From Sulfurimonadaceae bacterium (lineage in GTDB: Bacteria > Campylobacterota > Campylobacteria > Campylobacterales > Sulfurimonadaceae), in contig JADGEC010000025.1 in assembly GCA_016744575.1 (NCBI GenBank), forward strand, positions 1 to 34,449: a stretch of 34,449 nt of DNA, written 5' to 3'. Position numbers and translations under genes: made by a program. Every line of letters starts with the position of its first letter. Position 1 is the first letter of the stretch. Positions 1 through 34,449 of this stretch are shown one piece after another. The notes under the pieces were generated by a model. The model saw only the letters and a program-made list of their open reading frames with translations. It was not told where the DNA came from and did not search any database.

Positions 1-2
1 GT

Positions 3-119
3 GCCGCCGGGACTTTTTTTGTAGGTGTCTTTTTCTATGGAGATCCGGGGACACTGGCACGATACTCAGGAGTCCTACTCATCATAGCTGGTGTGGTTAC
101 GTTAAAGTTTGCACACTAA
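3..119 (+). CDS. Small multidrug resistance (SMR/EmrE-SugE type) transporter, C-terminal part
   Basis: This open frame enters from the left edge and ends at TAA 117-119. The visible residues include GVFFYGDPGTLARYSGVLLI followed by IAGVVTLKFAH. That is the usual end of SMR family proteins: a loop with a G(D/E)-rich turn, then a last membrane helix ending in GVxxLK. SMR proteins are four-helix, proton-coupled exporters of cationic compounds that act as dimers, often from two adjacent genes. The partner or N-terminal part lies outside the window. Only 38 residues are visible, so the subfamily (EmrE, SugE/Gdx or paired type) cannot be told. Confidence 0.6.
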   Translation, partial: AAGTFFVGVFFYGDPGTLARYSGVLLIIAGVVTLKFAH

Positions 120-131
120 AGAGTTACCAGA

Positions 132-162
132 TAGGAGGATGACCATCTCTGGTCTCCTCTTA
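132..162 (+). terminator. Hairpin downstream of the SMR gene, probable terminator
   Basis: GAGGA, a bulged T and GACCA (135-145) pair with TGGTC TCCTC (150-159) around the loop TCTC. The stem extends by wobble and A-T pairs to 132-162. It starts 13 bases after the stop codon. No run of T follows, so termination is inferred from position and stem strength only. Confidence 0.5.
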
Positions 163-186
163 GTACTAGTTTAATACCAATATATA

Positions 187-216
187 TTGTAAAAACACAT
201 AATAAAATGTTATTAT
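187..216 (+). promoter_or_regulatory. Candidate sigma-70 promoter of the GGDEF gene
   Basis: TTGTAA at 187-192 and TATTAT at 211-216 are separated by 18 bases in AT-rich DNA. They lie 30 bases before the ATG at 247. A GGAG ribosome binding site sits at 237-240. This is a motif match only. Confidence 0.4.
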
Positions 217-246
217 AGAGAAAAAGGTATTTCTTCGGAGATCTCT

Positions 247-2139
247 ATGAACTTTTCATTAAGACAGTTTCACAATAAACATCTAAGAGAGTACCTTGAG
301 CATTCTGATATGGATGTCAGAAATATTGAGCTTCAGCAACTACTTGAAGCAGGTAGCAGACTATACCTTGTCCTGATAACAAACGTCATCATGGGGTCTA
401 TGCTGATTCTGATAATATGGGATAGTGTTCCGGAGGTCTTTGTCACAGGCTGGATACTTCTTCTTGCGCTCTCGATCATATCGAGGCTTCTGCTGATGTC
501 AAATTACAAAAAAGCCCAAATAGGGACATTGACACGCTGGAAAGCTTACTTCATCTCTGCCTCTTTCTTTTCCGGTATCATCTGGGGCATGTCCGGACTT
601 CTCATCGAGATCTATGCTTTGGACGCGCATCAGGGTATTGAAGTATTTATTCTAGGTGGGATGGCAGCGGGCTCTATCACCACCAGTACTCCGATACGCT
701 GGAACTATCCGGCATTTATGATCCCTACACTTTCTATGCTGGGTATCTATCTGGTAGTCCAGAATGATAATTCTCATCAACTTATGGCTGTGATGCTCAT
801 CTTGTTTATCATCATCTTAAGTGTGATGTCCATAAATTTTAGACGGCTTCAATTTGATCAGCAGGTCTTACTACTTTTGTCATCACGATCCATTGAAAGA
901 CTCCATGCATCCGAAGAGCATATGAAAGAGATCACTTCCAGTATGGCCGAAGGTGTATTTGTCCTTGATGCAGAGGGAGCTGCCAGTTACCTTAATCCGA
1001 CTGCCCTTGAGATGCTTGGTTATACGGAGAAAGAACTTTTGGGTAAAAGATTACATACTTTTATCCATGAGCACATCGATGTACAACGATGCCCGATAGA
1101 GAAGGCTGTAAAAGACCATAAAAGGTCATGGGTCAGTGAAGACATCTTTAAGAGGAAAGATCAGAGAAAGATCAATGTACGCTACTCAGTCGCTCCAATA
1201 AAAGTCGATGATAAAGACTCTGGGGTCGTCTGTGTCTTTTCTGACATCACCAACGAGCGTCGGGTCCAGCGTGTGCTCGAACGCGAACATCTATTGCATA
1301 TTGCCGGTCCAGTCATCGTCTTTGACTGGCTCGCAGAGGAGAATTGGCCCGTAGTCTATGTGTCAAGCAATATCACAAGGTGGGGTTATACTCCAGAAGA
1401 GCTGATGCAGGGAGAGATCATATTCTCTTCTCTTGTCTACGAGGATGACTTAGCGCGAGTCACAGATGAAGTGACTCGATATACCAATTCAGGTGTAGAT
1501 GACTTTGAGCAGTACTATCGTATCAAGACACGTGAGGGTGAAGTCATCTGGATCTATGACTATACAGCGATCCAGAGAGATAAAGAGGGTGTTGTGACAC
1601 ACTACTATGGGTACCTTCTTGATATAACAGAACTGAAAAATGCTGAGATAGTCGCCAGAGAACATGCTCAACAAGACCCTTTGACAGGTATCTATAACCG
1701 ACAGAAGTTCGATGATGCTTTTGAAATGGAGTTTACACGCATGAAGCGCTATTCGCTACCGCTTTCACTGATAATGTTTGACATAGATCACTTCAAACAG
1801 GTAAATGACACCTATGGTCACCTTGTGGGAGATGGTGTCCTTCGAGAGATCACTGCATTGGTAAAAAAAGACCTCAGGTCTGTAGATACGTTTGCCCGGT
1901 GGGGTGGAGAGGAATTTATGATCTTACTGCCTGAGACCACGATCGCTGATGCCCTCAGGTTGGCAGAAAAGATAAGAAGGAAGATATCCGAGTATGATTT
2001 TTCTGGAGTCGGCCATATCAGCTCCAGTTTTGGTGTGGTCGATGCTGCCATATATGATGATACAGATATCTGTCTGGAACGGGTAGATTACCTTCTCTAT
2101 AAAGCTAAAGAGAATGGCCGTGATAGAGTGGAGAGTTGA
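247..2139 (+). CDS. Membrane-bound PAS-PAS-GGDEF diguanylate cyclase
   Basis: A 630-residue signalling protein predicted to make cyclic di-GMP from two GTP. Residues about 35-200 are hydrophobic, with roughly six membrane helices. Two PAS-like domains follow (about 225-340 and 350-470). The second ends in a PAC-like stretch, YYGYLLDITELKNAE. The GGDEF domain fills the C-terminus: DPLTGIYNR opens it, FDIDHFKQVND carries the metal-binding aspartates, and the active-site loop is GGEEF at 553-557. RSVD at 544-547 lies five residues upstream and fits the RxxD inhibitory site, so product feedback is likely. No EAL domain is present. The gene stands alone with its own promoter and a GGAG site six bases before the ATG. 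The signal sensed is unknown. Confidence 0.9.
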   Translation: MNFSLRQFHNKHLREYLEHSDMDVRNIELQQLLEAGSRLYLVLITNVIMGSMLILIIWDSVPEVFVTGWILLLALSIISRLLLMSNYKKAQIGTLTRWKAYFISASFFSGIIWGMSGLLIEIYALDAHQGIEVFILGGMAAGSITTSTPIRWNYPAFMIPTLSMLGIYLVVQNDNSHQLMAVMLILFIIILSVMSINFRRLQFDQQVLLLLSSRSIERLHASEEHMKEITSSMAEGVFVLDAEGAASYLNPTALEMLGYTEKELLGKRLHTFIHEHIDVQRCPIEKAVKDHKRSWVSEDIFKRKDQRKINVRYSVAPIKVDDKDSGVVCVFSDITNERRVQRVLEREHLLHIAGPVIVFDWLAEENWPVVYVSSNITRWGYTPEELMQGEIIFSSLVYEDDLARVTDEVTRYTNSGVDDFEQYYRIKTREGEVIWIYDYTAIQRDKEGVVTHYYGYLLDITELKNAEIVAREHAQQDPLTGIYNRQKFDDAFEMEFTRMKRYSLPLSLIMFDIDHFKQVNDTYGHLVGDGVLREITALVKKDLRSVDTFARWGGEEFMILLPETTIADALRLAEKIRRKISEYDFSGVGHISSSFGVVDAAIYDDTDICLERVDYLLYKAKENGRDRVES

Positions 2140-2143
2140 CATG

Positions 2144-2184
2144 CTAAAGAGTATACACTTTAGACTTTTCAGAGAAGACTCTGA
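2144..2184 (+). other. Two consecutive hairpins after the GGDEF gene
   Basis: CTAAAG (2144-2149) pairs with CTTTAG (2158-2163). TCAGAG (2169-2174) pairs with CTCTGA (2179-2184) around the loop AAGA. They start five bases after the GGDEF stop codon and could end its transcript, but no T-run follows. Confidence 0.35.
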
Positions 2185-2337
2185 GACTTGAGATCAGCGT
2201 AAGTCAGCACTATAGGTCATTTTATAGATATTCAATTGATCAATATTTACATATTATGTTTATCAGGTTGGTATGTTTTGGGTGTAGTGCTCAGATATAT
2301 TATTGGAAAGTCCATATTTAGGGGGTTATAGCTGAAG

Positions 2338-2412
2338 TGGCTCCGGATACTGGATTCGAACCAGTGACCAAGTGATTAACAGTCACCTACTCTACCGCTG
2401 AGCTAATCCGGA
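2338..2412 (-). tRNA. tRNA-Asn (anticodon GTT)
   Basis: Read on the minus strand, the 75-base sequence starts TCCGGAT and closes with ATCCGGA, then discriminator G and an encoded CCA. The D-arm (GCTCAGCGGTAGAG), the anticodon loop CTGTTAATC with GTT, and the T-loop GGTTCGAATCC are all present. GTT reads the AAC and AAU asparagine codons. It lies 41 bases downstream of the radical SAM gene on the same strand and may be read from the same transcript. Confidence 0.95.
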
Positions 2413-2453
2413 ATATTTAAGAGGTGTGATTATAGTTTATGCAGGTGTTTTTG

Positions 2454-3395
2454 TCAAGTCTTTTTTCGCTTTCGTTGTGCATTGTCCCGAGGGATATAGA
2501 AGATGATACCTGAACGCTCTTTCTTAGTGATACTTCCTTCAGCCAGTAGTGACTGAAGTCCTCTTTTACTGGCTTCATCAAACAGCAGATCGATATCGTC
2601 TGTTGTAAGAGGGCGCTTGTCAAGAGTGTTCAGGATCTCCTCTTTACTGTATGAGGAGGGTGACGCACCGGCTTTATGGCGAGAAGCGATATGGATAGGT
2701 AGTGATGAGTCAAACTCCATGGCTATATGATGAAGTTCTTTATGGGTGATGGCCTCGACAGGATAGGCTGGAGGTCTGTCTATGGTACCGATATCGATAC
2801 GTTCAGCTTCCACATCGAGAAGCACACTGTTTAGCGCCTTGATCTCCTCTGTTGTATCGTTAAGGCCATGGACAAACAGGACTTCGATAAAAAGCCGTCC
2901 TGTAAAAGCTTTGGAGAATGCTTTTACAGCTTCGGCTATGTTGTCGATCTCTATCCCATCATCAGGACGGTCTATCTTCTTAAACACTTCAGGGGTGATA
3001 GCATCAAGAGAGAGTTTGACCTGATCAAGTGAAAGCAGGGTCTGAAAGACTTCAGAGTCACTCAATGTCGCACTATTGGTAAGGATCAACGTCTTCTTGT
3101 TAGCTTTTATCGCATCGATCTCTCTTATGAGTTCACGCAAATGAGGATAGAGGGTCGGTTCACCGTTAGCTGTAATAGTGATGACATCGATGTTGTCGTG
3201 TTGCTTGAATGCCTCTTGAAGCGCCTGTATGATCGCATCGACTGTGATAGTCTCTGTCTGATGTGAGACAGTAGCAGATGGGGCCAGTTCGCAGTAGAGG
3301 CAGTCAAAATTGCACTGTTTAAGGGCAGGGGAGAGATCGATACCCAGAGAGATGCCGAAACGTCGGGAGTTCACTGGGCCGAAGATGATGTTCAT
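2454..3395 (-). CDS. Radical SAM protein (COG0731, TYW1-like core)
   Basis: This 313-residue protein has the radical SAM cluster motif CNFDCLYC (Cys28, Cys32, Cys35), which binds a [4Fe-4S] cluster that cleaves S-adenosylmethionine. The N-terminus FGPVNSRRFGISLGIDL and the ITANGEPTLYP and LSLDAI segments are typical of the COG0731 group, which is related to wyosine-type tRNA modification enzymes. Bacterial members have no settled role. The last 80 residues look like a small winged-helix domain (EEILNTLDKRPLTTDDI). The ATG lies one base after the hemE stop, so the two genes are almost certainly one transcript. The substrate is unknown. The family call is firm and the function open. Confidence 0.85.
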   Translation of the reverse strand: MNIIFGPVNSRRFGISLGIDLSPALKQCNFDCLYCELAPSATVSHQTETITVDAIIQALQEAFKQHDNIDVITITANGEPTLYPHLRELIREIDAIKANKKTLILTNSATLSDSEVFQTLLSLDQVKLSLDAITPEVFKKIDRPDDGIEIDNIAEAVKAFSKAFTGRLFIEVLFVHGLNDTTEEIKALNSVLLDVEAERIDIGTIDRPPAYPVEAITHKELHHIAMEFDSSLPIHIASRHKAGASPSSYSKEEILNTLDKRPLTTDDIDLLFDEASKRGLQSLLAEGSITKKERSGIIFYIPRDNAQRKRKKT

Positions 3396-3396
3396 G

Positions 3397-4437
3397 TTAC
3401 CGTTTTGTCAACTCATGTACAGTATCTACAAGGTATTTCGCATTCTCAGGATCAAGATCAGGCAGCATACCATGACCGAGGTTGAAGATGTGACCGCCTT
3501 CGGTACCCATCACATCGATGATGTGCTCGACACCCTCTTTTGTCGCTTCTTTAGAGTACAGACGTGTCGGCTCCATGTTTCCTTGAAGGACGTAAGTGTC
3601 ACCAAGTTTGGCTTTAGCCAGCTCCATCGGAGTAGACCAGTCGACACAGAAGACATCGAAGTTCCCACCCATCTCAGCGATCTTATCTAAGTAGCCTGAG
3701 ACGCCTTTAGGGAAGAGGAGTACCGGGATATGTGGATATTTCGCTTTGATGTGTTCAGCGATCTCCAGCATATATTTCCAGCTGAACTCAAAGAACGCCG
3801 GCTCTTCAAGTGCGGAGGCCCATGAGTCGAAGATCTGTACGGCGTTGGCACCGGCAAAGATCTGCTTCTCAAGATACTGTTTGATGACATGGGTCAGCTT
3901 GGCAAGCAGAGAGTGCATATACTCAGGATCAGTAGCGATCTTTTTCTTGACGATAGCGTAGGTCTTAGTACCCTGACCCTCGATCATATAAGTCGCGAGT
4001 GTCCATGGACTTCCGGTAAAGCCTATGAGGGCTTTATCTTCAGCCAGCTCTTTACGGACTAGTTTGATGGTATCATAGACATACGTCAGCTTATCTGCAG
4101 CGTGTTCTACTTCAAGGGCATCAAGGTCAGCCTGGGTCTTTAAAGTCTTAGGGAACTTTGGACCAAAGCCTTTGATGAACTCCAGCTCCATGCCCATCTC
4201 ATTTGGGATGACAAGGATATCACTGAACAAGATGGCCGCATCGACATTCAAACGATCAATAGGCTGAATAGTGACTTCACAAGCCATCTCCGGTGCGTGG
4301 CAAAGGTTTAGGAAGTTACCAGCTTTCTCACGGATCGCCATATACTCTGGGAGATAACGTCCGGCCTGGCGCATCATCCAGATAGGGGTGTGTGGCGTCG
4401 GTCTGCGAAAACAGGCATCTACAAATATTTGACTCAT
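3397..4437 (-). CDS. hemE: Uroporphyrinogen decarboxylase
   Basis: HemE removes four carboxyl groups from the acetate side chains of uroporphyrinogen III to give coproporphyrinogen III, a cytosolic step of heme synthesis. The 346-residue length is normal. The signature [15 protein letters not shown] lies at residues 18-32, with the substrate-binding arginine. [17 protein letters not shown] and [16 protein letters not shown] are further family blocks, and [15 protein letters not shown] near the C-terminus holds the conserved histidine. It is followed at once by the radical SAM gene. Heme supply fits a bacterium that respires with many cytochromes. Confidence 0.97.
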
Positions 4438-4471
4438 TTTTATCCTTGAATTAAGAGATGATCTCTATATG

Positions 4472-4490
4472 GCCTTTTCATCAAAAAGGC
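4472..4490 (-). other. Hairpin between yqhA-like gene and hemE
   Basis: GCCTTTT (4472-4478) and AAAAGGC (4484-4490) form a seven-base stem with a five-base loop, in the 67-base gap between the two minus-strand genes. A weaker stem, AGAGA/TCTCT, lies at 4454-4466. No T-run follows on the minus strand. It may be a weak terminator or part of the hemE leader. Confidence 0.35.
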
Positions 4491-4504
4491 AGGTCATGAT
4501 CTTA

Positions 4505-5020
4505 CTAGTGTTTCCCTACTTTTCCTAAAAAGTAAAGTCCGACTGCTACTGCGGTTATAGATAGTGAGAAATAGAGCATATCTAAAGCTCCGTTGTACTC
4601 TGTATATCCGACTTTTTGAAAAAATCCGACGACCAGTACCATGACGATGACTTTGGAGATCTTATCTTTCAGCTGGTCAAGGGAGTGGATCGCAAGGATC
4701 TTACTGTCAGCACCCGCAGTATCTTTAGCGGCATCGATCTCGGAGATAAACAGCTCATAAAGTCCAAAAGAGAAGAGCAGCATCACGACACCGATGAGGT
4801 AGAGGTCTACAGCTCCGATGATACCGCCGACGACATCATCATGAAAGTTCTCTGGATGTGCATGGGTCAGATAGGTGTTTAGGACGTATTTAGCGGTCTC
4901 ATAGATATCAAAACTGGCGACGGTAAAGAGTATGACAGCGCCTATAAGGCCAAAGACCACCGCCAGTATGACGATGAACCTTGAGCTCCATAGTGTGTTT
5001 TCAAATATTCTTTCCAGCAT
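4505..5020 (-). CDS. YqhA family (UPF0114) membrane protein
   Basis: A 171-residue inner-membrane protein with three to four predicted helices: residues about 13-37, 66-92, 118-135 and 148-168. The pattern FENTLWSSRFIVILAVVFG at the start and DLYLIGVVMLLFSFGLYELF in the middle is characteristic of the UPF0114/YqhA family, whose biochemical role is not known. A loop with ISEIDAAKD follows the second helix pair. The ATG has an AGGG ribosome binding site. It lies upstream of hemE on the same strand, with a 67-base gap that contains a hairpin, so co-transcription is possible but not clear. Confidence 0.8.
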   Translation of the reverse strand: MLERIFENTLWSSRFIVILAVVFGLIGAVILFTVASFDIYETAKYVLNTYLTHAHPENFHDDVVGGIIGAVDLYLIGVVMLLFSFGLYELFISEIDAAKDTAGADSKILAIHSLDQLKDKISKVIVMVLVVGFFQKVGYTEYNGALDMLYFSLSITAVAVGLYFLGKVGKH

Positions 5021-5245
5021 AATAGGACCCTCTTGATATGATCTTCAACAAAGCGTGATTTTAACATAATTAGTTTAACGTGGAGGGTCTATTGCATTAG
5101 CAGCTCTATTTTAGGGGCGATTTGTTTTGTGTTGGAGTGGTGGCAGTGGTTATTATTGTACTTGTGAATGATAAAAGGAGTCACAGCCTTGTCTCATGAT
5201 CTTTTCTGATGTAGTTGGAACTTTGTTGATCGGTGGGCTAGATCT

Positions 5246-5500
5246 TGTTAAGCTTTTGATAGGTTTTTTGTGACTAGACTTAAGGTTTATTAGCTAAAAA
5301 GGTGAAGAAATTCACCATTCTATTTTATGTTAAGCCTCCGACGGTGCTTCGCACAACGTCTACAGTTTCATAGCTAAGAACGTGAAGCAGTTCATGTCTT
5401 CTTAAAATGGGTAGACTATTTTATGTTAAGCCTTCAGCGGTGCTGCGCACATCGCTTACGGTTTCGTAACTAAAAAGGTGAAGCAGTTCACCTTTTTTTA
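5246..5500. repeat. Three degenerate tandem copies of a structured intergenic element
   Basis: The non-coding stretch 5021-5503 has no convincing gene. It holds copies starting with TGTTAAGC at 5246, 5328 and 5424. The last two, 5320-5415 and 5416-5500, align at an exact 96-base offset: both open CTATTTTATGTTAAGCC and both end in a GTGAAGCAGTTCA hairpin. The first copy is more decayed but keeps TGTTAAGC and, from 5285, the GTTTATTAGCTAAAAAGGTGAAG part. Each good copy contains a GTGC/GCAC hairpin (5340-5360 and 5436-5456) whose outer four pairs differ between the copies but still pair. 5021-5245 shows nothing recognisable beyond AT-rich sequence. Confidence 0.75.
5472..5499 (-). terminator. 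asd: Intrinsic terminator of the asd operon (bidirectional form)
   Basis: GGTGAA (5477-5482) pairs with TTCACC (5487-5492) around GCAG. There is an A-run at 5472-5476 and a T-run at 5493-5499, so the hairpin has a U-tract in either direction. It starts five bases past the asd stop codon on the minus strand. The stem is the 3' end of the last intergenic repeat copy. Copies of the same stem at 5301-5316 and 5381-5396 lack a good T-run. Confidence 0.8.
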
Positions 5501-5503
5501 ACG

Positions 5504-6532
5504 TTACTCACCCTCCATCTCGACCCATTTTTGGGCGATGCGGACGGCATTGGTGGCGGCACCTACGCGCAGGTTGTCAGCGACGATGAACATATGAAGC
5601 ATATTGTCGCGGTAAGGGTCGTTACGGATACGCCCTACAAAGGTCTCGTTCTGGTCGACACAGGCTACTGGCATCGGGTATTGACTCTCAGCCGGATTAT
5701 CGACGACAACGATATTTGGTGCCTTTGAAAGAAGTTCACGGGCCTCATTGGCTGCGACAGCACTGTCAAAAGTAAGTGTCAAAGATTCAGAGTGACCACG
5801 CAGTACAGGTACACGTACACAGGTAGCACTTACCTCTATCTCTTTATGCATGATCTTAGTAGTCTCATTGACCATCTTCATCTCTTCTTTGGTGTAATCG
5901 TTCTCTAAGAAGACATCGATCTGCGGTATAAGGTTCAGGGCGATCTGGTGCGGAAACTTGACATGTGGGGACTCATTTAGTTTAAAGGCAAAGAAGTCCT
6001 GAAGCTGAGTGACAAGCTCTTCCATAGCTGTCTTTCCACCACCTGAAGTCGCCTGATAGGTACTGACATCGACACGTACAAGGTCATAGGCAGTGTCAAG
6101 CGGTTTAAGTGTCTGGACCATCTGGATAGTCGAGCAGTTAGGATTGGCGATGATACCTTTTTTTCTCCACTGCGCGATATCTTCAGGATTCACTTCAGGA
6201 ACGACCAAAGGGACATCAGCATCCATACGGTAGTGGCTGGTATTGTCGATGACAACGGCACCGGCCTTTACTGCTGAATCAGCATATCTGGCAGTGACAG
6301 AGCCTCCAGCACTGAAGATGGCGATATCGATCTCTTCTGCTTCGAATATGGTGTCAGTAAGCTCTTTGATGACTACGTCACGACCATTGAATGTCACAGT
6401 GTTACCGGCAGAGCGGGCACTGGCCATTGGGACCAGTTTGTTCATCGGAAAGTCGATCTCCTCAAATACGCGTAGGACTTCTTCGCCTACTGCTCCACTT
6501 GCACCGACAACGGCAACATTGTACTTTTTCAT
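5504..6532 (-). CDS. asd: Aspartate-semialdehyde dehydrogenase
   Basis: Asd reduces aspartyl phosphate to aspartate semialdehyde with NADPH. This is the branch step to lysine, diaminopimelate, threonine and methionine. The 342-residue protein has the nucleotide-binding GASGAVG at 10-16, the catalytic cysteine C133 in ANPNCSTIQM, Q160 in YQATSGGG and the catalytic histidine H247 in LRGHSES. A GGAG ribosome binding site sits before the ATG, in the 13-base gap after flgR. It is the last gene of the gyrA-flgP-flgQ-flgR-asd block and is followed by a strong terminator. Its place behind a flagellar regulator is the same in Campylobacter jejuni. Confidence 0.97.
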   Translation of the reverse strand: MKKYNVAVVGASGAVGEEVLRVFEEIDFPMNKLVPMASARSAGNTVTFNGRDVVIKELTDTIFEAEEIDIAIFSAGGSVTARYADSAVKAGAVVIDNTSHYRMDADVPLVVPEVNPEDIAQWRKKGIIANPNCSTIQMVQTLKPLDTAYDLVRVDVSTYQATSGGGKTAMEELVTQLQDFFAFKLNESPHVKFPHQIALNLIPQIDVFLENDYTKEEMKMVNETTKIMHKEIEVSATCVRVPVLRGHSESLTLTFDSAVAANEARELLSKAPNIVVVDNPAESQYPMPVACVDQNETFVGRIRNDPYRDNMLHMFIVADNLRVGAATNAVRIAQKWVEMEGE

Positions 6533-6545
6533 GTTTCTTCTCCTG

Positions 6546-7835
6546 TTATAAGTTGTATGTCTCTATCTTTTTCTTTAACGCACTCTGCGTCATACCCAGC
6601 ATCTTTGCAGCGTCATCAAGCTTGCCATCACGATCTTCAAGGACCTCGGCGATAAGTTCTCTCTCCATAGAGGCGATAGATTTTTCCTCTTTAAGACCAC
6701 GGCTCTCAAGAAAGAGTGCCTCTGGGGTGATCTCATCACCTTCACTCAAGATCACGGCACGTTCGACTACCGAGATGAGTTCGCGTATGTTTCCCGGCCA
6801 GGTGTATGATAGCATCTGCTTACGGGCCTGCTCACTGAAAGTCTTGGTCTCAAAACCATAGCGTTGACAGTTCTGAAGCAAGATGACATCAGCGATCCCA
6901 AGGATCTCCTCTTTGCGCTCACGCAGTGGTGGTATCTGCAGCGGGATAGTGTTTAGACGGTAGTAAAGGTCTTCACGAAAGGTACCAGACGTGATGTTCT
7001 TAGCCAGATTGGCATTGGTAGCCGAGATAAGACGGATATCGATCTTGGTCGACTTGGAAGATCCGAGTCGTCGTATCTCACGTTCCTGGATAGTACGGAG
7101 CAGTTTTGCCTGAACACCAAAGGGCATCTCAGCGATCTCATCGAGAAAGATAGTCCCTCCGTTAGCCGCTTCGAACTGACCGGCTCGGGCCTCTGTCGCA
7201 TCCGTAAAAGCCCCTTTCTCAAAACCGAAGAGCTCGCTCTCGATGAGATTATCCGGGATCGCCGCCATATTGATCGCGATAAAAGGCTTTTTAGCACGAG
7301 GGGAGTGGTTATGTATGTAGTGGGCAAAGACCTCTTTACCAACACCACTCTCTCCCAGTAGCAAGATACTGGCATCTGTCTTAGCGGCTCGCTCTGTGAT
7401 ATTTAGCAGTTTACTGAGTTCAGGAGAACGTGCCAGAAAACCATCACTGTCTGTCTTTCTTTTAAGCTCGAACTTCTTGACGGTCTTTTGGACCTTGTCT
7501 GAACGTTTGATAGCTTTGACCAGCGTTTCGACCTCAAAGGGCTTGAGCAGGAAGTCCTTTACGCCGAGCTGGATGGATTCGATGGCCCGGCTAAGGGTAG
7601 CATTACCGGTCATGATGATGACTTCAAATCTACCGTTTAGCTCTTTGATGAACTCGATGCCATCCATACCTGGCATATTGATATCAGTGACTATAAGCTC
7701 AAAGGTATCATCTATCTTTTTTAGTGCATCACGGGCATTCTTGAAACTGACGATCTTAAACTCGGGATAGTCTCCCATAGCGATCTCCAGTGACTTACGC
7801 ATGTTGATGTCATCTTCGACAATCGCGATCTTCAT
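6546..7835 (-). CDS. flgR: Sigma-54-dependent response regulator, FlgR type
   Basis: FlgR is the NtrC-class activator that, with the kinase FlgS, switches on sigma-54 flagellar genes in Campylobacterota. Numbered from the ATG at 7835, the 429-residue protein has a receiver domain (about 1-118) with phospho-acceptor D51 in TDINMPG. An AAA+ domain follows (about 132-372), with Walker A GESGVGKE at 161-168 and Walker B GGTIFLDEI at 226-234. A Fis-type helix-turn-helix lies at the C-terminus (about 395-427, DDAAKMLGMTQSALKKK). The sigma-54 contact loop reads GAFTDA (208-213), not the canonical GAFTGA. A GTG lies directly before the ATG and is a possible start. It is assigned to FlgR rather than NtrC by its close likeness to Campylobacter FlgR and by synteny. 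Confidence 0.88.
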   Translation of the reverse strand: MKIAIVEDDINMRKSLEIAMGDYPEFKIVSFKNARDALKKIDDTFELIVTDINMPGMDGIEFIKELNGRFEVIIMTGNATLSRAIESIQLGVKDFLLKPFEVETLVKAIKRSDKVQKTVKKFELKRKTDSDGFLARSPELSKLLNITERAAKTDASILLLGESGVGKEVFAHYIHNHSPRAKKPFIAINMAAIPDNLIESELFGFEKGAFTDATEARAGQFEAANGGTIFLDEIAEMPFGVQAKLLRTIQEREIRRLGSSKSTKIDIRLISATNANLAKNITSGTFREDLYYRLNTIPLQIPPLRERKEEILGIADVILLQNCQRYGFETKTFSEQARKQMLSYTWPGNIRELISVVERAVILSEGDEITPEALFLESRGLKEEKSIASMERELIAEVLEDRDGKLDDAAKMLGMTQSALKKKIETYNL

Positions 7836-7854
7836 CACCGCCCCCGTAAGCAGG

Positions 7855-7900
7855 TATTTAGTGAAATATCGGTTATTATGAACCGGATATAACTAAAATA
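7855..7900 (-). other. Long imperfect hairpin between the flgQ-position gene and flgR
   Basis: TATTTAGT (7855-7862) pairs with ACTAAAATA (7892-7900) with one bulge. ATATCGGTT (7866-7874) pairs with AACCGGATAT (7881-7890), also with one bulge. About 17 pairs form in all, between the stop of the upstream gene and the flgR start. It has no T-run, so it is a candidate leader or RNA-processing structure for flgR rather than a terminator. Confidence 0.5.
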
Positions 7901-7903
7901 TCA

Positions 7904-8308
7904 TTATTTTAACGCGGTTATTTTAGCCAGATCTTGATTAATATCGACTGTGAAACATTGTGGTGGCATAGTGAGTATGGTATGGCTTTGGTTTGTGGCA
8001 TCGATGTTCTTTTCATGATGATCTATATGAAGTGCACTCTGCTGCATCAGAGAGAAGAAAGTATCATGTTCGCGGGCTATTATCTGGTGCAGATCATCTG
8101 ACCCACCAGTCTCAAGTAAGATGGATGTCGTGTGTCTGCCTTCACACTTCTGCATGGCACGACTGACGTTGAGCTTCTCATCGACTATGATGGCATCACG
8201 GACTACTGCGCGATAACTGATGATATACTCATCGGCCCATAGATGGGGCAGGAATATCAGAGCGCAAATTGTGAGCGTGAGAGGACGATCTCCATCTCGA
8301 CTTCGCAT
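7904..8308 (-). CDS. Small exported protein in the flgQ position
   Basis: A 134-residue protein with an N-terminal export signal: Arg-rich start, hydrophobic LTICALIFLPHLWA, probable cleavage before DEYIISY. The mature part has one cysteine in MQKCEGR and one in PPQCFTV but no domain I recognise. It lies between flgP and flgR, where C. jejuni carries flgQ, a gene needed for motility and linked to FlgP stability. A FlgQ-like role is therefore suggested by position; I could not confirm sequence kinship. The ATG overlaps the end of flgP by 52 bases in another frame. No other likely start exists before the signal peptide, so translation is probably coupled to flgP. Confidence 0.55.
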   Translation of the reverse strand: MRSRDGDRPLTLTICALIFLPHLWADEYIISYRAVVRDAIIVDEKLNVSRAMQKCEGRHTTSILLETGGSDDLHQIIAREHDTFFSLMQQSALHIDHHEKNIDATNQSHTILTMPPQCFTVDINQDLAKITALK

Positions 8309-8760
8309 AGTCCATCTTTAAAGGTAGTCTCGATGATGTTTGCCTGACGGATCATGGCATCGACATGGGTACGGACCATAGAACGCTTGACTATCATGTT
8401 CTTGATGGTGTCCTGACCCTCGACACGGACACCCTTGACCTTCTCAGCTATCAGGCGATAGGCATCAGCGATCGCTGCACGTTTTGCTAGGGCATAAGCT
8501 TGAGCTGGCGAAGTAGTAGTCATAGGTGCGACACCCTGACCATAGACCGTGATATGTACATTGCTGGTCTCTGTTAGAAGTGACTCACTCTTTGGTGAAG
8601 AGGTCACTTTATTGACAGGCGGCGTGTAGGTGGGCTCTTGTGGAGAGGCACAGATGACAGTCGTCTCTGCTGCGGGTTTTGCCTTGACCGTTACATCTGA
8701 CTGCTCCGCAGAAAAAGCAGTGCCGGTCATCACGACCAGCAGAAGCAGGAAATATCTCAT
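8257..8760 (-). CDS. flgP: FlgP-like LPP20-domain protein
   Basis: C. jejuni FlgP is an outer-membrane-associated protein that forms the large basal disk around the flagellar motor. This 167-residue homologue has a signal peptide ending FSA (cleavage near residue 18). A Thr/Pro-rich linker follows (about 20-62), then an LPP20-type domain from about residue 66: QAYALAKRAAIADAYRLIAE and GQDTIKNMIVKRSMVRTHVD, ending with the strand FKDGLCEVEMEIVL. The usual lipobox cysteine is missing at the cleavage site, because the mature N-terminus begins with Glu-Gln. It follows gyrA by 66 bases and has an AAGGAT ribosome binding site six bases before the ATG. Four bases of that site are locked in the 8769-8813 hairpin. 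Confidence 0.75.
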   Translation of the reverse strand: MRYFLLLLVVMTGTAFSAEQSDVTVKAKPAAETTVICASPQEPTYTPPVNKVTSSPKSESLLTETSNVHITVYGQGVAPMTTTSPAQAYALAKRAAIADAYRLIAEKVKGVRVEGQDTIKNMIVKRSMVRTHVDAMIRQANIIETTFKDGLCEVEMEIVLSRSQFAL

Positions 8761-8768
8761 TGGTTTAT

Positions 8769-8813
8769 CCTTGCGATGTAGGGCAGTGGAGATGCCCTAT
8801 GGTTATCGCAAGG
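8769..8813 (-). promoter_or_regulatory. Two-tier hairpin masking the flgP ribosome binding site
   Basis: CCTTGCGAT (8769-8777) pairs perfectly with ATCGCAAGG (8805-8813). Inside it, AGGGCA (8780-8785) pairs with TGCCCT (8793-8798). That gives 15 pairs across a 45-base element in the 66-base gyrA-flgP gap. On the minus-strand transcript the 3' arm carries AAGG of the flgP Shine-Dalgarno AAGGAT (8767-8772). No T-run follows, so a translational or processing role is more likely than termination. Confidence 0.7.
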
Positions 8814-8826
8814 TATCAAGCAAGTA

Positions 8827-11307
8827 CTATTCCAGTTCAGGTGCTGCTGGAGGGTTAGAGAGGTCGTCATCGATCTTCTCTACCTTAGGACAGCGTGAGA
8901 TGTTAGCGACATCATCACCTTTGACGATATAGACGCCACTGGTGTTTCTACCAGACTTGGAGATGCTTTGCATATCGACACGGATCATCTTACCGGCTTT
9001 TGTAAGGGCCATCATATCCATGCTCTCATCGACCATGACACTACCGACTACGGTCGTACCGGTCTTGTTGTTGAGTTTCATGGCGATGACACCTGATCCA
9101 CCGCGGTTGGTGAGACGGTATTCGGAAGCCGTTGTACGTTTACCTATACCTTTTTCACTGACAGTCAGGATCTCTTGTTCATCATTGTCTATGACATTAG
9201 CATCGACGACGACATCACTCTCATGCTTGAACTTGATACCACGTACACCACGGGTAGTACGTCCCTGATCTCTGGTCTTACCGATCTCGAACTTGATACA
9301 TTGTGCGAACTTCGTAAGGATAAAGAGATACTGAGTCTGTACGGTCGCGATCTTGGCAGTGATAAGGGCGTCATTCTCATCGAGTACGATGGCTCTTACC
9401 CCATTACTTCGGATATTTGAGAAGTCGCTAAGTTTTGTCCGTTTCACAATACCTTTTTGGGTGAAGAAGACCAGTGACTTATCATCGCTGAAATCGGTTG
9501 TTGGCAGGATAGAGCGGATCTTCTCATCCTGGACAAGGTTAAGAAGATTGACGACTGCTTTACCTTTGGCTGTTCGTGAGCCTTCAGGGATGCGGTAGAC
9601 CTTCAACCAGTGCAGCTGACCCCGGTCGGTGATGAAGAGCAGGGTGTCATGGGTCATACAGGTGAAGAAGCTTTCGATGAAATCATCTTCATAAGTAGTA
9701 AGAGCGGTCTTTCCTTTACCGCCGCGGCGCTGTTTCTCGTAGTTGGTCAGAGGTACGCGTTTGATGTAACCGCGGTGAGAGATAGTGACGACCATCGGCT
9801 CATTAGGGATGAGGTCTTCGATGTCTATATCGTCATAGTTGTCCTCTATCTCGGTACGACGCTCATCCGTATAGGTAGCTAAGACTTCTCCAAACTCCTC
9901 TTTGATGATGCTTTTGAGTACACTCTCACTCTTAAGGATCGATTCGAGGTATTCGATGAGAGCATGAAGCTCACGCAATTCGTTTTCGATCTTTTCTCGT
10001 TCAAGACCAGTCAGTTTTTGCAGGCGCATATCGAGGATCGCCTGAGCCTGGATTGCCGAGAAATCAAACTCACTGATCAATCCCTCTTTAGCAGTCTCCG
10101 TATCTTTACTGGCACGGATCAACTTTATGATGGCTTCGATATGATCTAGTGCTTTTTTGAGCCCTTCGAGTATATGGGCTTTAGCTTTAGCCTTCTCCAG
10201 ATCGAAGATAGTCCGGCGGATGATGACGGTCTTACGGTGGTTGATAAAGTGGTTGAGCATCTCCATCAACGAAAAGACACGGGGCTCCTGATTAAAGATG
10301 GAGAGCATGATGATCCCGAAGGTCGTCTGCATGTTTGTCGACTTATAAAGATTGTTGAGTACGATCTCGCTCATCGCATCACGTTTGAGCTCGATGACGA
10401 CACGAATACCTTCGCGGTCTGATTCGTCACGGATCTCAGAGATCCCCTCGACCTGTTTGTCTTTGACCAGATGTGCGATACTCTCTATGAGGCGAGACTT
10501 ATTGACCATATAAGGGAGTTCATCGACGACGATGACATCTTTGTTCCCTTTTTTCTCGATATGGGTCTTGGCACGTACTTTAATACGACCTCGGCCTGTC
10601 TCATAAGCATCGAGGATCCCTTTTTTACCGTAGATGGTACCGCCGGTAGGGAAGTCTGGTGCTTTGATGAACTCCATCAGGTCTATAAGTGTCGCATCAG
10701 GATTGTCCATCAGATGGCCGAGTGCCAAGAGGACTTCACGTGGATTATGTGGCGGGATGTTCGTAGCCATACCGACAGCGATACCTGAGGAGCCGTTGAT
10801 CAGCAGGTTCGGGACGCGGGTAGGGAGGACTTCAGGCTCTTGGGTAGTGCCATCGTAGTTCTCGACCATGTTGACGGTCTCTTTCTCAAGGTCCTTGAGA
10901 AGTTCACCGGCGTATTTTGTCATACGTGCTTCCGTATAACGCATAGCAGCCGCGTTGTCACCGTCGATGGAACCGAAGTTACCCTGGCCGTCGACAAGCA
11001 TCATGCGCATCGAGAAGGGCTGTGCCATACGAACGAGTGCGTCATAGACGGCAGTATCACCGTGTGGGTGGTACTGTCCGATGACGTCTCCGACGATACG
11101 GGCGGATTTCTTATACTTTGCACCGGCGGAGAGATTGAGCTTGTCCATCGCGAACAAGATCCGGCGGTGGACCGGTTTAAGGCCATCGCGTACATCTGGT
11201 AGTGCACGGCCGATGATGACACTCATGGAGTAGTCGAGGTAACTGCTTTGCAGTGTATCCTCAATATTGATGTTTTCTATGTCGCTGGTATCTAAGAGGT
11301 CGTTCAT
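8827..11307 (-). CDS. gyrA: DNA gyrase subunit A
   Basis: GyrA is the breakage-reunion subunit of DNA gyrase, which adds negative supercoils in an A2B2 complex with GyrB. The 826-residue protein has the N-terminal block [20 protein letters not shown], the quinolone-determining segment [20 protein letters not shown] and the catalytic Tyr124 in [11 protein letters not shown]. Thr85 is at the position of E. coli Ser83. Thr is the normal residue there in Campylobacter, so there is no sign of quinolone resistance, and Asp89 is intact. A long coiled coil follows (about 360-480). The C-terminal beta-pinwheel starts with the GyrA box QRRGGKG. It heads the minus-strand block that continues into flgP. 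A short divergent region (11308-11445) separates it from nnrS and must hold promoters for both. Confidence 0.97.
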
Positions 11308-11445
11308 TCAATGTCCGGTTATGTTAGAATAATTGGGTGATAATAGCCAACAAATACTTAATTTTTGTTTTTAAGTGTGCAGGCTAAGCGGACTATTGGG
11401 ACTGGAGATTGACTATACTCAAGCCTTTTCAATGCAAAGATCAGT

Positions 11446-12693
11446 ATGATTGCAGAAAAAAGGCTCCTTATGCCATCATCCTCTATCCCCGAAGATAAGT
11501 ATATGTCTGCTTTCCGGGGCTACTTCTTCTCTCAGCCGCATCAACCCTTCTTTACAGCAGGTATCATCACTGCCATAGTACTTATGCTGATGTTCGGACT
11601 GGCCTATAAGGGAGTGTTCTCTCTGAGTGTACCTACACTTATGTTTCATGCTTATGGACTTGTGTTTGTGACCTTTAGTCAGTTCTTCATAGGTTTTCTC
11701 TTTACGACCTTTCCTCGTTTTTGCCAATCAGAGGTCATCGATAAGCGGACCTATATATCGGTCTTTTTACTTTATCAGACAGGTGCGTTGCTTTTCATGA
11801 TGGGAGCGTTCACCGCACAGTCGCTGGTCATAGTCGGTGTGCTCATCCTCTTCTTGGCACATCTGGGAGCGCTGTTGGTGCTACAGCGTATCTATAACGG
11901 TTCTAATCCTGCTCTGCGGACAGACCCGTTTTGGATAATGACCGCTTTTTACTTTGGTATAGTCTCTCATGCCCTCTGGATGATCGCCTATGCTCTGGGA
12001 CTTTTTGATATCTCTTTTGAGTGGCTTATCGCTCTGGCTACATCGATGGCGATGAACATGTATCTTATTCTCCTTGTCTTTGCTGTCGCACAACGTATGG
12101 TGCCGTTCTTTTCGCACTCATTTGAGCCTAAAGACCCGCATCTGGGAAAGATAGTCTTCATCGGTATCGTGATCAAGACTTTTTTAGCCCTCATGCAGTG
12201 GCAGGTGCCTGAGTCCGTACTAGACGTCTTGCTTGGTCTTTACATACTAAGGGAGTTTATAAGCTGGAAGCTGCCTGTGTTCAGTTCACTCGCCATCCTT
12301 TGGGTACTGCACCTGGCACTTTTTTGGTTGCCGGGAGCTTTGATATTAGGTGGAGTGTTTGAACTGCTTGGCTGGAGGATGGAGAGTTCGTTCGCATCCT
12401 TGCAGACGCATCTGTTGGCGCTGGGTGTGTTGACGACCATCCTCATAGGCTTTGGTACCCGTGTCACGCTTGGTCATTCTGGACAACCGCCAGAAGCAGA
12501 TAAGATCGCCAAAGGACTTTTTTGGATGACACAGGTCCTTTTACTCAGTCGTCTGCTCTATTCGCTTAATAGTGGTCTTGGTCTTAGTGCGTTTTGGCTC
12601 TTTGACCTTTCCCTCACCTTATGGGTCGTACTGTTTGGCATCTGGTCTTGGCGTTATGGTCCGATACTGGTAAGAGGAAAGAAAAGTGATTAA
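11446..12693 (+). CDS. nnrS: NnrS family membrane protein
   Basis: NnrS proteins are polytopic heme- and copper-binding membrane proteins tied to nitric oxide stress and denitrification. The 415-residue product (from the first ATG) has about twelve hydrophobic segments. The family opening FRGYFFSQPHQPFFTAG, the block RMVPFFSHSF and the segment LIGFGTRVTLGHSGQPP all match. Several histidines in these blocks are plausible metal ligands. The start is uncertain: ATGs at 11446, 11470 and 11503 are all in frame, and the family motif begins soon after the third. It is alone on its transcript, with gyrA divergent upstream and amt downstream, so there is no denitrification context in this window. Confidence 0.88.
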   Translation: MIAEKRLLMPSSSIPEDKYMSAFRGYFFSQPHQPFFTAGIITAIVLMLMFGLAYKGVFSLSVPTLMFHAYGLVFVTFSQFFIGFLFTTFPRFCQSEVIDKRTYISVFLLYQTGALLFMMGAFTAQSLVIVGVLILFLAHLGALLVLQRIYNGSNPALRTDPFWIMTAFYFGIVSHALWMIAYALGLFDISFEWLIALATSMAMNMYLILLVFAVAQRMVPFFSHSFEPKDPHLGKIVFIGIVIKTFLALMQWQVPESVLDVLLGLYILREFISWKLPVFSSLAILWVLHLALFWLPGALILGGVFELLGWRMESSFASLQTHLLALGVLTTILIGFGTRVTLGHSGQPPEADKIAKGLFWMTQVLLLSRLLYSLNSGLGLSAFWLFDLSLTLWVVLFGIWSWRYGPILVRGKKSD

Positions 12694-12753
12694 AATTTAA
12701 TCAACTATTGTGAATTAACTGCTCAATATTATTTTATACTTTGCCTTATAAAG

Positions 12754-12776
12754 AGTCAACATCTATTGACTGTTGA
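12754..12776 (+). promoter_or_regulatory. Two mutually exclusive inverted repeats in the first amt leader
   Basis: AGTCAA (12754-12759) can pair with TTGACT (12766-12771). TCAACA (12756-12761) can instead pair with TGTTGA (12771-12776). The pairings share bases and cannot coexist. The element ends 17 bases before the amt ATG. It may be a leader switch or a regulator site. The stems are only six bases long, so chance is possible. Confidence 0.3.
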
Positions 12777-12793
12777 AAATCAAAGGGGTAAGA

Positions 12794-14089
12794 ATGAAAA
12801 AATGGTTTCTCTCATTATTATTGCTATTGCCGACATTGGCACTGGCTGAAGACACACTCGATACAGGTGATACAGCGTGGATGATGATATCTACGGCACT
12901 GGTACTTCTGATGACTCCAGCAGGTCTGGCACTGTTCTACAGTGGTATGTCAAGAAGCAAGAACATCCTCAACACATATGCGATGGTCATGGGTGCGTTT
13001 GTCCTTGCGTTTGTCGTCTGGATAGTAGCCGGTTACTCTATAGCGTTCGGTACTGCTGATGGTAGTATGAACGCGGTCATAGGTGGCTTCTCACATATAA
13101 TGCTCGATGGTATCAGCTGGACAGACCTTAGTGGCAGTTATCCCACTTATGTCTTCATCGTGTTTCAGGGGACGTTCGCAGCGATCACTGTCGCTATTGC
13201 GAGTGGTTCGGTAGTCGAGCGTCTGAAGTTCTCGACATGGATGGTCTTTGTAGTCTTGTGGGTCCTGATCGTCTATGCACCGATCACACACATGGTATGG
13301 GGTGGTGGTTACCTGTTTGACGAAGGTGCTCTTGACTTTGCCGGTGGTACAGTCGTCCATATGAACGGTGGTCTTGCCGGTCTGGTCATGGCGATGATGC
13401 TAGGTAAGCGTAAAGGTTACCAGACAACAGCTATCAAGCCTGTAAGTATTATCTTCACTGCACTTGGTGCAGCGCTGTTATGGTTCGGTTGGTATGGGTT
13501 TAACGGTGGTTCAGCATTTGGTGCTAACGCTATCGCTGGTCTGGCTTACTTGACTACGACGATCGCTGCTTCAGTAGCGGCTCTTGGTTGGATGCTGCTT
13601 GAGTGGATCACCTACAAGAAAGTCACACTACTAGGTATAGCGACAGGTATTATCGCTGGTCTGGTATCTATCACACCGGCAGCAGGTTTTGTCAGTGTAT
13701 CAGGTGCTTTCATCATCGGTGTCATCGGTTCAGTGTTCGCCTTTTACGGTGTGACGATGCTTAAGAAAAAATTAGGATATGATGACAGTCTGGATGCTTT
13801 TGGTGTACACTTTCTTGCCGGTCTCTGGGGTGCTATCGCCACAGGTATCTTCGCACTAAACGATCAGGACCTTTTATGGGACGGACCGTTAAAAGAGAGT
13901 GGTGATAGAATGGGGCAGATCCTTGTACAGTTTGAGTCAGTGATAGTAGTAGGTCTTATCACACTGGTCGGAACAGTCGTAGTCTATTATATCGCATCAG
14001 CGCTGACTGGTGGCGGACGTGTCGATGAGGATATTGAGACAATGGGTCTTGACGAAGCGGTCCATGGTGAGCGCGGGTTTAACTTATAG
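12794..14089 (+). CDS. amt: Ammonium transporter, AmtB type with signal peptide
   Basis: A trimeric inner-membrane channel for ammonium uptake. The ATG at 12794 is preferred over 12773: GGGGT (12785-12789) precedes it, and it gives a clean signal peptide (MKKWFLSLLLLLPTLALA) as in AmtB. Eleven helices follow. The pore twin histidines are H189 (GTVVHMNGG) and H339 (FGVHFLAG). D181 (DFAGG) matches the conserved aspartate, W169 sits before the outer recruitment site, and FQGTFAA supplies the phenylalanine gate. The C-terminal tail GLDEAVHGERGFNL is the cytoplasmic segment that couples to GlnK. It is first in an amt-glnK-amt-glnK-amt block. Length 431 residues. Confidence 0.95.
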   Translation: MKKWFLSLLLLLPTLALAEDTLDTGDTAWMMISTALVLLMTPAGLALFYSGMSRSKNILNTYAMVMGAFVLAFVVWIVAGYSIAFGTADGSMNAVIGGFSHIMLDGISWTDLSGSYPTYVFIVFQGTFAAITVAIASGSVVERLKFSTWMVFVVLWVLIVYAPITHMVWGGGYLFDEGALDFAGGTVVHMNGGLAGLVMAMMLGKRKGYQTTAIKPVSIIFTALGAALLWFGWYGFNGGSAFGANAIAGLAYLTTTIAASVAALGWMLLEWITYKKVTLLGIATGIIAGLVSITPAAGFVSVSGAFIIGVIGSVFAFYGVTMLKKKLGYDDSLDAFGVHFLAGLWGAIATGIFALNDQDLLWDGPLKESGDRMGQILVQFESVIVVGLITLVGTVVVYYIASALTGGGRVDEDIETMGLDEAVHGERGFNL

Positions 14090-14099
14090 TCTTAACGCT

Positions 14100-14116
14100 A
14101 AAGAGCAAAGCTCTTT
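14100..14116 (+). other. Hairpin after the first amt gene
   Basis: AAAGAGC (14100-14106) pairs with GCTCTTT (14110-14116) around AAA, eleven bases after the amt stop. It ends without a T-run. It could stabilise the amt transcript end or act as a weak terminator before glnK. Confidence 0.4.
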
Positions 14117-14179
14117 CAGTTATGTGCTTTGTGTGATCGAACATATTAAGTACAAGGTCTTCTCTAGCAGAAAGCCCAT

Positions 14180-14198
14180 ACGCCCTAGGCGTTTTTTT
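14180..14198 (+). terminator. Terminator-like hairpin abutting the glnK ribosome binding site
   Basis: ACGCC (14180-14184), loop CTA, GGCGT (14188-14192), then an unbroken T-run to 14198. The glnK AAGGA site follows at once (14199-14203), with ATG at 14210. The stem is short (five pairs) but has the full intrinsic-terminator form. Its place makes it a possible attenuator between amt and glnK. Confidence 0.6.
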
Positions 14199-14200
14199 AA

Positions 14201-14548
<348 letters not shown>

Positions 14549-14559
14549 TAAGATGTAGC

Positions 14560-14575
14560 AGGGACACTTGTCCCT
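14560..14575 (+). other. Hairpin downstream of the first glnK
   Basis: AGGGAC (14560-14565) pairs with GTCCCT (14570-14575) around ACTT, twelve bases past the glnK stop codon. AT-rich sequence follows but no real T-run. It is a possible weak terminator. Confidence 0.4.
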
Positions 14576-14691
14576 ATTAAATACTATCTCATGATGTATA
14601 GAGCTCTTTAGACCTCTTTTCACATTTTGAGATGATCAGACTATTCCCCACACAATAAGACCCAACTTTGATCTAAGAACGGAGTCCTTTC

Positions 14692-15909
14692 ATGGAAGAC
14701 TTTACTGATGTACAATATATATTGACCAGCTTTTTGATGCTGATGATGGGTGCTCTTGTCATGTGGATGGCCGCAGGTTTTGCTATGCTTGAAGCTGGCC
14801 TGAGCCGTACGAAGAACAATGTCGTCATCCTCTTGAAGAACATCATCCTCTATTCAGTCGCCAGTGTGATGTTCTATGTCATCGGTTACAATCTGATGTA
14901 TGGTGGTAATGGTGCCTTTATGGGTGACTTTGCCTTTGCACTCTCTGGTATAGCGTATGATGACCACTCTGTTATGGCAGATTTTTTCTTTCAGGTGGTC
15001 TTCGTCGCAACGGCCTCATCGGTCATCTCTGGCGTGGTGGCTGAGCGGATGAGACTCTGGCCTTTCATCATCTTTGTCGTTATACTATCTGGGTTTATCT
15101 ATCCTATTCAGGGACATTGGTCCTGGGGTGGTTCAGATCTTGGTGGCTTTCTGGAGGGCTTTACGGATTTTGCCGGTTCGACAGTCGTTCACTCGGTAGG
15201 AGGCTGGGCTGCACTTGCAGGAGTGATACTGCTTGGAGCGCGTAAAGGAAAATATACCAAAGATGGTAAAGTGCGTCCTATACCTGGATCAAACCTGCCT
15301 ATGGCGACTTTGGGAACACTTATCCTCTGGCTGGGTTGGTTCGGTTTTAACGGTGGTTCGGTGCTGGCGATGGGAAGCAGAGCAGATATAGACTCGATCG
15401 CACTTGTCTTTGCCGATACCAATATGGCGGCTTCTGTGGGCGCAATATCTGCCGCGATCATGACACAGCTGATGTATAAGAAGGTAGACCTGACTATGGT
15501 CCTTAATGGTGCACTTGGCGGTCTTGTCGCGGTCACGGCAGGCCCGGACCTAGGCATGTTTGCAGCGACTATAGATGGTGCAGTCGCCGGTATCTTGGTC
15601 GTTGTTGCTATCCCGATGTTTGACAAGCTTCGTCTAGATGATCCTGTCGGAGCACTCTCTGTTCACTTGGTCAATGGTATATGGGGGACATTGGCAGTAG
15701 CGATCTGGAACCCGGAGGTCTCTTTCCTGACTCAGTTCAAAGGTATCATGGTAATCGGGCTTTTTACTTTTATAAGCTCTTTGGCAGTGTGGTATCTGCT
15801 TAAAGTCCTTATAGGTATTCGGGTGAGTGAGGAAGAGGAGTATGATGGTGAGGATATACATGAAGCCGGTGTAGAGGCTTATCCAGAATTTGCTAAAAAC
15901 CTTAAATGA
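14692..15909 (+). CDS. amt: Ammonium transporter, second copy
   Basis: A 405-residue Amt/MEP/Rh family channel without a signal peptide. It starts MEDFTDVQYILTSFLMLMMG, so the N-terminus begins outside and eleven helices follow. Key residues are kept: W145 (HWSWGG), D159 (DFAGS), twin histidines H167 (TVVHSVGGW) and H325 (LSVHLVNG), and GFAMLEAGLSRTKN in helix one. The tail ends GVEAYPEFAKNLK, and GVEAYPEF is also found at the end of the third Amt. It resembles the third Amt more than the first, for example in the shared LRLDDPVGALSVHLVNGIWG. A GGAG site precedes the ATG. Genuine Amt function is likely; the affinity class cannot be read. Confidence 0.94.
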   Translation: MEDFTDVQYILTSFLMLMMGALVMWMAAGFAMLEAGLSRTKNNVVILLKNIILYSVASVMFYVIGYNLMYGGNGAFMGDFAFALSGIAYDDHSVMADFFFQVVFVATASSVISGVVAERMRLWPFIIFVVILSGFIYPIQGHWSWGGSDLGGFLEGFTDFAGSTVVHSVGGWAALAGVILLGARKGKYTKDGKVRPIPGSNLPMATLGTLILWLGWFGFNGGSVLAMGSRADIDSIALVFADTNMAASVGAISAAIMTQLMYKKVDLTMVLNGALGGLVAVTAGPDLGMFAATIDGAVAGILVVVAIPMFDKLRLDDPVGALSVHLVNGIWGTLAVAIWNPEVSFLTQFKGIMVIGLFTFISSLAVWYLLKVLIGIRVSEEEEYDGEDIHEAGVEAYPEFAKNLK

Positions 15910-15926
15910 ATTTTAGATAAGATAAC

Positions 15927-15965
15927 GCCAGAAGAGCTGAATGCTCATACAGGGGCACATCTGGC
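15927..15965 (+). other. Stem in the second glnK leader
   Basis: GCCAGA (15927-15932) pairs with TCTGGC (15960-15965) across a 27-base loop in the 82-base gap between amt and glnK. It is modest and may be chance. A GGAG site and the glnK ATG follow. Confidence 0.25.
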
Positions 15966-15988
15966 CTAAAATCAATAAAGCGGAGTAG

Positions 15989-16330
<342 letters not shown>

Positions 16331-16349
16331 TCTTCACTCCCTTTTTACC

Positions 16350-16366
16350 TCCCCGCTTTACGGGGA
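16350..16366 (+). terminator. Hairpin after the second glnK, possible terminator
   Basis: TCCCCG (16350-16355) pairs with CGGGGA (16361-16366) around CTTTA, twenty bases past the glnK stop. It is GC-rich but is followed by CAAATAAAATAAC rather than a T-run. The 150 bases beyond it, before the third amt, are AT-rich and probably hold a separate promoter. Confidence 0.5.
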
Positions 16367-16520
16367 CAAATAAAATAACACTTTTTAGCACTAATTTGTA
16401 GTGATCTTTAGCCAATATAGTAACTTTCAACATTATTAGAGACAAAAAGTAGCCTCTTTTAGCATCACTTTACTGACTGATAATTATAATTACGATCAAA
16501 CTTTATTTAAAGGCTAATAG

Positions 16521-17708
16521 ATGGCTGAAGCAGACTTCTCCTATATTATTGATACTTTCTTCACACTTTTTGCGATGACACTGATCATCTTCATGGTCCC
16601 GGGTTTTGCCATGCTTGAAGCCGGACTGGTGCGGACCAAGAACGTCACGGCGGTACTTACGGTCAACACGATGATCTATGCAGTGGCATCTATGGCCTTT
16701 TTTCTGGTAGGTTACACACTGGCCTTTGGTTCCTGGGAGAACAGCTCGATGAGTATGTGGGCAGCTTTTCTGTTTCAGATGGCCTTTGTAGGTAAGACCA
16801 TCAACATCATGAGTGGCGGAGTAAGTGAGCGTGTTCGTCTCATTCCCTTGACCATCTTCGCGGTCATCATGGGGGCTTTGATCTACCCGACTATCGTCAA
16901 CATCTCTTGGGGAGCGGATATGCTTGATGGCACGATGTTTGATATCAATATGTACGACCTTGCCGGCTCTACGGTCATCCACTCTACCGGAGGCTGGGCA
17001 CTGCTGGCAGCGATCCTTATCGTGGGTGCACGTAAAGGTCGTTATGTGGGGAAAAGGATCCGTGTTATCCCGGCATCGAACATCCCCTTGGTCGTTCTTG
17101 GTGCTTTTTTGCTTTGGATAGGCTGGTTTGGTTTTAATGGTGGTTCGGTCGGATCTATTTCGTCAAAAGAGAATGCTGACGCGGTCGCTTTGACCATCAT
17201 GAATACCAATACAGCAGGTCTTGCCGGAGCCATCATCGCTGGAGTGTTGATGTATATTCGTTATAGATTGCTCGATATCACTATGATCTTAAATGGGGCA
17301 CTTGGTGGATTGGTGGCTGTCACAGCCGGTCCAGATCTGTATGATATCCATACCCCGATCTTGATCGGTGCTATTGGTGGTACCCTGGTCGTATTTGCCG
17401 TTCCGATATTTGATAAGCTGAGACTTGATGATCCGGTGGGTGCACTATCTGTCCACCTTGTCAATGGTATCTGGGGGACCTTGGCTGTGGGTATCTTTGC
17501 TGCGAACCCTGCTGAGGGGATAACCTTTTTTGGACAGCTAAAAGGTGTACTGGTGGTCTTCGGAATTGTCTTCCCAAGTTCACTTGTCGTAATATATGTG
17601 ATCAATAAACTCATCCGTTTCCGGGCAGAAGATGATGCGCAACAAGAAGGGATGGATGTCAATGAGTGTGGTGTCGAGGCATACCCTGAGTTCAAGCGGG
17701 CTATCTAG
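16521..17708 (+). CDS. amt: Ammonium transporter, third copy
   Basis: A 395-residue Amt family channel, closest by eye to the second copy. It lacks a signal peptide (MAEADFSYIIDTFFTLFAMT). The pore residues are W130 (NISWGAD), D146 (YDLAGS), H154 (TVIHSTGGW) and H312 (LSVHLVNG). GFAMLEAGLVRTKN marks helix one and NECGVEAYPEFKRAI the tail. A 190-base gap with a hairpin and AT-rich DNA separates it from glnK, so it may have its own promoter. The ribosome binding site is weak (AAAGG, ten bases before ATG). All transport residues are intact, which argues against a pure sensor role. Confidence 0.94.
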   Translation: MAEADFSYIIDTFFTLFAMTLIIFMVPGFAMLEAGLVRTKNVTAVLTVNTMIYAVASMAFFLVGYTLAFGSWENSSMSMWAAFLFQMAFVGKTINIMSGGVSERVRLIPLTIFAVIMGALIYPTIVNISWGADMLDGTMFDINMYDLAGSTVIHSTGGWALLAAILIVGARKGRYVGKRIRVIPASNIPLVVLGAFLLWIGWFGFNGGSVGSISSKENADAVALTIMNTNTAGLAGAIIAGVLMYIRYRLLDITMILNGALGGLVAVTAGPDLYDIHTPILIGAIGGTLVVFAVPIFDKLRLDDPVGALSVHLVNGIWGTLAVGIFAANPAEGITFFGQLKGVLVVFGIVFPSSLVVIYVINKLIRFRAEDDAQQEGMDVNECGVEAYPEFKRAI

Positions 17709-17751
17709 CAGCATCACTTATAAAAAAAAGTTATGTGATCGCTGTCACTGA

Positions 17752-17770
17752 CTATAGATGCTATCTATGG
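17752..17770 (+). other. Inverted repeat between amt and the small ORF
   Basis: ATAGAT (17754-17759) pairs with ATCTAT (17763-17768) around GCT, and two more pairs extend it to 17752-17770. It lies 44 bases after the amt stop and 35 before the next ATG. It could end the amt transcript or serve as an operator for the small gene. Confidence 0.3.
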
Positions 17771-17804
17771 CATACTGCTCTTATAGAATAAAAAAGGAGC
17801 TGTT

Positions 17805-17999
17805 ATGTGTATGCCACATGGATCTGGTGCTCCACTCTCTTTAGATACACCAGAGCGTAGCAGACCTAAACGACATATCGATTTTGATAAACGAAGACTT
17901 GAACCCGATCCGGACTTCATAGATGAACGGACTAGACCGTATGAGGCGAAAAAGAGTACAGGCCTGTTAAATGGACTTAAAAGACTTTTTGGTGGATAA
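17805..17999 (+). CDS. Small hypothetical protein, 64 residues
   Basis: I do not recognise a family. The product starts MCMPHGSGAPLSL, is highly charged in the middle (many Arg, Asp and Glu with Pro) and ends in GLLNGLKRLFGG, which could form a short amphipathic helix. There is no signal peptide or membrane segment. A strong AAAAAAGGAG site five bases before the ATG, and a TATAGAAT box just upstream, support it as a real gene with its own promoter. The Met-Cys-Met-Pro-His N-terminus could bind metal, but that is speculation. It stands alone between the third amt and the TonB-like gene. Confidence 0.6.
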   Translation: MCMPHGSGAPLSLDTPERSRPKRHIDFDKRRLEPDPDFIDERTRPYEAKKSTGLLNGLKRLFGG

Positions 18000-18095
18000 T
18001 CGGAGCTAAGCGTATCTCTTCTCCAGATCCCTACCTCACACCAGATACTTTGGATCTAACACCTTTATAACTCTCTTTTATGTAAAATCCCAACT

Positions 18096-18797
18096 ATGTA
18101 TAGGTTCAGCAGCTCCTTTTTTCTATCTTTTACAATCCATGCCCTCCTGGCCTTGCTGGCCGTAGGGTTTTATCAGGAAGTACGTTTGCATACACCAGCT
18201 GCTGAAAAGTCAGTATGTGTCTCATTGACACATTGTGTCGAATCCTCACCGATCACTCCCAAACAAGTGAGTATAAAACCACCACCACCTCTTCCTAAGA
18301 AGATAGAAGTAGTACAACCGCTACCTCCCAAACCGATTGTCAAGGTCGAACCTAAGCCTGTCATAAAAGCGCCGCCAGTGATCGAACCTGTTCTTGTGGA
18401 AGAGGTCGTGATCGCAGACCCTGATACTGATATGGTAGCCGAGGTGCCAAAGAATACGATAGCTGTGTCCAGTCAACCTGAGATAGAGAGTGACTCAGCT
18501 CCGACTCCTACTGTAGAGGATAGCTACTTGGAAGAGCATCTAGCAGAGATAGCACGACTACTCCAAGAGCATCTGTACTATCCAAGATCAGCAAGAAAAA
18601 GAGGTATTACCGGTGAGGTGATCGTAGCCTTTGAACTTTTGAAAAATGGTGAAGCAAGGGCTATTGAGGTACGATCAGGTTCGCGAGACTTGTTGAATCG
18701 TGCAGCTATAACCACCATAGAACGACTATCAGGAGAGTTTCCAAGACCCCAGGAAGTCATCTCTCTTCAGGTCCCTATACGTTATCAATTACAATAG
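18096..18797 (+). CDS. TonB-like energy transducer
   Basis: TonB proteins span the inner membrane and pass proton-motive energy from ExbB/ExbD to outer-membrane receptors. The 233-residue protein has a single N-terminal helix (about 8-25, FFLSFTIHALLALLAVGFY). A periplasmic region rich in Pro, Lys and Val follows (about 58-105, PPPPLPKKIEVVQPLPPKP). The C-terminal TonB fold covers about 148-233, with YYPRSARKRGITGEVIVAFE, the classic YPxxA-R-G-x-G-x-V pattern. No exbB or exbD is next to it. The ribosome binding site before the ATG is weak. It could serve siderophore or B12 receptors, or be a TonB paralogue with another job. Confidence 0.85.
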   Translation: MYRFSSSFFLSFTIHALLALLAVGFYQEVRLHTPAAEKSVCVSLTHCVESSPITPKQVSIKPPPPLPKKIEVVQPLPPKPIVKVEPKPVIKAPPVIEPVLVEEVVIADPDTDMVAEVPKNTIAVSSQPEIESDSAPTPTVEDSYLEEHLAEIARLLQEHLYYPRSARKRGITGEVIVAFELLKNGEARAIEVRSGSRDLLNRAAITTIERLSGEFPRPQEVISLQVPIRYQLQ

Positions 18798-18939
18798 AAA
18801 ATCCCTGTTGTATACGGTACCAAAATAACACCAAAAAATCACATTTTTTCTTCAACTTCTGAACAGTCTTAAAGCGCTATACTTCCGGGTTTAAAATAGA
18901 AAAATAACTTTTGTACTTTTTAATATAACATTCTTGGTG

Positions 18940-18966
18940 ATACTATCTTTGTATCATACTATCTTT
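18940..18966 (+). repeat. Direct repeat in the manC leader
   Basis: ATACTATCTTT occurs at 18940-18950 and again at 18956-18966, a 16-base period. It lies 30-56 bases before the manC ATG. It could be a tandem regulator site or a by-product of slippage in AT-rich DNA. The rest of the 198-base gap is AT-rich, with a possible TATAAC box at 18924-18929. Confidence 0.5.
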
Positions 18967-18995
18967 ATTCATGTAAAAAGAGGAAGTATAGACAT

Positions 18996-20378
18996 ATGAC
19001 AAATATCATACTATGTGGTGGTACCGGTACGCGTCTGTGGCCGATGAGTCGGACATTGATGCCCAAACAGTTTGTCAAGCTCTTTGATGAGCAGTCACTG
19101 TTTCAGTTGACGTTGACAAGAAACCTCGAGACCTGTGATACCCATATGATAGTCTCGAACGCCGAGCAGTATTTTCTGGCCGTTGACCAGATGCAAGAGC
19201 TTCAGATCGCGGTAGAGGGTGAACATGCCAAGTTCCTATTAGAGCCGGTAGGTAGAAACACCGCCCCTGCTATTGCGTTGGCTTGTCTGGCCCTTGAGCC
19301 TGAGGAGATCGTACTGGTCTCGCCTTCCGATCATCTTATTAAAGATACTAAAGCCTATAGTAAGGTTATTGCCCATGCCAAAAGTCTGGCGGAGGATGGT
19401 GACCTTGTGACCTTCGGGATCACTCCTGAGTTCGCTGAGACCGGATTTGGTTACATCGAAGCTGATGGTGAGGATGTCAAGGCTTTTCATGAGAAGCCTG
19501 ATGCTATTAAGGCTCAAGACTATGTTGATGCCGGTAATTACTACTGGAACAGCGGGATGTTCTGTTTTAAAGCCGGTGTCTTCCTTGAAGAGTTGAAGAA
19601 GTACTCACCGGAGATATATGAGACATCTGTAGTTGCTTATACATCGGCGACTCAAGATGGCATGATCCGTATAGACCATACGGCTATGGCCAATATCCCC
19701 GAAGATAGCATAGATTATGCAGTGATGGAGAAGAGTGAGCGTGTGAAAGTCGTCGCAAGTAGCATTGGGTGGAGTGATCTGGGTAGCTTCGATGCACTCT
19801 CCGAAGAGTTTGAGAAAGACGCTGACGGTAATAGCGTGGATGATAACCTGATTCTCATGGATGCAAAAAAGAACTTCGTCTACTCCAGCGATAGGATGAT
19901 CACTCTCGCTGATGTGGATGAGCTGATCGTCGTGGATACTCCCGATGCACTGTTAGTCACAAAAAAGGGAAGTTCTCAGAAGGTCAAGAAGATCGTCAAT
20001 GAGCTTAAGGCGCGTAAAAGCGACCTTCATCATATCCATCTGACGGCACACCGTCCATGGGGTACCTATACTATATTGGAAGAGAGTGAGAACTATAAGA
20101 TAAAACGTATTGTCGTCAAGCCCGGCAAACGTCTCTCACTTCAGAAACATTTTCATCGTAGTGAGCACTGGATAGTCGTCAGTGGGACGGCGAAGGTGAC
20201 TGTTGGAGAGAAAGAGATATTGGTAAGACCCAATGAGTCGACTTATATCCCCTTGGGAGAGATCCATCGGTTAGAGAATCCAGGAAAGATAGATGTGGTC
20301 CTTATTGAGGCTCAAGTAGGCAGTTATCTGGGGGAAGACGATATCGTCAGACTTCAGGATGATTTTAAACGCGATTAA
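18996..20378 (+). CDS. manC: Mannose-1-phosphate guanylyltransferase / mannose-6-phosphate isomerase
   Basis: A two-domain type II enzyme that makes GDP-mannose from mannose-6-phosphate by way of mannose-1-phosphate. Its 460 residues are typical. The N-terminal nucleotidyltransferase has GGTGTRLWPMSR (8-19), PKQF (23-26), EPVGRNTAPA (83-92), SPSDHL (109-114), FHEKP (164-168) and NSGMF (185-189). The C-terminal cupin isomerase has HRPWG (352-356) and the metal-binding HFHRSEHW (385-392). It is the first gene of the glycan locus, and gmd follows after 11 bases, so GDP-mannose flows straight to GDP-fucose. The phosphomannomutase step must be encoded elsewhere. Confidence 0.95.
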   Translation: MTNIILCGGTGTRLWPMSRTLMPKQFVKLFDEQSLFQLTLTRNLETCDTHMIVSNAEQYFLAVDQMQELQIAVEGEHAKFLLEPVGRNTAPAIALACLALEPEEIVLVSPSDHLIKDTKAYSKVIAHAKSLAEDGDLVTFGITPEFAETGFGYIEADGEDVKAFHEKPDAIKAQDYVDAGNYYWNSGMFCFKAGVFLEELKKYSPEIYETSVVAYTSATQDGMIRIDHTAMANIPEDSIDYAVMEKSERVKVVASSIGWSDLGSFDALSEEFEKDADGNSVDDNLILMDAKKNFVYSSDRMITLADVDELIVVDTPDALLVTKKGSSQKVKKIVNELKARKSDLHHIHLTAHRPWGTYTILEESENYKIKRIVVKPGKRLSLQKHFHRSEHWIVVSGTAKVTVGEKEILVRPNESTYIPLGEIHRLENPGKIDVVLIEAQVGSYLGEDDIVRLQDDFKRD

Positions 20379-20389
20379 AAAGGTAATAG

Positions 20390-21508
20390 ATGAGTAAAAA
20401 AGTAGCACTAATAACAGGTATAACAGGACAGGATGGCTCTTATTTGGCAGAGTTCCTTCTAAAGAAAGGATATGAGGTCCATGGTATCAAACGTCGTACT
20501 TCGCTTTTCAACACAGACCGTATCGATCACCTCTATCAGGACCCGCATGAGAAAAATGTCAACTTGACGCTTCATTTTGGTGATATGACTGACTCGATGA
20601 ACCTTACGCGTATCATCCAAGAGACGCAACCTGATGAGATCTATAACCTTGCTGCTATGAGTCATGTCGCCGTCTCTTTCGAGACACCTGAATATGTCGC
20701 TAATGCTGATGGTACCGGAACGTTACGTATTCTTGAAGCAGTCAAACTCCTAGGTCTTACCAGTAAGACACGTATTTATCAGGCCTCTACCTCTGAGCTC
20801 TACGGTAAAGTCCAGGAGGTCCCACAGACTGAGACGACTCCTTTCTATCCACGTTCACCTTACGCGGTAGCGAAGATGTATGCTTACTGGATCACGGTCA
20901 ATTATCGTGAGGCTTACAATATGTTCGCCTGTAACGGTATCCTCTTTAACCATGAGTCACCAGTACGTGGTGAGACTTTCGTCACACGTAAGATCACCCG
21001 TGCTACTTCCAAGATAGCTCTTGGTCTTCAAGATAAAGTCTATCTTGGTAATCTCGATGCCAAACGTGACTGGGGCCATGCCAAGGACTATGTCAAGATG
21101 ATGTGGTTGATCTTGCAAGCCGATGAGCCTGAAGACTGGGTCATCGCTACGGGCGTCACTACGCCTGTACGAGAGTTCGTCCGTATGTCTTTCGCATACG
21201 CAGGTATCGAAATAGAGTTCAAAGGTGTAGGTGTGGATGAGAAGGCATATGTAGTCTCTTGTTCGAATCCTGACTATCAGATAGAGATCGGTAAAGAGGT
21301 CGTCGGTGTAGACCCACGTTACTTCCGTCCTACTGAAGTGGACCTGCTTATCGGTGATCCGACTAAAGCAGAACAGAAACTGGGCTGGACACGTGACCAT
21401 GACCTCAAAGACCTTGTCGATGATATGATGCAGAGTGATCTCAAGCTCATGACTAAAGACCAGTACCTTAAAGATGGTGGTTATACTACCATGAACTATT
21501 TCGAGTAG
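20390..21508 (+). CDS. gmd: GDP-mannose 4,6-dehydratase
   Basis: Gmd converts GDP-D-mannose to GDP-4-keto-6-deoxymannose with bound NADP. The 372-residue short-chain dehydrogenase has the nucleotide-binding GITGQDG (10-16), [15 protein letters not shown], and the catalytic pair Y158 and K162 in [28 protein letters not shown] is the Gmd-specific substrate block. It lies between manC and fcl with gaps of 11 and 8 bases, so the three form a tight GDP-L-fucose unit. The C-terminus ([14 protein letters not shown]) is full length. Confidence 0.97.
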
Positions 21509-21516
21509 GACCTGTA

Positions 21517-22602
21517 GTGAACAAAAACAGTAAGATCTACATAGCTGGACATCGAGGGCTGGTAGGCTCTGCCATCGTCAAGAACCTTGAGTCTAAAGGC
21601 TATACAGACCTTGTATACAGACGACATGCAGAACTCGATCTCACTGACCAGCAAGCTGTCGCGGAGTTCTTTCAGACCGTGAAGCCGGAGTATGTGATCT
21701 TGGCTGCTGCCAAAGTAGGTGGGATCGTCGCTAATAACACCTACCGCGCTGACTTTATCTATGAGAACCTGCAGATCCAGAACAACGTCATCCATCAGAG
21801 TCATCTTAACGGTGTTACGAAGCTGCTCTTCTTGGGCAGTACCTGTATCTACCCTAAGATGGCTCCGCAACCGATGCCTGAAGACAGTCTACTCACTGAT
21901 ACGCTCGAATACACCAATGAACCATATGCTATCGCGAAGATAGCAGGTATCAAGATGTGTGAGAGTTATAACCTACAGTACGGTACCAACTATATCTCTG
22001 TCATGCCGACGAACCTTTACGGTCCTAATGATAACTTCGACCTGGAGAAGAGTCATGTCCTTCCGGCTTTGATCAGAAAGATACATTGTGCGAAACTTCT
22101 AAACGAAGGTAAGTATGATGAAGTAGTCAAAGACCTTGGTGTCGAGACACTTGAAGAGGCTAAGAGTTATCTTCAGGGCTTTGGTGTGGATGAGAAGCGT
22201 GTGGAGATCTGGGGCTCGGGTAAACCGATGCGTGAGTTCCTCTGGTCTGAGGATATGGCAGATGCCTGTGTCTTCTTACTTGAGAACAGAGATTTCAAAG
22301 ACACTTATGAGAGTGTTGATGGCTCCAATGACAGCTGTACTCCAAACAGTGTCCAGACGACAGAGATAAGAAATACCCACATCAACATCGGTACCGGTAA
22401 AGATGTCTCTATCAAAGAGTTGGCTTATCTCATCAAAGAGGTCGTCGGTTTTAAAGGTGAGTTCACATTCAACACTGACAAGCCTGATGGTACGATGAAA
22501 AAGCTCACGGACGTCTCAAAGCTTCATGGACTTGGCTGGCAGCATAAGGTCGAGTTGGAAGAGGGTGTACGCAAGATGTATGGATGGTATCTTGATAAAT
22601 AG
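21517..22602 (+). CDS. fcl: GDP-L-fucose synthase
   Basis: Fcl epimerises and reduces GDP-4-keto-6-deoxymannose to GDP-L-fucose with NADPH. The start codon is GTG at 21517, eight bases after gmd. Signatures are GHRGLVGSA (11-19), LGSTCIYPK (106-114) and the catalytic Y137 and K141 in [10 protein letters not shown]. At 361 residues it is about 40 longer than the E. coli enzyme. The extra is mainly an insertion near 185-220 ([20 protein letters not shown]), a form I associate with other bacterial Fcl proteins. It ends the GDP-fucose unit. No fucosyltransferase is recognisable in the window. Confidence 0.96.
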
Positions 22603-23100
22603 ACTGACTAAGCGTATAATGTCATAATGTTTTATTTAACAGGATCAGATGAATGGTTGATCTTTCTGCAATAAGACTTGACCAGCGCTTTGATACCTTT
22701 GATATAAAGCATGATGTTTGTGTTTGATCAGTATGCTTATGGTCAATAAGATGAAGAAAGTGATATTGATCACTTCATCACGAAGGACTCTTCAGAAGAT
22801 AACATGCATGTTTTTAAAAAATATCATATAGGCATACATAGTAGACTGAAAAGAGAGGGTCACATTATGAATGAAGATGCTTAAGGGAGAGTGTTACAAA
22901 GTGATCATGAAAGAGGAGACGATCTTATATACAAAATAAGATGTATGCTCAAGAGTGGCATGAACTCTCGTATTGAGACTTATATTGGGTAAGTGATGAG
23001 CTTTAAGAACAAAAATAGCAGAGAAAGTGCTTTTACTGTTTTATGCAAAGAGAAATCGATCATTATTGATTTAGCAAAAAAATAGTATTGAAGGGTTTAT
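22603..23100 (+). other. Hairpin-rich 498-base spacer between fcl and the ABC permease gene
   Basis: No credible gene on either strand. Seen stems: GCTTT/AAAGC at 22687-22710, competing with AAGCAT/ATGCTT at 22707-22738; AAGTGAT/ATCACTT at 22758-22775; ATCTTAT/ATAAGAT at 22922-22942; CTCAA-GAG/CTC-TTGAG at 22948-22977; and AAATCGAT/ATTGATTT at 23053-23072. The last lies just upstream of the permease gene. The 12-mer ATGCTCAAGAGT at 22945 recurs at 24894 in the next long spacer. The spacer probably contains a promoter for the transporter pair. Whether it is leader RNA or decayed DNA is not clear. Confidence 0.5.
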
Positions 23101-23946
23101 GTGTATAAAAACGATTCAGTTGTTTATTCATCACAAGATAAGAAAGTAAACTTTATTTGTGCTTTTGTTGAATTATGGCGACAGCTTTATACTAATAGAG
23201 CACAAGTACTTGTCTCTATAAAAAAAGATTTTAAAGTCAAATACCATGATACTCTTTTAGGTATGTTTTGGGCAATAGTGATCCCAATTATCCCTATGAC
23301 TGCATATATGATGCTTTCATCGATCAAAGCTATAAACTCTTCTACAGATATGCCTTATGTCTTTTATATCGCACTTGGGATAACACTTTGGATGTTCATG
23401 TCGAAGATCATGCGAGAATCGATGATGGCTATCAAAAAAGAAAAAGCCATCTTGACTAAGACTAACTACCCTCTTATCAGTATAGTGTTTTCAAAGATGG
23501 GGGAAGTCTTGACAGATACGATGATAAGGATCATAGCTGTTATCGGTATCATGATATGGTTTCAGATCACTCCTGATCCAATGAGCTTTATACTTGGACT
23601 TGTCTTACTTATACCGATCTTTTTTTTCGCACTCTCTACAGGAATGGTCTTAAGTATCATAAACACTATTATCCCCGATACACGAAGACTTTTTGATATT
23701 GTCATGCGCTATGGTATTTTTCTCTCTTCTGTGATATTTCCTTTTCCAGTCGAAGGTATATTAGGTGCTATCAATCGTTTTAATATATTTAATACTTATA
23801 TCAATGCTTTTAGAGATCTGATCTATCATGGAAAAATATTTGATCTCTCTTTACTTGGGTATACAATAGTCTTTACAATACTCATGACTTTTCTGGCTGC
23901 CAAGATCATCCATTATATGAATTATAGAGTAAGGGCATATATATGA
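23101..23946 (+). CDS. wzm: ABC-2 type polysaccharide export permease
   Basis: A 281-residue permease with about six membrane helices (residues 60-82, 96-115, 135-160, 166-190, 203-222 and 252-272). YHDTLLGMFWAIVIPIIPM near residue 50 is the typical start of Wzm/KpsM/TagG-type permeases, with the conserved interfacial segment preceding helix one. It starts with GTG behind an AAGGG site. The ATPase gene overlaps its end by four bases, so the pair forms one exporter that moves a lipid-linked polymer across the inner membrane. The symbol is by family; TagG or KpsM would fit equally. Confidence 0.87.
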   Translation: MYKNDSVVYSSQDKKVNFICAFVELWRQLYTNRAQVLVSIKKDFKVKYHDTLLGMFWAIVIPIIPMTAYMMLSSIKAINSSTDMPYVFYIALGITLWMFMSKIMRESMMAIKKEKAILTKTNYPLISIVFSKMGEVLTDTMIRIIAVIGIMIWFQITPDPMSFILGLVLLIPIFFFALSTGMVLSIINTIIPDTRRLFDIVMRYGIFLSSVIFPFPVEGILGAINRFNIFNTYINAFRDLIYHGKIFDLSLLGYTIVFTILMTFLAAKIIHYMNYRVRAYI

Positions 23947-24698
23947 TGGACGATACGAAAGCTATTGAGATCGACTCTATCTCTAAACGATTCTCTAAAA
24001 ACACAAGATCCTCAAGAATACAATTAAAACAGATCTTATTTGAATGTCTCTTTGGTACAAAGACAAGTAGGGATCTCAATAGCGGTGAGTTCTGGGCATT
24101 AAAAGACCTTAGCTTTGATATCAAAAAAAATGAGAACATCGCGATCCTCGGTCATAATGGTGCGGGAAAAAGTACTTTGCTTAAGATGCTTAACGGTATC
24201 TACCTGCCAGATGAAGGAGAGATCAGGATCCAAGGCAGCATGGCAAGTGTACTAGAACTCTCGACCGGTTTTAATAAGGAGCTTAGTGGTCTACAGAACA
24301 TCTATCTGAAATGTTCACTTTTAGGTATTCCTAAACAAGAAGCTAAAGCCCTAGTCAAAGATATCATTGACTTTTCTGAATTGGAAGAGTTCATGGAGAC
24401 ACCTTTATCTCATTACAGTTCTGGGATGAAAGCACGTCTTGGATTTGCTATTGTCGTGAATATTAAACCTGATATCCTGGTTTTAGATGAAGTCTTTGCA
24501 GTTGGTGATAAAAACTTTAAGTCAAAGTCAGAAAAAGCCATCCGTACCCTCAGTCAGAACACAACGACTATCATTGTCTCACATAGTATGAACATAGTCC
24601 AAAAGACAGCTGATCGGGTACTGGTCTTACAAAAAGGAAGACTTGTCTTTGACGGTGATGTCAAAGAAGGTATAGCATATTACAACGCAATGAAATAA
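23943..24698 (+). CDS. wzt: ABC exporter ATPase, short KpsT/TagH-like form
   Basis: The ATPase partner of the upstream permease. Its 251 residues contain Walker A GHNGAGKST (70-78), signature YSSGMKARLGFA (158-169), Walker B ILVLDEVFAVGD (178-189) and the switch histidine H214. The stretch GSMASVLELSTGFNKELSGL is characteristic of polysaccharide and teichoic-acid ATPases. It lacks the extra C-terminal carbohydrate-binding domain that O-antigen Wzt proteins of 400 or more residues use to recognise a capped chain end. Export is therefore likely not tied to a terminal modification. The first codons read ATG ATG. No gene directly follows, as a 429-base spacer begins here. Confidence 0.9.
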   Translation: MMDDTKAIEIDSISKRFSKNTRSSRIQLKQILFECLFGTKTSRDLNSGEFWALKDLSFDIKKNENIAILGHNGAGKSTLLKMLNGIYLPDEGEIRIQGSMASVLELSTGFNKELSGLQNIYLKCSLLGIPKQEAKALVKDIIDFSELEEFMETPLSHYSSGMKARLGFAIVVNIKPDILVLDEVFAVGDKNFKSKSEKAIRTLSQNTTTIIVSHSMNIVQKTADRVLVLQKGRLVFDGDVKEGIAYYNAMK

Positions 24699-25127
24699 CA
24701 TCATATAGAGGAAGGATGAGTAAAACAGTGTATACTTAGAATCATGAAAAAAGGTATATACACAAAATGAAAAAATGATAATATTAGTGTGTTATCTTGG
24801 GTTTTCGGCAAATACAAAAAATATTTTTTTACGATGTTGTCAGGTAGCAGCCTTTTGAAAGCCATATGATAGATATCATCATAAGTGTTGATGATGCTCA
24901 AGAGTATTACAGCACATGGGATCAGAAAGTGTTGAGGTGAGGAACACCATTGGAAAGGTGCTCTTTACACAAAGATGTTTGGAATGTATGTCAGTCTCGA
25001 AACGCTTAGCAGACCCATACAGAATCAAAGTGAAGCAAGGGTCTAAGAGACTTCGACCTATATAGGTCGAAGTGTCAGTACCTAGATCATGGAAGCTATG
25101 ATCGGCGCAATAAAAGGGAATAAACAT
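24699..25127 (+). other. 429-base spacer with a series of hairpins before the nucleotidyltransferase gene
   Basis: No credible gene. The last 190 bases carry four hairpins in a row. GAACACC/GGTGCTC lies at 24942-24963 (one mismatch). CTTAG-ACCC/GGGT-CTAAG lies at 25005-25047 (nine pairs, one bulge). A perfect 24-base palindrome made of ACTTCGACCTAT and its complement lies at 25050-25073. GATCAT/ATGATC lies at 25085-25103. The series ends 24 bases before the next start codon, so it may form a structured leader. The first 200 bases are AT-rich with no clear signal. Confidence 0.55.
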
Positions 25128-26609
25128 ATGAAAGTAATTATATTAGCTGCAGGTATTGGTTCTAGATTACGACCGTTAACACATTCAAAGCCAAAAGGTA
25201 TGGTCAAGGTCAATGGGATGCCGATCATAGAGCATCAGATCAAGGCATATCTGCAAGCAGGCGTAAGATTAGAAGATATTAATATTGTAGTAGGGTATAA
25301 GGCTAATTTTATTGACGACTTTTTAAACAGTGAATACCCAGAGATAAATATTATCACTAATGAACTGTATGATACGACTAATAATATGTTCTCATTGGAC
25401 TTGTGCTTGAATGCGATCGATGCTGATGACACCTTTATCAGCAATGGCGATTGTGTCTATGATCCTGCTATTATGGAATCATTTATAAGCAATGGGCCTG
25501 AAAATAGTGTGGCAAGTGATAAAGACTCATACACCGATGAGAACATGAAGATCATTGTACAAGATAATAAGATCAAACATATCTCAAAGCAGATCAAGCA
25601 GCCTGAAGCATATGGGAACTCTATTGACCTGTATAGAGTGAGTCGAGACTCGATCCCAAGATTAAAAGAGCTCATCAAGCAGATGATAGAAGAAGACCCC
25701 AATCTATGGTCCGAACTTGCACTTGATAAGCTATTTGCTTTTGTGGACTTTGAGCCGTTCGATATCTTAGGTAGACATTGGATGGAGATCGACAATTATG
25801 ATGATCTCTATGAAGCTGAAAGGAAGTTCTCAGCTTTCAGTCTAGACACAAAAAAAAGCCTAGTCTTTGACCTTGATGGTACCGTATACCTAGGTTCCAG
25901 ACCTATTCAGAACACAATTGACTTTATCAAAGAAAATGATAATAGATTTGATTTCTATTATATGACGAACAATACATCTAAAAGTCTGAGTGATTATGTA
26001 AAGAAGCTTAGTGATTTTGGGATCTCTACATCTTTAGACAAAATAATCTCTCCACTTATCCCTTTGATCGAGTATCTTGAAAAACATAATCTTAAGAATA
26101 TTTATATAGTAGGTAATAGTACTTTTAAAGAGTATCTTCAAAGTAACCTAAAAAATGTTGACTTTACTAACGATAGAGATAAATGCCAGGCAGTACTCGT
26201 AGCTTATGATACAGAATTGGACTATGAGAAACTAAAAGATGCATCTATACTACTGCACGATGAGAAAATAAAGTTCTTGGCAACACACCAGGATGTCGTA
26301 TGTCCTACTGAATATGGCGATATTCCAGATATAGGGGCTATACTGAAGCTTCTTGAACTGACAACACACAGAACACCGACGACTTTTTTTGGTAAACCGA
26401 ATGCAGTCTTATTGGATCCGATCACCAGAAAATATAAGACAGAAGAGATAGCTATTATTGGTGATAGATTATACACGGATAAGGTATTGGCTAACAATGC
26501 AATGATCGACTTTATAATGGTCCTTAGCGGGGAGACAAAAAGAGAGGATATTGAAGATGTCACTGTTTTTCCTGAGCTTATTGTAAAAGATATGGGAGAT
26601 ATGTCTTAA
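25128..26609 (+). CDS. Fused sugar/polyol-phosphate nucleotidyltransferase and HAD-IIA phosphatase
   Basis: A 493-residue two-domain protein. Residues 1-235 are a LicC/RmlA-like nucleotidyltransferase with LAAGIGSRLRPLT (6-18), the KPKGMVKVNG loop, catalytic D108 in NGDCVYD, and WMEIDNYDDLYEAE at 218-231, typical of CTP-dependent LicC-type enzymes. Residues 243-493 are a HAD phosphatase of the NagD-like IIA class: DLDGT (D248, D250), MTNNTS (T280), FGKPN (K423) and GDRLYTD (D446, D451). The ATG at 25128 follows AAAAGGG and is preferred over an in-frame ATG at 25089 that falls inside a hairpin. The GpsA-like gene starts on its stop codon (TAATG). I infer that it activates glycerol phosphate or a related polyol phosphate as the CDP form. 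The HAD substrate is unknown. Confidence 0.82.
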   Translation: MKVIILAAGIGSRLRPLTHSKPKGMVKVNGMPIIEHQIKAYLQAGVRLEDINIVVGYKANFIDDFLNSEYPEINIITNELYDTTNNMFSLDLCLNAIDADDTFISNGDCVYDPAIMESFISNGPENSVASDKDSYTDENMKIIVQDNKIKHISKQIKQPEAYGNSIDLYRVSRDSIPRLKELIKQMIEEDPNLWSELALDKLFAFVDFEPFDILGRHWMEIDNYDDLYEAERKFSAFSLDTKKSLVFDLDGTVYLGSRPIQNTIDFIKENDNRFDFYYMTNNTSKSLSDYVKKLSDFGISTSLDKIISPLIPLIEYLEKHNLKNIYIVGNSTFKEYLQSNLKNVDFTNDRDKCQAVLVAYDTELDYEKLKDASILLHDEKIKFLATHQDVVCPTEYGDIPDIGAILKLLELTTHRTPTTFFGKPNAVLLDPITRKYKTEEIAIIGDRLYTDKVLANNAMIDFIMVLSGETKREDIEDVTVFPELIVKDMGDMS

Positions 26610-27580
26610 TGAAAATTGCTATTATTGGCGGTGGTTCTTTTGGTACGGCGATCGCTCAAGTGTTAGCTACGAATAACGACATGACGTTGCTAATGCGTAA
26701 TAAAGAATTAGTGAATACTATAAATTCATCAAAAGTCAATACAGCATATTTTCCAAATATTCTATTAGATGACAATATCAGTGCCAGTACAGATTATAAG
26801 AAGAGTGGTGAAATGGATATTGTCATCTTCTGTGTCCCATCAAAATATGTTATTTCTGAGTATAAAAAAATAAAACCTTATATTTCAAAGAAAACAGTGT
26901 TAATAAATACCGCAAAAGGATTTGCAACAAAACGACAAACCATATTGAAGACTATTAAAAAAGAGCATAAAAATAGTTTTTCGATCTTGGGTCCCACCTT
27001 TGCAAACAATCTTATTAAAAACGAATACTCAGCATTTACTATTGCATCTGACAGAGAAGAGCATTTTGATCTAGCAAAAACGATCTTTCGTAATACAAAT
27101 GTTATTATTGATCATTCAAAAGAGTATGAATTGATAGAGATGGCATCCATATTAAAAAACATCTTCGCTATTGCCAATGGTCTTTATGATTCACTTGATG
27201 ATGGAGTAAATACAAAGTACGCCTTTTTAACACAGTCCTATAAGGAATTGATAATAATCCTTGAAGCGATGTTTGGAGAGATCTCAGATAACTATACAAA
27301 AAATGCTGTCTTTGGTGATCTACTATTGACATCATTGAACGATCAAAGTAGAAATAAGACTTTGGGTCAACTTATTGGTAGAGGGTTTTATACAGTCAAT
27401 AAGAAATCAGGAGTCATCCTAGAAGGAGTCCGTTCCGCTAAAAAGATCCATGCTATTACAAATCAATATAGACTAAATACACCGATCATAGCATTTGTCA
27501 ACGATATTCTAAAGGGTGAGAATGTGAATAAAGCGCATAATAGATGTCTGCAGGAAATCAAAGACATTGGCTACTTATAA
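26609..27580 (+). CDS. GpsA-like NAD(P)-dependent glycerol-3-phosphate dehydrogenase
   Basis: A 323-residue relative of GpsA, which reduces dihydroxyacetone phosphate to sn-glycerol-3-phosphate. It has the Rossmann motif GGGSFGTA (7-14), GPTFA (128-132, usually GPSFA), the catalytic lysine K183 in ILKNIFAIANG, and FGDLLLTSLNDQSRN (236-249), matching the GpsA block GDL-L-T-x-SRN. The start codon overlaps the stop of the nucleotidyltransferase gene by one base, so the two are translationally linked. It is visibly AT-rich: one sampled 60-base line has 18 G+C. This looks like a pathway-dedicated paralogue feeding glycerol phosphate to the polymer. A housekeeping gpsA would be expected elsewhere. 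A different keto-polyol phosphate substrate is possible. Confidence 0.85.
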   Translation: MKIAIIGGGSFGTAIAQVLATNNDMTLLMRNKELVNTINSSKVNTAYFPNILLDDNISASTDYKKSGEMDIVIFCVPSKYVISEYKKIKPYISKKTVLINTAKGFATKRQTILKTIKKEHKNSFSILGPTFANNLIKNEYSAFTIASDREEHFDLAKTIFRNTNVIIDHSKEYELIEMASILKNIFAIANGLYDSLDDGVNTKYAFLTQSYKELIIILEAMFGEISDNYTKNAVFGDLLLTSLNDQSRNKTLGQLIGRGFYTVNKKSGVILEGVRSAKKIHAITNQYRLNTPIIAFVNDILKGENVNKAHNRCLQEIKDIGYL

Positions 27581-27750
27581 GTCGAAGACGGAATACTTAT
27601 TTAGTCGTGCTACAGGACACTCCAGATACTAGATCAGTATATGTACAGGATCACAACGTTTGATGATGTGATGTCTACTTGAAAGATGATGTATTGAATA
27701 TGGATATGTACAGAGTCGACATATTAAAAATCAGGGGGTAGAGGATTCTT
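27581..27750 (+). other. 170-base spacer with repeats
   Basis: No gene. It holds a small palindromic stem, ATACT/AGTAT (27626-27640), and a direct repeat of ATATGTACAG at 27639-27648 and 27704-27713. A strong GGGGGTAG ribosome binding site ends it before the next ATG. A promoter is possible but not clear. Confidence 0.35.
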
Positions 27751-28983
27751 ATGAGAAAAAAGAAAAAGATAAGAAGTGAGATCAAAAAAATAATCAGGGT
27801 CTTGAAGCGGACCTTGATCTTTATGATATCTCACTTTATAAAAAAAGATAAGAACATATGGGTATTTGGTGCACATATGGGGAAAAAGTACACCGATAAC
27901 GCCAGATATTTGTATGAGTACATAAATGCTAATACTGACATCCAGGCAGTATGGTTAACGAAAAATAAAAAAGTGGTAAAAGAGTTAAGGAAACAAGGAT
28001 TACCCGCCTATTCTATGTATAGTAAACAAGGTAGGTTTTTTGCGATGAGAGCGAAAGTCGCATTCTATACACATAGAAGTATTATCTACTTCGATCTACC
28101 TTTTTACGCTTTTACAAAAAAGACAAAGTTGGTTCTTTTATGGCACGGCATACCATTGAAAAAAATAGGGTATGATGACAAGATCTTTAGTTTTAAAGAT
28201 GATGAAGAGAGTCTTAAATATAAAATAAAAAAATTTAAGAAAGAAAGACTATTCCCTTTTTTCAACTATGCACATCAACCAGATGTGGTCTTAGCGTTAT
28301 CTACAACGACAGTCAAACTTTTCTCGCAGGCATTTAGAGTCCCAGAATCAAATGTCTTGATCACTGGATACCCAAGAAATGACATGTTTTTTGAAGAAAA
28401 TAAGATCGTAGAATCAAAACATAAGAACAAACATGCCATATATATGCCGACTTTCAGAAACAAAGGTGCTGGCTTTGACCTTTTCATGCAGTATGACTTT
28501 GATGTAGAAGAGTTTGATAGGTTTTTAGAGGCTGAAGGTGTACGATTGTATATTAAATTACATCCTTTTAACCATCCCACAGAAGCATTATTAAGAAAGA
28601 TAATGTTTTCAGACAATATTCGATTTTTGAACTATGATGCGATCTACGATGTCATAAATGATTTTGATATACTGATCACTGATTACTCAAGTATATATTT
28701 TGATTTTTTGTTATCAAAAAAACCTATCATCTTTACACCATTTGATCACGAAGAGTTTATTGAAGGACACAGGGAACTCTATTTTGATTATGATGAAGTG
28801 ACTCCAGGTCCAAAAGCCAAGGATTGGAGAGAGGTGATGACATGTATAGAAAAATTCAATCAGAGTCCAGAGTGGTATCAAGAAGAGAGAGAACAGATCA
28901 GTGAACAGTTCCATCTTAATCAAGATGGGAATAGTTCTAAACGTGTTTATGAAGAGGTCTTGGGATTACTATCAAAAGAGTAG
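27751..28983 (+). CDS. CDP-glycerol glycerophosphotransferase family protein (TagB/TagF-like), first
   Basis: A 410-residue member of the Glyphos_transf family. These membrane-associated enzymes move glycerol phosphate (or ribitol phosphate) from the CDP form to a lipid-linked acceptor. Signatures are LLWHGIPLKKIGYD (129-142), GYPRND (206-211), YMPTFR (231-236), KLHPF (269-273) and the active-site TDYSSIYFDFL (310-320). The latter is followed by the SKKPIIF strand, FDHEEF and the TPGP loop, as in TagF. The basic N-terminus (MRKKKKIRSEIKK) and a hydrophobic patch at 20-30 suit membrane attachment. It lies downstream of the enzymes that could make the CDP-glycerol donor. Primase or polymerase activity cannot be told from sequence. 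Confidence 0.87.
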   Translation: MRKKKKIRSEIKKIIRVLKRTLIFMISHFIKKDKNIWVFGAHMGKKYTDNARYLYEYINANTDIQAVWLTKNKKVVKELRKQGLPAYSMYSKQGRFFAMRAKVAFYTHRSIIYFDLPFYAFTKKTKLVLLWHGIPLKKIGYDDKIFSFKDDEESLKYKIKKFKKERLFPFFNYAHQPDVVLALSTTTVKLFSQAFRVPESNVLITGYPRNDMFFEENKIVESKHKNKHAIYMPTFRNKGAGFDLFMQYDFDVEEFDRFLEAEGVRLYIKLHPFNHPTEALLRKIMFSDNIRFLNYDAIYDVINDFDILITDYSSIYFDFLLSKKPIIFTPFDHEEFIEGHRELYFDYDEVTPGPKAKDWREVMTCIEKFNQSPEWYQEEREQISEQFHLNQDGNSSKRVYEEVLGLLSKE

Positions 28984-29203
28984 TCTATGACTCCTTATAC
29001 TACTCGATCATGACAAGACTCTCTCAGGAAAAGATGGATAGTCGTAAGAGATCTGTTTAAGAGATGCAGCATATCCTTCAGAACATATATTGAGGTAATA
29101 TAAGTCTTGCTCTAGATCCATATATGAACATAACATCAAGTCGACGGGTCTATATAGGATGTCGTTTACAATTAGATGTGCTTACAGATGATAAAGTCAA
29201 AAT
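28984..29203 (+). other. 220-base spacer between the two TagB/F-like genes
   Basis: No gene and no strong hairpin seen. It is AT-rich. The GGTCTATATAGGA piece near 29150 loosely recalls the core of the 25050-25073 palindrome but is too short to claim kinship. The next gene has only a weak ribosome binding site. Confidence 0.3.
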
Positions 29204-30334
29204 ATGAAAAAGATCACTTTTCTATTGTTGAATATACCTTTACGATTTCTCTTTTTGTTCTCAAGGATCATGATCAGGGATAAGAGGATCATAGTGTTCG
29301 GGGTACATACCAATACACTTTTTGGCAATGTCAAAGAACTCCTGGAACGCTCAGGATGTTCAGATGTTAGAAAGATCTTCATCGGTAGGACTAAAAAAGA
29401 TGTCGCTGATGCAAGGTCTTCGGTTCAAGAAGCCTATTGGAAATATAGTCTCAAAGGGATTTGGTATAGTCTCAAAGCTGGAGGCTACCTTTATTCGAGT
29501 TATCCTTCTGATATTAATTATTGGTTATCTGGAGGAGCTAGATATATTAATGTCTGGCATGGAACACCTATTAAGAGGATCGAGAGAGATGTGACGACAG
29601 GGTATTATGCATTAAGAAATCGTTTTTCTTGGATGTACCGCATCTTCGCACCATATCTGTTTATCACTCCAGATGCGATGCTGGTCGCATCAGACTTCGA
29701 GAAACAGTGTCTAATATCAGCTTTTGGTATTGATGAAGAGCGATGTGTCGAGGCATATCCTCCCAGACTACAGTATCTTGAAAGAGAGAGGTCTCACATA
29801 ACAGAGACTGTGTCACGAAAAGTCCTGTACGTACCAACATGGCGTGATGACCACTCTTTCGTCTTACATGAACACGTCGACCTAGTCAAGTTGAACAATC
29901 AATTGATATCAGAAGATATAGAGATGTATGTAAAGGCACATCCGGTTGACCAAAAGACCCACGTTCAGCAGAAATACTCGAATATTTACGTGGTCGATAA
30001 AGACATAGATGTCTACGAGCTACTTGCAGGGTGTGATCTTCTTTTGACAGATTACTCTTCGATGATGTTTGAAGCGTTGTATCTGAACATCGCAGTCATA
30101 CTTTTCTGTCCTGATCTTGATCATTACCGTTTGACAAATCGTGAGTTTTATATCGATCCCTGTCAAGGACTTCCAGTGACTTCGGTTTATAGTGGGGCTG
30201 AGCTAGGGAAAGCTATAATATCACGTTTAAACGACTTTACTTTAGAAGTGGATCTGAAGAAAAAGTTTATGCCGTATACGAGAGATACAGAGTTGTTATG
30301 TAGACTTATGAATAAGGCTTATAAGAATGGTTGA
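29204..30334 (+). CDS. CDP-glycerol glycerophosphotransferase family protein (TagB/TagF-like), second
   Basis: A 376-residue second Glyphos_transf protein, clearly diverged from the first. It keeps NVWHGTPIKRIERD (116-129), AYPPR, YVPTWRDD (209-216), VKAHPVD (243-249) and LTDYSSMMFEALYL (281-294). The N-terminus has a hydrophobic stretch (ITFLLLNIPLRFLFLFS) that could anchor it. Its pattern HGTP with YPPR/PTWRD is closer to TagB-type primases than the first copy, but that is only a visual judgement. One copy may add the first phosphoglycerol unit and the other repeat units, or they may act on different sugars. The glf gene overlaps its end by eight bases. Confidence 0.85.
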   Translation: MKKITFLLLNIPLRFLFLFSRIMIRDKRIIVFGVHTNTLFGNVKELLERSGCSDVRKIFIGRTKKDVADARSSVQEAYWKYSLKGIWYSLKAGGYLYSSYPSDINYWLSGGARYINVWHGTPIKRIERDVTTGYYALRNRFSWMYRIFAPYLFITPDAMLVASDFEKQCLISAFGIDEERCVEAYPPRLQYLERERSHITETVSRKVLYVPTWRDDHSFVLHEHVDLVKLNNQLISEDIEMYVKAHPVDQKTHVQQKYSNIYVVDKDIDVYELLAGCDLLLTDYSSMMFEALYLNIAVILFCPDLDHYRLTNREFYIDPCQGLPVTSVYSGAELGKAIISRLNDFTLEVDLKKKFMPYTRDTELLCRLMNKAYKNG

Positions 30335-31475
30335 CTATATTGTCGTAGGAGCCGGTTTCGCCGGTGCAGTCCTGGCGGAGAGAATAGCTGAAAGAGACGA
30401 TAATAAAGTCCTAGTCATCGAGAGGCGTGATCATATTGGTGGGAACTGTTTTGACTTCATGGATGAGAATGGCATCATCCGCCATAAGTATGGTCCTCAC
30501 CTTTTTCATACGAATAGCAGACGCGTAGTCGATTATCTCTCAGCGTTCACACGATGGCATAAGTACGAACATGAGGTATTGGCATCAGTGGATGGGAAGA
30601 ACATCCCAATCCCCTTTAACATCAATACATTATATGAAGTCTATCCGACAGATAAGGCGAAAAGACTCGAAGATAAGCTGATAGGCCTATATGGAAAGGG
30701 GAGTAAGATCCCGATCCTAGAGCTCAAGAAGACAGATGATGAGGAATTGAGAGCGTTAAGTCACTATATCTATGAAAAGATATTTGTGAACTATACGGCT
30801 AAGCAGTGGGGTATGCGTCCTGAGGATATCGATCCTGCTGTCACTGCTCGAGTCCCAGTCTCACTCAGTAGGGACGACCGTTACTTTACCGATAGTTTTC
30901 AGGCAGTGCCGCAGGATGGTTATACGAGGCTGTTTGAATCGATGTTTGATCATCCAAACATCGAGGTCGAGTTAAATAGATCAGCTAGTGATGTCCTAGA
31001 TATCACAGAGAATGGTATCAAATATCTAGGCCGTCCTTTTCACGGCAGAGTGATCTTTACCGGTATGATCGATGAACTTTTCGAGGATCAGTTCGGGCGG
31101 TTGCCCTATCGCTCATTGCGGCTCGATTTTGAGACAGTGTCTAAAGAGCTTTTTCAAGAGAAAGCAGTTGTGAACTACCCCAATGATCATGACTATACGA
31201 GGATCACGGAGTTTAAACATATTCATCCGGCAGAGACAAAAAAGACGACCCTCTTAAAAGAGTATCCTCAGGCATATATTCGTGGAAAGAACACGCCGTA
31301 TTATCCTATCTTTACCGATGAGAACCAGCAAAGATATGAGAAGTATAAAGAGTTTGTGGCAAACATTCCAAACTTGATACTTGCAGGTAGGTTAGCTGAG
31401 TACCGCTATTATGATATGGATGACATCATATTAAGAGCTTTGGAGTTGTCTGATGAGATCTTGCATGGAATGTGA
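30327..31475 (+). CDS. glf: UDP-galactopyranose mutase
   Basis: Glf is a flavoenzyme that interconverts UDP-galactopyranose and UDP-galactofuranose, so the glycan probably contains galactofuranose. The 382-residue protein has the FAD motif VGAGFAGAVLAERI (7-20), RRDHIGGNCFD (33-43), GPHLFHTNS and the C-terminal GRLAEYRYYDMDD. KYGPHLFHT and the FTGMIDELF segment are family blocks. It overlaps the TagB/F-like gene by eight bases and is followed by the DUF4422 gene after three bases. The three are thus translated as one unit. Confidence 0.95.
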   Translation: MVDYIVVGAGFAGAVLAERIAERDDNKVLVIERRDHIGGNCFDFMDENGIIRHKYGPHLFHTNSRRVVDYLSAFTRWHKYEHEVLASVDGKNIPIPFNINTLYEVYPTDKAKRLEDKLIGLYGKGSKIPILELKKTDDEELRALSHYIYEKIFVNYTAKQWGMRPEDIDPAVTARVPVSLSRDDRYFTDSFQAVPQDGYTRLFESMFDHPNIEVELNRSASDVLDITENGIKYLGRPFHGRVIFTGMIDELFEDQFGRLPYRSLRLDFETVSKELFQEKAVVNYPNDHDYTRITEFKHIHPAETKKTTLLKEYPQAYIRGKNTPYYPIFTDENQQRYEKYKEFVANIPNLILAGRLAEYRYYDMDDIILRALELSDEILHGM

Positions 31476-31478
31476 GAG

Positions 31479-32246
31479 ATGATCAGTAAGGCAAAGGTCC
31501 TGATCGCGACTCATAAGGCCTACGAGTTTCCTCAAGATATGATGTACCTGCCTGTCCAGGTAGGAAAGAGTCTTAGTCAGGATGATCTTGGTTACGCAAA
31601 AGATGATATGGGTGAGAACATCTCGGAGAAAAACCGCTCTTTTAATGAGTTGACTGCTCTATACTGGGCATGGAAGAACGATATTTTTAAAGGTCATGAT
31701 ATCTGTGGGCTGGTACATTACCGTAGGTATTTTGCCGGTAAGAGTGCTTCTGTCAAAGGAAAGGATGTCCTGGGATCGGACGAAGTCACGTCGTTGATGC
31801 GGGAGTATGACGTGATCGTGCCAAAACGAAGAAGATATTATGTGGAGACGATCAAAGACCATTATGCTCATGCCCATCATAAAAAGGATCTCGATATCAT
31901 CCGGCAATTGATACTCGAACACTCCGGAGAGTATACAGACGCTTTTGATAGTGTGATGCAACAGCGGAGTCTATATCTTTACAATATGTTTCTGATGCGA
32001 CCGGCTTTGTTTACTGCCTATTGTGAATGGGTCTTTCCCTTGCTATTTGAACTAGAAAGGCGGATCGATATAAGTGATTATGACGATTATCAGAGGAGAG
32101 TCTTTGGATTTCTCTCTGAGAGACTTTTTAACGTCTGGCTGTTGAGACATGATCTGAAGGTCAAGGAATCACCGGTAGTCAACATCGAAGGCGAAGAGCT
32201 ATTACGCAAAGGAATAAATATGCTAAAACGAAAGATACTTGGATAA
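31479..32246 (+). CDS. DUF4422 glycosyltransferase-like protein
   Basis: A 255-residue protein of the DUF4422 family, found in capsule and O-antigen loci and regarded as glycosyltransferases. Typical blocks are IATHKAYEFP, the ISEKNRSFNELTALYWAWKN segment, GLVHYRRYF and the end part FLSERLFNVWLLRH. A ribosome binding site (GAGAG) lies inside the glf end. Its direct linkage to glf (three-base gap) suggests that it uses UDP-galactofuranose or another galactose donor. No membrane helix is present, so it is cytosolic or peripheral. Confidence 0.82.
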   Translation: MISKAKVLIATHKAYEFPQDMMYLPVQVGKSLSQDDLGYAKDDMGENISEKNRSFNELTALYWAWKNDIFKGHDICGLVHYRRYFAGKSASVKGKDVLGSDEVTSLMREYDVIVPKRRRYYVETIKDHYAHAHHKKDLDIIRQLILEHSGEYTDAFDSVMQQRSLYLYNMFLMRPALFTAYCEWVFPLLFELERRIDISDYDDYQRRVFGFLSERLFNVWLLRHDLKVKESPVVNIEGEELLRKGINMLKRKILG

Positions 32247-32374
32247 TAACACCAAATACCAGCATGCATGCTATTCTTTGCAGCTATTGAGTAGTATGGG
32301 TCGAAATCAAGTTGTTTTGTAGATAACTATACTAAGATATCGCATCTATAAGCCAAAGTATGTGAAAGGAATGG

Positions 32375-33733
32375 ATGCGATATTTTATATTCAAGTCTTT
32401 GCTCTATACCTTTTTCCTTGCACTCAATCTTTACATCGCGGCAGAGTTCTCTTATTTATTTATAGAGTATCCGGAACATCACTCTTTTGGTCAATACCTT
32501 TGGCAGATGCCAGCCTATTTCATCTTCTATTTTTATTATAAACTGATGACGCGTCGGATGGTCACCTCGAGTGAGTTCATCTTGATGCAAAAAGCAAACC
32601 TCTTTGCATTGGTGATCATCGTCTCTATCATCTTTGTCTCCAAGACTTCCGATGATTACTCTCGTGCGATCATCCTGGTCTACTTCTTATTGAACGTCCT
32701 AAGTCCGATATGGGTCTATCTGATAAAACGTGAAGTGATGAAGAATGATTTCTTTAGAAAGGATATCTTCGTCGTTAGTGATGCGGATGGCTACAAGAAC
32801 ATAGAGAAGTGGTTTACCCATGATAATGCCTTTGGTTTTGATGTCAAAGAGGTCTTGATGGTCGATACTCTTTCGCATCAGGAGATGAAAGATGCTATTG
32901 ATCGATGCATTGAGTCAGGGGAGTATCACGCTGCGGTCATCGCGTTAGACAAAGTAGGGCGTTCAAGGACTTTCTATTACATCGACCATATACAGCATCA
33001 TATCAGTCGTGTCATCGTCCTTCCGAAATTGACCAGGATGCCCCTTTTTAATGCAGAGATCTTTAACTCTATCAACCATAAGGGTATGGCATTTTTTGTT
33101 AAGAACAACCTTTTAAACCCTGTTGACAGGTTGTTGAAAGTCATATTTGATACGATTATGACGGCCATATTGATACTCCTGTTTTCTCCTATATTGATGA
33201 GTCTATACATCTTGGTATATATCTCTACAAAAGGACATCCTATCTACAAACAGAGGCGTATAGGTCATAATGGAAGAGCATTTAAGATCTATAAGTTCAG
33301 AAGTATGCGTATGGATGCAGACCAAGTCTTAGAAGAGTTACTCGAAAATGATCCCGATGCAAAAGTGGAGTGGGAAAAAGAGTTTAAGCTTAAAGATGAT
33401 CCTCGAATCACTAAGATAGGGGCTTTTTTGCGTAAGACATCACTGGACGAGTTGCCTCAGCTCATCAATGTCTTAAACAGTCAGATGTCATTAGTCGGTC
33501 CACGCCCTATAGTCAAGGCCGAGATAGAGAAGTATGGTGATTACTTTGACTATTTTAAAGCCGTAAAACCCGGGATAACTGGTCTTTGGCAGATCAGTGG
33601 AAGAAATGACATCGATTACGATGAGCGTGTACAGTTGGATGTATGGTACACCAGAAACTGGTCAGTCGAACTTGATATCGTCATCTTACTTAAGACTGCT
33701 GTCGTCGTCTTGAGTAGAAAAGGCAGTTATTAG
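32375..33733 (+). CDS. WbaP-type undecaprenyl-phosphate sugar-phosphate transferase
   Basis: A 452-residue polyprenyl-phosphate hexose-1-phosphate transferase that loads the first sugar onto undecaprenyl phosphate. Four N-terminal helices (about 6-28, 44-57, 75-89 and 98-116) and a middle DUF/CoA-binding-like region (130-220) precede the catalytic part. This begins with a re-entrant helix (253-285). Catalytic motifs are YKFRSM (306-311), DDPRITK (341-347), SLDELPQL (356-363), GPRP (375-378) and PGITGLWQISGRN (399-411). The full-length architecture matches WbaP, whose usual substrate is UDP-galactose. That agrees with glf and DUF4422 nearby. The ATG at 32375 follows AAAGGA. An ATG at 32371 is out of frame. 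Confidence 0.9.
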   Translation: MRYFIFKSLLYTFFLALNLYIAAEFSYLFIEYPEHHSFGQYLWQMPAYFIFYFYYKLMTRRMVTSSEFILMQKANLFALVIIVSIIFVSKTSDDYSRAIILVYFLLNVLSPIWVYLIKREVMKNDFFRKDIFVVSDADGYKNIEKWFTHDNAFGFDVKEVLMVDTLSHQEMKDAIDRCIESGEYHAAVIALDKVGRSRTFYYIDHIQHHISRVIVLPKLTRMPLFNAEIFNSINHKGMAFFVKNNLLNPVDRLLKVIFDTIMTAILILLFSPILMSLYILVYISTKGHPIYKQRRIGHNGRAFKIYKFRSMRMDADQVLEELLENDPDAKVEWEKEFKLKDDPRITKIGAFLRKTSLDELPQLINVLNSQMSLVGPRPIVKAEIEKYGDYFDYFKAVKPGITGLWQISGRNDIDYDERVQLDVWYTRNWSVELDIVILLKTAVVVLSRKGSY

Positions 33734-33887
33734 TCACTAGACACCATCCTTGATCATATCCATCCCCCTTATCTACTAAATATTATTCCTAGACTATGAG
33801 ACTCGATAGTGTAGGTAGCTCTTTCATTCCTTTTTAGCAGTATAGTTTAAATAAATCCACTCATAGACACCCGCAATGTATCAAATA

Positions 33888-33912
33888 TTTGTGATTAAAG
33901 AAATATCACAAA
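33888..33912 (+). promoter_or_regulatory. Inverted repeat upstream of the comEA-like gene
   Basis: TTTGTGAT (33888-33895) and ATCACAAA (33905-33912) pair perfectly around nine bases, and a few more A-T pairs lie outside across a small bulge. It lies about 75 bases before the ATG, in the AT-rich 254-base gap after wbaP. It could end the wbaP transcript or bind a regulator. The spacing is too wide for a standard CRP site. Confidence 0.4.
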
Positions 33913-33987
33913 AATATAACTATTATTAAGTGTTAATTAATATTTAAATTTGTAAACTTAATACGACCCCAACAAAAGGAAAGCAAT

Positions 33988-34227
33988 ATGAAGATCATTA
34001 CATCGATCGTTACTTTGTTGTTAAGTGCTCAGCTTTTTGCGGCCGTTAACCTAAACACAGCTTCTGCTATGGAGCTTGCTACATTACCTGGTATTGGTGA
34101 GAACACCGCAGCTAAGATCATTGATTATCGTAAAGAGCACCGATTTAAAGATGCTCGGGAGATCATGAACATCAAAGGTATCGGCGAGAAAAAGTATGAC
34201 AAGATCAAATCGGAACTACATATCTGA
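33988..34227 (+). CDS. ComEA-like helix-hairpin-helix protein
   Basis: A 79-residue exported protein: signal peptide MKIITSIVTLLLSAQLFA, then two helix-hairpin-helix motifs, VNLNTASAMELATLPGIGEN and REIMNIKGIGEKKYDKI. This is the ComEA C-terminal fold, which binds DNA without sequence preference. In naturally competent bacteria it pulls incoming DNA into the periplasm. Gram-negative versions are often this short, with no membrane anchor. An AAAGGAAAG site precedes the ATG. No other competence gene is nearby, so a role in DNA uptake is likely but not proven. Confidence 0.85.
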   Translation: MKIITSIVTLLLSAQLFAAVNLNTASAMELATLPGIGENTAAKIIDYRKEHRFKDAREIMNIKGIGEKKYDKIKSELHI

Positions 34228-34249
34228 TGACTGTCTTGTATATCGGCCC

Positions 34250-34271
34250 AGATCAGAGGCTTCTCTGGTCT
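34250..34271 (+). terminator. Hairpin after the comEA-like gene
   Basis: AGATCAGAG (34250-34258) pairs with CTCTGGTCT (34263-34271), nine pairs with one G-T wobble, around GCTT. It begins 23 bases past the stop codon. Only TTAAG follows, so the T-run is poor. It resembles the 132-162 hairpin in form. Confidence 0.45.
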
Positions 34272-34288
34272 TAAGTGAAAGAGTGACT

Positions 34289-34387
34289 ATGAAGACACTA
34301 CTTACAACCTTACTTTTATGGACGACACTGTTTGGTCAGGGCCCTGATATGGTAATCCTCCCGAAAAGTAAGCCTTTCCAAAAGTAG
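34289..34387 (+). pseudogene. Very short exported ORF, possibly a gene broken by the adjacent IS
   Basis: From ATG 34289 the frame gives 32 residues: a signal-peptide-like MKTLLTTLLLWTTLFG and then QGPDMVILPKSKPFQK, ending at TAG 34385-34387. GAAAGAG upstream is an acceptable ribosome binding site. A signal peptide followed by only 16 residues is unlikely to be a whole protein. The IS-like transposase ATG starts 34 bases later, so an insertion may have cut a longer periplasmic protein. It could also be a genuine small protein, and the family is unknown. Confidence 0.4.
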
Positions 34388-34420
34388 AGAATTCTCATAT
34401 ACTATGAATAGGAGTTTTCT

Positions 34421-34449
34421 ATGAAGAGATCACGATACAGCGACAGCCA
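34421..34449 (+). mobile_element. Start of an IS3-family transposase OrfA (partial, right edge)
   Basis: ATG at 34421 follows an AGGAG site (34410-34414) and encodes MKRSRYSDS before the window ends. This opening is very like the N-terminus of IS3-family OrfA proteins, which bind the IS ends through a helix-turn-helix. Only nine whole codons are visible. The IS left end should lie within about 60 bases upstream, but I cannot place its inverted repeat. The palindrome GAGAATTCTC (34387-34396) is the only nearby symmetry. Confidence 0.55.

Follow-up and report, generated by a model that had tools for sequence, protein, structure and literature searches.

The window, a 34,449-nucleotide stretch of the genome of a Sulfurimonadaceae bacterium, holds in its 3′ half a surface-polymer gene cluster. 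Near the middle of this cluster lies a single reading frame that joins a nucleotidyltransferase (NT) domain to a HAD-IIA domain, followed by a gene for a GpsA-like dehydrogenase and by two genes of the CDP-glycerol glycerophosphotransferase family:

18996..20378, + strand: ManC-type mannose-1-phosphate guanylyltransferase / mannose-6-phosphate isomerase
20390..21508, + strand: Gmd, GDP-mannose 4,6-dehydratase
21517..22602, + strand: Fcl, GDP-L-fucose synthase-like
23101..23946, + strand: Wzm-like ABC-2 polysaccharide exporter permease
23943..24698, + strand: Wzt-like polysaccharide exporter ATPase
25128..26609, + strand: NT–HAD fusion, putatively CTP-dependent nucleotidyltransferase (LicC/PntC-like) plus HAD-IIA domain
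26609..27580, + strand: GpsA-like NAD(P)H glycerol-phosphate dehydrogenase
27751..28983, + strand: PF04464 CDP-glycerol glycerophosphotransferase family, likely CDP-polyol user
29204..30334, + strand: second PF04464 glycerophosphotransferase-family protein
30327..31475, + strand: UDP-galactopyranose mutase, galactofuranose donor
31479..32246, + strand: DUF4422 protein, probably a glycosyltransferase (function from context)
32375..33733, + strand: WbaP-type undecaprenyl-phosphate hexose-1-phosphate transferase, polymer initiation

The GC content is 34–38% over 22.5–30 kb (22501–30000), as against 43–49% upstream of 22.5 kb, and this low-GC stretch spans the genes for the exporter, the fusion, the GpsA-like enzyme and the glycerophosphotransferases. 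Given this drop, the surface-polymer cluster, the fusion gene included, was probably imported. The fusion gene is preceded by a 430-base intergenic region (24699–25127) that contains a perfect palindrome, CTTCGACCTATATAGGTCGAAG, at 25051–25072. Farther upstream, at 12773–17708, lies an unusually dense block for ammonium uptake, in which three ammonium transporter genes are interleaved with two genes for P-II regulators (amt, P-II, amt, P-II, amt). A flagellar regulator FlgR of the Campylobacter type places the DNA in Campylobacterota.

Glycerol-3-phosphate cytidylyltransferases of the TagD/TarD/Gct type make the same class of product as is proposed here (CDP-glycerol), but belong to a different family, CTP_transf_like. 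An earlier note on this DNA had seen no TagD in it and had named a tagD or gct gene elsewhere in the genome, supplying all CDP-glycerol, as a refutation of its proposal. The absence extends to the whole assembly (3.59 Mb in 228 contigs, 100% complete), which contains three CTP_transf_like matches and no protein above the TagD cut-off (TIGR01518; best score 55 bits against 165.4). The reading frame behind this sole TagD-profile match proved to be HldE.

Architecture of the fusion protein and its nucleotidyltransferase clade

The longest reading frame of the fusion runs from 25089 to 26609 (506 codons). Its in-frame ATG at 25089 is an unlikely start; that at 25128 is preferred because relatives begin at the methionine encoded there, because AAAGGGA lies 8 bases 5′ of this ATG, and because the fold model of the longer form shows no structure for its first 9 residues. 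The start chosen in the earlier note, 25128, is therefore the better one. Numbered from 25089, the NT domain occupies residues 14–250 and the HAD-IIA domain residues 256–505, with Pfam matches at residues 15–136 (NTP_transferase/NTP_transf_3) and 259–504 (Hydrolase_6 and Hydrolase_like). The fold model is confident (mean pLDDT 94.3, pTM 0.89); its NT half matches LicC with a Z score of 27.6 over 225 residues, and its HAD half matches TM1742 (1VJR) with a Z score of 33.0. That a LicC-like domain is fused to a domain of HAD phosphatase fold, as first described, is thus borne out by Pfam, by the fold model and by the fused homologues considered below.

The solved structures closest to the NT clade are those of the CTP enzymes LicC, PntC and IPCT, and by family the NT domain would likewise use CTP. 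The domain retains Arg26 and Lys36 of the CTP site, Asp121, Glu233 and Asp235 as metal ligands, and Lys167, which guides the phosphate; these roles are assigned from PMC6697681, the two C-terminal acids being placed by alignment with the LicC metal site. On the HAD side, DLDGT with its nucleophile Asp261, TNN, GKP and GDRLYTD are all kept, and the initial description of intact catalytic residues in both domains stands. The resemblance to LicC (CTP:phosphocholine cytidylyltransferase, 1JYK/1JYL) thus comprises the fold and the catalytic residues R26, K36, D121, E233 and D235, whereas Asn119 stands in place of the pocket acid D105, a lic operon is absent, and a HAD domain is fused. PntC and PntC-AEPT (2-aminoethylphosphonate cytidylyltransferase, 6PD1/6PD2) share the fold and provide a precedent for fusion of this type of NT to a pathway partner; however, their Glu104 is again replaced by Asn119, the partner in the window is a HAD rather than an aminotransferase, and the cluster lacks phosphonate genes, with no match to ppm/AEPT among its annotated reading frames.

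The 12 NTs found in gene sets of this kind form one clade (bootstrap 81, SH-aLRT 96), and the three fused NTs, from the window and from loci L029 and L030, group together (99/92). A profile of the clade gives 311–371 bits for these NTs and no more than 175 for LicC/PntC-like proteins outside it, scores that favour the former since 10 of the 12 sit in the profile's own alignment; the tree is unaffected by this. Asn119 is invariant in the clade (12/12) and aligns where LicC and PntC place an acid near the substrate amine (D105 of the LicC choline pocket, Glu104 of PntC), and the combination of M100, D180 and Y182 was seen in the clade only. NNM at 98–100, N119 and D180/Y182 could serve as markers by which to find such polymers in genomes. 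Asn119 was dropped as proof of a non-amine substrate: an NT outside the clade, at locus L011 near an aminotransferase gene, has it too, and Asn119 alone therefore does not exclude an amino substrate. Another Campylobacterota genome (G008) carries, at 5883–8531 of locus L019, a LicC/PntC-like gene that stands alone, near one of aminotransferase type; the encoded protein has Asn in its pocket, as the clade does, and the neighborhood of the gene looks phosphonate-like.

A GpsA-like enzyme in a recurrent gene set

The gene at 26609–27580 matches NAD_Gly3P_dh_N and NAD_Gly3P_dh_C over its whole length. It begins, as had been noticed, on the stop codon of the fusion, the TAA at 26607–26609 overlapping the ATG at 26609 as TAATG. 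The same genome contains a canonical gpsA, truncated at the edge of contig C108 and 27% identical to the window gene; the latter is therefore a second, diverged copy, in keeping with the GpsA paralogue of the earlier note. Its DHAP-binding and catalytic residues are kept (the Lys of KG, LKN, the Asp of GDL, Thr and SRN), roles taken over from structures of glycerol-3-phosphate dehydrogenases. The protein departs from canonical GpsA at two other conserved positions and falls below the curated GpsA cut-offs. By family, it would make sn-glycerol-3-phosphate, the enantiomer opposite to the product expected of the iron enzymes that occupy its place elsewhere. No glycerol-1-phosphate dehydrogenase was found in the window's genome, whose only Fe-ADH_2 match (contig C107, 30 bits) reads from its sequence as 3-dehydroquinate synthase.

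The same NT–HAD fusion occurs in an uncultured bacterium (L029, 46%) and in an alphaproteobacterial MAG (L030, 44%), in both cases with no adjoining dehydrogenase gene. In nine other loci, NT and HAD are encoded by two genes that either adjoin or have a single gene between them. These are Clostridia MAGs (L031, L032, L033 and L053, the last with HAD, dehydrogenase and NT consecutive), MAGs labelled Eisenbergiella, Neglectibacter and Lachnospiraceae (L047, L054, L065), Arenibacter echinorum DSM 23522 (L094), and a genome of the class to which Amedibacillus belongs (L126), in which Fe-ADH_2, NT and HAD lie in a row. The pairing of this NT clade with a separate HAD-IIA gene thus extends over Clostridia, Bacteroidota and Bacilli. 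Since the homologues show either fusion or adjacency of NT and HAD, chance is excluded. It was the NT profile, with no HAD pattern, that led to the last locus, and mainly HAD patterns that led to the others; L126 is therefore an independent confirmation of the pairing. PF04464 genes lie beside or near the set in L032, L033, L065, L094 and L126; the matches at L029 and L030 are weak.

Where a dehydrogenase partner belongs to Fe-ADH_2 (PF13685), as in L031, L053, L065, L094 and L126, it is of the iron-containing type. Four of these partners were run against NCBIfam, and their best match was NAD(P)-dependent glycerol-1-phosphate dehydrogenase, at 216–286 bits against a cut-off of 413. On comparative genomic grounds, dehydrogenase, NT and HAD constitute a real module, of which the window holds the fused form, with a GpsA-like enzyme in place of the usual iron-containing dehydrogenase. 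The design is not peculiar to this genome, as the fused homologues in two other genomes and the separate-gene sets elsewhere show; it is the GpsA itself that is unusual. Among 397 Campylobacterota genomes, neither the fusion nor the GpsA-like gene was found a second time (1e-30 / 1e-38). A single-protein scan of genome contigs returned no relative, whereas the HAD-alignment scan did find relatives, and searches of plasmids and phages returned single-domain relatives only. A search for the NT clade in the class and phylum of Amedibacillus found nothing beyond L126, and no close Streptococcus GpsA was found in the class drawn around Amedibacillus.

Descent of the HAD domain

The HAD domain exceeds the TIGR01460 cut-off (107 bits against 100). 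With the HAD-IIA phosphatases TM1742 (1VJR), NagD and the glycerol phosphate phosphatase Rv1692 (4I9F) it shares the fold, DxD, the Lys of GKP and the GDR motif; it differs from them in being fused to a cytidylyltransferase, and a phosphatase role for it is putative. Whereas the NTs of the module make up a single clade, the HADs paired with them do not, and common descent of the fused and separate HADs from a single NT–HAD pair was rejected (AU p 3e-8). A single origin of the three fused HADs is compatible with the tree test (p 0.40). The group that contains the window HAD comprises the two remaining fused HADs and seven that stand alone, six of the seven near GlpA/GlpD or GlpT genes, and the partner lineages occur beside GlpA/GlpD/GDPD/GlpT genes. 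About 27 of some 77 stand-alone-HAD loci carry such glycerol-phosphate genes within the DNA covered, a proportion that includes some broad family matches and has no null expectation beside it. Since the HADs are polyphyletic and come from lineages of glycerol-phosphate operons, a glycerol-phosphate HAD seems, from these trees and neighborhoods, to have been enlisted repeatedly by a single NT lineage.

In Desulfovibrio MAGs (L036, at 6986–10700, L037 and L043), a stand-alone relative of the fused HAD lies beside or near FAD proteins that resemble the glycerol-3-phosphate dehydrogenase GlpA; the FAD neighbor in L036 has about 980 residues and two FAD-binding regions.

These neighborhoods bear on two other explanations. 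The first holds that a different phospho-polyol or phospho-alcohol (a tetritol, pentitol, serinol or derivative) is activated and that the HAD trims the second phosphate of a bisphosphate intermediate. Relatives in the LicC/PntC/IPCT group do take diverse phospho-alcohols and phosphonates (PMC6697681), and some pairs of HAD-IIA and Fe-ADH lie in clusters of unknown substrate. Nevertheless, the GpsA-like and glycerol-1-phosphate dehydrogenase-like partners point to a three-carbon DHAP or glycerol-phosphate substrate, the closest stand-alone HADs adjoin glycerol-3-phosphate dehydrogenases, and PF04464 enzymes neighbor the modules, all of which make this explanation quite improbable. The second is salvage, in which the HAD would free glycerol from glycerol phosphates, the NT would use glycerol phosphate made elsewhere, and the fusion would merely co-localize unrelated steps. 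We regard it as highly improbable: although HAD-IIA phosphatases hydrolyze glycerol phosphate and relatives of this HAD occur in glp operons, the repeated NT–HAD pairing, the compact fusion and the TAATG-coupled dehydrogenase argue for consecutive steps.

A candidate route to CDP-2-glycerol

Our preferred reading, to which we assign a probability of about 0.5, is that the fusion and the GpsA-like enzyme form a compact, rewired CDP-2-glycerol (Gtp-type) module that would feed a phosphoglycerol-containing surface polymer. To judge from its retained active-site residues, the GpsA-like enzyme would reduce DHAP to sn-glycerol-3-phosphate. The nucleophilic aspartate of the HAD would then take up the phosphoryl group and give it back to glycerol at the 2-hydroxyl, so forming achiral glycerol-2-phosphate, onto which the NT would move CMP from CTP, with CDP-2-glycerol as the predicted product. 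One or both PF04464 enzymes would add phosphoglycerol to the polymer, and the Wzm/Wzt-like transporter would export it. One polypeptide and one dehydrogenase could thereby make the precursor. The single pathway envisaged in the earlier note holds in so far as the recurrent gene set suggests that NT, HAD and dehydrogenase together feed the glycerophosphotransferases in place of TagD.

HAD enzymes proceed via a phospho-aspartate, and HAD phosphomutases exist; return of the phosphoryl group to O2 is therefore chemically reasonable. The activity for which HAD-IIA enzymes are known is that of a phosphatase, and they are not known to act as glycerol phosphomutases. That this HAD-IIA domain is a glycerol-phosphate phosphomutase, shifting the phosphate from the 1/3- to the 2-position rather than hydrolyzing it, with the fusion performing both the mutase and the cytidylyltransferase steps, is a tentative proposal that we consider less likely than not. 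If it is true, DHAP reductases of either stereochemistry could feed the same CDP-2-glycerol synthase. The suggestion that the HAD step serves isomer selection would survive in spirit, the domain most plausibly shifting which hydroxyl bears the phosphate.

The interchange of glycerol-1-phosphate-type and glycerol-3-phosphate-type dehydrogenases points to a later achiral intermediate, either glycerol or glycerol-2-phosphate: suppliers of opposite handedness would be interchangeable because chirality would be lost downstream. The dehydrogenase swap and the repeated HAD recruitment make the origin of glycerol-2-phosphate a two-protein question. The same interchange weighs against a more conventional reading, in which CDP-glycerol would be made from sn-glycerol-3-phosphate, the LicC-like enzyme replacing TagD and the HAD acting as an editing or flux-control phosphatase that clears wrong or surplus phosphates. 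Those PF04464 partners whose function is known take CDP-1(3)-glycerol, genuine glycerol phosphate phosphatases such as Rv1692 occur among the HAD-IIA relatives, and the DHAP residues of the GpsA-like enzyme are intact, all as such a reading would have it. Yet the same NT clade elsewhere pairs with a glycerol-1-phosphate-type dehydrogenase, which would supply the opposite enantiomer, and a merely protective phosphatase is unexpected beside every NT of the clade, recruited repeatedly and fused. This conventional route is thus rather unlikely.

The CDP-2-glycerol reading takes its lead from Gtp1-Gtp2-Gtp3, a pathway of Streptococcus pneumoniae capsules of types 15 and 23F (Wang et al. 2010, J Bacteriol; cited in PMC3716944). 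The pneumococcal genes gtp1 (dehydrogenase), gtp2 (nucleotidyltransferase) and gtp3 (phosphotransferase) lie after wchX in types 15B/C and 23F. The likeness to our module, which may be a functional analogy, is one of gene roles and order alone: dehydrogenase, nucleotidyltransferase and phosphotransferase genes that adjoin, within a polysaccharide locus, a gene for a glycerol phosphotransferase. Among the relatives with separate genes, L126 in particular has the same kind and order of genes. As in a Gtp-type set, the NT is associated with a HAD (fused in three loci, near in nine) and a dehydrogenase is present, although its type varies, GpsA-like in the window and Fe-ADH_2 elsewhere. The window departs from the pneumococcal arrangement in having NT and HAD in one protein, a GpsA-like instead of an iron-containing dehydrogenase, and a Gram-negative host. 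In the original work on CDP-2-glycerol, Gtp1 reportedly reduces dihydroxyacetone (on which, not DHAP, it was assayed), Gtp3 is said to convert glycerol to glycerol-2-phosphate, and Gtp2 to carry out the CTP transfer; Gtp3 itself we take to be a HAD-IIA protein. The module probably extends the rare CDP-activated glycerol pathway of pneumococcal capsules to a Gram-negative phylum.

Stand-alone HAD-IIA genes were also seen together with Fe-ADH-like and GlpA/GlpD genes at five loci (L013, L052, L061, L062 and L084), gene sets that perhaps represent a catabolic route for unusual glycerol phosphates.
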